Source: Litoreibacter meonggei | GTDB lineage: Bacteria; Pseudomonadota; Alphaproteobacteria; Rhodobacterales; Rhodobacteraceae | NCBI RefSeq assembly: GCF_003663885.1 | Contig: NZ_RCCE01000001.1 | Coordinates: forward strand, 186,001-250,000 | Length of the DNA: 64,000 bases | Direction: 5' to 3' | Part shown: positions 1 to 64,000 of the stretch, piece after piece | Numbering within the stretch: the first letter of the stretch is position 1 | How the letters are laid out: each line of letters begins with the position of its first letter | The notes under the pieces: generated by a model | Told to the model about the DNA's origin: nothing | The model's input: the letters and a program-made list of their open reading frames with translations, nothing else | Databases searched by the model: none | Program-made: the position numbers and the translations under genes

Positions 1-363
1 TTCGTCCCTCCATCGGAGGTGCTCGCGGTCGCCGAGAAATTCGACGCAACCCCGTTCGATGCGGAGGGCGTTGCATTTTCGCATGAGGGCGAGCGGTGCA
101 GCTTTGACACCATGCTCACCACCTTCGACCTCGACACCCCACCACTGCAAACCATGGCCACGGTGATCCGCGCGGCGGATACCAATCGCCACGACCTCGC
201 ACCGGAGGCTGCGGGCTTGCTGGCCCTATCGGTCGGGTTGTCACGGCAATACAAGGACGACACCGCGCAGCTGGAAGCGGGCATGGCGCTCTATGACGCG
301 CTCTACCGCTGGGCGCGCGACGGACAAGGCGAAGGACATGACTGGCCCGGAGTAGGCAAATGA
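1..363 (+). CDS. chrB: Chromate resistance protein ChrB, C-terminal part (cut by window edge)
   Basis: The reading frame is open from the first base, so the gene begins upstream; a GTG at 19 is internal to the frame and not taken as the start. The 120 visible codons resemble the C-terminal domain of ChrB: a conserved stretch with GERCSFDTML, then RAADTNRHDLAPEAAGL, then a segment ending in LYDALYRWARD. ChrB proteins accompany the chromate efflux pump ChrA and have been described as chromate-responsive regulators or accessory proteins. The stop codon overlaps the chrA start (ATGA), showing translational coupling. Only the family assignment of the C-terminus can be judged here. Confidence 0.85.
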   Translation, partial: FVPPSEVLAVAEKFDATPFDAEGVAFSHEGERCSFDTMLTTFDLDTPPLQTMATVIRAADTNRHDLAPEAAGLLALSVGLSRQYKDDTAQLEAGMALYDALYRWARDGQGEGHDWPGVGK

Positions 364-1565
364 CACCTCTGTCCGAGATGACCCGCGTGTTCGGGCGCAT
401 CGGGCTGTTGTCCTTCGGCGGCCCCGCAGCGCAGATCGCGTTGATGCACAAGGAACTGGTCGAGGACCGGCCGTGGCTGACCGAGGCGCAATTCCTGCGC
501 GCGCTGTCGTTCTGCATGTTGCTGCCCGGGCCTGAAGCGATGCAGCTTGCCACTTATTCCGGCTGGCGGATGCGCGGGGTCACTGGCGGGCTACTGGCGG
601 GGCTTTTATTTGTGGTGCCGGGGGCGCTGGTCATCATGGCGCTGGCTTTGGCCTACGGCCTCTACGGCCAACTGCCCTTGGTGCAGTCACTATTCATCGG
701 CGTGAAAGCCTGTGTGGTGGTGATCGTGATCCAAGCCTTGATCAAGGTCGGAAAGAAAGCCCTGAAAGGCCCCGTCCATGTTGCCATTGCGGTCGCCAGC
801 TTTCTGGCGCTGTTCGCGCTGAACGCTCCGTTCCCCTTGGTGATCGTCGTCGCAGCCTGTGTTGGCGCACTCACCTTAAAGGGCGAGGCCGAAGGCGGCG
901 CCCCTGCCCCGAAAACACCCCTAACGGCGACCCTGAAAACCGTCGCTCTGTGGCTGGTCATCTGGTTCGCGCCGGTGCTGGTTCTGGCGCTGGTCGCACC
1001 AGGCATCTTGGTCGATATGGCAAAGTTCTTCTCCACCCTTGCCGTGGTCACATTCGGCGGGGCCTACGCGGTGTTGGCCTACATGACCCAAGCGGTCGTC
1101 GGCGATTTCGGCTGGCTAACCACCGCGCAGATGGTCGACGCCTTGGGGCTGGCCGAGACAACCCCCGGCCCGCTGATCCTTGTGACGCAATTCGTCGCCA
1201 TGGTGGCGGGCTTCAAGGCGGGCGGCGTCGGGTTGGCGCTGGTCGCGGGGCTGGTGACACTTTGGGTCACCTTCGCGCCGTGCTTTTTGTGGATCTTCGC
1301 CGGCGCGCCCTATATCGACCGCCTCGCCCATATGCCACGCCTGTCGGGCGCGCTGAGTGCCATCACCGCCGCCGTGGTCGGTGTCATCGCCAATCTGGGG
1401 CTTTGGTTCGCCGGTGCCGTGTTCTTCGACGCAGGTACAGTGCAACCCGTCCCGCTTGTCATCGCCGTGATCGCCGCCGCGCTGCTGCTGTGGCGCAAGT
1501 GGGATATGTTGGTGGTTTTGCCTATTTGCGCGACACTCGGTCTGGTTTTTGTCGGGGTCGCATAA
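360..1565 (+). CDS. chrA: Chromate efflux transporter ChrA (CHR family)
   Basis: A 401-residue, very hydrophobic protein with about ten predicted membrane segments, close to the usual length of two-domain CHR transporters. The N-terminal half carries the CHR-type start FGRIGLLSFGGPAAQIALMH and LPGPEAMQLATY; the second half repeats the motif as VTFGGAYAVLAY and ETTPGPLILVTQF, the internal duplication typical of long-chain ChrA. Members export chromate across the inner membrane using the proton motive force. It overlaps chrB by 4 bases, and the pair is a known chromate resistance arrangement. No further gene follows closely (70 bases to sspB). Confidence 0.93.
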   Translation: MTPLSEMTRVFGRIGLLSFGGPAAQIALMHKELVEDRPWLTEAQFLRALSFCMLLPGPEAMQLATYSGWRMRGVTGGLLAGLLFVVPGALVIMALALAYGLYGQLPLVQSLFIGVKACVVVIVIQALIKVGKKALKGPVHVAIAVASFLALFALNAPFPLVIVVAACVGALTLKGEAEGGAPAPKTPLTATLKTVALWLVIWFAPVLVLALVAPGILVDMAKFFSTLAVVTFGGAYAVLAYMTQAVVGDFGWLTTAQMVDALGLAETTPGPLILVTQFVAMVAGFKAGGVGLALVAGLVTLWVTFAPCFLWIFAGAPYIDRLAHMPRLSGALSAITAAVVGVIANLGLWFAGAVFFDAGTVQPVPLVIAVIAAALLLWRKWDMLVVLPICATLGLVFVGVA

Positions 1566-1634
1566 GCCCCCCTTTCCCTCACCAACGAATCCGCGCATTG
1601 TGTGATCCAAGGTCAACCCGGGGGCTGAGACGAC

Positions 1635-2159
1635 ATGTCCGACACAATCGACTATGGCAACAAAATGCACCGCGCCATGCGTGGGCTGATTGCCGAGGTG
1701 TTGGAAGAGGTCGGCGCCAACGGCCTGCCCGGCGAGCATCATTTCTTCATCACCTTCGACACGCGTCACCCAGACGTCGAAATGGCCGACTGGCTGTTTG
1801 ACCGCTACCCGTCCGAGATGACGATTGTGGTGCAGCACTGGTTCGACAATCTGATCGTGGCCCCTGACGGCTTCCAGATCACGCTGAATTTCGGCGACAA
1901 CCCCGAACCGCTGGCGATCCCGTTCGACGCGATCCGCACCTTTGTCGATCCGTCGGTGGAATTCGGCCTGCGGTTCGAGTCTCAGGACGATGAGGAAGAA
2001 GAGCACGAGGTGGTGGAACTGCCGGATGTCGACCTTGCCGAAGCGCTGGAACTCGACAAGTCGGACGACCCCAAGCCAAAATCCAAAACGGATGAGGGCG
2101 AAGACGCCCCCGCAAAAGAGGCCGAAGTCGTCTCCTTGGACGCATTTCGCAAGACTTGA
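1635..2159 (+). CDS. sspB: SspB family ClpXP adaptor
   Basis: A 174-residue cytosolic protein. Residues 1-120 match the alphaproteobacterial SspB fold (motifs HHFFITFDTRHP, MTIVVQHWFDNL, LTIPFDAI-like). An acidic, low-complexity linker follows (residues 118-160), and the protein ends in a short conserved tail, EVVSLDAFRKT, which by analogy with other SspB proteins should be the ClpX-docking peptide. SspB adaptors deliver ssrA-tagged proteins to ClpXP. The gene stands alone between chrA and fumC; the start ATG follows a weak ribosome site. Domain, linker and tail are seen in the sequence; the partner is family knowledge. Confidence 0.9.
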   Translation: MSDTIDYGNKMHRAMRGLIAEVLEEVGANGLPGEHHFFITFDTRHPDVEMADWLFDRYPSEMTIVVQHWFDNLIVAPDGFQITLNFGDNPEPLAIPFDAIRTFVDPSVEFGLRFESQDDEEEEHEVVELPDVDLAEALELDKSDDPKPKSKTDEGEDAPAKEAEVVSLDAFRKT

Positions 2160-2164
2160 GGGCG

Positions 2165-2178
2165 TGTTAGCGCAACCT
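2165..2178. promoter_or_regulatory. Weak LacI-type operator-like site before fumC
   Basis: TGTTAGCGCAACCT matches the palindrome TGTTAGCGCTAACA at 11 of 14 positions, the same family of motif as the sites before both gap genes in this window. It lies about 80 bases before the fumC start. Rhodobacter CceR, a LacI-family regulator, is reported to control TCA-cycle and glycolytic genes, so fumC would be a sensible target. The match is partial and could be chance. Confidence 0.3.
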
Positions 2179-2255
2179 TAAGCCTTCCCCTAATTGTCAA
2201 GCCGCCTGCACCCCGCTACATCGGGGCCATTCTTGCATTTTGAAGGACGATCCTC

Positions 2256-3647
2256 ATGACCGCGACCCGCACCGAGACCGACAGCTTTGGCCCTTTGGAG
2301 GTTCCTGCCGACAAATACTGGGGCGCGCAAACGCAACGCTCGATCATGAACTTCCCGATTGGCTGGGAAAAGCAACCTGTCGCCATCGTCCGCGCGCTTG
2401 GGGTGATCAAGAAAGCCGCCGCCGCCGTAAACTTGGAATTCGGTGATCTGGACGCGGAGCTTGCCCCTGCCATCAAGCAGGCGGCGCAAGAGGTGATCGA
2501 CGGCAAGTTCGACGACAACTTCCCGCTGGTGGTCTGGCAGACGGGTTCCGGCACGCAAAGCAACATGAACTCGAACGAGGTGATCTCTAACCGCGCCATC
2601 GAGATCATGGGCGGCGAGATGGGGTCCAAGAAACCCGTCCACCCCAATGACCACTGCAACATGGGCCAGTCCTCCAACGACACTTTCCCGACCGCGATGC
2701 ATGTCGCCATCGGCATGGTCGCCCGCGACACGTTGCTGCCGGGCCTGCGCAAGCTGCATGCGGCTTTGGAAGCGAAATCCGAAGAGTTTAAAGACATCAT
2801 CAAGATCGGGCGCACCCATACGCAGGACGCGACGCCTTTGACTTTGGGTCAGGAATTCGGCGGCTACGCGCACCAGATGAAAAAGGGCATCGAGCGGGTC
2901 GAGATGTGCCTGCCCGACATCTACGAGTTGGCGCAAGGCGGCACCGCGGTCGGCACCGGCCTGAACACCCGCAAGGGCTTTGCCGAGAAGGTTGCCGCTG
3001 AAATCGCATCCATCACCGACCTGCCCTTCGTGACAGCCCCCAACAAGTTCGAGGCTCTGGCTGCCCATGACGCGATGGTCATGTTTTCCGGCGCGCTGAA
3101 AACGGTCGCGTCCTCAATGTTCAAGATCGCCAACGACATGCGCTTGCTGGGCTCCGGCCCCCGCTCCGGCCTTGGCGAATTGATCCTGCCGGAAAACGAG
3201 CCGGGCTCTTCGATCATGCCGGGCAAGGTGAACCCGACGCAGGCCGAGGCGCTGACCATGGTGTGTATCCACGTCATGGGTAACGATGCCGCCGTGGGCA
3301 TGGCGGGCAGCCAAGGTCACTTCGAGCTGAACGTCTACAATCCGATGATGAGCTACAACGTCATCCAGTCCATGCAACTCTTGGGCGACGCGGCGGGCAG
3401 CTTCACCGACAACATGGTGGTCGGCACGCAGGCCAACAAGGAACGCATTGACAAGCTGATGAAAGAGTCGCTGATGCTGGTGACAGCGCTGGCCCCGACA
3501 ATTGGCTATGACAACGCAACCAAAGTCGCCAAGACCGCCCATAAGAACGGCACGACCCTCAAGGAAGAGGCGATTGCCCTTGGCTTGGTAGACGAAGAAA
3601 CCTTCGACCGTGTCGTGCGGCCTGAAGATATGATTGGACCGAAATGA
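2256..3647 (+). CDS. fumC: Fumarate hydratase class II
   Basis: A 463-residue protein, the normal length for class II fumarases of the fumarase/aspartase superfamily. It hydrates fumarate to L-malate in the TCA cycle without an iron-sulfur cluster. Visible signatures are [15 protein letters not shown] near residue 100, the [14 protein letters not shown] stretch, the [17 protein letters not shown] catalytic-site segment near 190, and the superfamily loop [11 protein letters not shown] near 320. The start ATG has an AAGGA site 8 bases upstream. Its stop overlaps the start of the DUF4169 gene (ATGA), so the two are translationally coupled. Confidence 0.97.
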
Positions 3648-3817
3648 AAGCTGGAAACCTGAGCAAGGCTCGCAAGGAACGCACACGTCTTGATAAACGC
3701 GCGATTGGCGACGCCAACGCGATGAAATTCGGGCGCACCAAAGCGCAAAAGCAGGCTGATATGAAAGCGCAGCTTGCCGCGCGTACCAAGCTTGACGGAC
3801 ACAAGCTGGACGAATGA
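3644..3817 (+). CDS. Small DUF4169 family protein
   Basis: A 57-residue, strongly basic, helical protein beginning [16 protein letters not shown] and containing the conserved [13 protein letters not shown] stretch typical of DUF4169. It starts inside the fumC stop codon (ATGA) and its own stop overlaps the next start (ATGA), so fumC, this gene and the RHH gene form one coupled unit. The charge suggests nucleic acid binding, but no function is established. The gene is shorter than many automatic gene-calling cut-offs. Confidence 0.8.
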
Positions 3818-4029
3818 GCAGACCCAAGAAACGCTCTTTGACCTTGAAGGGGCACCGCACGTCGGTGTCCCTCGAAGACGAGTTCTGGGCGGAATTCCGG
3901 CGCATCGCGACAAACGCGGGTCGGCCAATTAATGATTTGGCGGCTCAGATAGATAGTGACCGCGGAACCGACATTGGCTTGGCATCCGCGATCCGATTAT
4001 TTGTTTTGCAGGACTTAAAGTCGTCCTAA
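3814..4029 (+). CDS. Ribbon-helix-helix domain protein
   Basis: A 71-residue protein with the pattern of the alphaproteobacterial RHH_4 family: a beta strand in GHRTSVSLEDEFWAEF followed by two helices, ending in LASAIRLFVLQDL. Such proteins usually dimerise and bind DNA. It is the last gene of the fumC-DUF4169-RHH unit, overlapping the preceding stop by 4 bases. Its stop nearly meets the stop of the convergent gene on the other strand. Targets are not known. Confidence 0.8.
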   Translation: MSRPKKRSLTLKGHRTSVSLEDEFWAEFRRIATNAGRPINDLAAQIDSDRGTDIGLASAIRLFVLQDLKSS

Positions 4030-4304
4030 GCGGCGCGATCCAGCCCGGTAAAATTGGCAACTCGATATGGACGCAACTGGATCACGTTGTGCTGCGCCTT
4101 TTGGGACTTTAGCGTTTTCATTCCGGAAAGATCGGACTGAAACAATTCCATTAAATCATCTCGTTCAAGTCGAGCTTCGCAATGGGCTTTTTTCTTAATA
4201 TATGATTGACGCGCAAGAGCCGGAATCGCGATGCGAATATGAGGCATCCAATTCAAACCAAACGGGCGTCGAGCACTCTTATCAACTTTTTCAAAATTCG
4301 TCAT
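4026..4304 (-). CDS. Hypothetical protein (92 aa)
   Basis: Not recognised as a named family. The 92-residue product is basic, with PFGLNWMPHIRIAIPALARQSY near the N-terminus and no membrane segment or signal peptide. A good ribosome site (AGAGGA, about 8 bases before the ATG at 4304) supports it as a real gene. It is convergent with the RHH gene, overlapping it by 4 bases at the stop. It lies beside an AT-rich stretch, so it could be a recently acquired or fast-evolving gene. Confidence 0.55.
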   Translation of the reverse strand: MTNFEKVDKSARRPFGLNWMPHIRIAIPALARQSYIKKKAHCEARLERDDLMELFQSDLSGMKTLKSQKAQHNVIQLRPYRVANFTGLDRAA

Positions 4305-4592
4305 GGCAGCTTTCCTCTCGGTCAGTGAGCTAAACTTCGCTGATCCGGCCGAAAAATTCAGGGGGAACGAGAAAAATATTTCCCCCGGCGCAATTGAGAA
4401 TCTTTGAGATAATTCCTTTAATGCTTTGTTAATTATAATAAATGTATCGTTTTGCGAATTTCAAAGTGAGGTTATGACGCCACGTCAAACAAAAATATGG
4501 GCACTACAAAATAAATTTCCAAAGACTGATTGGTTGATTAATGTTGTATAAAGTCAACCGCTTGTTTCCAATTCGGAAACAGTAGGCCGCGA
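4305..4592. other. AT-rich intergenic stretch with two hairpins
   Basis: No convincing gene. The sequence is conspicuously AT-rich compared with its flanks, especially 4380-4560. It contains a hairpin with GGGGGAA/TTCCCCC arms at about 4361-4385, and a 7-bp stem TGTTTCC/GGAAACA at 4563-4581 just past the DUF3592 stop; neither has a clear T-run. It holds the promoter of the 92-aa gene and the 3' end of the P450 operon. Confidence 0.5.
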
Positions 4593-5069
4593 TTAAGTCC
4601 GAATCCGTGACGCTCGATGCGCGCGCCAGCGTCCGAATGCAAACCAGAGCGACGCAACCACCATAGCGACACCGACCAGAGTGGTAAGCCCCAAAACCAA
4701 CCACGTTCCGAAATGCCGCTTAAAGGGCAGGTCAATCGCAATTGACTGGCTTTCCGCCCGCCACAAGACAGTGACTTTATCACCTCTTCGAAAGTTGTAA
4801 TGCGTAGAGCCACGTTTGACGCTCATTTCCCGCGGCACTCCACCCGGATCGGTGAACGCAACGCGCGGCAGAAAGGTCAGGTAGGTGTCTGTGGGTTGCG
4901 TGCGGCGGCTGTGCATGTCCACCACCCTGCCCGAAACCTGCTCCCCGTCGCGGGTCAGGCTCCAGATCAGGCGGTCGATATTGCCCAGAAACAAGAGACC
5001 CATCCCGATGCCGAACAGAATAAGGATCAGGCTCCATGGCATGATGCCTCGCGTCTTGGGTTCATCCAT
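4593..5069 (-). CDS. DUF3592 domain membrane protein
   Basis: A 158-residue protein with one membrane segment near the N-terminus (about residues 12-30, SLILILFGIGMGLLFLG) and another near the C-terminus (about 122-145). Between them lies a beta-rich domain with the DUF3592 pattern: VSGRVVDMHSRR, then YLTFLPRVAFTDPGG, then FRRGDKVTVLW. Function of the family is unknown. The start overlaps the end of the P450 gene by 8 bases, so it is the third gene of a leftward operon with the hydrolase and P450. Confidence 0.75.
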   Translation of the reverse strand: MDEPKTRGIMPWSLILILFGIGMGLLFLGNIDRLIWSLTRDGEQVSGRVVDMHSRRTQPTDTYLTFLPRVAFTDPGGVPREMSVKRGSTHYNFRRGDKVTVLWRAESQSIAIDLPFKRHFGTWLVLGLTTLVGVAMVVASLWFAFGRWRAHRASRIRT

Positions 5070-6414
5070 CTGCCGCCCTCTTGCTGATCTTCAACCAAAT
5101 CCCGTCTTTGGAGCGTACGGTCAAATGCGCCACGGGAACAGGGGTGCGCTCGGTGGTCTCGAAGCTGTAATTGCGCACCAGCATGGACAACAGTAGCGGC
5201 CCCTCGACCATCGCGAACCCCGCGCCCGTACAGACCCGTGGCCCGCTGGAGAACGGGATGAACGCCTCGCGCATACATTGCTTGCCGTTCTCGGTGGCCC
5301 ATCGCGCGGGGTCGAACCCGTCGGGGTTGTCCCAGAGCCGTTCATGCCGGTGCAGGTGCCAGGGCGAGATCACCATTTGCGCGCCGGGCTTGATGTCGCG
5401 GTCGCGGAAACGCTCGGGGCATGTGCTTTCCCGCACCATCATCGGCACCGGCGGATAAAGCCGCAGTGCCTCGCGGAATACATCGCGGGAGATGCGCAGT
5501 TTCGACATCACCTTGAAGTCGCAGCCTGCATCCAAGGCCGTTGCTTCTTCGGCCAATTTGTCTTGCCAGTCGGGAAACAACGCCAGCAAGTAAAGCGTCC
5601 ACGCAAGGGCCGATGCGCTGGTCTCGTGGCCTGCAAGGAAGAAGATCGCCACTTGGTCGACCATTTCCTCGGTGGTGAAGGTCTTGCCGGTTTCAGGGTC
5701 TGCCGTGGTCATGATCTTGGTCGCCAGATCGTCCGGCGCGGTGCCGTCTTTGATCTGCTCCATGCGGGTCTCGGTTAACTGCCGGATCAACGCACGGATG
5801 GACCGCGCGGTCTGTTTGGTTTTCGAGCGGTGCAGGCGCGGCATCCACGCGGGGCCTTTGACGAAGGCCGCGAGGTTCAGGATTGGCTGCGTGCGCTGGT
5901 AGTCGCGGAACTCGGTGAACACGGCCTGCGCGATGCGGTCCTCTATGGGGATGGAAAACAGCGTGCGGAAGATCACGTCGGCGGCGGCGAAGCTGGTGGC
6001 CTCCTCGACCTCTTGCGTGCCTTCGTCCAGCCGCGCAGTGACCGCCTGCCCTGCGGCCCACATCGCGGGGAAGGTGTCGCGCAGGCGACCGCCTTCGAAG
6101 GCGGGGTCGATGATGCGGCGTTGCCGCTCCCACGTCTCGCCGTTCGTCAGGAAGACCGAGTTGCCCAGCAGCGGTCGCAGCCCCGCGCCGATGCGGTCGG
6201 ACTTGGGGAACGCTCGGGGGCGTTCGTTTAACACCGTCTTAACCAGCGAGGGCTGGTTAATCAGGTAGCTGCGAAAGAACGGGGTTCTGAACTCCGCCAT
6301 CCACGCGCGGTAGAGTTTCGCGGGTTGCGCCGACAGGATGTCCTGCCGGAACAGGCGCAGGTATTTCAGCAAAGACACCTTGTCGGGCCGCGCGGACGGC
6401 TTGGGCGGGATCAT
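5062..6414 (-). CDS. Cytochrome P450
   Basis: A 450-residue soluble-type P450. The I-helix oxygen-activation motif AGHETSA is near residue 260, the ExxR motif lies in FREALRLYPPVP, and the haem-ligand loop FSSGPRVCTGAG is near residue 395 with the Cys ligand. It therefore should be an active monooxygenase needing electrons from a ferredoxin; no ferredoxin or reductase gene is adjacent. It overlaps the upstream hydrolase gene by 4 bases (ATGA) and the downstream DUF3592 gene by 8. The operon suggests a lipid-like substrate, but this is inference. Confidence 0.95.
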   Translation of the reverse strand: MIPPKPSARPDKVSLLKYLRLFRQDILSAQPAKLYRAWMAEFRTPFFRSYLINQPSLVKTVLNERPRAFPKSDRIGAGLRPLLGNSVFLTNGETWERQRRIIDPAFEGGRLRDTFPAMWAAGQAVTARLDEGTQEVEEATSFAAADVIFRTLFSIPIEDRIAQAVFTEFRDYQRTQPILNLAAFVKGPAWMPRLHRSKTKQTARSIRALIRQLTETRMEQIKDGTAPDDLATKIMTTADPETGKTFTTEEMVDQVAIFFLAGHETSASALAWTLYLLALFPDWQDKLAEEATALDAGCDFKVMSKLRISRDVFREALRLYPPVPMMVRESTCPERFRDRDIKPGAQMVISPWHLHRHERLWDNPDGFDPARWATENGKQCMREAFIPFSSGPRVCTGAGFAMVEGPLLLSMLVRNYSFETTERTPVPVAHLTVRSKDGIWLKISKRAADG

Positions 6415-7691
6415 GTCATATCCGTGTAGCCCGACGCCGGAACGTCGATGCGCGAGCGTGATTGCGGGCGGTCATGGTAGCGCTCGTGCAGGGTCAGCGG
6501 GCCTGCGGTGATCTGGAAATAGTCGTAATCCTTGGGACGGTCGAAAGCGCAGAGATACTGGAAATGTAGACGGAAGAAACGCCAACGCAGCTCGGCCCAT
6601 TTCTCGGGGCTGAGGGACTGGGTGAAGGCGGCGGAGAACACCAACGGCCAGCGCTTGTTTGCAGGCTCGACACCGGACACCGACACCGGATCACACAGCG
6701 CGAAAGAGCAGCCGTCGCCGGGGGCTGTGACGTCGATCCATGTGAGTTGTTCGCTTGCGGAAAGCATATGAAGGTCAGCGCGTAACTTATTGGCTTTAGG
6801 CAAGAACGAGACCATCGGAACCACTTGGCCAAGGCTGAGAAACGCCAGCTTCGGGCCGTCATTGGGCACCCTGCCGTCGCGGATCAGATCCGCCAGAATG
6901 GACACCGCCAAATGCGCACCGGAGGAATGGCCGACGACGAGTACCTCGTCCACATCGTCGCGCAAAGCAGTCGCGATGGTGGCGCGGAACTGGGCCATCC
7001 GGTCCTCCAACGCGGGGGGATTGGCCCCCATGTAGCGGGCGGAATAGGCGTAGTCGTGCATCAGGTAATACGCGTAGAGCTTGCCGTCCTTCTTCTGAAA
7101 CCAGCGCAGAATGACGACGATCACCGCGGCTGTAACAACCCATCCCAACGCATTGAGAACCCACAGGTATTGGCCCGAAATCAACGGGCCGAGCACCATG
7201 CGCAGCACCCGCTCGCCGCCCCATTCCAGCAGGCCAGCGGCAATCCGGCCCAGCAGGAATGTCAGCAGCAACTGCCCCAGCAACATTCCAATGGGATAAA
7301 GCGCCGCGATGATCGGGCCTTTGCGCAGGCGCATCAGCCGGAACAATGCGCCTGTGGAGATATAGGTGAAGGCGGTGCGAACCAACTGCCAGTAGGTCGC
7401 GGGGATGGAGTTCGACATGGAGTTACGCACGATGTCGGACCAGACCAGCACATCCACCTGCGCATTTGCCTGCACCCCGTCTATCTCGCTGGAGGCGTAC
7501 CAGCCGTAAGCCCCCTCACCCATTTTTGGTTTTAGATCAATTTGGTAACCGCTGATCTTCGCCTGCTCTGCACCTTCTTTGCGGTAAAGTTCGCGATAGC
7601 GGCGCGGGTGAATGGGATCGTAGCCGGGGATGTAGAACACCCGCCGCCGTTTGACGCTTTGCTCGCCCGCTTGATCCGCTACCGCTTCCAT
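6411..7691 (-). CDS. Membrane-anchored alpha/beta hydrolase-like protein
   Basis: A 426-residue protein. The nucleophile elbow GHSSG (residues 254-258, inside VLVVGHSSGAHLAV) marks it as an alpha/beta hydrolase, and the N-terminal RVFYIPGYDP fits the first strand and oxyanion loop. Unusually, two membrane segments (about 125-148 and 173-197) lie between the first strand and the elbow. First gene of the leftward operon with the P450, overlapping it by 4 bases. No clear ribosome site precedes the ATG, so the true start could be slightly downstream. A lipase or esterase role is likely; the substrate is unknown. Confidence 0.7.
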   Translation of the reverse strand: MEAVADQAGEQSVKRRRVFYIPGYDPIHPRRYRELYRKEGAEQAKISGYQIDLKPKMGEGAYGWYASSEIDGVQANAQVDVLVWSDIVRNSMSNSIPATYWQLVRTAFTYISTGALFRLMRLRKGPIIAALYPIGMLLGQLLLTFLLGRIAAGLLEWGGERVLRMVLGPLISGQYLWVLNALGWVVTAAVIVVILRWFQKKDGKLYAYYLMHDYAYSARYMGANPPALEDRMAQFRATIATALRDDVDEVLVVGHSSGAHLAVSILADLIRDGRVPNDGPKLAFLSLGQVVPMVSFLPKANKLRADLHMLSASEQLTWIDVTAPGDGCSFALCDPVSVSGVEPANKRWPLVFSAAFTQSLSPEKWAELRWRFFRLHFQYLCAFDRPKDYDYFQITAGPLTLHERYHDRPQSRSRIDVPASGYTDMT

Positions 7692-7774
7692 GGCGGCACG
7701 TTAGCCCGCAGTTTTGGCAAAAGTAAGAACGCCCCCGCATGGACAAGCCCCCGCGTGTCGCCTAGATCACGGTC

Positions 7775-8002
7775 ATGGAATACGACGCCGAACTCGACGC
7801 CTTGGGGCTGCTTTGCCCGCTGCCCGTTTTAAAGACCCGCAAGCGCTTGCAGGCGCTGTCGTCGGGGCAAGTTTTGCGCGTTCTGGCGGATGATCCGGCG
7901 GCCCTAATCGACATGCCCCATTTCTGCGCGGAAGCGGGGCATGTGCTTGTGTCGATGACCGAGGACGGCGCGCACCAAATCTACCTTTTGCGCAAAGGCT
8001 AG
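7775..8002 (+). CDS. TusA/SirA-like sulfurtransferase family protein
   Basis: A 75-residue protein with the TusA fold signature: LDALGLLCPLPVLKTRKRL (the CPxP motif with the catalytic Cys), followed by LRVLADDPAALIDMPHFC. TusA-like proteins carry a persulfide sulfur for tRNA thiolation or other sulfur transfer. It is divergent from the alpha/beta hydrolase and convergent with the large ferredoxin oxidoreductase gene. Whether it is the tRNA-modifying TusA or a paralogue cannot be decided. Confidence 0.85.
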   Translation: MEYDAELDALGLLCPLPVLKTRKRLQALSSGQVLRVLADDPAALIDMPHFCAEAGHVLVSMTEDGAHQIYLLRKG

Positions 8003-8041
8003 CGGGCCCTCCGGGGGGAATATTTTAGCCAAGATGAAACG

Positions 8042-11000
8042 CTATTGCGCGGCGATGGACGGCTCTTTTGCGTTGAGGCTGGCGAGTAATTCCTCGCGGC
8101 GCTTGGCGGCTTTTGCCTCATTGGCCTCTTTCACCGGACCGTAGCCGCGGATTTGCAGCGGCAGCTCCGCCAGAGCAATGGCCGCGTCGCGGTTGGTGGC
8201 GGCGAGGATCTTGGGCAGGTCGGCCTCGTATTGCTTGATCAGCGCGCGTTCCATCTTGCGCTCGTCGCTATAGCCGAAGGGATCGAACGGCGTGGCGCGC
8301 AGGGCTTTCATCTTTGCCAAGACGCGGAAGCCGCGCTGCATCCATGCGCCGTACTCCTTCTTCACCGGACGCCCGTTGGCGCCCATCTTGGAGAATATTG
8401 GCGGGGCCAGATGGTAGGTCAGCTTCAGGTCGCCGTCGAAAGCGTCACGGGCCTTGGCCTCGGTGTCGAGATGCAGTCGTGCGACCTCGTATTCATCCTT
8501 GTAACTCAACAGCTTGTGGTAGCCTTTTGCCACGGCCTCCTTCAGCGCCGGGTCGTCAATCTGCGCCAATGCCTTTTCGTAGCGTTTGGCGAGCCGACCG
8601 GACTGGTAGGCGCGAAGATGGTCACTGCGGAAGGCGATTTTTTCGTCCGGGGACTTGGGCAGGTTCACCACCTTGTCCTCGATATAGCCCGCCGCCTGTT
8701 CGGGATGCAGCGCAGCCCAGCGACCAAGAGCGAAGGCGCGTTTGTTGCGCTCGGGGGAGGCGCCGTTCAGCTCGATTGCCTGCATCAGCGCGTCGTGGCT
8801 GATCGGCAGCAGGCCCTTTTGCCATGCGGCCCCGAAGATCATCATGTTGGAGTAGATGCTGTCGCCCATCAGCACGCGGGCGAGTTCCGACGCGCCGAAG
8901 AACTGCACGCGGTCTTGCAGGCGGGCCTCCAGCGACAATTCGAGCCGGTCGGAGGGGATCTTGAACTCGGTGTCGCGGGTGAAATCGCCGGTGACGATCT
9001 CGTGGTTGTTGACCACGGCACCGGTGCGGTTGGTAGTCATCAAACCAAGCGTTTTGGCCCCTGCGGTGACCACCAGATCGCCGCCGATTACCGCATCGGC
9101 CTCGCCTGTTGCCACGCGGATGGCGCTGATATCGTCAGGGCTATTGGCAAGGCGGCAATGGATGTGCACAGCACCGCCTTTCTGGGCCAGACCCGCCATT
9201 TCCATCATGCCAGCGCCCTTGCCGTCAATATGAGCGGCCATGGCCAGCACAGCACCAATGGTGACGACGCCGGTGCCGCCGACGCCGGTGATGACGACGT
9301 TATGGGTGCCTGTGATCAGCGGAAGTTTCGGCTCCGGCAAATCAGGGATTTCGACTTTGGCGGTTGCCTGTTTTTTCACCTGTGCGCCTTCGATGGTCAC
9401 GAAGGACGGGCAGAAGCCGTTGACGCAGGAGAAATCCTTGTTGCAGGACGACTGGTCGATGGCGCGTTTGCGGCCCAGCTCGGTTTCCGCAGGAACGATG
9501 GAGACGCAGTTGGACTGCACCCCGCAATCGCCGCAACCTTCACACACATCGGTGTTGATGAACACGCGCTTGTCGGGGTCGGGAAACAGGCCGCGTTTGC
9601 GGCGGCGGCGCTTCTCGGCGGCACAGGTTTGGATGTAAACAATGGCCGATACGCCTTTGACCTTGCTTAGTTTTTCCTGAACCAACGGAAGCGCCGCCCG
9701 TTCATGGCGTTCCAGATCGGAGGGGAATTGAGCGAAGTCGACATCTTCCTTGTCGTCATAGACCATCACGACATCTTTGATGCCCATCGCCTTCAACTCT
9801 GCGACGATGCGCGGCGCGTCCAGCCCGCCTTCGTTGCCCTGACCACCGGTCATCGCAACGGCATCGTTGAACAGCACTTTGTAAGTGATGTTGGTGCCCG
9901 CCGCGACGGCGGCGCGGATCGCCTGAATGCCGGAATGGTTGTAGGTCCCGTCGCCAAGGTTCTGGAACACGTGGTCGCGGGTGCTGAACGGTGCCTCGCC
10001 GATCCAGTTCGCGCCCTCGCCGCCCATCTGGGTGAAGCCGACGGTGCTGCGGTCCATCCACTGCACCATGTAGTGACAGCCGATCCCGGCATAGGCACGG
10101 GAGCCTTCGGGCACCTTGGTCGACGAGTTATGCGGGCAGCCGGAGCAGAAATACGGCAAGCGTGCCGCGATATCCTGCGCGTTGTCGGATCGTTTGGCCT
10201 CGGCCAGCTTGGCAAGCCCTGCTTCGATGCGGTCCGTGCGGCGGCCTTCCTCGATCAGGATGCCACCAAGTTTCTCTGCAATATCAATCGGATCAAGTGC
10301 GGCGCGGGTCGGGAACAGCTCCAACCGCCGGCCATGCTCCCACGTGTCGCCCTTGTGCCAACCATAGACGCGCTGGTGATAGTGGTCATCGAACAGCGCC
10401 TCTTTGACCTGCACCTCGATCAGCTTGCGCTTTTCCTCGACCACGATCACCAGATCAAGGTCTTTGGCGAAGTCGTGGAAGCTGTCCATGTCCAGCGGCC
10501 AGACCTGACCAACCTTGTAGGTGGTGAGGCCCAGACGCTCCGCCTCGACGGCGTCGATGCCCAAAAGTGACAGCGCATGTTGCAGGTCCAGCCAGTTCTT
10601 GCCAGCGGCGACGAAGCCGATTTTCGCGCCGGGTTTTCCCCAGACCCGTTTGTCAATTTTATTAGCCTTCGCAAAGGCTTCTGCCGCGAACCTGCGGTGA
10701 TCAATGACCCGCGCTTCTTGCAGTTGCGGTGTATCCACAAGGCGGATGTTCAGCCCACCTTCGGGCATATCGAACTCAGGCGTGACGAATTGCATCCGGT
10801 CAGGGCTGCCATCAACGACCGAGGTGACCTCGATCGTGTCTTTCATCGTCTTCAGACCCACCCAGAGGCCGGAGAACCGCGACAAGGCCCAGCCATACAT
10901 GCCGTAGTCGAGGATTTCCTGCACGCCAGCGGGCGACAGGACCGGCATATAGGCGTCGACCATGGCCCAGTCGGATTGGTGCAGCGTGGTCGAAGATTCG

Positions 11001-11449
11001 CCCGTGTGGTCATCCCCCATCGCCATCAGAACTCCGCCATGCGGCGATGTGCCTGCCATGTTGGCGTGGCGCATCACGTCGCCGGAGCGGTCCACACCAG
11101 GGCCTTTGCCGTACCACAGGCCGAAGACGCCGTCATAGCGGCCCTCGCCCCGTAACTCCGCCTGTTGGGCGCCCCAGATCGCGGTGGCGGCTAGGTCTTC
11201 GTTCAAGCCCAGTTGGAATTTGATATCGGCTGGCGCCAACACCTTCTCGGCCTTGGCCATCTGCAAATCGACCGCGCCCAAGGGCGAGCCGCGATAGCCG
11301 GTCACCAAACCGGCAGTGTTCAGCCCCGCGGCCTTGTCACGGGCCTTTTGCATCAAAACAAGGCGCACCAGCGCTTGCGTGCCGTTCAAAAGAACGGGCG
11401 ATTTATCCAGATCAAACCGGTCATTCAGTGAAATTGATTGATCGCCCAT
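8042..11449 (-). CDS. Indolepyruvate ferredoxin oxidoreductase, fused subunits
   Basis: A 1135-residue fusion. The start MGDQSISLNDRFDLDKSP at 11449 is preferred over upstream in-frame codons because homologous proteins begin there and the upstream part overlaps the divergent LysR promoter. Order: N-terminal pyruvate-oxidoreductase-like region (GYRGSPLGAVD), thiamine diphosphate region (GIGCHYMVQWMD, QNLGDGTYNHSG, FNDAVAMTGGQ), a cysteine-rich cluster near residues 640-690 (CEGCGDCGVQSNC), then the gamma-type domain (ITGVGGTGVVTIG) and a helical C-terminus. It should oxidise aryl-2-oxo acids from aromatic amino acids to acyl-CoA with ferredoxin as acceptor. Divergent from a LysR gene, its probable regulator. 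Confidence 0.92.
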   Translation of the reverse strand: MGDQSISLNDRFDLDKSPVLLNGTQALVRLVLMQKARDKAAGLNTAGLVTGYRGSPLGAVDLQMAKAEKVLAPADIKFQLGLNEDLAATAIWGAQQAELRGEGRYDGVFGLWYGKGPGVDRSGDVMRHANMAGTSPHGGVLMAMGDDHTGESSTTLHQSDWAMVDAYMPVLSPAGVQEILDYGMYGWALSRFSGLWVGLKTMKDTIEVTSVVDGSPDRMQFVTPEFDMPEGGLNIRLVDTPQLQEARVIDHRRFAAEAFAKANKIDKRVWGKPGAKIGFVAAGKNWLDLQHALSLLGIDAVEAERLGLTTYKVGQVWPLDMDSFHDFAKDLDLVIVVEEKRKLIEVQVKEALFDDHYHQRVYGWHKGDTWEHGRRLELFPTRAALDPIDIAEKLGGILIEEGRRTDRIEAGLAKLAEAKRSDNAQDIAARLPYFCSGCPHNSSTKVPEGSRAYAGIGCHYMVQWMDRSTVGFTQMGGEGANWIGEAPFSTRDHVFQNLGDGTYNHSGIQAIRAAVAAGTNITYKVLFNDAVAMTGGQGNEGGLDAPRIVAELKAMGIKDVVMVYDDKEDVDFAQFPSDLERHERAALPLVQEKLSKVKGVSAIVYIQTCAAEKRRRRKRGLFPDPDKRVFINTDVCEGCGDCGVQSNCVSIVPAETELGRKRAIDQSSCNKDFSCVNGFCPSFVTIEGAQVKKQATAKVEIPDLPEPKLPLITGTHNVVITGVGGTGVVTIGAVLAMAAHIDGKGAGMMEMAGLAQKGGAVHIHCRLANSPDDISAIRVATGEADAVIGGDLVVTAGAKTLGLMTTNRTGAVVNNHEIVTGDFTRDTEFKIPSDRLELSLEARLQDRVQFFGASELARVLMGDSIYSNMMIFGAAWQKGLLPISHDALMQAIELNGASPERNKRAFALGRWAALHPEQAAGYIEDKVVNLPKSPDEKIAFRSDHLRAYQSGRLAKRYEKALAQIDDPALKEAVAKGYHKLLSYKDEYEVARLHLDTEAKARDAFDGDLKLTYHLAPPIFSKMGANGRPVKKEYGAWMQRGFRVLAKMKALRATPFDPFGYSDERKMERALIKQYEADLPKILAATNRDAAIALAELPLQIRGYGPVKEANEAKAAKRREELLASLNAKEPSIAAQ

Positions 11450-11599
11450 GCCGCGCCTCCCAGTGCTCAGGTTACAGGTATTATAGGTCACAAAAGCTGA
11501 CCTACCAAGCGGTTTTTCTAAATGAAACCTTTTCGGCTTGCCCCGCAAAGGGTTACATGTCCGCAGCTTAAAGCATTTTAGTAAGAAAGTGGGTCCTTT

Positions 11600-12505
11600 A
11601 TGGATTGGGACAAGTTGCGAATTTTTCACGCGGTGGCCGATGCCGGCAGCCTGACACATGCCGGTGACACGCTACATCTGTCGCAATCGGCTGTGTCGCG
11701 GCAGGTGCGCGCGCTGGAAGAATCGCTCAACACCACCCTGTTCCACCGCCACGCCCGCGGACTGATTCTGACCGAACAAGGCGAGCTGCTGTTCGACGCC
11801 ACACGCGCGATGACCAAACGACTGGATGCGGCTTCCGCACGAATACGCGACAGCGAGGAAGAGGTGTTTGGCGAGTTGCGCATCACAACCACCATCGGCT
11901 TCGGCACGCTCTGGCTGGCCCCGCGCCTATCGAATTTCTACGCGAATTATCCCGACCTCAACATCAACTTGATGCTGGATGAACATGTGTTGGATCTGCC
12001 AATGCGCGAGGCCGACGTTGCAATTCGCATGAAAGAGCCATCGCAGGCCGATCTGGTGCGAAAACGGCTGATGTCCGTGCGCATGCGCCTCTACGCGTCA
12101 CGCGCCTATCTGACGAGCCACGAAGTCCCTCAATCCATGGAGGACCTGCAGGACCACCGCCTGATCTGTCAAAACGTAAACTCCGAGCAAGTGTCGGCGG
12201 GTGCCACCCTGGTACGCGAACTGATGAGCTATGACCTGCCCCATCTTCTGACCGTGAACAATTACTTTGGTTGCTTGCAGGCGGTGCGGAACGGACTGGG
12301 CATCGGTGTGCTGCCGGATTATGTGGCTATAGATGACCTTGAACTGGTGCGCGTCCTGCCTGATGTCGAATCGAACGCAGTGCCGGTTTTCCTCGCCTAT
12401 CCCGAGGAGTTGCGGCAATCCAAACGCATTTCAGCTTTCCGGGATTTTGTTGTGGAGCAAATCGGCGAGCAGAAGAAACGCGCGCAAATGATTGAAAACG
12501 GGTGA
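11600..12505 (+). CDS. LysR family transcriptional regulator
   Basis: A 301-residue protein with an N-terminal winged helix-turn-helix (DWDKLRIFHAVADAGSLTHAG, then LHLSQSAVSRQVRALE) and a C-terminal effector-binding domain (from about residue 92). It is divergent from the indolepyruvate ferredoxin oxidoreductase gene with a 150-base shared promoter region, which makes that gene a natural target, though this LysR type is also widespread in Rhodobacteraceae beside other genes. A candidate small RNA follows 65 bases downstream. Confidence 0.93.
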   Translation: MDWDKLRIFHAVADAGSLTHAGDTLHLSQSAVSRQVRALEESLNTTLFHRHARGLILTEQGELLFDATRAMTKRLDAASARIRDSEEEVFGELRITTTIGFGTLWLAPRLSNFYANYPDLNINLMLDEHVLDLPMREADVAIRMKEPSQADLVRKRLMSVRMRLYASRAYLTSHEVPQSMEDLQDHRLICQNVNSEQVSAGATLVRELMSYDLPHLLTVNNYFGCLQAVRNGLGIGVLPDYVAIDDLELVRVLPDVESNAVPVFLAYPEELRQSKRISAFRDFVVEQIGEQKKRAQMIENG

Positions 12506-12569
12506 TTTAGGGCTTGCTATGCGTCAAATGCATAGCGGATATGCTTTAAAAACTGCCCATTTTTCTTGA

Positions 12570-12668
12570 AACGCGCGAGGGCGACGCCTAATTCCTATGC
12601 ATGGGCGGCGCTGATGCGCTTCCCACCTCCCTGTTGGACTTCGGCCGAGCTTTATGCTCGGCCTTTTT
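12570..12668 (+). ncRNA. Candidate small RNA with CU-rich loop (possibly MmgR/suhB type)
   Basis: An intergenic segment with no reading frame has the layout of a trans-acting sRNA: a TTGAAA box (about 12566), 17 bases, then TAATTC as a weak -10, a GC-rich GGCGGCGCTGATGCGC stretch, an unpaired pyrimidine run CTTCCCACCTCCCTG (about 12619-12633) able to pair with ribosome-binding sites, and a strong intrinsic terminator ending at 12668. From memory the GGCGC/CUUCCC/CCUCCCUGUUGGAC arrangement resembles the alphaproteobacterial MmgR/suhB (alpha-r8) family; this was not checked. The 5' end is approximate. Confidence 0.55.
12645..12668 (+). terminator. Intrinsic terminator
   Basis: A perfect 8-bp stem GGCCGAGC/GCTCGGCC with a 5-base loop TTTAT followed by seven T. 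It ends the candidate sRNA and would stop any read-through from the LysR gene. Confidence 0.93.
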
Positions 12669-12701
12669 TTGGCAACAGCATAAATTGTCAGGCAAGAAAA
12701 G

Positions 12702-12992
12702 ATGACGACAAAAGCAAATATAGCTCTACGCTTGATTTTGGACGCCTTTTTGGTGGGATTCAGCTTTCCCCTCGTCAAAAATATCAGTCAGGCGGTTGAT
12801 GACGATTTGACCTTATTTGAGACAGTTGCCCCGATCGCGCTGTTCAGCGCCGGTGTGAATTTGTTGATTTTGGATGTCTTCACGTCGCTGGAAGAAAAAT
12901 CGGCGCTGTTTCAACAAGGTAAAAGAGAGCCATTATCCATATTCTTTATGGTTTTAACCGTTTTGCCGATCTACTGGCTTTGGCTCAAATAG
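12702..12992 (+). CDS. Small hypothetical membrane protein
   Basis: Not recognised. A 96-residue protein with about two to three hydrophobic helices (LRLILDAFLVGFSFPLV, APIALFSAGVNLLILDVF, FFMVLTVLPIYWLWL). The ribosome site before the ATG is weak (AAGAAAAG). It lies alone between a terminator and purL in a moderately AT-rich stretch. It may be genuine because the codon choice and hydrophobic pattern are protein-like, but no homologue family is recalled. Confidence 0.5.
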   Translation: MTTKANIALRLILDAFLVGFSFPLVKNISQAVDDDLTLFETVAPIALFSAGVNLLILDVFTSLEEKSALFQQGKREPLSIFFMVLTVLPIYWLWLK

Positions 12993-13166
12993 TCTGCGGA
13001 GTGCCAAAGCTCCGAAACCGAGCAGATCCTCGACGAGTATCTGACAACAGACTTTTCTCGAAAGTCTGTCCGTCGACGCAGCCAAGAAAACTCCATCCCC
13101 CCTTCCCCCTGCGGCCCCTGTGCAATATGAGGTCCGCAAGCAGAAATGATCTGGGGAATTCACGGC

Positions 13167-15326
13167 ATGCAGGAACCACACATCACCGATGATTTGATTG
13201 CGGCGCACGGGCTTTCGCCTGACGAATACGACCGCATCCTAGAGATCATGGGCCGCGAGCCGACCTTCACGGAGCTCGGCATCTTCTCGGCCATGTGGAA
13301 CGAGCATTGCTCTTACAAATCCTCCAAGAAATGGCTGCGCACGCTGCCTACCGAAGGCCCGCAAGTGATCTGCGGTCCGGGCGAGAATGCAGGCATCGTG
13401 GATATTGGCGACGGTCAATGCGTGGTCTTCAAAATGGAGAGCCACAATCACCCGTCCTATATCGAGCCCTACCAAGGAGCTGCGACCGGTGTGGGCGGCA
13501 TTCTTAGGGATGTGTTCACCATGGGCGCGCGCCCCATCGCTGCGATGAACTCGCTGTCATTCGGAGAGCCGGACCACCACAAGACCCGCCAGCTTGTTTC
13601 TGGCGTGGTTGCGGGCGTCGGCGGCTACGGCAACTGTTTCGGGGTGCCGACCGTGGGCGGCGAAGTGCGCTTCCACCCGGCCTATAACGGCAACTGCCTT
13701 GTGAACGCCTTTGCGGCAGGCATCGCGGATACTGACAAGATTTTCTACTCGGCGGCCTCCGGCGTCGGCATGCCCGTTGTCTATCTGGGTGCCAAAACCG
13801 GACGTGACGGGGTTGGCGGCGCGACCATGGCGTCCGCCGAGTTTGACGACACCATCGAGGACAAGCGCCCCACCGTGCAAGTCGGCGACCCGTTCACCGA
13901 GAAACGCCTGATGGAAGCGACGCTGGAATTGATGGCGACCGGTGCGGTGATTTCCATTCAGGATATGGGGGCCGCTGGCCTCACCTGCTCCGCCGTGGAG
14001 ATGGGTGACAAAGGCGGCTTGGGCGTGAAGCTGAACCTTGAGGACGTGCCGCAGCGTGAAGAGAACATGAGCGCCTACGAGATGATGCTATCGGAGTCGC
14101 AAGAGCGCATGCTGATGGTGCTGAAGCCGGAGTTGGAAGCCGAAGCCCGCGCAGTCTTTGTCAAATGGGATCTGGATTTTGCCATCGTCGGAGAAACCAT
14201 CGCCGAGGACCGCTTCTTGGTCTTGCACAACGGCGAGGTCAAAGCTGACCTGCCGCTGAAGACCCTGTCCGGCTCTGCCCCTGAATATGACCGCCCTTGG
14301 GTGGAAACCCCTGCCGCCGCCCCGCTGGAGGATATCCCGCAGGTCGACGCCATCGACGCGCTGCGCATGATCCTGTCCAGCCCGAACTATGCCCGCAAGC
14401 AATGGGTGTGGGAGCAATATGACAGTCAGGTCATGGCCGACACCATCAACGCGCCCGGTGCGGGCGCCGGTATCGTGCGGGTGCACGGCACAGACAAGGC
14501 GCTGGCGTTCACCTCCGACGTGACTCCGCGCTACGTCAAAGCGAACCCAGTCGAGGGCGGCAAGCAGGCGGTGGCTGAGGCCTACCGCAACCTGACGGCC
14601 GTTGGCGCTGTGCCGCTGGCGACCACCGACAATATGAACTTCGGCAACCCCGAAAAACCCGAAATTATGGGGCAATTTGTGGGCGCAATCAAAGGTATAG
14701 GGCTTGCCGTTAAAGCGCTGGACATGCCCATCGTGTCGGGCAACGTGTCGCTTTACAACGAGACCGACGGCACCGGCATCCTGCCGACCCCAACAATCGG
14801 AGCGGTCGGCCTGATCCAGCACTCAGACGGCATCATCGCAGGCATCGTGCGCGAGGGTCATGTGCTGCTGATGGTCGGCGACGCGGAGGGCCATCTGGGC
14901 CAGTCCGCCCTGCTCGCCGAAGTGTTCAACCGCGAGGATGGCGACGCGCCGCATGTCGATCTGGCGGCCGAGAAACTGAACGGCGACTTCATCCGCGCGC
15001 AGCGCGAATGGATCGACGTGTGCACGGACGTGTCTGACGGCGGCGTGGCCTTGGCCGCGTTCGAGCTAGCCGACGCAGCTAGTGTTGGCGTTACCTTGGA
15101 TGATGACACCACCGCGATGGCCTTTGGTGAGGATCAAGCCCGCTACTTGATCGCTTGCTCGTTCGATAAGGCCGAGGCCTTGATGGGCGCGGCCGGTCTG
15201 GCTGGCGTGACGCTTACCACAGTGGGTAAATTCGGGGGCGATGCGGTCACAATCGGGGCCTCCTCGGCCCCACTGGCCGAGTTGTCCGAGGTCTATCACA
15301 CAAGCTTTGAGGCAGCCGTCGGCTGA
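13167..15326 (+). CDS. purL: Phosphoribosylformylglycinamidine synthase subunit PurL
   Basis: A 719-residue protein of the small PurL type that works with separate PurS and PurQ in the fourth step of purine synthesis, converting FGAR to FGAM with ATP and glutamine. The start [21 protein letters not shown] is chosen over an ATG 21 bases upstream because it has a GGGGA site and matches family N-termini. Visible motifs are [14 protein letters not shown] near residue 35, KMESHNHPS near 85, [12 protein letters not shown], and [17 protein letters not shown]. purS and purQ are not in the window. Confidence 0.96.
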
Positions 15327-15399
15327 ACGTGGGTTGTCACCTGACACTCCGCTACCTACCTTCTAACCAACGACCATCTGACAGGAGCCACGAGCACCC

Positions 15400-15624
15400 A
15401 TGCAACCCAGAGATATCGAGGATCTGATCCGCGTAAGCTTCCCAGACGCACAGATCGAAGTACAAGGCGACGACGGCGCACATTTCTCGGCGCTTGTGGT
15501 GGATGAAAGTTTCAAAGGCCAGAACCGTGTGCAGCAACAACGTGCGGTGATGGCAGCTGTGAAAGACAAGGTGGACAGCGGCGAATTGCACGCCCTGGCC
15601 CTGACAACAAAAGCACCGGAGTAA
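15400..15624 (+). CDS. BolA family protein
   Basis: A 74-residue protein with the BolA/IbaG fold pattern: IEDLIRVSFPDAQIEVQGDDGAHFSALVV and the helix FKGQNRVQQQRAVMAAVKDK. BolA proteins form [2Fe-2S]-bridged complexes with monothiol glutaredoxins in iron homeostasis and Fe-S transfer. The next gene, three bases downstream, is the CGFS glutaredoxin, so partner proteins are co-transcribed. Confidence 0.92.
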   Translation: MQPRDIEDLIRVSFPDAQIEVQGDDGAHFSALVVDESFKGQNRVQQQRAVMAAVKDKVDSGELHALALTTKAPE

Positions 15625-15627
15625 GAC

Positions 15628-15990
15628 ATGACTGACGCAAATGCACAAATCAAAGACACCGTGAATGGCAACGACGTCGTGTTGTTCATGAAGGGTACCT
15701 CAAGCATGCCGCAATGTGGTTTCTCGTCCAAAGTAGCGGGCGTTCTGAACTATATGGGCGTTCAGTACAAAGACGTGAATGTTCTGGAAGATGAAGGCAT
15801 CCGCTCCGGCATCAAAGAATTTTCGGACTGGCCCACCATCCCGCAGCTTTATGTCAAAGGCGAATTCGTTGGTGGCTGCGATATCATCACCGAGATGACC
15901 CTGTCGGGCGAGTTGGATACCCTGCTGGAGCAAAACGGTGTAGGCTTCGACAAAGACGCGGCTAACAAAATTCGTGAGCATAACACCTAA
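15628..15990 (+). CDS. grxD: Monothiol glutaredoxin, Grx4/GrxD type
   Basis: A 120-residue glutaredoxin with the monothiol active site CGFS in [10 protein letters not shown] (near residue 30). The glutathione-binding elements are also present: [29 protein letters not shown]. Such proteins bind a [2Fe-2S] cluster with glutathione and hand it to carrier proteins, often with BolA. GGAG lies 6 bases before the ATG. It is the middle gene of a bolA-grxD-grx-like set. Confidence 0.96.
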
Positions 15991-16002
15991 GGGGCACATG
16001 CG

Positions 16003-16368
16003 ATGAGCGACGAGATTGAGGAATACCTAGACGATATCTTCTCGGAGCATCGCGTTGTCTTGTTCATGAATGGAGCTGTCCAATCACCTGCGGATGCGGA
16101 ATCGATGATGGCCTTGGACCTTCTGACTGCACTCCAGATCGAGTTTTACCCTGTAGATGTCAGCCGCGACCCACGTTTGTTGGTTGCTGTGCAAGAGCGG
16201 TCGGAGTGGCAGCAACTGGCGCAACTGTTCATTGACGGACAGTTTATCGTCGACACCTACAACATGTCGCCGACGCTGAAATCCAAGCAGTTGGACAAGA
16301 TCCTGAACACGAAGAGCGTTGCGTTCAGTAAAGCCGCTGCGGATCAGTTTCGCGAAATGAACAAATAG
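16003..16368 (+). CDS. Glutaredoxin-like paralogue lacking the active-site cysteine
   Basis: A 121-residue protein aligning along its length with the adjacent GrxD: RVVLFMNGAVQSPADAES against [18 protein letters not shown], and SEWQQLAQLFIDGQFI against [16 protein letters not shown]. The CGFS motif is absent and the protein has no cysteine at all. It therefore cannot do thiol chemistry or ligate a cluster in the usual way. It starts 12 bases after grxD with an AAGGGG site and is followed by a terminator, so it is expressed with bolA-grxD. A tandem duplication that lost catalysis is likely; a regulatory or scaffold role is possible. Confidence 0.75.
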   Translation: MSDEIEEYLDDIFSEHRVVLFMNGAVQSPADAESMMALDLLTALQIEFYPVDVSRDPRLLVAVQERSEWQQLAQLFIDGQFIVDTYNMSPTLKSKQLDKILNTKSVAFSKAAADQFREMNK

Positions 16369-16383
16369 GCCGTTGCCTGACAC

Positions 16384-16424
16384 AAAAAAGCCCGGCTGAA
16401 GCATCGCTTCTCCGGGCTTTTTTT
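16384..16424. terminator. Bidirectional intrinsic terminator
   Basis: Stem AAAAAAGCCCGG/CCGGGCTTTTTT with an inner GAAGC-ATC-GCTTC hairpin. A-tract and T-tract on both sides allow function in both directions, fitting the convergent glutaredoxin-like and tkt genes. Confidence 0.92.
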
Positions 16425-16441
16425 ATTGTCTTCTTAGCTGG

Positions 16442-18457
16442 TTATAGCAAGCTCTTCACTTTGTCAGCCACGCCTTGGGCGGTGATGCCAAAATGCGCGT
16501 AAAGCTCGTCCGCCGGAGCCGACGCCCCGAAGCTTTCCATGCCGACGAAGCCCGCCTTGCCGGTCTTGCCACGCTCGCCCAGCAGCCATTTGTCCCACCC
16601 AAAGCCGATTGCCGCTTCGACCGCGACGCGCACCGGACCCGCAGGAAGAACCTTGCGGCGATACTTCTCGTCTTGCGCCTCAAACAACTCCCAGCAGGGC
16701 ATGGACACGACACGGGTGCCGATGCCTTCGGCCTCCAGTAACTCGCGGGCGGCCAAGGCGATTTCGACCTCGGAGCCGGTCGCCATGATGATCGCCTGAC
16801 GCTTGCTCTCGGCCTCGGCCAAGACATAAGCGCCCATGGCGGTCTGGTTTTTCAGCGTGTGATCGGTGCGCACGGTGGGCAGGTTCTGACGTGATAGCGC
16901 CAAAACCGATGGCGTCGATTTGGATGTCAGCGCCAGCTCCCACGCCTCGGCCGTTTCCACCGCATCCGCAGGGCGGAAGACGTTGGTGTTTGGCGTCGCG
17001 CGCAACATGGCGAGATGTTCCACCGGTTGGTGGGTCGGGCCGTCTTCGCCCAGACCGATGCTATCATGCGTCATGACGTAGGTCACCGGTACGCCCATCA
17101 GGGCAGACAGGCGCATAGCACCACGTGCATAATCGGTGAAACACATGAATGTTCCGCCGTAAGCCTTTGTTCCGCCATGCAAAGCCATGCCGTTCATCGC
17201 GGCAGCCATGCCGTGTTCGCGGATACCGTAATACATGTAGCGGCCCTTACGATTCTCTGGGGAGAACACGCCCATATCCGTCGTCAGAGTGTTGTTCGAC
17301 CCTGTCAGATCGGCGGATCCACCAAAGGTTTCTTGCATGATCGGGTTGATCACTTCCAACGCGATTTCGGATGCCTTGCGGGTTGCCACTTTCGGCTTGG
17401 TTTCGCTGATTTGCTTCTTCAACGCCTTGATCGTGGCCGACAGCTTCTTCGGTGCATCGCCTGCATAGCAGCGGGCGAATTCTTTCTGCTTGGAGCCGGA
17501 AACCTCGCTCAAGCGACCTTCCCACGATTCCCGATCTGCGGCACCGCGCTTGCCGATAGCTTCCCACTGGGATTTGACATCAGCAGGAACCTCGAACGGG
17601 CCATAGCTCCAGCCATAGGCCGCCTTGGTGTCGCGGATCAGATCGTCCGACGTCAAGGCGCCATGACCCTTGGAGGTGTCCTGCGCCGAAGATCCCAGTG
17701 CGATATGCGTTTTGCACGCGATCATCGACGGTTTGCGGGTTTTCTTGGCTTTCTCGATGGCAGCATCAATCTGCTCTGGATCATGGCCATCGATTTCCTG
17801 CACATGCCAGCCCGACGCCTTGAAGCGTTGGGCTTGGTCGGTGCGATCCGACAATTCCACGGTGCCGTCGATGGTGATGTTGTTGTTGTCCCAGAACACG
17901 ATTAGGCGGCCCAACTCGTGGCGACCTGCAAGGCCGATAGCCTCTTGGCTGATACCTTCCATCAGGCAACCGTCGCCCGCGATACAATACGTATAATGGT
18001 CGACCAGCTTCTTGCCGAAGCGCGCACGCTGGTTTTCCTCGGCAATGGCGAAGCCGACGGAGTTGGCCAAACCCTGGCCCAACGGGCCGGTGGTGGTCTC
18101 TACGCCAGTCGCGTGACCATATTCGGGGTGACCGGCAGTGATTGCACCCATTTGACGGAAGTCCTTGATCTGCTTCAGCGTCATATCGGCATAGCCGGTC
18201 AGATGCAGCAGCGAGTAGATCAGCATGGAGCCGTGCCCAGCGGACAGAATGAACCGGTCACGATCAGGCCATTGCGGCGCGGAGGCGTCGAATTTCAGGT
18301 GCTTCTCGAACAGCACCGTCGCCACGTCGGCCATACCCATCGGCATACCGGAGTGGCCGGAATTCGCCGCCGCTACGGCGTCCAGCGTCAGGGTTCGGAT
18401 GGCGGCTGCGCGCATCCAATGTTCGGGGTGGGCTTTGCGCAGAGCTGCAATATCCAA
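16442..18457 (-). CDS. tkt: Transketolase
   Basis: A 671-residue thiamine diphosphate enzyme (family norm about 660) that moves two-carbon units between sugar phosphates in the pentose phosphate pathway. Motifs: [15 protein letters not shown] near residue 25, [14 protein letters not shown] near 120, the cofactor motif [13 protein letters not shown] to [10 protein letters not shown] near 155-190, and [20 protein letters not shown] near 470. A TTG at 18457 is taken as the start because AAGGAT lies just upstream and the family N-terminus begins there; in-frame codons farther upstream have no support. The terminator downstream is shared with the convergent gene. Confidence 0.94.
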
Positions 18458-18670
18458 GGGTCTGATCCTTATTTGGCGGGGCTTGTCGACCGCGGTGATA
18501 CCAGCGTGGGCGCGAAGTTCAAGTCGTGGAAGACGTCGCGTCACCACTACATGCGCTTAAAGGGGAGGCATTCGCCGCAATCTGTGGTTAAAATCAAGCC
18601 TGTGAGGCACGGAGTTGATTCGTGGCGGGATATCCCGCCTTCGGGTCCTCCTACGAGACGAGGGACAAAC

Positions 18671-19120
18671 ATGACTGACGTCACCGAGCTGGAGCAACGC
18701 ATTATCACCGCGTTGGACAGAATTGCGTATAGCGCAGACCAGATTGCCAGCGCCCCTGCGGCACCGGATGCCGATATGGTTGAAGAACTTGAAATTGAGC
18801 GTGATACCAACGCGCGGCTGGTTGAAGCCGGACAGCAAAACCTGGCCCGCATGGAGCGAATGGAAACCCGAGTGACCCGTCTGACGGACCGGCTGGAAAC
18901 CATGGAAGCCGAAAACAAGCGCCTGCAAGCAGCCATGGATGCGCTGCGTGAAACCAACAAGCAGCTGCGCGCGGCCAACGCCGAACATCAAGGTGCGGAT
19001 GCCTCGATCAACACAGCGCTGGAAACCGAAAACAACGCGCTGCAAGCCGCCCGAACCGCTGATCTGGCGGAACTCGACGACATTTTGAGCGAAATCGCGC
19101 CACTGGTTAAGGAGGGTTAA
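18671..19120 (+). CDS. Coiled-coil hypothetical protein upstream of zapA
   Basis: A 149-residue acidic protein that is almost entirely predicted coiled coil (residues about 40-140, with heptad-like ARMERMETRVTRLTDRLETMEAENKRLQAAM). No enzymatic motif. GAGGGA lies just before the ATG. It ends three bases before zapA. Sitting directly upstream of the division-ring protein ZapA, it may belong to the same cell-division context, but this is inferred from position only. Confidence 0.8.
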   Translation: MTDVTELEQRIITALDRIAYSADQIASAPAAPDADMVEELEIERDTNARLVEAGQQNLARMERMETRVTRLTDRLETMEAENKRLQAAMDALRETNKQLRAANAEHQGADASINTALETENNALQAARTADLAELDDILSEIAPLVKEG

Positions 19121-19123
19121 CCC

Positions 19124-19507
19124 ATGCCTGAGATCAATATCGAAATCGGGGGCCGCACCTTTCAGGTTGCCTGCCAAACCGGTGAAGAGCATTTCTTGCA
19201 GACTGCCGCCAAATTGCTGGACAATGAAGCCAGCGTGTTGGCCGATCAAATCGGGCGCATGCCGGAAACCCGCATGCTGCTGATGGCGGGCCTGATGCTG
19301 GCTGACAAAACCGCCGGGTTGGAAGAAGACCTACGCGCCGCCGACGATCGCCTCGAAAAGATGACCCGCGAGGTGGAAAACCTCAGAGCCGCCCCGCAGA
19401 AAACTGTGGAAGTACCGGTCGTACCTGCGTCGGTCACAGACACATTGGCAGAGCTGGCGGCACGCTCCGAAGCGCTGGCAGAATCACTTGAAGCCAAACG
19501 CGCGTGA
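19124..19507 (+). CDS. zapA: Cell division protein ZapA
   Basis: A 127-residue protein. Residues 1-60 form the ZapA globular domain (INIEIGGRTFQVACQTGEEHFL, AAKLLDNEASVL), followed by a coiled coil to the C-terminus. ZapA cross-links FtsZ filaments at the division ring. AAGGAGG lies 7 bases before the ATG. It is co-transcribed with the coiled-coil gene upstream and precedes the first gap gene by 187 bases that hold two operator-like palindromes. Confidence 0.9.
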   Translation: MPEINIEIGGRTFQVACQTGEEHFLQTAAKLLDNEASVLADQIGRMPETRMLLMAGLMLADKTAGLEEDLRAADDRLEKMTREVENLRAAPQKTVEVPVVPASVTDTLAELAARSEALAESLEAKRA

Positions 19508-19534
19508 GCCTCTGAGCCACGCGCGCCCGCAAAA

Positions 19535-19548
19535 CGTTAACGCTAACA
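19535..19548. promoter_or_regulatory. LacI-type operator-like palindrome 1 before gap (first copy)
   Basis: CGTTAACGCTAACA is a 14-bp near-perfect palindrome with a central CG, the hallmark of LacI-family operators. It is repeated 52 bases downstream (centre to centre), about five helical turns, so both sites face the same side of the helix, as needed for looping or cooperative binding. The likely regulator is a CceR-type protein; none is encoded here. Confidence 0.65.
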
Positions 19549-19586
19549 CGGAAACTGCGGCATTCTGCGTCGGCTTATTGTTTACG

Positions 19587-19600
19587 TGTTAACGCTAACA
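19587..19600. promoter_or_regulatory. LacI-type operator-like palindrome 2 before gap (first copy)
   Basis: TGTTAACGCTAACA, palindromic except for one central pair, lies 95 bases before the gap start and 52 bases from the previous copy. Thirteen of 14 bases equal the first copy. It also resembles the single site before the second gap gene (TGTTAGCGGTAACA). Confidence 0.7.
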
Positions 19601-19694
19601 GCTTAATTTTTAAGCCAAATCAACCTATCCACATGTAGTGTCTACCCTTATACCACGTGACAAGATTAAGCGGAGCGTAGAGGGACAAGTGACC

Positions 19695-20693
19695 ATGACC
19701 ACCACCGTAGCAATTAACGGGTTTGGCCGTATTGGCCGTTGTACCCTCGCCCATATCGCCGAGAGTGCCCGCAACGACATCCAAGTTGTCGCAATCAATG
19801 CCACCGGGCCGATCGAGACAAACGCTCATCTGCTGAAATACGACAGCGTCCACGGCCGCTTTGGCCAAGAGGTTCGCGTTGACGGTGACACAATGGATAT
19901 CGGTCGTGGTCCGATGAAAGTATTCTCGACCTACAACCCGCAGGAATTGGACTGGAGCGGCGTTGATGTCGTGCTGGAATGCACCGGCAAGTTCAACTCC
20001 AAGGAACAGTCAGAAGTTCACCTGACACGTGGCGCGAAGCGCGTGCTGATCTCCGCGCCAGCGTCTGGCGTTGACCGCACCATCGTTTACGGCGTGAACC
20101 ACCGCGACCTGCTGCCAGAACACAAGGTGATCTCCAACGGCTCCTGCACCACCAACTGCCTTGCCCCGCTGGCAAAAGTGTTGAACGACGCGATTGGTAT
20201 CGAGCGCGGCATCATGACCACGATCCACAGCTACACCGGCGACCAGCCGACACTGGACCGCCGCCACGACGACCTGTATCGCGCCCGCGCAGCAGCCATG
20301 GCGATGATCCCGACCTCCACAGGTGCCGCGAAAGCCTTGGGCGAAGTGCTGCCGGAACTGGCAGGCAAACTGGACGGCACCGCGATGCGCGTCCCTACCC
20401 CCAACGTATCCGCCGTGGACCTGACATTCGAGGCGTCCAAGGACGTCACTGTCGAGGACGTGAACGCTGTGGTGGCAGAGGCTGCCGCTGGCCATATGGG
20501 GGCCGTGCTTAGCTATGACCCCGAGCAGAAAGTCTCCATCGACTTCAACCACACCAATTACTCCTGCATATTCGCGCCGGACCAGACAAAGGTTGTCGGT
20601 GGCCGCACGGTTCGGGTATTGGCTTGGTATGACAACGAATGGGGCTTTTCCTGCCGCATGGCCGACGTGGCCTCTGCAATGGGACGCCTCTGA
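19695..20693 (+). CDS. gap: Type I glyceraldehyde-3-phosphate dehydrogenase (first copy)
   Basis: A 332-residue GAPDH. The start [16 protein letters not shown] is used because the NAD-binding strand must begin there; an in-frame upstream codon would add 19 unconserved residues. The NAD motif is NGFGRIGR, and the catalytic Cys lies in SNGSCTTNCLAP near residue 155, with the [11 protein letters not shown] catalytic His region after it. It interconverts glyceraldehyde 3-phosphate and 1,3-bisphosphoglycerate. Two operator-like palindromes lie upstream. A paralogue lies 1.4 kb downstream. Confidence 0.96.
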   Translation: MTTTVAINGFGRIGRCTLAHIAESARNDIQVVAINATGPIETNAHLLKYDSVHGRFGQEVRVDGDTMDIGRGPMKVFSTYNPQELDWSGVDVVLECTGKFNSKEQSEVHLTRGAKRVLISAPASGVDRTIVYGVNHRDLLPEHKVISNGSCTTNCLAPLAKVLNDAIGIERGIMTTIHSYTGDQPTLDRRHDDLYRARAAAMAMIPTSTGAAKALGEVLPELAGKLDGTAMRVPTPNVSAVDLTFEASKDVTVEDVNAVVAEAAAGHMGAVLSYDPEQKVSIDFNHTNYSCIFAPDQTKVVGGRTVRVLAWYDNEWGFSCRMADVASAMGRL

Positions 20694-20717
20694 TACTTCA
20701 GAGGGCCCGCGCCTTAC

Positions 20718-20861
20718 ATGACCAACAAGATAGCTATCGTTTTGGCGATCCTGATCGGCGGCATCATTGCCGCTGATCTTTTGGTGTTCGGTTGGGATTT
20801 GCACATCTTCTTGGGAAAGAAGCTGATGATTCTAACAGAATATATGGCTTTCTGGCGGTAA
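20718..20861 (+). CDS. Small single-span membrane protein downstream of gap
   Basis: A 47-residue protein, MTNKIAIVLAILIGGIIAAD at the start, with one membrane helix and a conserved-looking end EYMAFWR. It begins 24 bases after the gap stop. From memory, short proteins of this kind ending in -FWR regularly follow gap in Rhodobacteraceae, which supports it being real. Function unknown; it may sit in the membrane beside the operon's enzymes only by genomic linkage. Confidence 0.7.
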   Translation: MTNKIAIVLAILIGGIIAADLLVFGWDLHIFLGKKLMILTEYMAFWR

Positions 20862-21039
20862 GTTGGCTGCGTCGGCATTCCGGCCGGCCGCGGATCACAT
20901 CCAGTGCAGTTTTGGCGCATCTTGCGACGATCAATCGGGCTGAATGGGATTTCGTTGACGAACACCAACACACTGTCAATAACAGTCACACACACCCGGC
21001 TCATTCATGGCCAGCTCGACGACCAGCAAAGGAAACGTA

Positions 21040-21801
21040 ATGCTCGACAGACCCGCAATAGACTCCATAGCAACTGCCGACGACATTACGAAATTGGACC
21101 TCTCCGACAGCAGTCTGACAACAGATGCGATTATGTTGCTCGGATTTCAGCGTACCAAACAAATCGGGCGCAAGGCGCGTTTATCTTGGATGAACGGCAA
21201 CCCCGCGCCGCTTCAGGCCGAGGCCGAAACCCGACGTCGCGAAATTTTTGAAGGGGCGTTGCTGGAGATCTACCAAGAATACGTCCCGCTACGAGACCAG
21301 CTGAAAGCCCTGAAGATTGCGCCAAAGCGGGTTATCGATATCGGGTGCGGACAGGCAATCAATGATCTGTTCCTACATCGGGATTTTAAGCCGCATTTCA
21401 CATTGGTCGATATCGAACACACCCCCGATCAATACCATCAGTGGTCCAATCAAGGCAGCGGCTACGCCAGCTTGGACAATGCCAAAGCCCTGCTGCACGC
21501 AAACGGCGTTGCAAAATCAAAGGCGGTGACTATCAACCCGCGCAAGACACCCGATGCCCTAGAGGGACTAACCGGCGATCTGGTCACCAGCCTGTATTCC
21601 TGCGGCTTCCACTACCCCGTTGATGAATACGTTCCGCTTTTTGATCGGGTCATCGAAGCGGGAGGTGCGGTTTGTCTGGACTTGCGAAACAATTACACTG
21701 CAAACCACCCCGACAGTGCGGCCAGACTTTTGGATGGACGAACGATGACAACGGTCTATGAGGATACGAAATCCAAGCGCGTATTGGTCCGGAAATCCTG
21801 A
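21040..21801 (+). CDS. Class I SAM-dependent methyltransferase-like protein
   Basis: A 253-residue protein. The ATG at 21040 is preferred because AAAGGA lies 6 bases upstream; an ATG 33 bases earlier has no site. The AdoMet-binding motif I is RVIDIGCGQAIND near residue 100, and FTLVDIEHTPDQYHQW fits motif II with an acidic residue. The middle section (VTSLYSCGFHYPVDEYVPLFDRVIEAGG) fits the post-motif III region. A small sugar or lipid methyltransferase is plausible. It sits between two gap paralogues and has a composition somewhat more AT-rich than them, suggesting insertion. Confidence 0.65.
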   Translation: MLDRPAIDSIATADDITKLDLSDSSLTTDAIMLLGFQRTKQIGRKARLSWMNGNPAPLQAEAETRRREIFEGALLEIYQEYVPLRDQLKALKIAPKRVIDIGCGQAINDLFLHRDFKPHFTLVDIEHTPDQYHQWSNQGSGYASLDNAKALLHANGVAKSKAVTINPRKTPDALEGLTGDLVTSLYSCGFHYPVDEYVPLFDRVIEAGGAVCLDLRNNYTANHPDSAARLLDGRTMTTVYEDTKSKRVLVRKS

Positions 21802-22017
21802 CGGATCGCGCGTCTAAGATTGACGGTCGTCCGGCAGTGTCGGTCTTTGAAACCCGCTAACACGTCAGCTGCACCATTGAACAGCCTGAAGCATCGGAAA
21901 TCTGGCGCAAACGTATCGTCAACTTTGTGCGGCAAAGCGTTTGCTCGGCTGTCGATCCTTCCTGCACACCCTTCCAAATTTGACGCCCACAGGTTGACCT
22001 TTGCTCGAAAATGCGAT

Positions 22018-22031
22018 TGTTAGCGGTAACA
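22018..22031. promoter_or_regulatory. LacI-type operator-like palindrome before gap (second copy)
   Basis: TGTTAGCGGTAACA, a 14-bp palindrome with one mismatched pair and a central CG, lies 35 bases before the gap start. A TTGACC box at 21994-21999 is 17 bases upstream of it, so the palindrome would cover the -10 region and suit repression by steric block. It closely matches the two sites before the first gap. Confidence 0.7.
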
Positions 22032-22065
22032 GTTTTTCTAATCTCCCATCAGGAGGGTCTCCCCC

Positions 22066-23070
22066 ATGTCAGTTAAAGTAGCCATCAACGGATTTGGCCG
22101 TATCGGTCGCAACGTCTTGCGCGCCATCATCGAGAGCGGTCGCACCGACATTGAAGTCGTCGCGATCAACGATTTGGGGCCGGTCGAGACCAACGCCCAC
22201 TTGCTGCAATACGACTCAGTCCATGGCCGTTTCCCGCAAGAAGTAGTCGTCAACGGCGACACTATCGATGTGGGGCGAGGCCCGATCAAAGTGACCGCCC
22301 TGCGCAATCCTGCCGACCTGCCTTGGGGTGACGTGGACATCGTTTTGGAATGCACAGGCATCTTCAACTCGAAAGAAGCCTGCCAAGCGCATTTGGAAAA
22401 CGGCTCGTCGCGCGTGTTGATCTCGGCACCGGGCAAAGGCGCGGACAAGACAATCGTCTATGGCGTGAACCACGACAGCCTGACCAAGGACGATATCGTC
22501 GTCTCCAACGCATCCTGCACCACCAATTGCCTGTCGCCGGTGGCACATGTGCTGCAAGACAATATCGGCATCGTCAAAGGCTTCATGACGACGATCCACA
22601 GCTATACGGGTGACCAGCCAACTTTGGACACTATGCATAATGACCTGTACCGCGCGCGCGCAGCGGCCTTGTCCATGATCCCAACCTCGACCGGCGCTGC
22701 AAAGGCCGTCGGATTGGTTCTACCAGAGCTGGATGGCAAACTGGACGGCGTCGCCATCCGCGTGCCCACACCGAATGTCTCGGTTGTGGATCTGACCTTC
22801 GAAGCGTCTCGTGATACGACCATAGAGGAGGTCAATGCTCTAATCGCTGCGGCAGCCGAAAGCGGCCCGCTCGAAGGCATCCTTGGCTACACCGAGAAAA
22901 AACTGGTGAGTTCCGACTTCAACCACGACCCGCGCTCGTCGATCTTTGCAGCGGATCAAACCAAAGTTCTGGACGGCAACATGGTTCGCATCCTGACATG
23001 GTACGATAACGAATGGGGCTTCTCCAACCGCATGGCCGACACCGCCGTCGCGATGGGGAAACTCCTCTAG
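22066..23070 (+). CDS. gap: Type I glyceraldehyde-3-phosphate dehydrogenase (second copy)
   Basis: A 334-residue GAPDH with NGFGRIGRN at the N-terminus, catalytic [12 protein letters not shown] near residue 155 and a GGAGG site before the ATG. By eye it is clearly homologous to the first copy across its whole length but differs throughout, so the duplication is old. The conserved [15 protein letters not shown]-terminus is present. It heads a likely gap-pgk-SDR-fba operon. The coenzyme preference and direction (glycolytic or gluconeogenic) of the two copies cannot be fixed from sequence reading alone. Confidence 0.96.
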
Positions 23071-23113
23071 ACTTCATCTTGGCATAAATATTCAAATGCC
23101 ACGACTAGATCAC

Positions 23114-23142
23114 ACGGCCCGCTCCTTATAGAAGCGGGCCGT
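23114..23142 (+). other. Hairpin in the gap-pgk spacer
   Basis: A perfect 10-bp stem ACGGCCCGCT/AGCGGGCCGT with a 9-base loop. No T-run follows, so it is not a classical terminator; it may act as an mRNA stabiliser, processing site or weak attenuator between gap and pgk. Confidence 0.5.
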
Positions 23143-23163
23143 AAGCATTTATGGAGACGGCAC

Positions 23164-24342
23164 ATGGCTTGGAAGACACTCGACGATATGGATTTGGATG
23201 GCAAACGCGTGCTGATCCGTGTGGACATCAATGTGCCTATGGAAGATGGCCATGTTACCGACACCACCCGCATCGACCGCATCATCCCCACCGTACGTGA
23301 CGTGCTGGCCGCTGGCGGCATACCGATCCTGATGGCGCATTACGGCCGCCCAAAAGGCAAGGTGGTGCCGGACATGTCGCTGAGCCATGTGGTCCCGACC
23401 TTATCCGACATTCTGGACCAGCCTGTCGCATTTATTGACGGCAGCTACGGTGAGCGTATCGCGGCATTGCAAACTGGCGAAATCGCCTTGCTGGAGAACC
23501 TGCGGTTCAATCCCGGCGAAGAGGCAAATGACGCGGGCTTCGCACAGCGCCTCGCCTCGCTGGGCGATGTCTATGTCAACGATGCGTTCTCTGCCGCACA
23601 CCGTGCGCATGCCTCGACCGAAGCGCTCGCCAAGTTGTTGCCCGCCTGCGCGGGGCGCCTGATGCAAGAAGAACTCAGCGCGCTGGAAGCCGCCCTTGGC
23701 ACACCTGAACGCCCTGTGGTTGCGATTGTTGGCGGGGCGAAGGTGTCGACCAAGCTCGACCTGCTGGGCAATCTCGTGGAAAAGGTCGACCATCTGGTGA
23801 TCGGGGGCGGCATGGCCAACACTTTCCTTGCAGCACAGGGGATCGGCGTGGGCAAATCGCTGGCCGAGCATGAGATGGCCGGCACCGCCCGCGACATCAT
23901 CGCCAAGGCCAAGACGACCGGCTGCGAAATCATCCTGCCGCGCGACATCGTCGTCGCCAAGGAGTTCAAGGAAAACGCGCAACATCAGACTGTTGCCGCT
24001 GGCGACTGCCCCGAGGACCAGATGATCCTCGATGCCGGACCCGAAACCGTGGACTACATCATGGGCGTCCTGAAAGACGCCAAGACGCTCATTATGAACG
24101 GCCCGCTTGGCGTGTTCGAACTGGCACCGTTTCACAAAGCGACCTTCGATGTGCTCGACGAAATCGCGCGCCAGACCAAGGCTGGCGAACTGGTCTCTGT
24201 CGCTGGCGGTGGCGATACCGTGGCGGCCGTGAATGCGAGCGGGCATGAGGATGATTTCACCTATATCTCCACCGCGGGCGGCGCGTTTTTGGAGTGGATG
24301 GAGGGCAAGACCCTCCCCGGTGTTGCCGCGTTGGAAGGATAG
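23164..24342 (+). CDS. pgk: Phosphoglycerate kinase
   Basis: A 392-residue protein of normal length. It transfers phosphate between 1,3-bisphosphoglycerate and ADP. Motifs: [15 protein letters not shown] near residue 15, GRPKGK near 60, [12 protein letters not shown] near 112, [16 protein letters not shown] near 190, and the nucleotide-binding [10 protein letters not shown] near 355. GGAG lies 7 bases before the ATG. The SDR gene starts 3 bases after its stop. Confidence 0.97.
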
Positions 24343-24345
24343 GAC

Positions 24346-25116
24346 ATGGGCTATGTGCTGATCACCGGGGCTTCCGAGGGGATCGGCAAAGCCATCGCCC
24401 GTCGCGCCGCGCAAGACGGGCGTGACCTGATCCTGAGCGCTCGCTCGGAAGATAAATTGGAAGCGCTGGCCACTGAGTTGCGCCAGACCGGACGAGATGT
24501 TCACGTGGTAATCGCAGACCTGAATGCCGCGAACGGGGCGACACGGCTTTGGACCAAGGCCACACAAATCGGCCCCATCGACGTGCTAGTGAACAACGCG
24601 GGGCTTGGCATCAACGGGCCATTCCTGAAAACCGACACCGCCCGCGAAGAGGCTACAGCGCAGGTCAATATGATCGCGCTGACCCAGCTGATGAAGGCGG
24701 GCGTGCAGCACATGGAGCAAAACGGCGGCGGCAAAATCCTCAACGTATCGTCAACCGCCGCTTTTATGCCCGGCCCACAAATGGCGGTGTATCACGCCAG
24801 CAAATCCTATGTGCTGTCGCTGTCCGAGGCCGTCGCGCAGGAACTGGCGGGGAGCAGCATCTCCGTGTCGGTGCTTTGCCCCGGCCCCACCGCTACGGAG
24901 TTCTTCAAAGACGCCGACATGAAGGATGTGCGGCTGCTGAAGCTGAGCCTGTCCATGACCGCCGAGGATGTGGCTGACGCTGGCTGGTCCGGCATGTTGC
25001 GCGGCAAGCGGGTGATCGTGCCGGGGTTCATGAACAAAGTGTTCGCCTTCATGCCCCGCTTCACCCCGCGCGGGCTTCTGACGTGGGTTGTCGCGCAGTT
25101 TTATGTGCGCTCCTGA
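24346..25116 (+). CDS. Short-chain dehydrogenase/reductase
   Basis: A 256-residue classical SDR. The cofactor motif TGASEGIG is at residues 7-14, NNAG near 82, and the catalytic Ser-Tyr-Lys reads SSTAAF, then YHASKSYVLS with YxxxK near residue 149. The pattern (VLITGASEGIGKAIARR with LILSAR) is of the DltE/YqjQ-like group that often acts on unknown lipid or carbonyl substrates. It begins 3 bases after pgk, so it is co-transcribed with glycolytic genes, but no metabolic link is evident. The final helix (VVAQFYV) is hydrophobic. Confidence 0.88.
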   Translation: MGYVLITGASEGIGKAIARRAAQDGRDLILSARSEDKLEALATELRQTGRDVHVVIADLNAANGATRLWTKATQIGPIDVLVNNAGLGINGPFLKTDTAREEATAQVNMIALTQLMKAGVQHMEQNGGGKILNVSSTAAFMPGPQMAVYHASKSYVLSLSEAVAQELAGSSISVSVLCPGPTATEFFKDADMKDVRLLKLSLSMTAEDVADAGWSGMLRGKRVIVPGFMNKVFAFMPRFTPRGLLTWVVAQFYVRS

Positions 25117-25120
25117 GCGC

Positions 25121-25134
25121 CGTTAGCGCAAGCA
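25121..25134. promoter_or_regulatory. Weak LacI-type operator-like site before fba
   Basis: CGTTAGCGCAAGCA matches the palindrome TGTTAGCGCTAACA at 11 of 14 positions. It lies in the 85-base spacer before the aldolase. Same motif family as the gap sites; weak on its own. Confidence 0.3.
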
Positions 25135-25201
25135 TCGTTGCAACCGCACGCCCCCTAGCCTAGAGATTGCGCAATTTAGCGTATCCAAGGCGAGGCCTAT
25201 C

Positions 25202-26095
25202 ATGTCGAACTCCGAACAACTCGAGCAAATCCGCAACGGCAACGGCTTCATCGCCGCGTTGGACCAGAGCGGCGGGTCGACCCCGAAAGCGTTGCGCCAA
25301 TATGGTGTCACCGAAGACGCCTACGCCAATGACGAAGAAATGTTCGACCAGATCCACCAAATGCGCACCCGCATCGTGAAAGCGCCAGCGTTCAGGGGCG
25401 ACAAAGTCATCGGCGCGATCCTGTTCGAGAAGACCATGGACCGCGAGATGGATGGCGTCCCGTCCGGCAAGTTCATCTGGGAAGACAGCGGCGTCGTCCC
25501 GTTCCTGAAAATCGACAAGGGTCTGGAAGCCGAGGCCGATGGCGTCCAGTTGATGAAACATATTGACGGTCTTGATGCACTGCTGAAACGCGGCGTGGAA
25601 AAGGGCATGTTCGGGACGAAGATGCGCTCGGTCATCAACGCAGCGTCGGCGTCTGGCATCGCGGCCAACGTGGCGCAGCAGTTTGATCTGGGTCGCCAGA
25701 TCATGGGCCACGGTCTGGTGCCGATTATTGAGCCGGAAATAAACATTACCATCGCTGACAAGGCCGAAGCCGAGGCGATCCTGCTGGTGGAACTGACCAA
25801 GCAACTGGATGCCCTGCCCGAAGGCAAAGACGTGATGCTGAAACTGACCCTTCCAGAGGTCGCGAACCTGTATCACCCCTTGGTCAGCCATCCGCGCGTT
25901 ATGCGCATCGTTGCACTGTCGGGCGGCTATTCCCGCGCCGAGGCCAACGCCCGGTTGTCCAAGAACACAGGTGTGATTGCCAGCTTCTCTCGTGCGTTGA
26001 CCGAAGGGCTATCCGCCCAACAGACCGACGCCGAGTTCAACGAGCTGATCGCGGCAACCATCGACAGCATTTATCAGGCATCTGTGGCGGGATAA
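25202..26095 (+). CDS. Fructose-bisphosphate aldolase class I
   Basis: A 297-residue protein of the short bacterial class I aldolase group, recognised by FIAALDQSGGSTPKALRQYG near the N-terminus, the KIDKGLEAEADGVQLM segment and the conserved LVPIIEPEINI stretch. Class I enzymes form a Schiff base with an active-site lysine (candidate in VMLKLTLPE near residue 215) and need no metal. It cleaves or forms fructose 1,6-bisphosphate. It follows gap-pgk-SDR with an 85-base spacer, so may be read with them or from its own promoter. Confidence 0.94.
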   Translation: MSNSEQLEQIRNGNGFIAALDQSGGSTPKALRQYGVTEDAYANDEEMFDQIHQMRTRIVKAPAFRGDKVIGAILFEKTMDREMDGVPSGKFIWEDSGVVPFLKIDKGLEAEADGVQLMKHIDGLDALLKRGVEKGMFGTKMRSVINAASASGIAANVAQQFDLGRQIMGHGLVPIIEPEINITIADKAEAEAILLVELTKQLDALPEGKDVMLKLTLPEVANLYHPLVSHPRVMRIVALSGGYSRAEANARLSKNTGVIASFSRALTEGLSAQQTDAEFNELIAATIDSIYQASVAG

Positions 26096-26211
26096 TTGGC
26101 AAAAACCTTAACAAAAATGCCGATTTAGCAATTTAGGGGATTCACAAATCGAATCACATGTGCGATTCATTTCGGGTAGCGTCCGCAAAGAGGCGCACCC
26201 CGAGGTTTACA

Positions 26212-26514
26212 TTGACCAATTCGCGCACCACTTTTGGCATCACGCCCTTGCTGATCTTTTCGGTATTCCTCCTGATGGGGGCGTATTTCGTTTTTGCAGC
26301 AGTGCAAGGCGACTACGGCATCTTCCGCAGAGTTCAGGTTGAAGCCGAGATCGAAACCTTGCGCGCTGAACTGGACACTCTTGAGGCTCAAGTGGCAGAG
26401 ATGCGCAACAAGACGCGGCGTCTCTCCGACAATTATCTTGATCTGGATCTACTAGATGTTCAGGCTCGCTTAACTTTGGGTTTGATGCGCTCCGACGAAA
26501 TATTGCTGCGTTAA
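26212..26514 (+). CDS. FtsB/DivIC-like septum formation initiator
   Basis: About 100 residues: one membrane helix (LLIFSVFLLMGAYFVFAAV) followed by a coiled coil (VEAEIETLRAELDTLEAQVAEMRNKTRRL) and the motif DNYLDLDLLDVQARLTLGLM, which matches the alphaproteobacterial FtsB/DivIC family. FtsB works with FtsL and FtsQ at the septum. A TTG at 26212 is chosen because GAGG lies 7 bases upstream; an in-frame ATG at 26158 lacks a ribosome site. It stands between fba and the PDH operon, as in other Rhodobacteraceae. Confidence 0.85.
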   Translation: MTNSRTTFGITPLLIFSVFLLMGAYFVFAAVQGDYGIFRRVQVEAEIETLRAELDTLEAQVAEMRNKTRRLSDNYLDLDLLDVQARLTLGLMRSDEILLR

Positions 26515-26618
26515 CCCACTAAGTTTAATCCTTTATATTTTAATTTCAGCGCACCCCTGCCAAAATTTTCCTTGCGGCACTTAAACGGGGTGATCTTTCC
26601 CAAAAGCTCTGGTAAAAG

Positions 26619-26638
26619 ATAGTTTAACGTTAAACTAT
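26619..26638. promoter_or_regulatory. Perfect 20-bp palindrome before pdhA
   Basis: A perfect palindrome with half-site ATAGTTTAAC and a central CG, 37 bases before the pdhA start codon. Its core TTTAACGTTAAA is related to, but not the same as, the TGTTAACGCTAACA sites before gap. A dimeric repressor operator is likely; which regulator binds is unknown. Confidence 0.65.
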
Positions 26639-26674
26639 ACCCTTTTGCGCTAAGATTTTGGGAGGACTGCCAGC

Positions 26675-27676
26675 ATGGCCGCCAAGAAAACCACCAAGAA
26701 AGCGAATGTCTCCAAGGAAGAGCTTCTAAGCTTTTACCGCGACATGCTTTTGATCCGTCGCTTTGAAGAAAAAGCGGGCCAGCTGTACGGAATGGGCCTG
26801 ATCGGTGGGTTCTGCCACCTCTACATTGGTCAAGAGGCCGTCGTTGTAGGCTTGGAAGCAGCCACCAAAGAGGGCGACAAGCGCATCACCTCTTACCGTG
26901 ACCATGGCCACATGCTGGCCTGCGGCATGGACCCTAAAGGCGTTATGGCCGAACTGACGGGCCGCGAAGGCGGCTATTCCAAAGGCAAGGGCGGCTCCAT
27001 GCATATGTTCTCCAAGGAGAAGCATTTCTATGGAGGGCACGGCATCGTCGCGGCTCAGGTGCCTCTGGGCGCAGGTCTGGCGTTTTCTGACAAGTACCGC
27101 GGCAATGACAATGTGACGTTTACCTATTTCGGCGACGGTGCCGCGAACCAAGGTCAGGTCTACGAGGCGTTTAACATGGCCGCGCTGTGGGATCTGCCGG
27201 TGATTTTCGTAATCGAGAACAATGAATACGCGATGGGCACTGCCATGGCCCGCTCTACCTCGTCGCCCGACATCTACACCCGTGGCGCCGCCTTTGGGAT
27301 TAAAGGCGAGGCAGTAGATGGCATGGATGTTCTGAAGGTCAAGGAAGCATCAGAGAAAGCCGTGGCGCACTGCCGCGCGGGCAAAGGCCCCTATATCCTT
27401 GAAGTCAAAACCTATCGATATCGCGGCCACTCCATGTCAGATCCTGCGAAATACCGCACGCGCGAAGAAGTTCAGAAGATGCGCGACGAGCGGGACTGCA
27501 TCGAACAGGTCCGCGACATGCTGCTGACCGGAAAACATGCAACTGACGATGATCTGAAAGCCATCGACAAGGAGATCAAGGGCATCGTGAACGAAGCGGC
27601 CGATTTCTCCAAAGAAAGCCCCGAGCCTAGCTTGGACGAGCTCTATACCGACATTTACATGGAAGCGGAGGCTTAA
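26675..27676 (+). CDS. pdhA: Pyruvate dehydrogenase E1 component, alpha subunit
   Basis: A 333-residue E1 alpha of the heterotetrameric type. The thiamine diphosphate motif is GDGAANQGQVYEAFNMA to VIENNEYAMGT (residues about 155-190), and the phosphorylation-loop-like segment YRYRGHSMSDPAKYR follows near 250. The N-terminus is lysine-rich (AAKKTTKKANVSKE). With E1 beta it decarboxylates pyruvate and acetylates lipoate. GGGAGG precedes the ATG, and a palindrome lies upstream. First gene of a four-gene PDH operon. Confidence 0.97.
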   Translation: MAAKKTTKKANVSKEELLSFYRDMLLIRRFEEKAGQLYGMGLIGGFCHLYIGQEAVVVGLEAATKEGDKRITSYRDHGHMLACGMDPKGVMAELTGREGGYSKGKGGSMHMFSKEKHFYGGHGIVAAQVPLGAGLAFSDKYRGNDNVTFTYFGDGAANQGQVYEAFNMAALWDLPVIFVIENNEYAMGTAMARSTSSPDIYTRGAAFGIKGEAVDGMDVLKVKEASEKAVAHCRAGKGPYILEVKTYRYRGHSMSDPAKYRTREEVQKMRDERDCIEQVRDMLLTGKHATDDDLKAIDKEIKGIVNEAADFSKESPEPSLDELYTDIYMEAEA

Positions 27677-27679
27677 GAC

Positions 27680-29050
27680 ATGGCGACCGAAATTCTAATG
27701 CCCGCCCTCTCGCCCACCATGGAAGAAGGCACTCTTGCCAAGTGGCTTGTGAAGGAAGGCGACACTGTCTCCTCCGGCGACATTATGGCTGAAATCGAAA
27801 CCGACAAGGCCACGATGGAATTTGAAGCCGTAGACGAAGGCATCATCGGCAAAATCCTGATCACGGAAGGCACCGAAGGCGTGAAAGTGAACACCGCCAT
27901 AGCGATTTTGGTTGAGGAAGGCGAAAGCGCCGATGACCTTGAAGCGTCTTCTGGTGCTGGTTCTGACGACGAGGACAAAGCCCCGATTGACGAGCCGATG
28001 TCCGCCAACCCCGGCGCGCCTGTCGCGGTGGTCGTTCCTGCCGAAATGGACATCCCTGAAGGCACTGAAATGAAGCCAACAACGGTCCGCGAAGCCCTGC
28101 GCGACGCCATGGCCGAGGAAATGCGCCGCACGCCGGAAGTATTCCTGATGGGCGAGGAAGTCGCCGAATACCAAGGCGCTTACAAAATCTCCCAAGGGTT
28201 GCTGGACGAGTTCGGTTCCAAACGCGTCATCGACACACCAATCACGGAGCACGGCTTTGCCGGTATCGGCGTGGGCGCTGCGTTCGGTGGTTTGAACCCG
28301 ATTGTGGAATTCATGACCTTCAACTTCGCCATGCAGGCGATTGACCACATCATCAACTCTGCAGCCAAGACACTGTATATGTCCGGCGGCCAGATGGGTT
28401 GCCCGATTGTGTTCCGCGGCCCCAACGGGGCCGCGGCGCGCGTCGGCGCCCAGCACTCCCACGACTACGCTGCCTGGTATTCGCAAATTCCGGGGTTGAA
28501 AGTCGTGATGCCCTACTCGGCCGCAGACGCCAAAGGACTGCTTAAAACCGCTATTCGTGACCCCAATCCGGTGATCTTCCTTGAGAACGAAATTCTCTAC
28601 GGCCAGTCCTTCGACGTCCCGGTCATGGATGACTACACGGTACCGTTCGGCAAGGCGAAAATCTGGCGTGAGGGCACGGATGTGACCATCGTCAGCTTCG
28701 GCATCGGGATGAAGTACGCACTGGAGGCCGCTGATAAATTGGCAGAAGATGGTATCAGCGCCGAAGTTTTAGACCTACGAACGCTGCGCCCGATGGACAC
28801 TGGTGCGATTATCGAAAGCGTCAAGAAAACCAACCGCTGCGTCACTGTGGAGGAAGGTTTCCCTGTCTGCTCCATTGGCAGTTACATCAGTTCGGTCCTG
28901 ATGCAGGAGGCGTTCGATTACCTCGACGCGCCCGTCATCAACTGCACTGGCAAGGACGTCCCCATGCCCTATGCGGCCAACCTCGAAAAGCTTGCACTGA
29001 CGACGACCAAAGAGGTCATCGACGCGGTAAAAGCTGTCACCTACCGCTAG
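27680..29050 (+). CDS. pdhB: Pyruvate dehydrogenase E1 beta subunit with N-terminal lipoyl domain
   Basis: A 456-residue protein, longer than plain E1 beta because residues 1-80 form a lipoyl domain whose lipoylated lysine lies in [13 protein letters not shown]. An acidic linker follows (residues about 85-135), then the transketolase-like E1 beta domain ([33 protein letters not shown]-like). Lipoyl-bearing E1 beta is known from Rhodobacteraceae and other alphaproteobacteria. The lipoyl domain is nearly identical to that of pdhC in this operon. GGAGG precedes the ATG. Confidence 0.97.
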
Positions 29051-29053
29051 AAG

Positions 29054-29545
29054 ATGGTTCAGGAACGCCAAAATTTACACTCCATCGAGGCAAGCAGGTG
29101 GCTTTTCGAAAGCTTCACAACCTCGCAGCGTGAAAACAACCGCAACCTGATCTGGGTATGTGGGGCGTTCCTCTTCGCATCATTTCTAACGGTTGCGTTT
29201 AACTTGGGTGCGATTGAAAACATCGCATTCCAAGCGCTGTCAATCGAGGGGAGTTTGACCTCGACCCTCCCTATCCGCGCGATGATGTCCGTGGTGTGCT
29301 TCGTGACTTTTGCGGCAATTGTCTACGTGGTTCTCGAGCAGCAACGTCTCGAACTGGGGGTAGACTACCTCGCTAAACAGCAACAAAGCGAGGCTGCCCA
29401 GATCGACTCGTTTTCCGACTGGCTCGAGCAGCGCCACCCAATGGTGTCACGAGCCAAACGGCTTTCTATCGTAGCCTTTCTCACATTTTGCGCGGCTGTC
29501 CTTGTGATCGACATCGCCACGCTTTTCTACTCATTCTCAATCTGA
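29054..29545 (+). CDS. Hypothetical three-span membrane protein inside the PDH operon
   Basis: Not recognised. 163 residues with predicted membrane helices at about 31-50, 73-93 and 136-160 and a polar, glutamine-rich loop between the second and third. It begins 3 bases after pdhB and ends 10 bases before pdhC, so it is read with the E1 and E2 genes. PDH operons usually have nothing here. Its codon use and AT content differ little from intergenic background, which fits later insertion. No catalytic motif is visible. Confidence 0.7.
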
Positions 29546-29555
29546 GGACCAGACC

Positions 29556-30860
29556 ATGCCAATAGAAATTCTCATGCCCGCGCTCTCCCCCACTATGGAG
29601 GAAGGCACGCTTGCCAAATGGTTAGTGAAAGAAGGCGATACCGTTAATTCCGGCGACATCATGGCCGAGATCGAGACCGACAAAGCCACGATGGAATTTG
29701 AAGCTGTAGACGAAGGTGTCGTCGGCAAGATACTTGTGTCGGAGGGCACCGACGGCGTGAAGGTGAACACACCGATTGCGGTTCTGCTGGAAGACGGCGA
29801 AAGCGCCGACGACATTGGCGAGACGTCATCCAAGCCTACAGAAACGCCGAGGTCCAAAACTGAAGACCCTAAAAATGACGCGCCTACACCGGCAGCCGCC
29901 CCCGCTGCTGCACCATCCAAATCTGACGGTGAACGTATCTTCGCATCCCCTCTTGCCCGCCGGATAGCCGCGGACAAAGGAATTGATTTGGCCGATCTAA
30001 AGGGCTCCGGCCCTAAAGGGCGCATTGTGAAGGCCGACGTGGAAGGTGCAAAAGCCACACCAAAAGCTCAACAAGCAACATCGACCGACGCGCCAGCAGG
30101 GGCCGCCAGCGCTCCGGCGATGGCGTCTGGCCCCACCACCGACCAAGTGCGCAAGATGTATGAGGGCCGCGAGTACGAGGAGCAGCCACTCGACGGCATG
30201 CGCAAAACCATCGCGGCCCGCCTGACAGAGGCTAAGCAGTCGGTTCCGCATTTCTATCTGCGTCGTGACATCCAACTGGACGCGCTTCTCAAGTTCCGCG
30301 CAACACTGAACAAGCAACTGGAAGCCCGCGGCGTGAAACTGTCGGTTAACGATTTCATCATCAAAGCCTGCGCACTGGCCTTGCAACAAGTGCCGGATGC
30401 GAACGCCGTCTGGGCTGGCGATCGTACGCTGAGCCTAAAGCCTTCCGACGTTGCAGTAGCGGTGGCAATCGAAGGCGGGTTATTCACACCGGTCCTGAAA
30501 GACGCCGACATGAAATCGCTGTCTGCCCTCTCTACAGAGATGAAGGACCTTGCAACGCGCGCCCGCGACCGCAAACTTGCACCACATGAATACATGGGCG
30601 GCAGTTTTGCGATCTCCAACTTGGGTATGTTCGGGATCGACAATTTCGACGCCATCATCAACCCACCCCACGCCGCAATTCTGGCTGTGGGCGCAGGTGC
30701 AAAAAAACCTGTTGTGGGCGAAGATGGGGAGCTGAAAGTGGCGACCGTGATGTCCACAACGCTGAGCGTCGATCACCGTGTGATTGACGGCGCACTTGGG
30801 GCCAATTTGCTCAACGCGATCAAGGATAACCTTGAGAACCCGATGGGCATGCTCGCCTAG
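29556..30860 (+). CDS. pdhC: Dihydrolipoamide acetyltransferase (PDH E2)
   Basis: A 434-residue E2. Order: lipoyl domain (residues 1-80, [13 protein letters not shown]), alanine- and proline-rich linker, peripheral subunit-binding domain ([30 protein letters not shown], split here as near residues 128-162), second linker, and catalytic domain with the active-site HRVIDGALG near the C-terminus. It passes the acetyl group from lipoate to CoA and forms the core of the complex. GAGGA precedes the ATG. The E3 gene (lpd) is not in this operon; a terminator follows. Confidence 0.97.
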
Positions 30861-30875
30861 CCCTCGCTATTCAAT

Positions 30876-30909
30876 AAAAAAGGCCGGATCAAACGATCCG
30901 GCCTTTTTC
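30876..30909. terminator. Bidirectional intrinsic terminator
   Basis: Perfect 9-bp stem GGCCGGATC/GATCCGGCC with a 4-base loop, flanked by A and T tracts. It serves the convergent pdhC and cysE genes. Confidence 0.94.
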
Positions 30910-30926
30910 TACCTAATTATTTAATA

Positions 30927-31736
30927 TCAGCCTTTGGTACCAATCATCTGATCCATTGAGATCGAAGGATGCGTGCACCCCGCCTCACCCACAATCTTGG
31001 CGGGAACTCCGGCCACAGTCTTCATCGGTGGAACCTCTTCCAACACCACAGAACCTGCAGCCACGCGGGAGCAATGCCCCACCGTGATATTACCCAGAAC
31101 TTTCGCGCCCGCACCAATCAGCACACCGTTCTCGATTTTCGGGTGACGGTCGTCATGCTCTTTCCCCGTCCCGCCCAGCGTGACCGAGTGCAACATGGAG
31201 ACGTTGTCGCCAACGACAGCCGTCTCACCAATCACGATGGAATGGGCGTGGTCGATCATGATACCCTTGCCGATCCGCGCCGCAGGATGGATATCCACAC
31301 CAAAGGTCTCCGAGGTCCGCATTTGTACGAAGTAAGACATGTCCTTGCGGCCCTGCTTCCACAGCCAATGCCCGATGCGGTAGGCTTGGATTGCTTGAAA
31401 TCCTTTGAAGAACAGCACAGGTTGAAGGAACCGATCGCACGCGGGGTCACGATCATAAACCGCAACAATGTCAGCGCGCGCCGCTTCCCCAAGCGTGGGA
31501 TCACTCGCATAGGCCTCATCTGCGATTTCGCGCAAAATTTGTTCTGACATCTCCGCAGACGCCAGTTTTTGCGAAAACCGATAGGCCAATGCGGCTTCCA
31601 GTTTGCCGTGGTGCAAGACAGAGCCGTGGATAAGTCCGCCCAAGAGCGGCTCATCCGCAATGGCCACACGCGCTTCTTCTGTGATTTGCGACCAGACCGG
31701 ATCGATATTCGCCAACTTGGGGTCGGAATGTGCCAT
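30927..31736 (-). CDS. cysE: Serine O-acetyltransferase
   Basis: A 269-residue protein. The N-terminal helical domain (residues 1-140) is followed by a left-handed beta helix with hexapeptide repeats, including DIHPAARIGKGIMIDHAHSIVIGE, the catalytic His-containing DHAH segment and the GGTGKEHDDRHPKI loop. It acetylates serine with acetyl-CoA, the first step of cysteine synthesis. AAAGGA lies before the ATG. cysE beside the GTA cluster is a common arrangement in Rhodobacterales. Confidence 0.96.
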   Translation of the reverse strand: MAHSDPKLANIDPVWSQITEEARVAIADEPLLGGLIHGSVLHHGKLEAALAYRFSQKLASAEMSEQILREIADEAYASDPTLGEAARADIVAVYDRDPACDRFLQPVLFFKGFQAIQAYRIGHWLWKQGRKDMSYFVQMRTSETFGVDIHPAARIGKGIMIDHAHSIVIGETAVVGDNVSMLHSVTLGGTGKEHDDRHPKIENGVLIGAGAKVLGNITVGHCSRVAAGSVVLEEVPPMKTVAGVPAKIVGEAGCTHPSISMDQMIGTKG

Positions 31737-31842
31737 CAGATGTCCTTTAAAGTGTTCTTACGTTCATACACCACATAGGTAAAATCTGGCAATTCCAAAC
31801 CCCTGTCACGCGCGAAACTGTGAACGGGTTGATCACGTTTCG

Positions 31843-32553
31843 TTATGGTCGCGGCAAATCGAACCGTAGAAGGTGCACCGCAAGACGCACGGTGCCACCT
31901 GCAAAGTCGCCACCATTGGCCGTTAGTTTCAACTGGGTATTGCCGTAATAAGCCTGCGGCTGTCCTGTCAGCCCACGCACCCATGATCCCGCACCAATCC
32001 CCAGACCCGATCCATACCGGGCGTCAGAAGTATCAACTCCCAAAGACCAATCGCTTAATGTGCCGGTGATGGCCGTCACAACAAGCCCGGTTACCGCCAG
32101 CACTACGCTACCCTGCGGGATCACAAAGCCTGTAAGCGCGCTGGCACCAGTGCCAACATCAAAGTCAAACTCCACCGTCTCCGCCCGCATACTTGCCCCG
32201 AATGGCGAGGACGACAGCGGGTTATCCTGCCATTCCACCCCGTCAAAGCGCACATCCACGGCCTCATCCCCGACAAACAGCTTCCATCCCGCCAAAGGCG
32301 ACAAAAACTCCCAACCGCCGTTCAAGTAGAACGCCAGTTTGCCGTCTTCATTGTCCCACGCATTCACACCGCCAAGGGGCACAAGGTAACACTCGCCCTC
32401 CTCAGCCAGCACAGGTGGCGTGACCAAGGACCGGCTCACCACACTCAACTGCAATGCCGCGTCAATCCGCGCCAAGGCTTCATTCATTGTAACGTGTTTT
32501 TGCGCTTGCGAGGCCGCAAGCAGCGGAAGTTTCAGAGTTGCTGTATCAGCCAT
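31843..32553 (-). CDS. DUF2793 domain protein at the end of the GTA cluster
   Basis: A 236-residue protein with the DUF2793 signature LPLLAASQAQKHVTMNEALARIDAALQ near the N-terminus. The start at 32553 overlaps the stop of the large GTA tail gene and has AAGGA 9 bases before it; an in-frame codon farther upstream would run into that gene. DUF2793 proteins occur at the end of GTA and phage tail gene sets and are probably tail-tip or receptor-binding accessory proteins, though this is inferred from location. Confidence 0.82.
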   Translation of the reverse strand: MADTATLKLPLLAASQAQKHVTMNEALARIDAALQLSVVSRSLVTPPVLAEEGECYLVPLGGVNAWDNEDGKLAFYLNGGWEFLSPLAGWKLFVGDEAVDVRFDGVEWQDNPLSSSPFGASMRAETVEFDFDVGTGASALTGFVIPQGSVVLAVTGLVVTAITGTLSDWSLGVDTSDARYGSGLGIGAGSWVRGLTGQPQAYYGNTQLKLTANGGDFAGGTVRLAVHLLRFDLPRP

Positions 32554-35500
32554 TAATTTCAATCCTTGAGAAAAGTCCCGGTCCAAAGCGCAAGGACACC
32601 TGCGCCACTTCGAGTGTGTAAGGCCCCGTCAGCCCGTCCGCCGTTTGGTCCGCACCTGAATACGTCCATGCCGCCGCGCCAACTTCGGCTTCCCGTACAA
32701 CGCTGCCCGCTTGGATCACCCGCACCAGATACCGCTCGACGTCCTCGCCCAACGGCACGTCGACCGCCGCCCAGCTGTCACCATCAACCCTTGTGCGACG
32801 CGTCCAGCTGACCTGTATATCTGGTCCCGAGTTGCGCACCTTAAGATGCGCGGGAGCGTAAGGCCGCAAGCCAATCCCTTGGAATGCCTCGATATAGTAA
32901 CGGAACGAGGGATCATCATAAGGCCGCAACGACGGACCAATCCGGTAATGCCGCGCCAATCCGCGCGCTGATGCCTGCATCTCGATCTGTGTCGGGCCAC
33001 CGTCGAGCATCACAAAGCGGCTGCCCGCAGGCCAGATATCAGGGATCAACCCGTCGCTGCCCGCTTGGCCCCGCAGCAGATCAGACAGCTCGTAAGTATC
33101 CGGCCCCACAAGTTCCGCGCGCGCAAACTGGATGATCTCCCACACATCAGACGAGCCATCTCCGATCGCGGCCACATTGGCCCCGTTCAGCACCGCATCG
33201 CGCGAGACCGAGCTCAGAGGCGCGCCCGAAACCTTAACCCGCATCGGCGCGCCCCGTTGCCAAAGCCCCGCTTCCGCCGATCCAAGTGACGACGCCAGTA
33301 CACCCATCCTTGCAGGTGTCTCAATTACCGAGTTCAGCGCATAATCGCTATCCTCAGACGCGCTGTACACCGCCACGCCCCCCGGCCAAGGTCGCGCCGT
33401 CGCGGCAATATACGGCGCATGCGCCACCTCATCGCCTTTCAACAAGGGCAGGTCCATAAATTGGGCCGACACAGGCACCGGAACCGCGAAGGGCCGCACC
33501 TCTCCAACACTCTCCACCGCCTCGCTCGGCGTGTAGATTTGACGCTCGACCCGCACCGCCTCAATACGGCGCGCACCGCGATCCTCAACACGATCAACGC
33601 GGTACAAGGTTGTGTCGCCACGGGCATCGGCAAGCTCTGCCAAATCCCCAGCGCGCAAATCGCTGCGTGAAGGTGGCACCGCAAAGCTCACGGCATCCCG
33701 CGCCACCCGCGCCTCTGACAGCCAGCGCTCCGCAATTGTTGTGGCCTCGGCATCGGTCAGCGCAAGCGGCAACTCGTTTTGGGTGACGTCCGCGGCCCCG
33801 TCATGCGGGAACCGCGCACCCGCCACACGTGCGACGAACTCGCCCTCGGCCTCGACATAGCCGAGGCGTACCTCACCGACGACCTCAGCCTCCGGCGTGC
33901 GCATCTGTTCTAGCGCAGCCTCGCCACCATCAACGACCAATTCCGCGTCGCTGATTGCCACATCACGGGCAGCTTGGCGCGCTTGGAACACGACCTTGCC
34001 GCCACGCTCTATGGCATCAAACCCCAGCGCGATCATCAAGGGCTGCAACGCCGAACGCGGTGTGTCGAACTCAGCCACACTGAACCCGCGCACGATCCCA
34101 TGCAGACCATCCACGTCATACGCCAACAGCCCTACGCTTTCGCATATCTCACCAACCACATGCGCCAGCGGCATCACCGAGGTCCGTCCCGTCAGCCAGT
34201 GCCCCGTCACGTGATTCTGCCCGTCGCTCCAAACCGACAGGTTGCTCGGAAAGTCCGGCCAGGGCCTTGCATCCCACGCCCAGACAAACGCCCGCGACAT
34301 ATCCACCATGGGGCCGCCGTAGACTGCGCTTTCGGGGTTGTTTTCGACAGCCCCGAAGAACCCGTAGTAGGCGCGCAGATATTGCATCTGCACATAGTCA
34401 TCCCGCTTGCCATTGGAGAAATGCGGGATCGCACTCTCGCTCGATTTCGGGTCAAGAAACTTGTTCGGCTCGTTCGGCCCCTTATCAATCGCAGCGCACC
34501 CCATCTCGGTGAACCAGATCGGCTTCGATTGTGGCTCCCATGCACTCGACTCAGTGGACCGCACGCCGCCAACACGCTCATGATGTGCCTCGCCCCACCA
34601 GCTCCATAAATCTTTGTAGCGATAGACCCACGGCTCCCCATGCGCCCCGTCCTCAATCGGAGTACGGATCTGCAACGCCCGCTCCTCACTGTCGCGGTAG
34701 TACCAGTCGTAGCCTTCACCGCCGCGAATATTGCCGCGCAGGTAGTCCAGATCGTAGATTGAGCCAGAATCCGCATCCAAATGCGTCTCCCCATCGCGCC
34801 AATCAGAAATCGGCATGTAGTTGTCGATCCCAACAAAATCGATCGCGTCGTCCGCCCAAAGAGGGTCCAAATGGTACAGCAAATCGCCTGAGCCATCTTG
34901 CGGCTGATACCCAGAATATTCCGACCAATCGGCAGCATAGCCAATCTTGACCTCTGCACCCAAGATCCCACGCACCTCTGCGGCCAGTACCCGAAGCACC
35001 TCCACCGCAGGAAAGCCCCCGCTGGCGTCCCGGATTTGCGTCAGACCTCGCATCTCCGAGCCGATGCAGAACGCTTCAACCCCTCCGGCAGCAGCACATA
35101 AATGCGCGTAGTGCAGAATAAACCGACGGTAAGTGTATTCGGCCGGGCCAGTATAGCTCACCGCACCACCGCTTACCGCGAAGTCGGAAACCTGCGCGGC
35201 CCCCGTGAACGCCGCAATCTCAGCAGTGGCAGCCGCCGTCCCATCGGTAGAGCCCGCAACCCCGAGCGCCCGTTCAGACGTGATCCGCCCACGCCACGGC
35301 AACGCAGGCTGTCCAGCATTGCCGCTATACGGGTCAGGCAGAGTATTCCCCTCCAGTTGCTCCATCAAAATAAACGGGTAGAACATGACGCCTTGACCGG
35401 CATCTTTCAGCGCGGCAATGGCCTCCAAGACCGAAGCATCAGACGGCGTTCCCCCATAGACAGGCACACCATCTTTTCGGGCAACCATCTGAGCCTGCTC

Positions 35501-36499
35501 GCGCGCAACCCCGGACACCGACCACACCGACGGATCAGCGCCTGCTATCGGTGAACTCCCAATGGCAAAAGCAGTGCTCGCGTGATCCTCCACCTTCGGG
35601 GCAACGCGACAATGCCCAGCGCGTAGGTCATCTCCAAACCAACTCACCACAAGCGAGGTGGATCGGCACTTTGGCAATTCCTCCGTCAATGCATCCAATG
35701 AAGACACTAAGTCCGGCACCCCCTCAGCGCTGTTCACATTCGCCGCAACCTCTTCGCCGAACTCTCCTGTGCGATATACAGGCGTCGTCGCCAAAGCGAA
35801 CTCTCCTGAACCCGGCATCAAAGCAACAGCTTTCACTAGGTCCGACACCAACGGCTCTGTGATGCCCTCCGCCCGCGATGGCCTGATCACCTCAAACGTC
35901 AGTTGTGGCACGCGGTTGCCGTATTCGCTGAGGTCCATGTCCTCAATAACGACATAGGCCAGCCCTCGATAGGCAGGAACGCTTCCGTCTCCCTCAATGG
36001 CGCTCATCACAGGATCAGGCTGCTGGTCCTTGGTGCCGCGATACACCCGCAAGCTCAGATCCGACTTGCGGATGATCGTACCATCCGCCCAGATCCGGCC
36101 AACGCGGGCGATCTCACCCTCGCACAACGCAACCGCTATCGAGATGCAATAGCTGTATTGACGCGTGGTCTCCTTGGGGCCGCCCCCTTTGCCTCCCCGC
36201 TGCTGGGTAACCGTCACCTTTTCCTTGAATCGCGAGGTCCAGATCACGTTCCCGGGCACTCTCATACGCCCAAACACACGCGGGATCACCCCGCCCTCAT
36301 TGGCACCCATGACACGCATCCGGTCCAGACGGCCGGTCTCCACCGTCTGGGAGCCACCCCCCAGAAGTCGCTGGTCAATCGCACGGCCAATCGTCGCGCC
36401 GATGGCCCTCCCGATGACGACAGAGCTGATCCCAAACGCGCCGCTGCCCAATGCGCCGCCAACAGCGGCCCCCGCCGCAGAGAGAAGTATAGTTGCCAT
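32546..36499 (-). CDS. GTA host-specificity / TIM-barrel tail protein (gp15 type)
   Basis: The largest gene of the window: 1317 residues, matching RcGTA gp15 in length and order. It begins with a hydrophobic glycine-rich segment (residues 1-45), has a TIM-barrel domain in the middle (about 430-720, with WFTEMGCAAIDKGPNEPNKF) and phage tail-type beta domains toward the end. gp15-like proteins form the megatron/hub at the tail tip and may reach through the recipient envelope. It overlaps gp14 by one base at the start. Intact reading frame. Confidence 0.93.
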   Translation of the reverse strand: MATILLSAAGAAVGGALGSGAFGISSVVIGRAIGATIGRAIDQRLLGGGSQTVETGRLDRMRVMGANEGGVIPRVFGRMRVPGNVIWTSRFKEKVTVTQQRGGKGGGPKETTRQYSYCISIAVALCEGEIARVGRIWADGTIIRKSDLSLRVYRGTKDQQPDPVMSAIEGDGSVPAYRGLAYVVIEDMDLSEYGNRVPQLTFEVIRPSRAEGITEPLVSDLVKAVALMPGSGEFALATTPVYRTGEFGEEVAANVNSAEGVPDLVSSLDALTEELPKCRSTSLVVSWFGDDLRAGHCRVAPKVEDHASTAFAIGSSPIAGADPSVWSVSGVAREQAQMVARKDGVPVYGGTPSDASVLEAIAALKDAGQGVMFYPFILMEQLEGNTLPDPYSGNAGQPALPWRGRITSERALGVAGSTDGTAAATAEIAAFTGAAQVSDFAVSGGAVSYTGPAEYTYRRFILHYAHLCAAAGGVEAFCIGSEMRGLTQIRDASGGFPAVEVLRVLAAEVRGILGAEVKIGYAADWSEYSGYQPQDGSGDLLYHLDPLWADDAIDFVGIDNYMPISDWRDGETHLDADSGSIYDLDYLRGNIRGGEGYDWYYRDSEERALQIRTPIEDGAHGEPWVYRYKDLWSWWGEAHHERVGGVRSTESSAWEPQSKPIWFTEMGCAAIDKGPNEPNKFLDPKSSESAIPHFSNGKRDDYVQMQYLRAYYGFFGAVENNPESAVYGGPMVDMSRAFVWAWDARPWPDFPSNLSVWSDGQNHVTGHWLTGRTSVMPLAHVVGEICESVGLLAYDVDGLHGIVRGFSVAEFDTPRSALQPLMIALGFDAIERGGKVVFQARQAARDVAISDAELVVDGGEAALEQMRTPEAEVVGEVRLGYVEAEGEFVARVAGARFPHDGAADVTQNELPLALTDAEATTIAERWLSEARVARDAVSFAVPPSRSDLRAGDLAELADARGDTTLYRVDRVEDRGARRIEAVRVERQIYTPSEAVESVGEVRPFAVPVPVSAQFMDLPLLKGDEVAHAPYIAATARPWPGGVAVYSASEDSDYALNSVIETPARMGVLASSLGSAEAGLWQRGAPMRVKVSGAPLSSVSRDAVLNGANVAAIGDGSSDVWEIIQFARAELVGPDTYELSDLLRGQAGSDGLIPDIWPAGSRFVMLDGGPTQIEMQASARGLARHYRIGPSLRPYDDPSFRYYIEAFQGIGLRPYAPAHLKVRNSGPDIQVSWTRRTRVDGDSWAAVDVPLGEDVERYLVRVIQAGSVVREAEVGAAAWTYSGADQTADGLTGPYTLEVAQVSLRFGPGLFSRIEING

Positions 36500-36945
36500 C
36501 AGCTACCTGCTTTCGGAAATTCAAATCGCGCGACAACGCGCCGTGCCCAAGGCTCCGAGAACGGAGACTCCACAACCCCATGCCCCGAATAGGCATGAAT
36601 AAATTTCGGGGCATCGCCCAGTGTCGAGGTGATCCCCAGATGTTTGGCGACCCCCTGCTCGCGCATGCGAAACAGCACCACATCGCCCAGCGCGGCCTCA
36701 TCCAGCGCCTTGGCAACCAGCCGCCGTCGTGCAGCCGCCCACAGGCGCTCCTCACCCTGCGGCTCCGACCAATCCGCCGAATACGCGGGCACCGCTTCCG
36801 GCTCCGTGCCATAAACAGCCCGCCACACCCCGCGCAAAAGGCCAAGGCAATCAGCTCCCGCCCCCTTGCAACTCGCCTGATGAAGGTAGGGCGTGCCGAT
36901 CCACTCCCGAGCCTCCGCTACTATCTGTTCAGAAATGCCACTCAT
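36499..36945 (-). CDS. GTA NlpC/P60 peptidase (gp14 type)
   Basis: A 148-residue NlpC/P60-fold protein. The catalytic Cys lies in CKGAGADCLGLLRGVW near residue 30 and the His in FIHAYSGHGVVES near 125. RcGTA gp14 is the corresponding cell-wall peptidase of the tail tip. Overlaps gp13 by 4 bases and gp15 by 1, showing coupled translation. Confidence 0.93.
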   Translation of the reverse strand: MSGISEQIVAEAREWIGTPYLHQASCKGAGADCLGLLRGVWRAVYGTEPEAVPAYSADWSEPQGEERLWAAARRRLVAKALDEAALGDVVLFRMREQGVAKHLGITSTLGDAPKFIHAYSGHGVVESPFSEPWARRVVARFEFPKAGS

Positions 36946-37817
36946 TTATAACGGCTCCCGCCATCATTGACGCCCGAGTCCTGCGGGTAGGTCATCAGCC
37001 AGTCCTCACCCGGAATATGCGGAAAGCCTTGAAAATTGGCAACATTCTGGAACTTCAATCGGCAGGTCTCGATCCGCTTGTTGCACCCCGCTTCCAGCAG
37101 CACCAAGTCGCCCTTCTCAACCGGCAACCGCAGCTCCTCCCAAAGCTCGATCACCCGCGCGCCTTCCACGACACGGTCATTCTTGACCATGGCAACCAAG
37201 CCTTCGGCAGCGCCCGAGCGCACCTCAAGCCGCCCCCGCTCAAACCAGCGGTCGTCAAAACCCGCCAGCGAGGCAAAGCGAAACACCCGCCCCGCCTCGA
37301 CCTGCTCAACGGCCACTTCCTTGCGATACCCCGGCGCGGTCAGATCAACGCAGCAGCGCTTATCCCCAAGCACCGCCTGACAAGGTTTCTGATACACCCG
37401 CCCTACAGGCGTGTTCAGCACCTCAGACAGCCCGCGCAGCTCCGCGTGAAACGCGCCGTCCGCGCGTTTCAACTCACCAATCGAGCCCTTGAACTGTACC
37501 TCCCGCGCCTCAACGTCGCGCCAGTTCACCAGCCACGCGGTCACCTCAGCCCCATCAAAACGCCCCGCATTGATGTCGGCCTCCGTCACCGCGTCATCCG
37601 ACAGCGCCCCCACGGCTTCAGTGTTATCCACCGCCAGTCCAGTGACCTGTTGCAACGCACTCGCTGTCAGCCCCGTGTCCGCTTTGAAGTCTACCCCTTC
37701 AAAAGACAGACCTTCGTCATGATCGGTAAAGCCGAACACACGCTCGTCGCGCCGCGTCACAGCCCAGCAGCGGCACACGGTGGTCAAGCCACCGGCCAAA
37801 TGCTCCTGCAAGCTCAT
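36942..37817 (-). CDS. GTA DUF2163/DUF2163_C tail protein (gp13 type)
   Basis: A 291-residue protein with the gp13/DUF2163 pattern: CWAVTRRDERVFGFTDHDEGL near the N-terminus and, in the C-terminal domain, CQAVLGDKRCCVDL and the end segment GCNKRIETCRLKFQNVANFQG. In RcGTA it is the iron-binding hub protein of the tail; the cysteines seen here fit metal or disulfide ligation. It overlaps both neighbours by 4 bases. Confidence 0.93.
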   Translation of the reverse strand: MSLQEHLAGGLTTVCRCWAVTRRDERVFGFTDHDEGLSFEGVDFKADTGLTASALQQVTGLAVDNTEAVGALSDDAVTEADINAGRFDGAEVTAWLVNWRDVEAREVQFKGSIGELKRADGAFHAELRGLSEVLNTPVGRVYQKPCQAVLGDKRCCVDLTAPGYRKEVAVEQVEAGRVFRFASLAGFDDRWFERGRLEVRSGAAEGLVAMVKNDRVVEGARVIELWEELRLPVEKGDLVLLEAGCNKRIETCRLKFQNVANFQGFPHIPGEDWLMTYPQDSGVNDGGSRYK

Positions 37818-38446
37818 ACCCTCACCTCCAAGACCGGCACGCTCGGCACGTCACCTGCCTGAAAGCTCGCTACACTGGTCTGGATCGCGTCCACCGCAAA
37901 CCGAACGGGCACGTCGAACTCGTATCCGGCGGTAATCTCCACACCCGCATCCGGTGCCTCGCCAAAACTCACGACACCCGTATTCAGATCAATCTCCCAA
38001 TCCACGCCTTCTTGCAGCACGATGCCGTCAAACCCGACTAACACGGTCCCCGAAACCGGCTTCTTCACAGGCCGCGCGTAGTCATACCCGCCAGACGCAT
38101 ATGTCTTGATCAACGGCCACTCGGTCTGCTCGCCATCCCCACGCCCGATCACCTGATCTTCAAACGTCACCTCTCCCGATGCCTTGCACGAGCGGAAGTC
38201 TGACCAGTCCTTCCAACGGAACCCGAAAAGCTGCCCCTGACGCGCCTCGAAAAACGCCACCATGGCTTCCACGTCATCCAGCGACCGCATCCCCACGCCC
38301 GCGTCATACCGCCTGCGTGAATGCGCCCAAGGCGTGTTGCGCTCCTCGAACCCGTTGGCGAGGGTCACCACCTCCGTGCGCCGCTCTGGCCCACCCAGCG
38401 AGCCAAAGGACAAAGACGCCGGAAACCGCACTTCATGAAAATTCAT
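37814..38446 (-). CDS. GTA distal tail protein, DUF2460 (gp12 type)
   Basis: A 210-residue DUF2460 protein: FHEVRFPASLSFGSLGGPERRTEVV at the N-terminus and the conserved RRRYDAGVGMRSLDDVEAMVAFFEARQGQLFGFRWKD segment (residues about 45-85, reported here as motif). It is the distal tail (Dit-like) protein, TIGR02217 family. Overlaps gp13 by 4 bases; 19 bases separate it from the tape measure gene. Confidence 0.92.
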   Translation of the reverse strand: MNFHEVRFPASLSFGSLGGPERRTEVVTLANGFEERNTPWAHSRRRYDAGVGMRSLDDVEAMVAFFEARQGQLFGFRWKDWSDFRSCKASGEVTFEDQVIGRGDGEQTEWPLIKTYASGGYDYARPVKKPVSGTVLVGFDGIVLQEGVDWEIDLNTGVVSFGEAPDAGVEITAGYEFDVPVRFAVDAIQTSVASFQAGDVPSVPVLEVRV

Positions 38447-38465
38447 CTATGTGTCCTCCCCAGGA

Positions 38466-39131
38466 TCAACGGTTACGCTGGCCACGGCTCAACGCCCGGC
38501 CCATCTGCGCTGCAATCTGGCTTTGCGAGCGTTGGAACCCCGCCACATCAGGCGTGGATATATTCATCACCACCTGCACCGGCTGACCGCCGCCACCCGC
38601 GCGCACCCCCAAGCTGCCATCCGGCCCGCGCGCCAAAGGCATAATCGCCTCGGGCCCCGCCTCGCCCATCAGCCCCATGCCACCACGCATGGCAAAATTC
38701 GTGGGCGAGCTGACGACCCCCCCCTTTGCAAACGGCATCACGCGGCCTTGGCTAAACGTGCCGCCTTTCTTGAACGGCAATATCCCCGACACCAAGCCGT
38801 TCATCCCATTGGCGATCACCTCGCCCAACCCGTTCTGGATCGGCCTCATCGCGGTGTTATAGGCGGCGTTGACCATACTCTCGGCCACGGTTTTCAGCGC
38901 ATCCGACAGCTTCATGCCATCAAAGGCCAGCCCTTCGAACGCCTTGCGCAACCCACCGCCAATCGACAATGACAGCGACGCAACTTCCCGCGAGGTGTAG
39001 AGCATCGTCGAGCGCATCGCCGCCAACTCCGTCTCGAAGGTGCTCACGACCACTTCCGCGCCACCCAGCGACGTCTCTAACCCCTCGATGCGGCCTTCCA
39101 GCCCGTCTATCCCGTCCAAAACACCCATCAC
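38466..39131 (-). CDS. GTA tape measure protein (gp11 type)
   Basis: A 221-residue protein with an N-terminal coiled coil (LEGRIEGLETSLGGAEVVV) and a glycine-rich, small-residue C-terminal half. Tape measure length sets tail length; the short size here equals that of RcGTA and predicts a short tail. It overlaps the small gp10.1-type gene by 4 bases. Confidence 0.9.
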   Translation of the reverse strand: MMGVLDGIDGLEGRIEGLETSLGGAEVVVSTFETELAAMRSTMLYTSREVASLSLSIGGGLRKAFEGLAFDGMKLSDALKTVAESMVNAAYNTAMRPIQNGLGEVIANGMNGLVSGILPFKKGGTFSQGRVMPFAKGGVVSSPTNFAMRGGMGLMGEAGPEAIMPLARGPDGSLGVRAGGGGQPVQVVMNISTPDVAGFQRSQSQIAAQMGRALSRGQRNR

Positions 39132-39319
39132 GGCGCTCCCTTCATGTCGCTATACATGCGCTCCAGCTCTGCCAGCCGAGCGCGGTTCAACGGCTTCTCC
39201 ACCGCTTCCAGCCCCAAAACCAAAACCAGCTCCGCCGGGGTCAGCGCCCAAAACTCCGCAGGCTTTAGCCCGCCCGCCACGCCAACCCGCAGCAAGGCGG
39301 GCCAGTCAAAGCCGCTCAT
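39128..39319 (-). CDS. GTA small tail assembly chaperone (rcc01693 / gp10.1 type)
   Basis: A 63-residue protein starting MSGFDWPALLRVGVAGG, with the conserved LKPAEFWALTPAEL motif and an end LERMYSDMK. This fits the rcc01693 family of tail assembly chaperones. The ATG overlaps the gp10 stop (ATGA), so the start is chosen there rather than at an upstream in-frame codon. It is often missed by gene callers because of length. Confidence 0.85.
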   Translation of the reverse strand: MSGFDWPALLRVGVAGGLKPAEFWALTPAELVLVLGLEAVEKPLNRARLAELERMYSDMKGAP

Positions 39320-39633
39320 GACCCTTGCGTGGTAAACGCCCGCGCCAGCAGGTGTGCCGCCACCTTGGTGCATTCCAGCAAGCCGCCTTCGATCTCCGAG
39401 GACACCAGATCAGCCGCCACGCCGCGCCAGCCCCCACCGCGCAGGCCAGCCACCATCAATGCCAGCACGTCCCGCGTGGAAAACCTGCCCGCTTCGAACC
39501 GCTCGATCAGGTCCAGCACGGTCTCGCCCGCCAAATCCGTTTCCAGCTCCGCCAGCGCGCCGAGTGTCAGGCGCAACTCATGCGCCTGACCGTCCAGCAC
39601 CAACCGGACCTCGCCCGCCCAGGGGTTCGCCAT
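39316..39633 (-). CDS. GTA gp10 family protein
   Basis: A 105-residue protein: NPWAGEVRLVLDGQAHELRLTLGALAELE, a beta-rich start, then helices. It matches the GTA_gp10 family placed between major tail protein and tape measure genes, the position of tail chaperones. The start shares bases with the gp9 stop (TGATG). Confidence 0.9.
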   Translation of the reverse strand: MANPWAGEVRLVLDGQAHELRLTLGALAELETDLAGETVLDLIERFEAGRFSTRDVLALMVAGLRGGGWRGVAADLVSSEIEGGLLECTKVAAHLLARAFTTQGS

Positions 39634-40067
39634 CACGGCCCCACCGGCGCATCAAGGATCGGGGTAAACGTCAGCGCCCCCGCCGAGGCCAGCGACATCT
39701 CATACGTCGCCTCCCCCTCCAGCGCCCCTGCGTATTCGATGGAGGTGATCTGGAACGCCCCCTCCACGATCCCGAAATCGGGGATAATCACTTGAAACTG
39801 CGGCACTTCCCCGTCAAAGAATATCTGCCGCGCCCGCTCGTCGGTGCCTTCGTCACGGAACACACCCGAGCCTGAGATCGCAGCACTCTTCACCCCCGCA
39901 CCCGCCAACAGCTCGCGCCAGCCCCCTGCGCTCTCCATCGAGGTCACGTCCACCTGCTCCGCATTGAACGAAATCCGCGTGGCGCGAAGGCCCGCGATGG
40001 TCTCGAACTGCCCGTCGCCGGTCAGATCCACTTTCAACAATAAGTCCTTGCCGCGTTGCACGCCCAT
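39633..40067 (-). CDS. GTA major tail tube protein, TP901-1 family (gp9 type)
   Basis: A 144-residue tail tube protein: GVQRGKDLLLKVDL at the start, TRISFNAEQVDVTSMES and the FQITSIEYAGALEGEATYEMSL segment typical of the TP901-1 major tail family. A 110-base gap without a gene separates it from gp8. Confidence 0.93.
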   Translation of the reverse strand: MGVQRGKDLLLKVDLTGDGQFETIAGLRATRISFNAEQVDVTSMESAGGWRELLAGAGVKSAAISGSGVFRDEGTDERARQIFFDGEVPQFQVIIPDFGIVEGAFQITSIEYAGALEGEATYEMSLASAGALTFTPILDAPVGP

Positions 40068-40177
40068 GGCTCATCTCCATCCATATTTCATTAAGGTTAA
40101 CGCGCGCCCCGCAGAGCACCCGCCCCCATCATTGCTTCAAAAATACCTAATTCCGCCGCCCGCCAAAGCCGCAGACC

Positions 40178-40588
40178 TCACTCGTCATCCACCCGCGCTC
40201 GAAACGTCAGGTCGATCCGGCGGGCATTGCCGCGCTCCGCCCGCGCCGCTTTCGCCTTCAGGAACCGGCACGACACCAGCCGCCCGCGCGTCAGGGGCAA
40301 GTCCGCGTCGATCAGCACATCGCAGACCAGCACCGCCGCCTGCTTCGCCGTCGAGAACCCCGCCGCGTCCGTCACGACCGAGATCACAAACTCATGTACC
40401 GCCCCGCCACCCGACGCGTCGGACCCCGCGCGCACGCGCTCCGACCCAAGAGTCACATAAAGCTCCGGCAGGCTGCCCGCAGGCTCCGCATCGAACACGG
40501 CACCACCGACCAGCGCACTCAACTCCCCATCGCCTGCCAGTGCGCCATACACCGCCGCTTGTAAGGCGGCTGAAACTGCATAGGTCAT
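40178..40588 (-). CDS. GTA DUF3168 tail terminator-like protein (gp8 type)
   Basis: A 136-residue DUF3168 protein: VSAALQAAVYGALAGD at the N-terminus and YVTLGSERVRAGSDASGGGAVHEFVISV near the middle. The family is thought to cap the tail tube or join it to the head. The start at 40588 overlaps the gp7 stop (ATGA). Confidence 0.9.
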   Translation of the reverse strand: MTYAVSAALQAAVYGALAGDGELSALVGGAVFDAEPAGSLPELYVTLGSERVRAGSDASGGGAVHEFVISVVTDAAGFSTAKQAAVLVCDVLIDADLPLTRGRLVSCRFLKAKAARAERGNARRIDLTFRARVDDE

Positions 40589-40920
40589 CCCGCGACCTCC
40601 TCTGTGGCAAAGCAAGTCAGATAGCGGGCGTCGGTTTCATACTCGGCCACCCCGACAATCCGGAATACCCGCGCCCCGTCCCGAAACCGCTGCTCCGGCT
40701 TGGGCCGCGCATCCGAGCCCACAGGCGCACCGCGCACCACGATCCGGTAAGGCACGGTCGACACCGTCACCCCCGCCCCGAACCGCTCGCGGCCGGACCC
40801 CGCCTTGACCCGCGCCCACAGATCGCCCAAGGCAACCCAAGCCTCGGTGTAGCCACCTGCCCCGTCCGCCACACGGACCGCGTGTTCCAACGTCAGGCGT
40901 CTGTTCAACTCCACGCTCAT
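40585..40920 (-). CDS. GTA head closure protein (gp7 type)
   Basis: A 111-residue protein of the SPP1 gp16 / HK97 gp7-like head-tail joining family: LNRRLTLEHAVRVADGAGGYTEAWVALGDLWARV and RVFRIVGVAEYETDARYL. It overlaps gp6 and gp8 by 4 bases each. Confidence 0.9.
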   Translation of the reverse strand: MSVELNRRLTLEHAVRVADGAGGYTEAWVALGDLWARVKAGSGRERFGAGVTVSTVPYRIVVRGAPVGSDARPKPEQRFRDGARVFRIVGVAEYETDARYLTCFATEEVAG

Positions 40921-41516
40921 GCGCGCGCACCCAGCACACGGATGTTGCGATACGGCTCCAGCAGCGACACCACGCCAAACGGCATCACACCATCCGGACC
41001 GCTCAAATCATCGCGGTGCTCGTAATAATACGCACCTAACAGCTGCACTGCCTGTTGCAGGTCGGCTGGAATGTCGTCCCAAGCAGGGCCATAGCCCGCC
41101 GTAAACGTCACAACACCTTCGCCACCTTCCGCAATCGCAGGCAGGCTGCGGCCCAAAGCGAACAAGCGCGGGCGATGCGTGTCGCGCTCCAGCCCGTACA
41201 GCTCTTCGGCTATCTCGCCCACCACGCCATCCGCACGGCGCAACGCAACGCTGGCAATCGCCGTCACCGGTGCCACCGGCAGCGGTTGATGCCCGTAGGC
41301 TGCCCATCGGGTCCGGCGCCATTGCAAGACCCGCTCGAACAAAATCTTGCCGGTGCGTGCTTCGATCGCTGCCAGCGCCGCACGGAGATACCCGTCCAGC
41401 ACGTCGTCTTGCAGGCTCGCGTCAGCAAAGCCCGACCCCAGCCGTAAATGCGCCTTGAACGCGTCCAAGGGCAAAGCCTCGGTGGGGGTGGTGGTCAGAT
41501 CAACCAGCTCCATCAT
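40917..41516 (-). CDS. GTA head-tail connector (gp6 type)
   Basis: A 199-residue protein of the phage gp6-like connector family: LDAFKAHLRLGSGFADASLQDDVLDGYLRAALAAIEARTGK in the N-terminal helical part (residues about 18-60, motif form) and IPADLQQAVQLLGAYYYEHRDD toward the end. It forms the adaptor ring beneath the portal. Two adjacent ATG codons at the start make the exact first residue uncertain by one. Confidence 0.9.
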   Translation of the reverse strand: MMELVDLTTTPTEALPLDAFKAHLRLGSGFADASLQDDVLDGYLRAALAAIEARTGKILFERVLQWRRTRWAAYGHQPLPVAPVTAIASVALRRADGVVGEIAEELYGLERDTHRPRLFALGRSLPAIAEGGEGVVTFTAGYGPAWDDIPADLQQAVQLLGAYYYEHRDDLSGPDGVMPFGVVSLLEPYRNIRVLGARA

Positions 41517-41591
41517 CCATCTCCAAACGGGTCTGTTTCAAAAATCAGGGAATGGGGGTCGGGCGGGATGCTCCACGCCCGACCCGCCCGC

Positions 41592-42794
41592 TCAAGAGAC
41601 CGCGAACTTCAGCAGCTTGATCGCAGCAAAGTCCGACACATCGCCGCCCACGCGCTTGGTCGCATAGAACAGCACATGCGGCTTGGCCGAGAACGGGTCA
41701 CGCAGGATGCGCAAATCTGGGCGCTCCGCAACGGTGTAGCCCTTGGTGAAGTCACCGAACGCAATCGCCGTAGTTCCCGACGCGATATCCGGCATGTCCT
41801 CGCCGATCAGCACCGGATAGCCCATCAGTCGCGCAGGCTCGCCCGCCGCCAGACCGTCCGACCACAAGAAGCGCCCGTCCGCGTCCTTCATCTTGCGCAC
41901 GGCCCCCGCTGTCTTGGAGTTCATTACAAACGCCGCATTAGCGCGATAGCGTGCACCCAGCGAATACACCAAGTCCACAATGCTCTCCGCCGGTGTGCCG
42001 GAGGCAAAATCGCCATCCACGCCGGTCGCGATGTAGCCGATATTGCCCCAGGTCCAGCCTGCATCCGGCACGGCGGTATGCGTCAGGAACCCTTTGGGCT
42101 TGTCCACGCCGTCGCCCTTGATGAACGCTTCCGCCTCAGCCGCCGCGAACTTGTCCGCGATGCGGCCCGCAAGCCAGCCTTCCACGTCAAACGCAGCGTC
42201 ATCCAGCAAGCGTTGTGATGCTTTCGGCAGCGCCGACAGCTCGTGCAGCGGGATCGAGATGCGGTCGAATTGTGGCGTGTCCGTCTCGGTCGCCGCCGCC
42301 TCCGTGGCCCAGCCAAAGCCCAGCTCGGTATGGTCCACAAGCACGTCGTAGGACGTGGCCTCCACGTTCACCACATTGGCAATCGCACGCAGCGAAGCGG
42401 ACGAGCGCAGCACCGTCGCCACAGTGTCCGACGTCTGCGGGTCCACCAGATAGCCACCATCAGCAGCCACGGCGGTGGTCAACCCTTTTGCCTCAACTTC
42501 GAGACCGCGCAGACCATCGTCATCGCCACTTCGTAGATAGGCCTGAAAGGCCTTCTGGTGAGGCACCTCGGCCTCGACGGCGGTGGACAGTGCGGGGCGT
42601 GCCGCGCGGGCGAAATTCTTGCGATCCAGATGGGTCATACGGTCTTCCTGTGTTTGAAGTCGGGATTTAACATCGGCCTGAAACTGGCCGAAATCATTCA
42701 TAAATCCGGCCATCTCCTCGGCCAAATCAAAAGCCGGAGCGTTGCCATCGGGCATACGCCCTCCGGCCCGGGACTTTGTCTCGGGTTTGGTCAT
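41592..42794 (-). CDS. GTA major capsid protein, HK97 fold (gp5 type)
   Basis: A 400-residue HK97-type capsid protein. The N-terminal about 110 residues are charged and coiled-coil-like (the part normally removed by the prohead protease), followed by the fold proper starting at GGYLVDPQTSDTVATVLRSSASLR. The C-terminal part has AIAFGDFTKGYTVAERPDL and RVGGDVSDFAAIKLL. The protease gene lies just upstream. Confidence 0.95.
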   Translation of the reverse strand: MTKPETKSRAGGRMPDGNAPAFDLAEEMAGFMNDFGQFQADVKSRLQTQEDRMTHLDRKNFARAARPALSTAVEAEVPHQKAFQAYLRSGDDDGLRGLEVEAKGLTTAVAADGGYLVDPQTSDTVATVLRSSASLRAIANVVNVEATSYDVLVDHTELGFGWATEAAATETDTPQFDRISIPLHELSALPKASQRLLDDAAFDVEGWLAGRIADKFAAAEAEAFIKGDGVDKPKGFLTHTAVPDAGWTWGNIGYIATGVDGDFASGTPAESIVDLVYSLGARYRANAAFVMNSKTAGAVRKMKDADGRFLWSDGLAAGEPARLMGYPVLIGEDMPDIASGTTAIAFGDFTKGYTVAERPDLRILRDPFSAKPHVLFYATKRVGGDVSDFAAIKLLKFAVS

Positions 42795-42825
42795 GTCATG
42801 TCCTGCATGTTGCTTCGTTAGGTGC

Positions 42826-43392
42826 TCAGGCGTCGCTGAGCGTGTGGCGCAAGGTGCGGAAAACGCCCGCCAAATCCTGCGCCGATGTATTCAACGCGAG
42901 GTCGTCGGCCTTCGCCCCCACCCGCGCCTTTTGAAGCATCGGGAAGGTCACCAAGGACACCTCCCACAACTCCAGCTCTGCCAAGTGCCTCCGGCCTTTG
43001 GCATCCCGTTCGGCCTTCACCGTCCGGTATCCGATGGACAGCCCGTCGATCGCGCCGGCCTCGATCAAGGCCGCAGCCTCGAACCCCTGCCGCGTCTCGG
43101 TCAGCAGCCGCCCCTTGACGTACAAGCCCCGCGCGTCCTCGCGCACTTCGTCCCAGACACCAATCGGCTGGGCGGGGTCATGCTGCCACAGCAGCTTGAC
43201 CTTGGTGCCACTCGACGCCAGGTGCTCCAGCGACGCGCCGTAGGCCCCCTTGGCCACCACATCGCCGCCCTGATCCACTTCGCCAAACAGCGAGGCATAG
43301 CCCGTGATAGTGGCATCCGCGCCAAGCTCCACCTGATCTCCGATCTGGCAAAACTTGCGCTCCAGCTCCGGCCCGTAATAGTTTGACATCAT
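42826..43392 (-). CDS. GTA prohead protease, HK97 family (gp4 type)
   Basis: About 188 residues. The start at 43392 has AGGG 8 bases upstream; a GTG at 43413 overlapping the previous stop is the alternative. Recognisable by ITGYASLFGEVDQGGDVVAKGAY, LLWQHDPAQPIGVWDE (catalytic His) and LSIGYRTVKAERDAKGRRHLAELELWEVSLV with the Ser nucleophile. It matures the capsid protein encoded next. Confidence 0.93.
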   Translation of the reverse strand: MMSNYYGPELERKFCQIGDQVELGADATITGYASLFGEVDQGGDVVAKGAYGASLEHLASSGTKVKLLWQHDPAQPIGVWDEVREDARGLYVKGRLLTETRQGFEAAALIEAGAIDGLSIGYRTVKAERDAKGRRHLAELELWEVSLVTFPMLQKARVGAKADDLALNTSAQDLAGVFRTLRHTLSDA

Positions 43393-43409
43393 AGTATTTC
43401 CCTGTTCAG

Positions 43410-43670
43410 TCACGGCAACAAAACACCGGTCACAGTTTCCTTTAGAACAGCCGCAGCCACCCCGAAGATCGTCAGCCAGACCCGCCTGTCCAGACGCTCC
43501 AGCCGCGTCTCGATCTGCCCCAGCCGGTAGTCCAGCGCGGTCCAGCGTTCCGCCTGCACCCGCTCCAGCGCTTCCAGCTTCAGCAACGGGGCTGCCTCGA
43601 CGCCGCTTTGAAACGGCTCGTAGAGGTATCGCGATCCGCCGCCCTTATGCGGGCGGTCCTTGTCCTCCAT
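43410..43670 (-). CDS. GTA head formation protein, rcc01685 family (gp3.5)
   Basis: An 86-residue protein: RYLYEPFQSGVEAAPLLKLEALERVQAERW, a coiled-coil centre (LGQIETRLERLDRRVW), and a hydrophobic C-terminal helix (LTIFGVAAAVLKETVTGVLL). This layout matches the small head formation protein between portal and protease in RcGTA. It overlaps the portal stop by one base. Confidence 0.88.
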   Translation of the reverse strand: MEDKDRPHKGGGSRYLYEPFQSGVEAAPLLKLEALERVQAERWTALDYRLGQIETRLERLDRRVWLTIFGVAAAVLKETVTGVLLP

Positions 43671-44851
43671 CAGCTAGGCTCCGCAGGCAGTCCCAGCAGC
43701 ACCCGCTTCTCCGCGTCGCTCAGGAAGTCCGCGTTCGCCACCCGCTTCCACTGAGCTACCCGCTCCACTCCCAAGGCGGGGATCTGGTCCAGATCAGCCG
43801 ACAGCGTCACCGCCTCGCCGGACAACTCCCCCAGCCAGTGCGACACCGCCCCCAGCACCTTGCCCGCCATCGGCAACACCGTCAGGCGATAGAAGGCACG
43901 GTTCGCTTCCGCGTAGTTTGCATAGGTCGCATCGCCCGGTATCCCCAGCAGCATCGGCGGCACCCCGAAGGCCTGCGCAATCTCGCGCGCCGCGGCTTCC
44001 TTGGTCTTCTGGAACTCCATGTCCGAGGGCGAGAACCCCATCGGCTTCCAGTCCAGACCGCCTTCCAGAAGCATCGGACGCCCCGCATTCCGCGCGCCCT
44101 GATGATGCGCCTCCATCTCGACCTGCAACCGCTCGAACTGGTCGTTGGTCATCGCCTGCTGGCCGTCACCGCCCTTGTAAACTATCGCGCCCGAAGGCCG
44201 CGCCGCGTTGTCCAGCAATGCCTTGGACCAGCGCGAGGCGCTGTTATGCACGTCAATCGCCGTCGCCGCCGCCTGCAAGGGCGAGAACCCGTAATGGTCG
44301 TCTTGCGGGTGGAAACTGCGGATATGGCAAACCGGCGCCAGCTCCCCCGTCATGTCAAAGCGGTGCTTACGCCCGCCCACTGCGTATTCATACGCCGCAG
44401 GCCAGCCATCCGCGCCGGGCACCAAGCTCATCCGGTCAGAGCGCAGCACATGCAACTCCACCGGAACGCCATCCCCAAGGCCCACGGCCTCCAGATACCC
44501 GTTCCCCGACAGCAGCAGCTGGCCATACAGAGCCTCCAGCATCTCAGCCCGCCCCTGCGCCTGATTGGGCCGCGACATCAGTCCCAGAACAGGGTGCGTG
44601 TCATAGCGCTGCGCGCCGTCCTGCAACACCAGCGGCAGCGCCGCAGCCGCCTCCGCGATCATCTTGACCGACCGGAACCCCACAGGGTTCGCTGCAAAGC
44701 CGGACCGCGTCAGCGACGGCGTGTCTCGTGGGCTCCAGGCAATGCCGCGCCCGCCATAAGCCAGCACCTTGCCCGTGGCCGAGGCCTTCGCTTCCGGCAC
44801 CTCCGCCCGCCCCACTTCAGTCTGGCCACGCCGCAAAAAGTCAAACACCAT
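43670..44851 (-). CDS. GTA portal protein (gp3 type)
   Basis: A 393-residue HK97-type portal protein: NPVGFRSVKMIAEAAAALPLVL, HPVLGLMSRPNQAQGRAEMLEALYGQLLLSGNGYLE, and AREIAQAFGVPPMLLGIPGDATYANYAEANRAFYR. ATG 44851 is chosen because AGGAG lies 7 bases upstream; the adjacent ATG at 44854 is the alternative, and a longer frame would include a terminator hairpin. Start lies just after that hairpin. Confidence 0.93.
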   Translation of the reverse strand: MVFDFLRRGQTEVGRAEVPEAKASATGKVLAYGGRGIAWSPRDTPSLTRSGFAANPVGFRSVKMIAEAAAALPLVLQDGAQRYDTHPVLGLMSRPNQAQGRAEMLEALYGQLLLSGNGYLEAVGLGDGVPVELHVLRSDRMSLVPGADGWPAAYEYAVGGRKHRFDMTGELAPVCHIRSFHPQDDHYGFSPLQAAATAIDVHNSASRWSKALLDNAARPSGAIVYKGGDGQQAMTNDQFERLQVEMEAHHQGARNAGRPMLLEGGLDWKPMGFSPSDMEFQKTKEAAAREIAQAFGVPPMLLGIPGDATYANYAEANRAFYRLTVLPMAGKVLGAVSHWLGELSGEAVTLSADLDQIPALGVERVAQWKRVANADFLSDAEKRVLLGLPAEPS

Positions 44852-44871
44852 CATCCGGCTCCTGTTCGTCC

Positions 44872-44909
44872 AAAAAGAAAAGGCCCCCGTGGTGCAATCC
44901 ATGGGGGCC
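44872..44909 (-). terminator. Terminator-like hairpin between GTA terminase and portal genes
   Basis: On the minus strand the sequence forms a GGCCCCC/GGGGGCC stem, one mismatch, three more pairs and a 6-base loop, followed at once by TTTCTTTTT. It has all features of an intrinsic terminator and lies about 20 bases before the portal start codon, in the direction of GTA transcription. Confidence 0.8.
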
Positions 44910-45009
44910 TCGATTGTCTGTCGCATCAGGGCCAAAGCCCTCTCATCGCGTCGTTAAGGGCAATCTAACTCACTGCCCCTAACATCACATTAAACCACCG
45001 TACGGTGCT

Positions 45010-46404
45010 CTATAGCGTGCGTATCCGCGCCTGCGGTGCACTTGCCCCCATCAGTTCCGTCAACGCCCAGACCAACGCGTCCACGCGGTCCGGCGAGTCG
45101 GAGCCCTGAAACCCCGTCACCGTCATCTGGCACATCTGGTCTTCCAACGGCCCCAACGCGCCGAAATGCTTCACCCGCCCCTGTTCATACAATGCCGCCA
45201 CAGGCTCCGCCCGCGCCGCCTTGCCCCGCGAGGCATGGACCGACCGGTACGGCACCATAGGGTCCAGCTGGTGGATCAACGTCTCCACCAGATCGCCCCC
45301 TTGGTTCACCTCCGCCACGATCCGGTCCGCACCGTGCCGCTCGTAAGCTGCCAAGGCCGCATGGGCCCAGCCTGTGGGCGACGCCCCCTCAACGGTCGCA
45401 TCTTCGATCACCACAGCCTCCCAGTCCTTGCCGGACCGCACCAACCCAGCCACCACGATGCCGCAGGCGTCCGACGCCTTCTTAGACGACACAGCCGGGT
45501 CCACCGCGACCACCACCCGCTCGAACTCGGGCAACTCCGTCACCCGCAAATCCTCCAGCATTGACGCCGTCCACAAGGCCCCGTCCAGATCGTCCAGCAA
45601 AATGCCGTCCAATTCCTGACGCCCCATCCGCGTGTTGCCATAGCGGCGGCGCACTTCTTCAAGGAAGGAAGCCGCAAGGTTGTCCTTGTTGGCCTCGGTC
45701 GGCGCATGGGTCACCACCGTCGACCCCGCATCCAGTATCTGTTTCAGCACCGTCACATTGCGTGGCGTGGTCGTAATCACCTGCTGCGGGCGGTCCCCCA
45801 GACGCAGCGCGAACTGCAACTGGTCATAGGCCTCCCGCGCCTTGGTCCACTTGGCCAGCTCATCCACCCAAGCCGCGTCAAACTGCGGCCCACGCATATG
45901 CTCCGGCGAGGACGCGCTATGCGCCTCGGCAATGGCCCCATTGGGCCAAACCAGCCGCCGCCGCGTCGCCTGCCATTCAGGTCGGCGGTCAGGCGGAGAG
46001 CACGCCAGTATCCCGCTATCGCCAAAAATCATCACGTCGCGCACTTGGTCAAAGGTCTCACCCACCAGCGCCACGCGCCGCGCACGGCCCTCGTCGCCCG
46101 GCATGTCGCCCTCGACCATCATCCGGACCCACTCTGCGCCCGCGCGGGTCTTGCCCGCGCCGCGTCCGCCCATGATCACCCAGGACCGCCAATCGCCCGC
46201 AGGCGGCAATTGATGCGGATGCGCCCAGAAATCGAACAGGAACGGCAGCGCCGAGGCCTCCTCGTCGCTCAGCCCCTCAAGAAACGCCTCGCGGATCTCG
46301 TCCGTCGCGGATGCGATCAAGGCGGCGCCTGATCTCAAGCCGGGCCGCTCCAAGATCAACGGCGTATTCTGCGGCGCGCCCGGCACGCTTTCTGCGGTAT
46401 TCAT
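45010..46404 (-). CDS. GTA large terminase subunit (gp2 type)
   Basis: A 464-residue terminase. Walker A is GGRGAGKT (residues 79-86) after WVIMGG; the ATPase continues with FDAAWVDELAKW (Walker B-like) and TTTPRNVTVL. The nuclease domain includes VVVAVDPAVSSKKASDACG with the acidic metal ligand. The ATG at 46404 has an AAGGA site 7 bases upstream, which makes a 128-base overlap with the small terminase gene; a TTG at 46320 would shorten this. It packages random genomic DNA into GTA heads. Confidence 0.94.
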   Translation of the reverse strand: MNTAESVPGAPQNTPLILERPGLRSGAALIASATDEIREAFLEGLSDEEASALPFLFDFWAHPHQLPPAGDWRSWVIMGGRGAGKTRAGAEWVRMMVEGDMPGDEGRARRVALVGETFDQVRDVMIFGDSGILACSPPDRRPEWQATRRRLVWPNGAIAEAHSASSPEHMRGPQFDAAWVDELAKWTKAREAYDQLQFALRLGDRPQQVITTTPRNVTVLKQILDAGSTVVTHAPTEANKDNLAASFLEEVRRRYGNTRMGRQELDGILLDDLDGALWTASMLEDLRVTELPEFERVVVAVDPAVSSKKASDACGIVVAGLVRSGKDWEAVVIEDATVEGASPTGWAHAALAAYERHGADRIVAEVNQGGDLVETLIHQLDPMVPYRSVHASRGKAARAEPVAALYEQGRVKHFGALGPLEDQMCQMTVTGFQGSDSPDRVDALVWALTELMGASAPQARIRTL

Positions 46405-46633
46405 CAAGTTTTCCTTCCGCGTCTCTGCTTGTGTTCAACAGGTGCTGTAGATCGCTCTTCAGCTTCGTCTTGAAGTCCGGCGCGACCGACTGGTCTGCGA
46501 TAACGCGCCGCCATTCCCGTCTGACCTGTGCCGTCAGTTCTCGGGCCATCACCGTCAGGTCTTCCAAAACCTCGTCTACGGATTGGGTCACCAATTGGTC
46601 CGGCAAGCCGGTTGGTTCAGGTGTCTCGTTCAT
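46277..46633 (-). CDS. GTA small terminase-like protein (gp1 type)
   Basis: A 118-residue, highly charged helical protein in the position of RcGTA gp1, the small terminase subunit: DEVLEDLTVMARELTAQVRREWRRVIAD, then KLKSDLQHLLNTSRDAEGKLDEYRRKRAGRAAEYAVDLGAA. First gene of the cluster. Its 3' end overlaps the large terminase by about 128 bases in another frame, an unusually long overlap. A terminator lies only about 57 bases before the start codon. Confidence 0.82.
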   Translation of the reverse strand: MNETPEPTGLPDQLVTQSVDEVLEDLTVMARELTAQVRREWRRVIADQSVAPDFKTKLKSDLQHLLNTSRDAEGKLDEYRRKRAGRAAEYAVDLGAARLEIRRRLDRIRDGRDPRGVS

Positions 46634-46689
46634 GTGGGCCTCCTACGTCCCTCGCCAGCGGCGGGGAGGCTCTATCTAGGGTCGGAAAA

Positions 46690-46728
46690 CAAAAAAGCGG
46701 CCAAGGGTCATGGTGACCCGAGCCGCTT
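46690..46728 (-). terminator. Intrinsic terminator before the GTA cluster
   Basis: On the minus strand AGCGGC/GCCGCT outer stem and GGGTCA/TGACCC inner stem with short bulges, followed by TTTTTTG. It should end the fabF-mltG transcript and insulate the GTA genes. Confidence 0.82.
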
Positions 46729-46838
46729 TCTCACTTGTTCCGTCTTGAGAGGTCTTTTCGCCTAACGCAGGCCAAAAGTCAAGAAAATGCGCAATCCGAA
46801 AACCTGCGAACGCTGTTCGTTAACAAAGGGTTAGCGCC

Positions 46839-47996
46839 CTAATTGTTGGCGTTTCGCTCCGCTTCGATCTTACGCCATTTGGCAACGTTTTCGTTGTGGT
46901 CTTGAATGGTCACAGCGAACGCATGTCCGCCCGTGCCATCCGCCACAAAGAAGATATACGGCGTGTCGTCAGGGTTCAGCGCAGCCTCGATCGCCAGACG
47001 CCCCGGGTTCGCAATCGGCGTCGGGGTCAGGCCCGGAATGGCATAGGTGTTATACGGCGTCTCGCGGTCCAGCTCGGACCGCTTCAACCCGCGCCCCAGC
47101 ACGCCCTCGCCACGGGTGATCCCATAGATCACCGCAGGGTCGGTTTGCAGCTTCATGCCTTTACGCAAACGGTTGGTGAACACGCTCGCCACCTGACGCC
47201 GCTCTTCGGCAACGCCAGTCTCTTTCTCGATGATTGAGGCCAAGATCAACGCCTCCTCCGGCGTCTCCAGCGGCACCGTCGGATCGCGCGCTTCCCATGC
47301 CTCGGCCAGAATTTTCTCCTGCGCCGCCTGCATCTTCGCAATCAACTCGGCACGATCCGCGCCGGGTTTGATCTCGTAGCTGTCCGGCGCAAGGCTGCCC
47401 TCAGCGGGCGTTGCCTCGATCTCGCCTTCCATCACATCCAGCGCGCGCAGGCTATCGACCACCTGCCAGCTGGTGACCCCTTCGGCCACCGCCACGCGGT
47501 AGCGCACGTCACGGTCGTCACGTGCCTCCACATAGACCTGAGGGACCTCATCCACGCCGGGCGTAAACTTCGCCGTCTCGATATATTCGTTCGTCGCAGG
47601 GTCCAGCTCCCGCACCACAGCGCTGCGCGAGGTCACGCCAACGCGGTACACCACTTCCGTCCCACAGGTGTTCTGCCCGCCGCGGGTGACAGCATCCACG
47701 ATCTGCTCCATCGACGCGCCCGCAGGCACTAGAAAGCTGCCCGCCTTCAGCTGTTGCGACTTGTCCGCATAGTCCGCGCCAATGCGGAAGATGCGCCCGT
47801 TCGACACGGCCCCTTTGGCTTCAAGGTCGCGCGAGACCAAGGCCATCGAGCCGCCCAAAGGCACACGCACACAAATCGCGTCCTCCAGCGGTCCGGCTTT
47901 GGTATATTGTGACTGCCCCCAGCCCACCAAGGCGCCAGCGGCGACCAGCAGCAGGATGAACAGCGTCAGAAAATTCGAGGCGATGGATTTCCACAT
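46839..47996 (-). CDS. mltG: Endolytic peptidoglycan transglycosylase MltG
   Basis: A 385-residue YceG-like protein with one N-terminal membrane helix (residues about 8-27, FLTLFILLLVAAGALVGW). The LysM-like region follows, then the catalytic domain with LILASIIEKETGVAEER, which holds the catalytic Glu, and SVFTNRLRKGMKLQTDPAVIYGI. It cuts nascent glycan strands and terminates their synthesis. It starts 7 bases after fabF, so they are co-transcribed. Confidence 0.95.
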   Translation of the reverse strand: MWKSIASNFLTLFILLLVAAGALVGWGQSQYTKAGPLEDAICVRVPLGGSMALVSRDLEAKGAVSNGRIFRIGADYADKSQQLKAGSFLVPAGASMEQIVDAVTRGGQNTCGTEVVYRVGVTSRSAVVRELDPATNEYIETAKFTPGVDEVPQVYVEARDDRDVRYRVAVAEGVTSWQVVDSLRALDVMEGEIEATPAEGSLAPDSYEIKPGADRAELIAKMQAAQEKILAEAWEARDPTVPLETPEEALILASIIEKETGVAEERRQVASVFTNRLRKGMKLQTDPAVIYGITRGEGVLGRGLKRSELDRETPYNTYAIPGLTPTPIANPGRLAIEAALNPDDTPYIFFVADGTGGHAFAVTIQDHNENVAKWRKIEAERNANN

Positions 47997-48003
47997 GAGC
48001 GGA

Positions 48004-49257
48004 TTACACTTTCCCCATAATCAGGCAGGCATTGGTCCCGCCAAAGCCGAAGCTGTTGGACAACACCACATTAACGTCGCGCTTTACTGCCTTGTTTGCA
48101 CACAGGTCTATGTCGGTATCCACGGCAGGATTATCAAGGTTGATCGTCGGTGGGCAAACATTGTCGCGCATCGCCAGAATGCAGAAGATCGCTTCAATCG
48201 CACCAGCGGCCCCCAGCAGGTGACCCGTCATCGACTTGGTCGACGACATGGTGGCCCCTTTGCAGGCATCCCCCAGCAGCCGCTCAACAGCGCCCAGCTC
48301 AATGGTGTCCGCCATGGTCGAGGTGCCATGCGCATTGATATAGTCAATCTGCGACGGCTCGATGCCAGCCCGTTTCACCGCAGCCCGCATCGCGCGTTCG
48401 GCACCTTCATGGTCCGGCGGCGGTGCGGTGATGTGGTGGGCGTCACCAGACAGCCCATATCCCAGCACTTCGCCGTAAATCTTCGCGCCGCGCGCTTTGG
48501 CGTGCTCGTATTCTTCCAGCACAACAACGCCAGCGCCCTCGCCCATGACAAACCCGTCACGGTCCGCATCCCAAGGCCGGGAGGCCTTGGTCGGGTCGTC
48601 AGCCCCAGAAGTCGACAGCGCCTTGCACGCATTAAAGCCGGCAATCCCGATCTCGCAAATCGGGCTTTCCGCCCCGCCCGCAATCATCACATCCGCGTCG
48701 TCCAGCGCGATCAGCCGCGCCGCGTCGCCGATGGCATGCGCACCAGTGGAGCACGCCGTCACAACCGCATGGTTCGGCCCTTTGAAGCCGTAGCGAATGG
48801 ACACCTGACCGGAGACCAAGTTCACCAATGCGCCCGGAATAAAGAACGGCGATACCCGACGGGGGCCGCGCTCCTTGATTAGCACAGCCGTATCCGCAAT
48901 CGACGACAAGCCGCCAATGCCCGACCCGATCATAACACCCGTGCGCTCCAGCTCGTGGGTGTCATCCGGCGTCCAGCCCGCGTCTTCCACAGCTTGCTGC
49001 GCCGCCGCCATGCCGTACAGGATGAAGTCATCCACCTTACGTTGCTCTTTGGGCTCCATATAGGCGTCAGCGTTAAATTCGCCCTCACCCTCGCCCCGCG
49101 GCACTTCGCAGGCGTAGCCGGTTCCCAAGTGGGAGGCGTCAAATTTCTGAATCGTCCCCGCGCCGGATTTGCCCGCCAGCGCATTCTTCCACGTGGTCTC
49201 CACGCCGTCGCCCAAAGGCGTCACCATTCCAAGCCCGGTAATCACAACTCGACGCAT
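48004..49257 (-). CDS. fabF: 3-oxoacyl-[acyl-carrier-protein] synthase II
   Basis: A 417-residue KAS II. The start MRRVVITGLGMVTPLG is standard. Catalytic Cys in VVTACSTGAHAIGDA near residue 170, His in INAHGTSTMADT near 310, and the SSTKSMTGHLLGAAGAIE stretch with the second His near 345. It elongates acyl-ACP in fatty acid synthesis. acpP, usually just upstream, is absent: a GST gene is divergent instead. Confidence 0.96.
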   Translation of the reverse strand: MRRVVITGLGMVTPLGDGVETTWKNALAGKSGAGTIQKFDASHLGTGYACEVPRGEGEGEFNADAYMEPKEQRKVDDFILYGMAAAQQAVEDAGWTPDDTHELERTGVMIGSGIGGLSSIADTAVLIKERGPRRVSPFFIPGALVNLVSGQVSIRYGFKGPNHAVVTACSTGAHAIGDAARLIALDDADVMIAGGAESPICEIGIAGFNACKALSTSGADDPTKASRPWDADRDGFVMGEGAGVVVLEEYEHAKARGAKIYGEVLGYGLSGDAHHITAPPPDHEGAERAMRAAVKRAGIEPSQIDYINAHGTSTMADTIELGAVERLLGDACKGATMSSTKSMTGHLLGAAGAIEAIFCILAMRDNVCPPTINLDNPAVDTDIDLCANKAVKRDVNVVLSNSFGFGGTNACLIMGKV

Positions 49258-49411
49258 ACCCCACCCCTTTATTTTGTAGCACAAGGTTTATCCCTCGCGT
49301 CTTACACGCCCACGACCCATAGGGGCAAGACATCTGCGCGGGAATTCACAACTGCGTACATGATGTATTGGCAACTTCACGCCTGCAAGGGGGAAGGCTA
49401 CACTCGCCCCC

Positions 49412-50044
49412 ATGTATGAAATCTATTCCGTCGATCATTCGCTCTACTGCGCGAAACTGCGTCTCACCCTGCGCACCAAGGGGCTGGAGTGGCGAGATCT
49501 GGCCCCGCCCGCCGACTACCTGTCGCTGGTCCCCACGGGGAACCTGCCCGCGCTTGTGGACGGCGACCTCACCCTCACCGACAGCGAGGCGATCGCCGAA
49601 TATCTAGAGGAAAAGCACCCCGCCCCCGCCATGCTGCCCACAGGCCTCATCCCGCGCGCCAAGTGCCGCGAGCTGTCCCGCTTCCACGACACAAGGCTGG
49701 AGCCGGCCCTGCGCCTGCTGTTCGCCAACGTCAGTCCGGCAACGCGCGTTGCGTCAGAGGTGCAGGCAGCGCACGCAGAAATCACCAAACGCCTCAGCGC
49801 GCTCAGCACGCTGCTGGACCAAAGCCCGCTCCCCCGCGACCGCCTCTGGCTCTGTGATTGCGGCCTGATCGTCACGTTGGAATGGCTGGCGCTGATGGAG
49901 ACCCACACCGTCCTCCCCCCGTTGCACTGGTCAGACACCGTCCGCACCTACTGCGCGCAGATGGAGACCCTGCCCCAAGTCGCGCAAGAGCTGGAGTTCT
50001 ATCGGCCGCATATGCGGGAATGGATGGAGGGGAAGTTGGGGTGA
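49412..50044 (+). CDS. Glutathione S-transferase family protein
   Basis: A 210-residue GST. N-terminal thioredoxin-like domain: YEIYSVDHSLYCAKLRLTLRTKGLEW, VPTGNLPALVDGDLTLTDSEAIAEYLEEKHP with the cis-Pro and glutathione-binding Ser. C-terminal helical domain from about residue 90. The class is undefined, and CAKLR in place of CxxC-type start suggests a Ser/Cys-type GST. No strong ribosome site. It is divergent from fabF. Confidence 0.85.
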   Translation: MYEIYSVDHSLYCAKLRLTLRTKGLEWRDLAPPADYLSLVPTGNLPALVDGDLTLTDSEAIAEYLEEKHPAPAMLPTGLIPRAKCRELSRFHDTRLEPALRLLFANVSPATRVASEVQAAHAEITKRLSALSTLLDQSPLPRDRLWLCDCGLIVTLEWLALMETHTVLPPLHWSDTVRTYCAQMETLPQVAQELEFYRPHMREWMEGKLG

Positions 50045-50068
50045 GTTAACCGACACCGCCATAATTGG

Positions 50069-50191
50069 TGAATGTCCGGTCTGAGCCCATTCTGTAAATC
50101 CGATTTTTTCGCCGCGCGCGCTCGCGACATCAAAAATACGCTAGGTGCACTATTTTTGATGCTGCGTTGCAGCGCAAAAACCGGACATTCA
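50069..50191. repeat. MITE-like palindromic element
   Basis: Perfect 12-bp terminal inverted repeats TGAATGTCCGGT/ACCGGACATTCA enclose about 100 bases with a second inverted repeat ATCAAAAATA/TATTTTTGAT at 50129-50138 and 50151-50160 and partly complementary GCGC-rich arms. The whole can fold as one long hairpin. It is small, non-coding and resembles a miniature inverted-repeat or REP-type element. Confidence 0.6.
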
Positions 50192-50249
50192 TGCAAGACG
50201 CAGCAAAACCAATCCGGTGAACTCAAAGATTATGGGACAAAGTACAAAT

Positions 50250-50291
50250 CCCCAACGACCGCTTCAGAGCATGCCAAAGCGGTCGTTGGGG
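50250..50291. other. Long perfect hairpin (possible bidirectional terminator)
   Basis: A perfect 15-bp stem (arms 50250-50264 and 50277-50291, CCCCAACGACCGCTT) with a 12-base loop, between convergent GST and RidA genes. No T-run on either side, so termination is possible but not typical. Confidence 0.55.
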
Positions 50292-50565
50292 CACTGACGT
50301 CAGATGTTTTTAGATAGGCAACAAGAAGAAAACTAACCTCAGTATCATGCGAGCAAGAGCTCGCAGCGCTGATCCGTCTGCCAAACGCAGTGCTTTGGCA
50401 TCTTATCCAACTATTAAGGAAAAGCCATCAACATATCGGGCGGGCTCTGAAATGGATTTCATGGACATGTTGGCTCTGATGCTCCGGATTGGCGTTGGCA
50501 AGTTTTCACCCCAAAGGTCCTGCCCTGTCCAGCGTCGTAAATCTGTCTGCGCCCATGATCTGGAG

Positions 50566-50916
50566 TCATGGAATTGGAGCGACGGCAGCTGTTATGATAA
50601 TTTCAACCTTCAGGACATCTCTGGCGAGCTTTGCTTCACCACAAGCTCGCGTGGGGGCGTACCCCAATGGAACCCAAGCGTCCCAAACCTCATTCATCTC
50701 ATTGAAGTCAGCCATATCTGACAACCAAACAATTGCCTGCAGGATGTGTTCACGATCTGACCCAGCTTCCTTGAGCAAAGTATCGACGCGCGAAAGGCAA
50801 TCGCGTGTTTGTTCTGCGACGGTGTCGCCAGCCCCAACCTGACCACAAAGATACACTGTACCATTATGCTTCACGATCTTGCTCATGCGCGTACCAGTTT
50901 GAAGACGTTCAATCAT
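50566..50916 (-). CDS. RidA/YjgF family protein
   Basis: A 116-residue RidA-fold protein: [32 protein letters not shown] and the C-terminal [25 protein letters not shown]. The arginine corresponding to E. coli RidA Arg105 appears present (PTRAC), but the glutamate at the Glu120 position seems replaced by isoleucine, as in several Rid subfamilies without imine deaminase activity. RidA proteins hydrolyse reactive enamines/imines formed by amino acid oxidases, which suits its place downstream of the DAO-type oxidoreductase. GGAAA precedes the ATG. Confidence 0.88.
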
Positions 50917-51044
50917 ATAGGTTTTCCAATCAGTCTAAATCGAGCCAAAACAACACAGTATCAGTTTTTCTGGCGTGGGTTTTCGCAGGGTTTTAAGGAT
51001 CTATGGTCTCGGTTGAGGTAGCCAATCCCCCTTGCTTTCAAAGA

Positions 51045-52166
51045 TCAAGTCGCCGATCTGAAGCGGGTTGGATGGAAGGCTGCGAGCTCATGTTTATTCT
51101 TGTTCCCAAGCAAGCATTCCACAAATAAGTCGGAATGAATTGGAGCCAACGTGATGCCAGAATGGCAAGCTGCCGCACTCGCGGTTTCGGAAAAATCATA
51201 GATTGGTGCGCCATCTGGGGTCATGACGCGCAAACCAGACCAATGGCGAACGACATTCACATCTTTCAGCATCGGTGTAATCCGAGTGGCATTCCGCGCC
51301 AGCTGACCCGCAGCGGCCAGCGACGTTGACTCGTCCAGCCCAACATCCTCTTTGGTCGCACCTACCAAAAAAGTCCCATCGGCCGTCTGCCGTAAAGTAC
51401 TTGCTGGCAACCCCATCACGCGTGGCATGCGTTGGCTTACGATAACTTGGCCTCGTTGCGGTCTTACTGGAACATCTAACCCCAGTTGATTGGCAATTTC
51501 TTTTGTACCCAAGCCCGCTGCAGCAACGACATGGCCTGTTGACACGGTTATTTTCTGGCCACGCAGCGTCCATGAGGCTTCGTCATTTTTTTCAATGGTC
51601 TCCACTTTGGCATCAAAGCAGATCGTCCCCCCGAAACGCTCAATTGCCCGCAGGAGTGCCGCATGTAGTTTCAGCGGATTCACACACCCATCCCGCCAGC
51701 AAAAACTCGCCCCTGACACATCATTACCTAGCTCGAAATCAGGCATCATCTGTTGTATCTCTGACCGATCGATCATTTCATGATCGTCGCCATCCGCGCC
51801 ACGTTCGTTGTGCAGGCGATTGAGCTGGTTCTTTCTTTCTTGAAAGCCGTCCTCGCCAAATGTGAAGGTCAGACCGCCATTTCGCTCATATGCCAGTGAT
51901 CCGCTTGTATCGCCAACAACCCCTGCGATCTCCGCAGCGTAGTCTGGCCAGCCATCCGATGCAGTACGTGTTAACCGTTGATATTCGGGCACACCGGGGC
52001 CCTTGCCCTGCACCCAGACTAAGCCAAAATTAGCGCCTGAAGCTCTTGGGTCGGCCCTAGATCCATCCAATACGACAACTGAGTGACCTCGTCTCAATAG
52101 GCCAAAAGCAATGCTTGCGCCGACGACCCCCGCACCAATCACTGTGAAGTCCGCCGTAAGGTTCAT
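51045..52166 (-). CDS. DAO-type FAD-dependent oxidoreductase (HcnC/OoxB-like subunit)
   Basis: A 373-residue D-amino-acid-oxidase-family protein. The FAD motif GAGVVG is at residues 11-16 (TVIGAGVVGASIAFGLL), with the adenine-contact VVVLDGS and, at the C-terminus, GLRVMTPDGAPIYD with HSGITLAP. The start at 52166 has GGAGG 8 bases before it. It resembles catalytic beta subunits of opine oxidase, HcnC and D-hydroxyproline dehydrogenase, which need two partner subunits; candidates lie at 59985-61566. Divergent from a LysR gene; RidA follows. Confidence 0.85.
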   Translation of the reverse strand: MNLTADFTVIGAGVVGASIAFGLLRRGHSVVVLDGSRADPRASGANFGLVWVQGKGPGVPEYQRLTRTASDGWPDYAAEIAGVVGDTSGSLAYERNGGLTFTFGEDGFQERKNQLNRLHNERGADGDDHEMIDRSEIQQMMPDFELGNDVSGASFCWRDGCVNPLKLHAALLRAIERFGGTICFDAKVETIEKNDEASWTLRGQKITVSTGHVVAAAGLGTKEIANQLGLDVPVRPQRGQVIVSQRMPRVMGLPASTLRQTADGTFLVGATKEDVGLDESTSLAAAGQLARNATRITPMLKDVNVVRHWSGLRVMTPDGAPIYDFSETASAAACHSGITLAPIHSDLFVECLLGNKNKHELAAFHPTRFRSAT

Positions 52167-52240
52167 GTAATTATCCTCCACAGTTTTCTTGACAGTAGAA
52201 ATGCACATGCAGAATGTAAAAGCACAAAGAGTACGCATCA

Positions 52241-52257
52241 TATTCCAAGAGGTTATA
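52241..52257. promoter_or_regulatory. Putative LysR binding site, lysR/DAO promoter
   Basis: TATTCCAAGAGGTTATA matches 14 of 17 bases of TATTCCATAAAGTTATA at 59871-59887 in the other divergent promoter of the island. It overlaps the ribosome site of the LysR gene, so it could serve autoregulation. Confidence 0.6.
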
Positions 52258-52259
52258 CG

Positions 52260-53171
52260 TTGAGAAAACCATCACTGAGACAGCTGGAAGCTTTCAAGGC
52301 CTTCGTCGAAAGCGGAAGCGTTTCTCGGGCTGCCGACGTCCTCCACGTGTCTCAACCTGCTGTGAGCAAACTCCTCAATCATTTTGAGGCGGACATTGGC
52401 ATGCAACTCATTGACCGCAATTCAAACCGGCCCGTCGTCACGGAACGGGGCATTCGTGTATACGAAGAAATCGACAGAATCCTATCCGGTGTCGATCAGG
52501 TCGGCCAAGCAATTGCATCGATCCGCGCAAAGGAACGTAGCCTTATCACCATCGGTGTGATGCCCGGCTTCCCACCACATATTCTGTCTCATGCGGCACA
52601 ACTCGTTAGAAATGAAAGGCCAGACGTCAGCATTTCATTTATTGTCCGAAGCTCGGAATATGTCTCACACGGCATCTTGTCCCGCCAAATGGATCTGGGA
52701 ATTATAGCGCGCAACCTCGACCACCCACAGGTAAATTCGACACTATTTTCAAACGATAGCTTCGTGGCTGTGATGCCCAGGGATCATCAATTCGCTAGCC
52801 AATCAACGGTCAATGTCACTGACCTACATGGCCAGCACTTCATTGCTTTCACACAAGGCAGCGTAACGCGCCGATTAATAGATGAAGCAATGGAAGCTGC
52901 AAAGGTTGAAGCTGATATTATACTCCAAGCCACAACAGCCCCGAATTGTTGCGCATTTGTGGAGGCCGGGTTGGGGCTTTGCGTTATGTCACCGCTCTTT
53001 GCAAAAGGCCATCTTCGCACGTTGGTTGCGCGCCCTTTCGTCCCGAATCTGTCATTGAAAATCCAGACGGTTCACCACGTTGACTCACGTGACAAGCGTG
53101 CGATCGCCTTGGTTCTCAACGCGCTGAAGGAAGCGCGCGATTACTCTGCAAGAACAGACACAGGCCTCTGA
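52260..53171 (+). CDS. LysR family transcriptional regulator of the catabolic island
   Basis: A 303-residue LysR protein: RKPSLRQLEAFKAFVESGSVSRAADVLHVSQPAVSKLL (winged HTH, residues about 2-40 in motif form), then an effector domain with VMPGFPPHILSHA and ATTAPNCCAFVEAGLGLCVMSPLF. The start codon is TTG, with AGAGG 7 bases upstream. It resembles the LysR type that regulates opine catabolism (OccR/NocR-like), but this is a judgement of general pattern. Its 3' end overlaps the convergent MmgE/PrpD gene by 56 bases. Confidence 0.92.
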   Translation: MRKPSLRQLEAFKAFVESGSVSRAADVLHVSQPAVSKLLNHFEADIGMQLIDRNSNRPVVTERGIRVYEEIDRILSGVDQVGQAIASIRAKERSLITIGVMPGFPPHILSHAAQLVRNERPDVSISFIVRSSEYVSHGILSRQMDLGIIARNLDHPQVNSTLFSNDSFVAVMPRDHQFASQSTVNVTDLHGQHFIAFTQGSVTRRLIDEAMEAAKVEADIILQATTAPNCCAFVEAGLGLCVMSPLFAKGHLRTLVARPFVPNLSLKIQTVHHVDSRDKRAIALVLNALKEARDYSARTDTGL

Positions 53172-54477
53172 GCTGTCCAATCCTCAACTCTTCAAAGGCA
53201 AAGATGAACTCATTGCGCTCCTCCACGGAAAGGGTGCGCTGCGTTGAGACATAAAACTTTCGTAGACGTTCGTCCCAACTGGGTCTCGCATTAGCTTCTC
53301 CGCTAGGAGTTGTAACAGGGCTCGCAAATACCTCCTCTCTGGTCTTAACTTCGACAATAACAGGTGTTTCGGCAGGAAAACGCGCTTCACATAAAGGGTC
53401 GGTTTCCACTTTGACCAGCGCAGCGAAAGCCTCTGCCGTTGCATCACCCAGATCGCTCGCGCTCATTGAAAGCAAAACATCTGGACCTTTCAGTGCCACC
53501 AGTGCAACGCAATATGGGATTGAATATTGCGCGTCGACCAGCGTGTTCGGGCGCGGTGAATTAGGGATCCGTAGGGCACCACTATAGGCTCGGACGGTTA
53601 CGCTTTCTACATCGTCGACTAGAAGGCCATGCTCAGATACCAGAGATGCGAACGCTTCAACCGGCGCATGAACATGCCTGCAAGCCGCGTGGAATTTTGT
53701 GTAGGTTTCGCAGATCGCGGGCATTGCCCTATCCGCGAGGATTGCCTCTGCGTCGAAAAACGGCGCATGATCGACCAGATCAACAGCGCCCGTCATTCCC
53801 GCTTGGGCTAAACGAACAGCAGAGATCCCAGTCACAACACCCCACGGAATGCCCTCTTTGACGTCAGTTCCGTTCGGTTGCGGCCATGCTGGCGGCGACG
53901 TAGTCGTCGCCATATGCGGCCCCGTTTCGCCCGCAATAGCGAGTGCATTTGCCATTTCATCTGGGCCTAAATCTTGCAAACTGCCGACCGCTGCTGCTGC
54001 AGCTATGCCAGCCCAAAAGCCTGTGCGCGCATAGAAGCTCTTAGCCCCTGCAACCCGCAGACCGACCTCATAGCCAATCGCGATAGCCCGCAAAACAGCT
54101 TCGTCGTCTATCTCAATTCCAGCAGCGAGGCGGCGGTCTATCTCGGCAAATACGGCAGGCACCACAGCAGCGCCCGGATGACCACGAGATCGGCGATGGC
54201 CGTCATCTAAATCCATATAGGCCGCACTCATTGCATTTGCGAAAGCCGCGCCCTGACAAGAGGCCGTCAATCCCGAGAACCAAACTGCGGAATCTCCTGT
54301 GCCGTAGGTGTCTTGAACGGCCTCCGCAAATCGGAACCGTGGGGCAGCCGCTGCCGCTGTTATCGTATCTAGAACGGCCTCTATTGCTGCCTGCCTAGCT
54401 TCCTGGCTGAGAACAAAGCCCTCAGCCATGTCAGCCAGTTCAACAAGAACCGGCCTTAGTCTTCCGGATTGTGGCAT
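53116..54477 (-). CDS. MmgE/PrpD family protein
   Basis: A 453-residue protein of the MmgE/PrpD fold, which includes 2-methylcitrate dehydratase, iminodisuccinate epimerase and cis-aconitate decarboxylase. Visible family segments are MSAAYMDLDDGHRRSRGHPGAAVVPAVFA near residue 85-110 and YTKFHAACRHVHAPVEA near 260. The ATG at 54477 has GGAG 7 bases upstream and overlaps the preceding ABC ATPase gene by 22 bases. It is the last gene of the leftward ABC operon. The likely role is dehydration, isomerisation or epimerisation of the imported substrate or its product. Confidence 0.9.
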   Translation of the reverse strand: MPQSGRLRPVLVELADMAEGFVLSQEARQAAIEAVLDTITAAAAAPRFRFAEAVQDTYGTGDSAVWFSGLTASCQGAAFANAMSAAYMDLDDGHRRSRGHPGAAVVPAVFAEIDRRLAAGIEIDDEAVLRAIAIGYEVGLRVAGAKSFYARTGFWAGIAAAAAVGSLQDLGPDEMANALAIAGETGPHMATTTSPPAWPQPNGTDVKEGIPWGVVTGISAVRLAQAGMTGAVDLVDHAPFFDAEAILADRAMPAICETYTKFHAACRHVHAPVEAFASLVSEHGLLVDDVESVTVRAYSGALRIPNSPRPNTLVDAQYSIPYCVALVALKGPDVLLSMSASDLGDATAEAFAALVKVETDPLCEARFPAETPVIVEVKTREEVFASPVTTPSGEANARPSWDERLRKFYVSTQRTLSVEERNEFIFAFEELRIGQLRGLCLFLQSNRALPSAR

Positions 54478-55424
54478 GCAAAACTCCGTTGATCATAAGT
54501 GGCCTGCAATGCGGGTGCTTCGCGCAGACAAATCTCGGATGCGCGCGGGCAACGTGGATGAAACGCACACCCGGATGGGGGATTGGCTGGCGAAGGTATC
54601 TCTCCTTCAAGCAGCGCTAGAGACTGACGCTTTCCCACGTCTGGGATCGGTGCCGCATCGCGGAGCGATTTTGTATAAGGGTGCTTGGGATTTGACAAAA
54701 GCTCACCGACGGGCCCACTTTCCACAATGCTGCCCAGATACATGACAAGCACGCGGTCGCAGAAATTTCGCACGACCCCGAGATCGTGTGTGATAAACAA
54801 ATAACTCAATCCCCGCTCTTGCTGGATGCGTCGCAGCAGCAACAATACCTGCGCCTGAACAGACACATCCAAAGCAGACACAGACTCATCTGCAACGATC
54901 AGGTCAGGCTCTAGAATAAGAGCGCGCGCAATCGCGATTCGTTGCCTTTGCCCACCCGAAAACTCATGCGGATATTTATCAACTGCACTTCTTGGCATGC
55001 CAACTTCGTCAAGGACGGCATGAATGCGTGGCAAGGCATCCTTAAATTTCACCCCTTGGTGAACATACAATGGCTCCGCAAGGGTCTTCCCTATAGTTCG
55101 CTTGCCATTCAAAGACGAATACGGGTCTTGGAAAATCATCTGAATGCGTCCGCGCATTTTGCGTTTGGAGGCCGGATCGAGAGCCGTTAGATCCGTTCCG
55201 TCAAACAGAACTGACCCCGTAGTTGGCGTAATCAAATCAAGAACACAGCGTGCAAGAGTTGATTTTCCGCATCCGGACTCTCCAACAACTCCAACTGTCT
55301 CCCCCTTTGCGATCGTAAACGAAACATTGCGCAGGGCCGTGACCGAATACGCGGGCTTCATAGACAGAAAGCGCTTGGACCCGAACGTCTTTCCCATGCC
55401 ATCTACAATCAAAAGTCCAGTCAT
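54456..55424 (-). CDS. ABC transporter ATP-binding protein, oligopeptide type (DppF/OppF-like)
   Basis: A 322-residue ATPase. Walker A GESGCGKST near residue 50, signature FSGGQRQRIAIARAL near 155, Walker B DLIVADE near 180. The C-terminus has the Cys-containing oligopeptide extension CAFHPRCPRASEICLREAPAL found in OppF/DppF. Start at 55424 has GGAGGAG upstream and overlaps the previous stop (ATGA). Confidence 0.94.
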   Translation of the reverse strand: MTGLLIVDGMGKTFGSKRFLSMKPAYSVTALRNVSFTIAKGETVGVVGESGCGKSTLARCVLDLITPTTGSVLFDGTDLTALDPASKRKMRGRIQMIFQDPYSSLNGKRTIGKTLAEPLYVHQGVKFKDALPRIHAVLDEVGMPRSAVDKYPHEFSGGQRQRIAIARALILEPDLIVADESVSALDVSVQAQVLLLLRRIQQERGLSYLFITHDLGVVRNFCDRVLVMYLGSIVESGPVGELLSNPKHPYTKSLRDAAPIPDVGKRQSLALLEGEIPSPANPPSGCAFHPRCPRASEICLREAPALQATYDQRSFACHNPED

Positions 55425-56380
55425 ACTCTCTCCTCCCTTGCCCAACACCGCACGGCATGGGGGCCCGGTGAAAGTTCAGGTGCTACTTCGCAGGCGTCAT
55501 GAGCTTCCAAGCAACGTGGTGCAAATCGACACCCTTCTGGCATCAATTGTATTGGCGGGACTTGCCCTTCAATTGGTAACAACTCAAACGCTTCATCCGC
55601 GCGCGGCACCGTCTTTAGAAGCGCTTGCGTGTAAGGATGGGAAGGCGCCGTGAAAAGATCCGCAACCGGCGCGGTTTCAACCAAGTCGCCTGCGTACATA
55701 ACAGCAACGCGATCAGCGACATTAGCGACAACTCCAAGGTCATGGGTGATCATAACAATGGAAAGTCCTTGCTCTTTTCGAATGTCATCGAGCAATGCTA
55801 AGACTTGGGCTTGGATTGTCACGTCCAACGCCGTCGTCGGCTCATCTGCGATCAAGATCTCAGGCCGGCATGCAAGGCCGATTGCAATCATGACCCTCTG
55901 ACGCATACCACCCGACAGTTCATGCGGGTATTGACCCAACCTTTGTTCAGCATCTGGAATTCTAACCAAGTCGAGCAAATTGCGTGCCTCGCGGCGCGCA
56001 TCAGACCACGTCATCCCTTTGTGCAGCACAAGTGGTTCTGCGATCTGCTCACCAACAGTCAGTACCGGATTAAGAGATGTCATTGGCTCTTGGAAGATCA
56101 TCGCAATGCGGCTGCCGCGGATGCCCTCCAGTTCCTTTTCTTTCATTGACAGGATGTCCTGCCCGTCAAAGGTAATTTTTCCCCCAAGCTGCGCGGTATC
56201 TGGCAACAACTTCATCAGCGACATCGCTGTAATGCTCTTACCACAACCAGACTCGCCAACGATGCACAGGGTTTCATTGGGAAGTATATCGAATGAGATA
56301 CCGTTTACTGCACGACACCAACGATCTTCAATCTTGAACGAAATAGACAGGTCTTCGACTGTCATGAGTGGAGTGGTCAT
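55421..56380 (-). CDS. ABC transporter ATP-binding protein, oligopeptide type (DppD/OppD-like)
   Basis: A 319-residue ATPase. Walker A GESGCGKSI near residue 42, signature LSGGMRQRVMIAIGL near 155, Walker B EILIADEPT near 180, and the C-terminal Cys extension CRFAPRCLEAHDACEVAPEL. Starts 3 bases after the permease. Confidence 0.95.
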   Translation of the reverse strand: MTTPLMTVEDLSISFKIEDRWCRAVNGISFDILPNETLCIVGESGCGKSITAMSLMKLLPDTAQLGGKITFDGQDILSMKEKELEGIRGSRIAMIFQEPMTSLNPVLTVGEQIAEPLVLHKGMTWSDARREARNLLDLVRIPDAEQRLGQYPHELSGGMRQRVMIAIGLACRPEILIADEPTTALDVTIQAQVLALLDDIRKEQGLSIVMITHDLGVVANVADRVAVMYAGDLVETAPVADLFTAPSHPYTQALLKTVPRADEAFELLPIEGQVPPIQLMPEGCRFAPRCLEAHDACEVAPELSPGPHAVRCWAREERV

Positions 56381-56383
56381 GAT

Positions 56384-57253
56384 CTAATCCCTAAGCTTTG
56401 GGTCAATTGCGTCTCGCAATCCGTCACCAACCAAATTGAGTGATAGGACGACAAGAAGGACAGCGAAACCTGGATAGATAGAAACAAATGGAGCATCTAG
56501 AATGTGATTAAATCCATCACGGATCATTGTTCCAAGCGTTGGTGTTGGCGGAGCCACACCAAGACCAATGAAACTTAGGTAGGCTTCAATGCGGATTGCG
56601 TAGGCAGCCCAAAGAGAGGCCAACACGACGACTTCACCGAGAATATTCGGCGCAATGTGCACCGCCATGATGCGAATGTCGGAGTAACCCAATGCACGCG
56701 CTGCTTCGACGAATTCGCGCTCCTTCAAAGCGATAGTTGGCGCACGTGCGACGCGTGCGAACTTTGGCAGGATCGTAACTGTGATCGCCAAAACGATGTT
56801 GACGAAATTCGCCCCTAAAACTGCGACAATAAACAGGCCCGTTATCAACGTCGGAAACGCCAGGAGCATATCCATGACCCGCATGATCAGGCTATCTACC
56901 CATCCACCGCGATACCCTGCGATAATTCCCAATGAGCACCCTAAAACCATCGCAAGAAACGTGGATGTCAGACCAATCATGAGCGAGACACGGAGCCCGT
57001 ACAGAATGCGGGTAAAGGTATCCCGACCGAAAGTATCTGTCCCCAGAATATATTCTGCAGAGCGATCCTGTAGGCGATCAAGAATATTTTGATCTAGCGG
57101 ATCATGTGGCGAGATGAACGGTGCAAAAATCGAAGCCAACACTATAAGGGTAAACATCAAAAGTCCGAAGGCAGACAGCTTGTTCTTGCGCGCAAGCCTT
57201 AGCAAGGAAGCAGTTCTGGTGCGTTGGGGAGTGTTTGTATCTGCTAAAGTCAT
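56384..57253 (-). CDS. ABC transporter permease, oligopeptide type (DppC-like)
   Basis: A 289-residue permease with six membrane segments and the N-terminal domain typical of DppC/OppC (LARKNKLSAFGLLMFTLIVLASIFAPFISPHDP). The EAA-type loop is VEAARALGYSDIRIMAVHIAPN. Start at 57253 overlaps the previous permease stop (ATGA). Confidence 0.94.
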   Translation of the reverse strand: MTLADTNTPQRTRTASLLRLARKNKLSAFGLLMFTLIVLASIFAPFISPHDPLDQNILDRLQDRSAEYILGTDTFGRDTFTRILYGLRVSLMIGLTSTFLAMVLGCSLGIIAGYRGGWVDSLIMRVMDMLLAFPTLITGLFIVAVLGANFVNIVLAITVTILPKFARVARAPTIALKEREFVEAARALGYSDIRIMAVHIAPNILGEVVVLASLWAAYAIRIEAYLSFIGLGVAPPTPTLGTMIRDGFNHILDAPFVSIYPGFAVLLVVLSLNLVGDGLRDAIDPKLRD

Positions 57254-58188
57254 TTCAATTTCACCCTTGGATCTACCAGCGCGTAGCAAATGTCTGTCAA
57301 AAGATTCACGATTACGATAAGGAAGGCGGAGATAACCATTAGGCCCTGCAACGTCGTGTAATCACGTTGGTTGAGCGACAGAACGATGAGCTTTCCCAGG
57401 CCAGGTCTATTGAAGATGATCTCCGTCAGGACGGCGTTGCCAATCAGAAGACCGAAGTACAATCCGACGACGGTGACGATCGGGATCAGCGCGTTTCTTA
57501 GTGCGTGATGCAAAATCAACCTGCGACCGGGAGCCCCTTTTGCCCGTGCGGTTCGGATGTAGTCCTCTCCCAAAACATCCAGCATAGCAGAGCGCGCTGT
57601 ACGCATAATGTAAGCAACCATAATCACGCCAAGGCTCAGGGCAGGAAGAATGAGATTGTAGATCCGGTCGATTGGCCCGCCCGTGGGCGATGAGATGACC
57701 GGGAATATGCGCCATTCGATCGAGAGCCACAAAATAAGCAGAATGGCAGTCAGGAATGCAGGGAAGCTAAGTCCCAGTAGGGAAACGACTCGAAGGAAAT
57801 AGTCGAGCCACCCATTTCGCCAAAGTGCCGAGATAATCCCGAGGGGCAGGCCAATGATGATGCCAAAGAAGATCGCACCTAACGCCAATTCAAGCGTGTA
57901 AGGCAAGACTTCCATGACGGACGTCACAACAGGTTTGCCGCTAACCATGGATGTCCCGAGGCTTCCTTGAGCGAGGTCACTTAGAAACCGTCCAAATTGA
58001 ACCAGCATGGAGTCGTTCAGTCCCATGCGGTCACGAAAGGCGTCGAGTGCCTCCTGTGAGGCATTGTCACCAAGTATTGCGAGCGCCGGATCACCCGGAG
58101 CGACCCGGATCATTACGAAAACAATCACCAAAACTCCGAAAAGTGTTGGGATGGTGCTGAGTAAGCGCTTTGTTATGAAACCAATCAT
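57250..58188 (-). CDS. ABC transporter permease, oligopeptide type (DppB-like)
   Basis: A 312-residue permease: LLSTIPTLFGVLVIVFVMIRVAPGDPA at the N-terminus, the conserved loop DYIRTARAKGAPGRRLILHHALRNALIPIVTV, and six membrane segments. It imports small peptides, opines or related ligands with the partner permease. Confidence 0.95.
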   Translation of the reverse strand: MIGFITKRLLSTIPTLFGVLVIVFVMIRVAPGDPALAILGDNASQEALDAFRDRMGLNDSMLVQFGRFLSDLAQGSLGTSMVSGKPVVTSVMEVLPYTLELALGAIFFGIIIGLPLGIISALWRNGWLDYFLRVVSLLGLSFPAFLTAILLILWLSIEWRIFPVISSPTGGPIDRIYNLILPALSLGVIMVAYIMRTARSAMLDVLGEDYIRTARAKGAPGRRLILHHALRNALIPIVTVVGLYFGLLIGNAVLTEIIFNRPGLGKLIVLSLNQRDYTTLQGLMVISAFLIVIVNLLTDICYALVDPRVKLK

Positions 58189-58242
58189 TTTGTCCCTCCC
58201 GAAAGAGCAGAGGCGGGGTACCCGCCTCTGCTAATAGTTACA

Positions 58243-59790
58243 TTATTCGGACAAGGTCGTCTTTTCGGTAATGACCGGGCCAAGTGAAAGCGACCCGTCA
58301 AGTTCATAGCCGAGGTTGACTTCGGGCGCGCGCGCCCAAACCTGGAGCAACTCGAAAACAGGGATCGAACAGACTTCATCGACGATCAATTGTTGAGCCT
58401 CACTCCACAATTCCTGTTGGCGCTCTCCGTTGGGCTCTGATCGAGCAGCGATAATTTGCTCGTCTGCTACGTTGCAATGCGAGAAGTTCGTCACGGCTGT
58501 TGGCGTCTTCACAATACTGTCTGAGTGGTAGAACTGAGTCAGATAAGTGTCCGCAACAGGGAAGCGCGCAGCGCCATAAAGGACCAAAGAACTCGCATCG
58601 TCTCGGATCGCCGCGTGCCACGCGGAATGTTCCATCACATCCAGCTCCAGGTTGATACCCACTTGGCTCAATTGAGCCTGCAAGACCTGCATAGGACCGA
58701 AAAGCGAGGCACGTTCTGTGATTGCTACCGGAACCGTTACGCCGTCTGGATAACCTGCCTCGGCTAGCAGCTCGCGGGCGCGATCTGGGTCGTATGACAG
58801 GAATTCCAAATCGGGCTCATGGCCAATATAGCCATCTGGAACGGGTGACTCATTGCCGCGAGCGACCGAAGCACCCGCAAAGGCAATCAGTTCTTCACGG
58901 TTGACCGCATGTGCAAGAGCCTGACGGACACGAATGTCATCAAAGGGTGCCATTGCTGTGTTTACGTGAAGGGTACGCAATTCGCCGGGCTCAAAAACAT
59001 CAACGACGCTTTCGCCGGACGCTGTCATCGAGTTGACCCAACGATCCTCCCGTGACCCAGCGATCATGTGCAGTTCACCTGTCTGGAATGCCAGATCGCG
59101 GGCACTGATCGCTGAGATGTATCGCACGGTGATCTTGTCAATCTCAGGCGAGCCTCGGAAGTAATCTTCATGTGCGACGAGTTCGAGATATTGCCCTTCA
59201 ACCAATTCGCCATAAGCAAACGGACCGGTTCCGATCGGGTTCGTTTTGAAGTCTTCACCAAGTTCTTCCGCAGCGCGGGCAGAAACGATGTTACCACCGT
59301 GGTAGTTCGCGACAACGCCCAGAAGGCTTGGAATGACTTCAGAGAGTGTGATGCGAACTGTGTAATCGTCGATGGCCTCGACGCTTTGGAACGCTCGGTA
59401 GTCCGAAGATACACTGGAACGGCTTTCATCGCCCGCCCGTGTCAGGGAATAGACCACATCATTCGATGTCATTTCACCGTAGCCACCGTGAAACTGCACG
59501 CCTTGGAGTAGCCTGAATGTCCAAGTCAGGCCGTCTTCGGAAACTTCCCAGCTTTCTGCCAAATCCGGCTCAATTGCATCCGAACTCATGGACCCAGGCG
59601 CGAACCGAACCAGACCATTGAACATCATTCCAAAGACGGTCTTGTCCTCAGTCTTCGTTGATACATGAGGATCAAGTTGCCCGGCACTCTGAGCAGCCAC
59701 GGCCATCGTGAGCTCTTGGGCTTGCAAGGGCATGACAAGAGCGCCTGTCGCGAACAGGGTGGCAATTGCTGTGTTTCTGAGTAGTTTCAT
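58243..59790 (-). CDS. ABC transporter substrate-binding protein, SBP_bac_5 family
   Basis: A 515-residue periplasmic protein. The signal peptide is MKLLRNTAIATLFATGALVM (first 20 residues) ending in PLQAQ, cut near residue 25. The mature domain has the DppA/OppA pattern: GLTWTFRLLQGVQFHGG, VRQALAHAVNREELI, YDPDRARELLAEAGYPDG. First gene of the leftward operon; GGAGG lies 8 bases before the ATG. The ligand-binding residues cannot be read off; it may bind di/oligopeptides, opines or amino-acid derivatives. Confidence 0.95.
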   Translation of the reverse strand: MKLLRNTAIATLFATGALVMPLQAQELTMAVAAQSAGQLDPHVSTKTEDKTVFGMMFNGLVRFAPGSMSSDAIEPDLAESWEVSEDGLTWTFRLLQGVQFHGGYGEMTSNDVVYSLTRAGDESRSSVSSDYRAFQSVEAIDDYTVRITLSEVIPSLLGVVANYHGGNIVSARAAEELGEDFKTNPIGTGPFAYGELVEGQYLELVAHEDYFRGSPEIDKITVRYISAISARDLAFQTGELHMIAGSREDRWVNSMTASGESVVDVFEPGELRTLHVNTAMAPFDDIRVRQALAHAVNREELIAFAGASVARGNESPVPDGYIGHEPDLEFLSYDPDRARELLAEAGYPDGVTVPVAITERASLFGPMQVLQAQLSQVGINLELDVMEHSAWHAAIRDDASSLVLYGAARFPVADTYLTQFYHSDSIVKTPTAVTNFSHCNVADEQIIAARSEPNGERQQELWSEAQQLIVDEVCSIPVFELLQVWARAPEVNLGYELDGSLSLGPVITEKTTLSE

Positions 59791-59871
59791 CGAATGTTCC
59801 TCCACTGGTGATATTTCGTCCAACAGACCCTCTGGCTATCTTAACGTCAAATACCGTTTTGAGGCTGTAAT

Positions 59872-59912
59872 ATTCCATAAAGTTATAATGAGAGAGTATA
59901 ACTTTATGGAAT
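59872..59912. promoter_or_regulatory. 16-bp inverted repeat, divergent ABC / ferredoxin-subunit promoter
   Basis: Perfect arms ATTCCATAAAGTTATA (59872-59887) and TATAACTTTATGGAAT (59897-59912) with a 9-base spacer ATGAGAGAG, between the substrate-binding protein and the [2Fe-2S] subunit genes. The left arm plus the preceding T repeats the site at 52241. Strong candidate operator of the island LysR. Confidence 0.75.
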
Positions 59913-59984
59913 GCTGGTAGGCATATTTCCGACTTCAATTAATGATACGGCTCTGGCACCTTAGTCTTGAATCGCGAGGTGAGT

Positions 59985-60236
59985 ATGCCAATACATTTAC
60001 AAATCGACGGACAGTTATGCGACGCCGAAGAAGGTGAATGTCTTGCAACCGTGATCTTTCGCCAGAAATCAAATGTCTTTAGGCATCACCCCGTGGATGG
60101 TTCACCGCGAGCTGCCTTTTGCATGATGGGTGTTTGCTTTGAGTGTTTGGTTGAGGTGAATGGCATAGCAGGCCAGCAGTCTTGTCTCATCCAAGTTCAA
60201 GATGGCATGATAGTAAGGCGAGCCCCAAATGATTGA
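59985..60236 (+). CDS. Small [2Fe-2S] protein (HcnA / OoxC-like subunit)
   Basis: An 83-residue protein of the HcnA/D-hydroxyproline dehydrogenase gamma type. Cysteines at 46, 51, 54 and 67 form C-x4-C-x2-C-x12-C, the plant-type [2Fe-2S] ligand set. The ATG at 59985 has GAGG 5 bases upstream; an in-frame codon 18 bases earlier lacks a site. Overlaps the FAD gene by 8 bases. It should pass electrons within a three-subunit dehydrogenase. Confidence 0.9.
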   Translation: MPIHLQIDGQLCDAEEGECLATVIFRQKSNVFRHHPVDGSPRAAFCMMGVCFECLVEVNGIAGQQSCLIQVQDGMIVRRAPND

Positions 60237-61566
60237 TTTCCTTATTGTTGGCGCTGGTCCTGCTGGGATGTCAGCTGCGGTAGAAGCTATAAAACATGGA
60301 GCACATCCCGTTGTCGTGGACAACAGGCCAGAGCCCGGTGGTAACATATATGCCTATCTCGGCAGCAACCGCTCCCACCGCACCGAGCGCATGCACATAT
60401 TTGGCCCAGACTACGCCAAAGGCGCGGCGTTGCTTGACGCATTCTTGGCTGCGGTTGCAGAGCAGAAGATTACTTATCATGCCTCAACAAAGCTCTGGCA
60501 GGTCGGTCCACAAGGAGGCTATGCCTTCCATGGCCCTGACGGATCACAATCTGGAATAGCGAAGAAAATACTGCTAGCAACAGGCGCGCAAGAGCGGCCT
60601 ATGCCCATATCAGGCTGGACATTGCCAGGTGTCATGGGTGTTGGCGCCGCTCAAATATTGATGAAGTCTGGGGGTGAGCTGCCGAAAGGCAACATCGTTA
60701 TCGTTGGTGCTGGCCCGCTTCCTTTACTACTTACCGAACAACTCCACCAAGCAGGCCGTCCGGTCTCTGCTGTTGTTGAACCGAAAGGCTCTTCGAAACT
60801 ACTCGCCGCCTCCTCACAACTTCTCGGGGCGGCGGCCGCCTTCAAAACATCGTCAAAAGGCGCGGTACTTTTGGCAAAGCGCTTCTTGAGACGTACGCCT
60901 GTGTGGCGCAATGCCAGCGGCTTGAAAATCATTGGAAACGAGCAAGCAACTGGAATTCAGTTTACGGCAGAGAAAGCAGTAGACCTTCAGGCTTCAATCG
61001 TCCTCATTCATGACGGCATAATACCCAACCTGAATCCACTTCTTGCAGCGTCCTTGGACACCAAATACTCGCAGCAACAACAAACATGGCACGCCCAATC
61101 AAAGGGCGCCGTTTACATCGCTGGTGATGGGGCTGGTATCTTGGGCGTTGAAGCCGCAGTCCTCTCAGGTCGAATGGCCACTTTGGACGCATTGGGCCAA
61201 TCAAACTCTCCAAGAGACATAAGAAAATATGCTAAGTTGAAGGCTTTTCGAAAGTTCATTGATGCCGCTTACCCGGCCGTTCAAACAGCAACACATGCTG
61301 AGGCGAACACTATCCTTTGCCGTTGCGAAATGATAACAGCTGGTGACGTACGGCAGGCTGTTGAAGTACACGGGACGGACCCTAACGCGATAAAGCGTTC
61401 TCTCAGGATTGGCATGGGGCCTTGTCAGGGGCGAATGTGTGCACACTCCTTGGCAGATTTCACCGCAGCAGTAAGCGGTGTGAGTTCAGAGGACATAGGC
61501 CTACAGCGGGCACGAAGCCCCATTCTTCCTGTGAGCTTTCGCGCACTCAGCGCTTTGAAAGATTGA
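60229..61566 (+). CDS. FAD/NAD(P)-binding oxidoreductase with C-terminal Cys cluster (HcnB/OoxA-like subunit)
   Basis: A 445-residue protein. First dinucleotide motif GAGPAG at residues 8-13, then ATGAQERPMPISGW-type loop near 120-140 and a second nucleotide segment NIVIVGAGPLPLL near 160. C-terminal domain has Cys at 364, 366, 399 and 404 (C-x-C and C-x4-C), the ligand set of the BFD-like [2Fe-2S] domain in HcnB/OoxA. It is the alpha subunit of opine oxidase/HCN synthase/D-hydroxyproline dehydrogenase-type complexes. Confidence 0.9.
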   Translation: MIDFLIVGAGPAGMSAAVEAIKHGAHPVVVDNRPEPGGNIYAYLGSNRSHRTERMHIFGPDYAKGAALLDAFLAAVAEQKITYHASTKLWQVGPQGGYAFHGPDGSQSGIAKKILLATGAQERPMPISGWTLPGVMGVGAAQILMKSGGELPKGNIVIVGAGPLPLLLTEQLHQAGRPVSAVVEPKGSSKLLAASSQLLGAAAAFKTSSKGAVLLAKRFLRRTPVWRNASGLKIIGNEQATGIQFTAEKAVDLQASIVLIHDGIIPNLNPLLAASLDTKYSQQQQTWHAQSKGAVYIAGDGAGILGVEAAVLSGRMATLDALGQSNSPRDIRKYAKLKAFRKFIDAAYPAVQTATHAEANTILCRCEMITAGDVRQAVEVHGTDPNAIKRSLRIGMGPCQGRMCAHSLADFTAAVSGVSSEDIGLQRARSPILPVSFRALSALKD

Positions 61567-62354
61567 TACCGGACCAATCGGGTTTCTTAAGCCGTCCAAG
61601 GATTCGTACAGAAATATTGGGTTCATATTTCCGACGATTGGAACGACGGGCATGATCGTTTGTGATCTGAAATTAGCTTGACGTAGTAATTGTCATTGGC
61701 AACTGCGACGCGATCGTTGGTACGAAAGCCGCGAAAAATCAGTTTGAGATCAACCAGCATCGACCGCTTTGAGCGTCCGGTTCGGTGAAAAATGCTGCAG
61801 AGCCAAACTCGCGCCGCTGAAGCTGCGAAGCGATGCTGCGCCAGCAATAGCTGCACCTGCACAAGTCCGGATCGTCCCGCACTTTGTGAGTTAATGCGCC
61901 GTGCAGCGAACGGCTGCGATGCTCCGAACCGGCCACCGATGATCCGCGCAGCGAAGGCCTCAAGAGAGCCCTACCTGGACATTGTGATTTTGTGCTGCGC
62001 GCGCACGCAGGGCGTAAATTGCTGTTCATGCGGAGAGTTTGGTGCCGCTACGCAGCTTGAAAACCGGCCATTCACCAAGGCCGTAGCGAACCAAAGATAG
62101 CGATTTCACAAACTGCGGAGGTCCCTATGAAGCGCGCAAAGCCTATGCACTCTTGAGTGCAACAGTGAGTTGCGCATTGAGGACTAGTTTTGTCGCCGAT
62201 CTGCCCCCATTGGAGCAGTGGTTGCACCGTGTATTTGGTTTCCAGAAATCTGACGACATTTCGTGGCGGCAAGTTGTTTCTGAAATAGAGTGAGCAAGGT
62301 TTGCAACACATCAGACGACTTCACGGTCAAAGGCTTGTTCTGTTCATTTGCATT
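61567..62354. other. Gene desert with decayed repeats and a protein fragment
   Basis: About 790 bases without a credible intact gene. The middle part is rich in GCAGCGA/GCGAAG-like words and has an ACCGGCCATTCACC stretch near 62062 resembling the end of the element at 50191. A short frame 62183-62293 reads ADLPPLEQWLHRVFGFQ and looks like the tail of a lost protein. It forms the right border of the island. Confidence 0.5.
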
Positions 62355-63224
62355 CTACCGGTCCAACAATTTCCAAAACGCTATGACGGGCGCACGCATC
62401 ATTTCTTTTTCATATCTTATTTTCCGCAGTTCCCGCTGACTTACCGAATGGGCCGGAACAAAAAACTCTACCCCATCGGGCTGGTTGCGCACTGCGTCAA
62501 ACGGTAAAATGCTGGCCCCGAGCCCGCGCCGCACAAACGATAGGATTGCCGTCGTATTGCGCGCCTCAAGGGTGCTGGAGAAACGCAGTTCACTGACAAT
62601 CGGATCATCGACCAGCTCGCAAAGCGGGTTAGCGATCAAAGGCTCAAGGCTGAGCAGCCCCCAATCGGATGCGCCTTGGGTGTCCAGATGCGCCCTATGG
62701 ATGGGCCCGTTTTCGGGACAAACGATGCCCAGGTCGTCAGACCGAATGCGTTCACCCTCCAACGGGGCGTCAGGCCGTGCTGATACGATTCCAATGTCGG
62801 CCTCATCGCGTTGAACACGTGCGCGGACAGTTGCGCTGTCTACATCGCTGATCTCAATTCGCACATCAGGGTGGACGGCGCGAAATGCCTCAATCACATC
62901 TGGCAGCAAGGCCACTGTTGCGGACGGCACCGCCGCGATACGAACGATTCCTGCAGTCGATATCGCATGACGGCGGATTGCATCAGAACTTTTGTCAAAA
63001 ACATCGATGGCACGCTGACTTTCTTCCAGAACAAGCTGACCCAGTGGCGTTAGGCGGCTCTTTCTATCTGTCTCAAACAGGGTGCCGCCAACTTCTTTTT
63101 CAAATTGCGCCAACATCATGGACACCGCAGAAGGTGTCCGGCCCAAAACGGCGGCAGCCGCAGCAAGTGTGCCCTGCGCTGCCGTAACCGAGAATGCTCT
63201 GAGCATTTCGACCTTAATGGACAT
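62355..63224 (-). CDS. LysR family transcriptional regulator
   Basis: A 289-residue LysR protein: VEMLRAFSVTAAQGTLAAAAAVLGRTPSAVSMMLAQFE (HTH within residues 5-42, motif form) and an effector domain from about residue 90 (GIVRIAAVPSATVALLPDVIEAF). It is divergent from an aldehyde dehydrogenase gene with a 90-base spacer that contains a T-N11-A palindrome over its own start codon, suggesting autoregulation and control of the neighbour. Confidence 0.92.
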   Translation of the reverse strand: MSIKVEMLRAFSVTAAQGTLAAAAAVLGRTPSAVSMMLAQFEKEVGGTLFETDRKSRLTPLGQLVLEESQRAIDVFDKSSDAIRRHAISTAGIVRIAAVPSATVALLPDVIEAFRAVHPDVRIEISDVDSATVRARVQRDEADIGIVSARPDAPLEGERIRSDDLGIVCPENGPIHRAHLDTQGASDWGLLSLEPLIANPLCELVDDPIVSELRFSSTLEARNTTAILSFVRRGLGASILPFDAVRNQPDGVEFFVPAHSVSQRELRKIRYEKEMMRAPVIAFWKLLDR

Positions 63225-63239
63225 TCAGAATTCCTGAAT
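63223..63239. promoter_or_regulatory. T-N11-A palindrome at the LysR/ALDH promoter
   Basis: ATTCAG-AATTC-CTGAAT is a perfect inverted repeat of the LysR-type T-N11-A form, overlapping the LysR start codon and facing the aldehyde dehydrogenase promoter. Confidence 0.65.
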
Positions 63240-63314
63240 AAATGTTCAATTGTTTGAGAATGACTGAAGTTACCGCAGCGGTCTAGACCATATTTAAACA
63301 AATTGGAGACCAGC

Positions 63315-64000
63315 ATGACCGATCTTACGCAACTTTATATTGATGGCGCATGGACAGATGGGGCGACTCAAATCGAAAACCGCAACCCATCTGACACGTC
63401 GGACTTGATTGGGATGTATGCGCAAGCGGATGCGAGCCAGTTGGATGCGGCGCTTGCCGCCGCACGCCGTGCGCAATCTAAGTGGTGGGCCGCAGGCATT
63501 CAGAAGCGTCACGATGTGCTAATGGCAATCGGCACAGAATTGATGGCGCGCGCCGAAGAGATCGGGCGCATTTTGTCACGCGAAGAAGGCAAGCCGGTTG
63601 CCGAAGGTAAGGGGGAAGTGTACCGCGCTGGACAGTTCTTTACCTATTTTGCCGGAGAAACCCTGCGCCAGCATGGCGACCAGGCCGAGAGCGTGCGTCC
63701 GGGTATCGAGATTGACGTGCGCCGCGAGCCGGTCGGTGTTGTGGCGATCATCAGCCCTTGGAACTTTCCTGTGGCGACCCCTGCCTGGAAAATTGCCCCA
63801 GCGCTGGCCTTCGGCAACGCCGTCGTCTGGAAGCCTGCCAATGTTACCCCTGCCAGCGCCATTGCCCTGACCGAGATTATCTCTCGGCAGGACATTCCCA
63901 AAGGCCTGTTCAACCTCGTCGCCGGTCCCGGCCGCGATGTGGGGCAGCGCCTTGTAGAAAGCGCGCAAGTGGACGCGATCAGCTTTACCGGTTCCGTCCC
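63315..64000 (+). CDS. Aldehyde dehydrogenase family protein (cut by window edge)
   Basis: The first 228 residues of an ALDH. GGAG lies 6 bases before the ATG. MTDLTQLYIDGAWTDG starts the fold; VGVVAIISPWNFPVATPAWKI is the conserved N-terminal motif and AFGNAVVWKPANVTPASA the cofactor-binding loop; SFTGSV at the edge is the start of the NAD loop. The catalytic Cys is beyond the window. The pattern resembles alpha-ketoglutaric semialdehyde or glucarate-pathway ALDHs (YcbD-like), a tentative reading. Divergent from LysR. Confidence 0.93.
   Translation, partial: MTDLTQLYIDGAWTDGATQIENRNPSDTSDLIGMYAQADASQLDAALAAARRAQSKWWAAGIQKRHDVLMAIGTELMARAEEIGRILSREEGKPVAEGKGEVYRAGQFFTYFAGETLRQHGDQAESVRPGIEIDVRREPVGVVAIISPWNFPVATPAWKIAPALAFGNAVVWKPANVTPASAIALTEIISRQDIPKGLFNLVAGPGRDVGQRLVESAQVDAISFTGSV

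Follow-up and report, generated by a model that had tools for sequence, protein, structure and literature searches.

A probable opine-catabolism island with split dehydrogenase subunits and an MmgE/PrpD partner in Litoreibacter meonggei

What is oxidised, and for what purpose, by a three-subunit dehydrogenase whose genes lie at the two ends of an importer cluster? The question arises at positions 50566-61566 of the window, a 64,000-nucleotide stretch of Litoreibacter meonggei DNA, where Odh-like beta, gamma and alpha subunits accompany a Dpp-type importer, a LysR regulator, an MmgE/PrpD protein and RidA. The features are as follows.

50250..50291, minus strand: terminator-like hairpin, 18-pair stem, past the end of RidA
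50566..50916, minus strand: RidA-family imine/enamine hydrolase (PF01042)
51045..52166, minus strand: OdhB/NoxB/OoxB/SacE-type (type-1 beta) opine dehydrogenase subunit (PF01266, tree, R-x-W)
52242..52257, plus strand: one copy of the putative LysR operator, 2 bases ahead of the first base of LysR
52260..53171, plus strand: LysR regulator, SacR/LecR type (Pfam, identities)
53116..54477, minus strand: MmgE/PrpD-family protein, proposed opine epimerase/isomerase (Pfam N and C domains)
54456..55376, minus strand: importer ATP-binding subunit, OppF type (Pfam; 51% to the SacD C-terminal half)
55421..56380, minus strand: importer ATP-binding subunit, OppD type (Pfam; 54% to the SacD N-terminal half)
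56384..57289, minus strand: importer permease, DppC/SacC type (Pfam; 54% to SacC)
57250..58188, minus strand: importer permease, DppB/SacB type (Pfam; 59% to SacB)
58243..59823, minus strand: substrate-binding protein (SBP), MoaA/SacA/LecA class (SBP family 5, PF00496)
59872..59912, strand-neutral: putative LysR operator pair in the gap separating the divergently oriented SBP and Fer2 genes
59985..60236, plus strand: OdhC-type [2Fe-2S] gamma subunit (PF13510, cysteine motif)
60229..61566, plus strand: OdhA/NoxA/SacG-type alpha subunit (FAD, four-cysteine motif; PF17806, motifs, tree)

The initial annotation had recognised all three subunit types and the importer, MmgE/PrpD, RidA and LysR genes around them; the open frames were confirmed, and Pfam matches and motifs agreed with every assignment. 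A DAO-fold beta (1.1e-55), a [2Fe-2S] gamma (Fer2_4, 2.1e-23) and a FAD/four-cysteine alpha (SO_alpha_A3, 37.8 bits) are encoded. For beta, 52241 is an alternative frame start, but the alignment of homologues begins at the ATG at 52166. GxGxxG occurs in both alpha and beta, R307-x-W in beta, C46-x4-C-x2-C-x12-C in gamma and C364-x-C366-x32-C399-x4-C404 in alpha, so that the ADP-binding, both [2Fe-2S] and the beta R-x-W motifs are all present; the FMN sites of alpha lie outside this motif set. Motif spacing equals that of OoxA and SacG, including the x32 of alpha (x33 in NoxA), which departs from the x15-20 printed in the part of PMC4575208 that gives the motif. In a beta tree the window's protein fell in the NoxB/OoxB/SacE clade, which has 34 rows and 100/100 support, a placement that is relative, since the tree has no HcnC or D-HypDH row, and that carries a long-branch warning naming the window's row among others. 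Within that same range of references, the beta and alpha trees did not scatter the subunits into unrelated clades. Identity to NoxBA/OoxBA of the nopaline and octopine Ti plasmids is 36-37% for beta and 34-36% for alpha.

By homology, the importer and LysR correspond to those of the Ti-plasmid sac/lec systems for succinamopine and leucinopine. The nearest solved chains to the binding protein are 6tfq/6tfs/6tfx (E 3.6e-160), of which 6TFX is MoaA according to Table 4 of PMC7312458. At 48% to SacA, 49% to LecA and about 50% to MoaA it belongs to the MoaA/SacA/LecA type, a distance too great for its ligand to be named from homology. LysR is 42% identical to SacR (pTiEU6), 38% to LecR (pTiBo542) and, across a shorter segment, 30% to OccR. 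Since the beta clade, the sac/lec-like importer and LysR and the MoaA-nearest binding protein point the same way, the locus is, judged on sequence, a flavin-containing opine dehydrogenase module of a kind already known, described in sections of PMC4575208, with Ti-plasmid sac/lec catabolism treated in part of PMC6733357.

Compared in detail, sac (pTiEU6) and lec (pTiBo542, pTiChry5 and, through its partial description in PMC10410297, pTi6.2) share with the window an SBP5 protein, DppBC, ATPases, LysR and dehydrogenase subunits, and for EU6 and Bo542 the identities to the window are 48-49% for SBP, 56-59% for DppB and 38-42% for LysR. The published pTiEU6 order sacA-R-E-F-G-H-B-C-D (PMC6733357, in extract) resembles the window in gene content. 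These systems differ in having a second beta, SacH/LecH, while the window island has none, and likewise no asparaginase or hydantoinase among its genes; MmgE/PrpD and RidA are features of the window, whose ATPases are unfused and whose beta is separated from gamma-alpha. No MmgE/PrpD was found within the stretches fetched for three sac-like clusters. As described in excerpts of PMC4575208, OdhABC of Pseudomonas putida and Bradyrhizobium japonicum has the same subunit types, cofactor motifs and type-1 beta, but in tandem B-C-A or B1-C-A-B2 order, whereas the window keeps B apart and has no B2; the Bradyrhizobium locus compared by sequence was that of strain STM 3843. The octopine operon also contains RidA, as does pAt2788b, but the NoxBA/OoxBA regions have another importer class by annotation, a more distant LysR and, within the fetched stretches, no annotated MmgE/PrpD.

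How, then, would separated subunits be produced together? As the initial annotation had noted, the subunits occupy two units about 8 kb apart: the DAO gene lies 7.8 kb from the adjoining gamma-alpha genes, on the opposite strand. Tandem order, usual though not strictly defining for the family, is thus absent here and in three relatives. A search for the gene set elsewhere recovered the same split order in Jannaschia, Epibacterium and Nioella, three other Rhodobacterales (RidA was not found in the Nioella stretch). The Jannaschia genome showed complete synteny with 61-88% protein identity, which argues that the grouping is not due to chance. The four split islands form an identical clade in the beta and alpha trees (100/100 in each), within which the branching order agrees (support 97-100 and 93-98), and no enzyme characterised in the excerpted opine dehydrogenase literature belongs to it. 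The split layout is new and probably derived.

In 26 of 30 distinct loci, among them those on pTiEU6 and pTiBo542, the LysR gene has a site of the form ATTC-N6-GTTAT at its start; of 283 control gene starts, 1 has it. Operator-like sites were present at 18 of 29 distinct SBP loci (control 7/283) and at sacR, lecR and lecA. There was no match before sacA of EU6 or at the scanned gene starts of the nopaline/octopine Nox/Oox regions. We propose this conserved LysR-linked site as a new, putative sac/lec-type feature. The window carries it at both transcription units, the copy at 59872..59912 having 16-bp arms that are 100% complementary around a 9-bp spacer. For this reason the separated subunit genes are probably controlled as a single regulon through shared sites.

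The initial annotation had held that MmgE/PrpD is not a standard partner of the known systems. This view was not supported: a complete OdhB/C/A trio lies near MmgE/PrpD in 24 of 80 fetched MmgE/PrpD loci, with OdhB beside OdhC in 21 of the 24 and split off in 3. Matches to SBP, DppB and DppC occur in 34 of the 80, and 18 of those 34 have the trio by a looser count; MmgE/PrpD also occurs with Dpp importers lacking the full trio. It is a recurrent partner of the opine dehydrogenase trio.

Both Pfam domains of the window protein matched, and its fold was predicted with pLDDT 87.6; no NCBIfam model matched at 0.001. The best PDB sequence match was iminodisuccinate (IDS) epimerase (2hp0/2hp3), at 1.5e-16 alone and 1.7e-50 as a profile. 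That enzyme acts on a secondary-amine tetracarboxylate with the catalytic bases H99 and Y145 (PMC7347537, in part). Opposite H99 stands H100 of the window's protein, which is invariant; for Y145 the candidate is the conserved Y149, whose alignment depends on an ambiguous gap placement. Structural alignment gave 22% identity, and in the MmgE/PrpD tree, where reference rows sit on long branches, the window protein formed a separate branch, not joined to IDS epimerase in particular. The protein most likely acts as an epimerase.

With low overall GC (0.524) and GC3 of 0.44-0.60, against 0.71-0.83 in a hand-picked set of seven other window genes, the island was probably acquired horizontally. We consider it likely to be an acquired opine-catabolism island comprising importer, three-subunit dehydrogenase, RidA and MmgE/PrpD epimerase under LysR co-control. 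The Dpp-type importer with its MoaA/SacA-class binding protein would take up a secondary amine of opine type (an iminodiacid), presumably in D,L form, and most likely one built on N-substituted glutamate or a similar dicarboxylate. MmgE/PrpD would most likely adjust this substrate before oxidation by alpha-carbon epimerisation, as IDS epimerase does. An assembled beta-gamma-alpha flavin dehydrogenase would then oxidise the C-N bond and pass electrons to the respiratory chain, and RidA would speed imine hydrolysis to an amino acid and a 2-oxo acid. The window RidA is 81-82% identical to those of the Epibacterium and Jannaschia islands and 72% to the pAt2788b copy. The SacR/LecR-type LysR may bind its site at both divergent promoters, in which case the subunits would be made together despite the split. 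The outline of uptake, oxidation and imine hydrolysis of an N-substituted amino acid had been put forward from the letters, and our data support it as an inferred route. We know of no opine source for Litoreibacter meonggei.

The same machinery might instead serve a non-opine substrate, such as a D-amino acid, an amino acid carrying an N-methyl or N-carboxymethyl group, or a cyclic imino acid like D-hydroxyproline, with MmgE/PrpD as dehydratase or isomerase of the released carbon skeleton. Of the NCBIfam models, that of glycine oxidase ThiO scores highest for beta, followed by D-amino acid dehydrogenase, with neither reaching cut-off, and amino acid imines also suit RidA; the family's published substrates are wide, from opines to D-hydroxyproline, with HCN synthase a further member, and HcnABC and D-hydroxyproline dehydrogenase share the three-subunit architecture (PMC4575208, by partial description). 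Yet importer, LysR, operator and binding protein are all of the sac/lec/MoaA opine class, and the scanned island and flanking proteins include no proline racemase, hydroxyproline epimerase or pyrroline deaminase, in line with the earlier remark that hydroxyproline is not clearly the substrate; we therefore regard this reading as distinctly unlikely. Metallophores of the staphylopine/pseudopaline kind are opine-like and Dpp/Nik/Cnt-type importers are related, but recycling of such a compound is extremely improbable given that the scanned proteins held no nicotianamine-like synthase or TonB receptor and that the binding protein scored 537 bits to MoaA against 156 and 91 for the NikA and CntA models. 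It is also very unlikely that beta works alone or with another set, leaving Fer2/FAD as a separate two-subunit enzyme. The complete hcn-like set that the initial annotation had envisaged elsewhere in the genome does exist (OdhB-C-A on another contig, beta 36-37% identical to the window's), and two B. japonicum betas share one alpha/gamma pair (PMC4575208, in part). That set, however, is self-contained, with its own TRAP importer, LysR and RidA (74% to the window's), and all three genes are retained in 4 of 4 split islands, so the suggested pairing is not needed; the concordant beta and alpha trees, the single operator type at both units and the near inactivity of PpOdhB by itself (excerpted from the same paper) also speak against it.

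Somewhat more plausible, though still doubtful, is that MmgE/PrpD acts downstream as a 2-methylcitrate/citrate-type dehydratase or cis-aconitate-type decarboxylase, for example on propionate from the amine part. The family name favours this, Foldseek ranked B. subtilis and mammalian IRG1 above IDS epimerase for the predicted fold, and a propionate-linked, 2-methylcitrate/citrate-type role was suggested for pTiEU6 mmgE (PMC6733357, in the portion covering that gene). The pTiEU6 protein, however, is only 21% identical and branches apart, so that suggestion does not transfer to the window; the island proteins include no prpB- or prpC-type protein; and a profile built from 21 opine-linked and related proteins gave IDS epimerase 175 bits, against 135 for B. 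subtilis IRG1, up to 91 for the mammalian decarboxylase and at most 43 for PrpD/MmgE 2-methylcitrate dehydratases. By these scores the protein is not closest to 2-methylcitrate dehydratases.

Returning to the epimerase, we offer a more specific and rather unlikely proposal: the opine-linked MmgE/PrpD proteins may be an undescribed epimerase subfamily that turns one iminodiacid-opine diastereomer into the one accepted by the dehydrogenase. An island whose sole beta is of type 1, as here, would oxidise D,L-opines as they come and would first epimerise L,L-opines; in this way certain marine bacteria associated with algae or animals could feed on opines made by their hosts. In the available part of PMC10410297, Bo542 and Chry5, with type-2 beta only in the lec region, left leucinopine judged D,L unconsumed, and a strain with sacE, sacF and sacG consumed it, from which type-1 beta would be D,L-specific. 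Weak octopine oxidation by a B. japonicum type-2 beta (PMC4575208, in part) counts against a strict rule. A possible link between the IDS epimerase fold and opine stereochemistry becomes testable. More broadly, crown-gall opine-catabolism machinery belongs to a wider module, chromosomal and plasmid-borne, that reaches Rhodobacterales of marine genera; its members share a DNA site for regulation, and MmgE/PrpD recurs among them as a partner. For such genes the generic annotations 'HcnC', 'FAD-dependent oxidoreductase' and '2-methylcitrate dehydratase' are corrected. Terminator-like sites in the region number 12, with no excess over the 12.4 in shuffles, and the stem at 50250..50291 is by far the longest listed.

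The island at 50566-61566 is a real, conserved opine dehydrogenase catabolic module of a known kind; what is new in it is the split layout, the operator link and the MmgE/PrpD link. The initial annotation had proposed uptake, oxidation, imine hydrolysis and isomerisation of an N-substituted amino acid, which was broadly right, but its claims of novelty and of MmgE/PrpD as an unusual partner were too strong. The gene positions it gave match the reading frames found in the window, and the cysteine motifs it described in the gamma and alpha subunits are present. The window corresponds to C1:186001-250000 of a 3.95-Mb genome with a completeness of 99.97%. Below, L, G and C numbers denote compared loci, sampled genomes and contigs.

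Gene order of the island (window coordinates)
50566-50916, minus strand, RidA
51045-52166, minus strand, DAO (beta subunit)
52260-53171, plus strand, LysR
53116-54477, minus strand, MmgE/PrpD
54456-58188, minus strand, OppF, OppD, DppC, DppB
58243-59823, minus strand, SBP
59985-60236, plus strand, Fer2 (gamma subunit)
60229-61566, plus strand, FAD protein (alpha subunit)

The importer and regulator resemble those of the succinamopine (sac) and leucinopine (lec) catabolism regions of Ti plasmids. The island SBP is 48% identical to SacA and 49% to LecA, DppB is 59% identical to SacB, and LysR is 42% identical to SacR. MoaA is a binding protein for mannopinic acid. The solved chain nearest to the SBP was 6tfq/6tfs/6tfx (3.6e-160; the next, 2.4e-47), and entry 6TFX is listed as MoaA of Rhizobium radiobacter in Table 4 of PMC7312458. 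Plasmid pTiEU6 (L144) carries an SBP, LysR, a first beta, gamma, alpha, a second beta, DppBC and a fused ATPase, adjoining opine-synthase-family genes; these are named sacA, R, E, F, G, H, B, C and D in PMC6733357, where they are assigned to succinamopine catabolism by homology and from the opine in tumours. As described in PMC4575208, purified P. putida OdhABC acts as a nopaline dehydrogenase and contains FAD, FMN and [2Fe-2S]; two octopine dehydrogenases are obtained from B. japonicum OdhB1-C-A-B2. The octopine operon contains ooxB, a (2Fe-2S) gene, ooxA, RidA and ocd. A Roseobacter cluster on a Leisingera caerulea plasmid (NZ_CP081094, L153) has LysR, OdhB-C-A, an amino acid-type ABC importer, RidA and arginase, and looks like one for octopine/nopaline-type (arginine opine) use. 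On a Pseudochrobactrum plasmid (L155, 5041-13263), DppBC, ATPase, MmgE/PrpD and an SBP 51.5% identical to the window's accompany just one DAO-type oxidoreductase plus RidA, which may represent the same arrangement reduced to one subunit.

In the beta tree (65 rows without HcnC or D-HypDH, with a long-branch warning that names the window's clade among others), the rows from the four split islands formed one clade (support 100/100). This clade nests within a 34-row type-1 clade (100/100) together with NoxB, OoxB, SacE and the first beta of Bosea, Rhizobium and Bradyrhizobium clusters, while SacH, LecH and the second betas occupy another part of the tree. The alpha tree also united these four rows at 100/100 and branched them internally as the beta tree did, but it left the position of this clade among the remaining alpha rows without resolution. 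A hydroxyproline route was rejected, since the scanned proteins included none of its partner genes. There is also no need to assume that the split beta pairs with a second Odh set of the genome. Contig C3 of the genome does hold a self-contained set (L005, 8764-15844) of RidA, OdhA, OdhC, OdhB, a TRAP importer (DctP/M/Q) and LysR; its RidA is 74% identical to that of the island and its subunits only 35-43%. A hidden second beta was likewise rejected: Pelagibius OdhB2 (a type-2 beta) gave 20 matches in the genome, none accepted as OdhB2, and the best outside the window's beta (C4, E 1.2e-26, 25% identity) adjoins a sarcosine-oxidase-type gene.

The two transcription units probably form one regulon, and the best evidence for this is a shared putative operator, of which no mention was met in the literature consulted. 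The divergent SBP and Fer2 genes are separated by a region with an inverted repeat at 59872-59912 (9-bp spacer, 16/16 pairs); the site occurs a third time at 52242-52257, 2 bases upstream of where LysR starts. The two repeat arms and this copy are the three exact matches to ATTCCAWRARGTTATA; with up to three mismatches the window holds 4 matches against a shuffle mean of 0.70, and 0 of 100 shuffles reached 4. The pattern includes T-N11-A, which is usual in LysR sites. Both sites recur in the three split relatives with at most two mismatches. The pattern came from the window itself and was relaxed at two positions (ATTC[CGT]-N5-GTTAT[AG], with one mismatch tolerated) once LysR-side matches in relatives had appeared; only after that were matches on the SBP side sought beyond the four split islands. 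Among 30 distinct loci whose LysR scored at least 150 bits, 26, with pTiEU6 and pTiBo542 among them, carried the relaxed site no more than 40 bp from the start of that gene; 18 of 29 distinct loci had it 20-250 bp upstream of the SBP (27/32 and 20/33 rows, four loci occurring twice). Control gene starts at the same loci, duplicates included, gave 1/283 and 7/283 in the LysR-type and SBP-type tests; the scan omitted loci below 4500 bases and listed repeats.

Several observations bound how these counts are read. Of the loci that carry the site, eight of 26 on the LysR side and eight of 18 on the SBP side come from Bosea or Boseaceae and so are not independent. The site was missing at the LysR of L081, L087, L150 and L173, before sacA of pTiEU6, and at the scanned gene starts of octopine and nopaline plasmids. 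The strict pattern with two mismatches matched 12 times in the window versus 7.4 in mononucleotide shuffles, so weak matches alone mean little, and counts from generic sigma-70 promoter and terminator scans were not above shuffles. The GG of the site at the LysR start may double as a ribosome-binding site, in which case conservation there may be partly translational; this explanation fails for the SBP-side and inverted copies.

The split layout is found elsewhere. All eleven genes recur in identical order, at 61-88% identity, in Jannaschia marina (G310 contig C16, L059, which L136 duplicates). The gene order is shared by Epibacterium ulvae (L065) and by Nioella ostreopsis (L064), although tblastn detected no RidA at the Nioella locus. 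Two carriers have Ostreopsis and Ulva in their species names, host hints from names only. Contiguous beta-gamma-alpha genes occur in other Rhodobacterales: Agaricicola (L073, with MmgE/PrpD), a Paracoccus plasmid, and genomes G358, G183 and G234, where a sac-like cluster adds a second beta and MmgE/PrpD was unmatched in the fetched stretches. In a family sample of 394 genomes from 393 genera, 337 gave some match to alpha; among the matches listed, only the window's genome and Jannaschia exceeded 60% identity, and the next reached 42%. An SBP of the island class (E <= 1e-100) was present in 7 of the 394, two of them the genomes of the window and Jannaschia and three the genomes G358, G183 and G234; of the other carriers, G360 has MmgE/PrpD and RidA, and G013 the importer only. 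The split island is thus uncommon and scattered in its occurrence. From this distribution, taken without a rooted reconstruction, we infer that the split layout is derived. Jannaschia also has, on contig C6 (L060, 10475-10702), a piece of about 76-77 residues that matches the C-terminal portion of alpha at 64% identity, lies near another Dpp-type importer and may be a remnant.

MmgE/PrpD is a recurrent partner of the opine dehydrogenase trio. A genome-wide scan with the window and Jannaschia proteins kept 80 of 87 relatives, and the full trio (type-1 beta, gamma, alpha) lay in the fetched stretch at 24 of these 80 loci, with beta and gamma adjacent in 21 (19 with a second beta) and split in 3. 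An earlier count of 28/80 had taken in four loci from rhizobia with a DAO closer to type-2 beta; adding an OdhB2 query removed them. The trio was missing at the other 56, some through a contig end, since contigs ending inside a cluster were counted as misses. Among the taxa represented are Bosea, Bradyrhizobium, Rhizobium, Pelagibius, Agaricicola, Paralcaligenes and MAGs. The pairing of MmgE/PrpD with Odh is plasmid-borne in Terrarubrum, in Paracoccus (where IS256 interrupts the MmgE/PrpD gene) and on pAt2788b (where RidA and an importer of a different kind go with it). The opine-like cluster of pAt2788b (L150, 12919-24052) comprises MmgE/PrpD, amidase, LysR, another ABC importer, beta, gamma and RidA, its alpha gene being annotated as two frames. 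PMC6733357 alone was found in the open-licence literature to join opines and mmgE, and pTiEU6 mmgE was rejected as a direct precedent, being 21% identical and on its own branch. On pTiCG78 (L145, 3184-13399), DppBC, ATPase and MmgE/PrpD lie beside hydantoinase/oxoprolinase genes, with an opine-synthase-family gene not far and Odh subunits unannotated in the stretch. In nine rhizobial loci (L102, L103, L115, L116, L118, L120, L121, L125, L140) MmgE/PrpD is divergent from beta and alpha, with an ABC ATPase further along; of these, L102, L103, L115 and L121 were represented in the beta tree, and their betas group with its type-2 part.

That MmgE/PrpD is an epimerase is favoured but unproven. Iminodisuccinate (IDS) is a secondary amine linking two dicarboxylic acids and is chemically close to succinamopine. 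Searched alone against the PDB (E <= 0.01), MmgE/PrpD matched only chains of IDS epimerase and B. subtilis IRG1. A 21-row profile, which took in pTiEU6 mmgE, scored 175 bits against IDS epimerase, 135 against B. subtilis IRG1, at most 91 against the mammalian decarboxylase and at most 43 against 2-methylcitrate dehydratases. The AlphaFold2 model (pLDDT 87.6) has the family fold, and Foldseek placed IRG1 first (2.2e-19), then IDS epimerase (2.1e-17), with dehydratases at 2.3e-16 and weaker. In the tree the opine-linked proteins stand apart from IDS epimerase and IRG1, which pair together; membership among the epimerases by tree was thus given up, IDS epimerase lying off the opine-linked branch. 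H99 and Y145 are the bases proposed for IDS epimerase, also present in B. subtilis IRG1 (PMC7347537). H100 of the island protein aligns with H99 in all aligned rows; Y149 is conserved, and its alignment to Y145 hinges on gap placement.

Since the only beta in the window belongs to type 1, the island substrate is predicted to be a D,L-opine. PMC4575208 describes octopine and nopaline, on which type-1 enzymes act, as D,L-type too. The LEC region of pTi6.2 comprises lecABCD, odh, sacE, sacF, sacG and lecR, and this plasmid is associated with a leucinopine judged D,L, which its own strain consumes whereas Bo542 and Chry5 do not (PMC10410297). Table 2 of PMC6733357 gives Bo542 and Chry5 without a sacE counterpart, and their fetched lec regions contain LecH (type-2 beta) only. 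What speaks against a strict rule equating type-1 with D,L is that the type-2 enzyme BjOdhAB2C oxidises octopine weakly (Km 19.5 mM; PMC4575208).

The island was likely acquired. GC drops at about 50 kb of the window, from about 0.60-0.65 to 0.50-0.55; the island has 0.524, whereas window positions 1-50000 have 0.599 and eleven further genome stretches range over 0.545-0.624. GC3 is 0.44-0.60 in island genes versus 0.71-0.83 in seven hand-picked other window genes. ARAGORN found no tRNA in the window, and no integrase was found among the flanking proteins scanned. The fetched stretches of Jannaschia, Epibacterium and Nioella have GC of 0.56, 0.52 and 0.63. Beyond the island GC stays at 0.52-0.60 for about 10 kb more. 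The unit beside it (window 62355-64000; L007, 1356-10228) encodes LysR, aldehyde dehydrogenase, M19 dipeptidase, a BCCT transporter, an unassigned 573-aa protein and DUF3726. Elsewhere in the window, 31843-46407 holds a gene-transfer-agent-like cluster with a 1317-aa GTA_TIM/phage-tail protein, capsid, prohead protease, portal and terminase.
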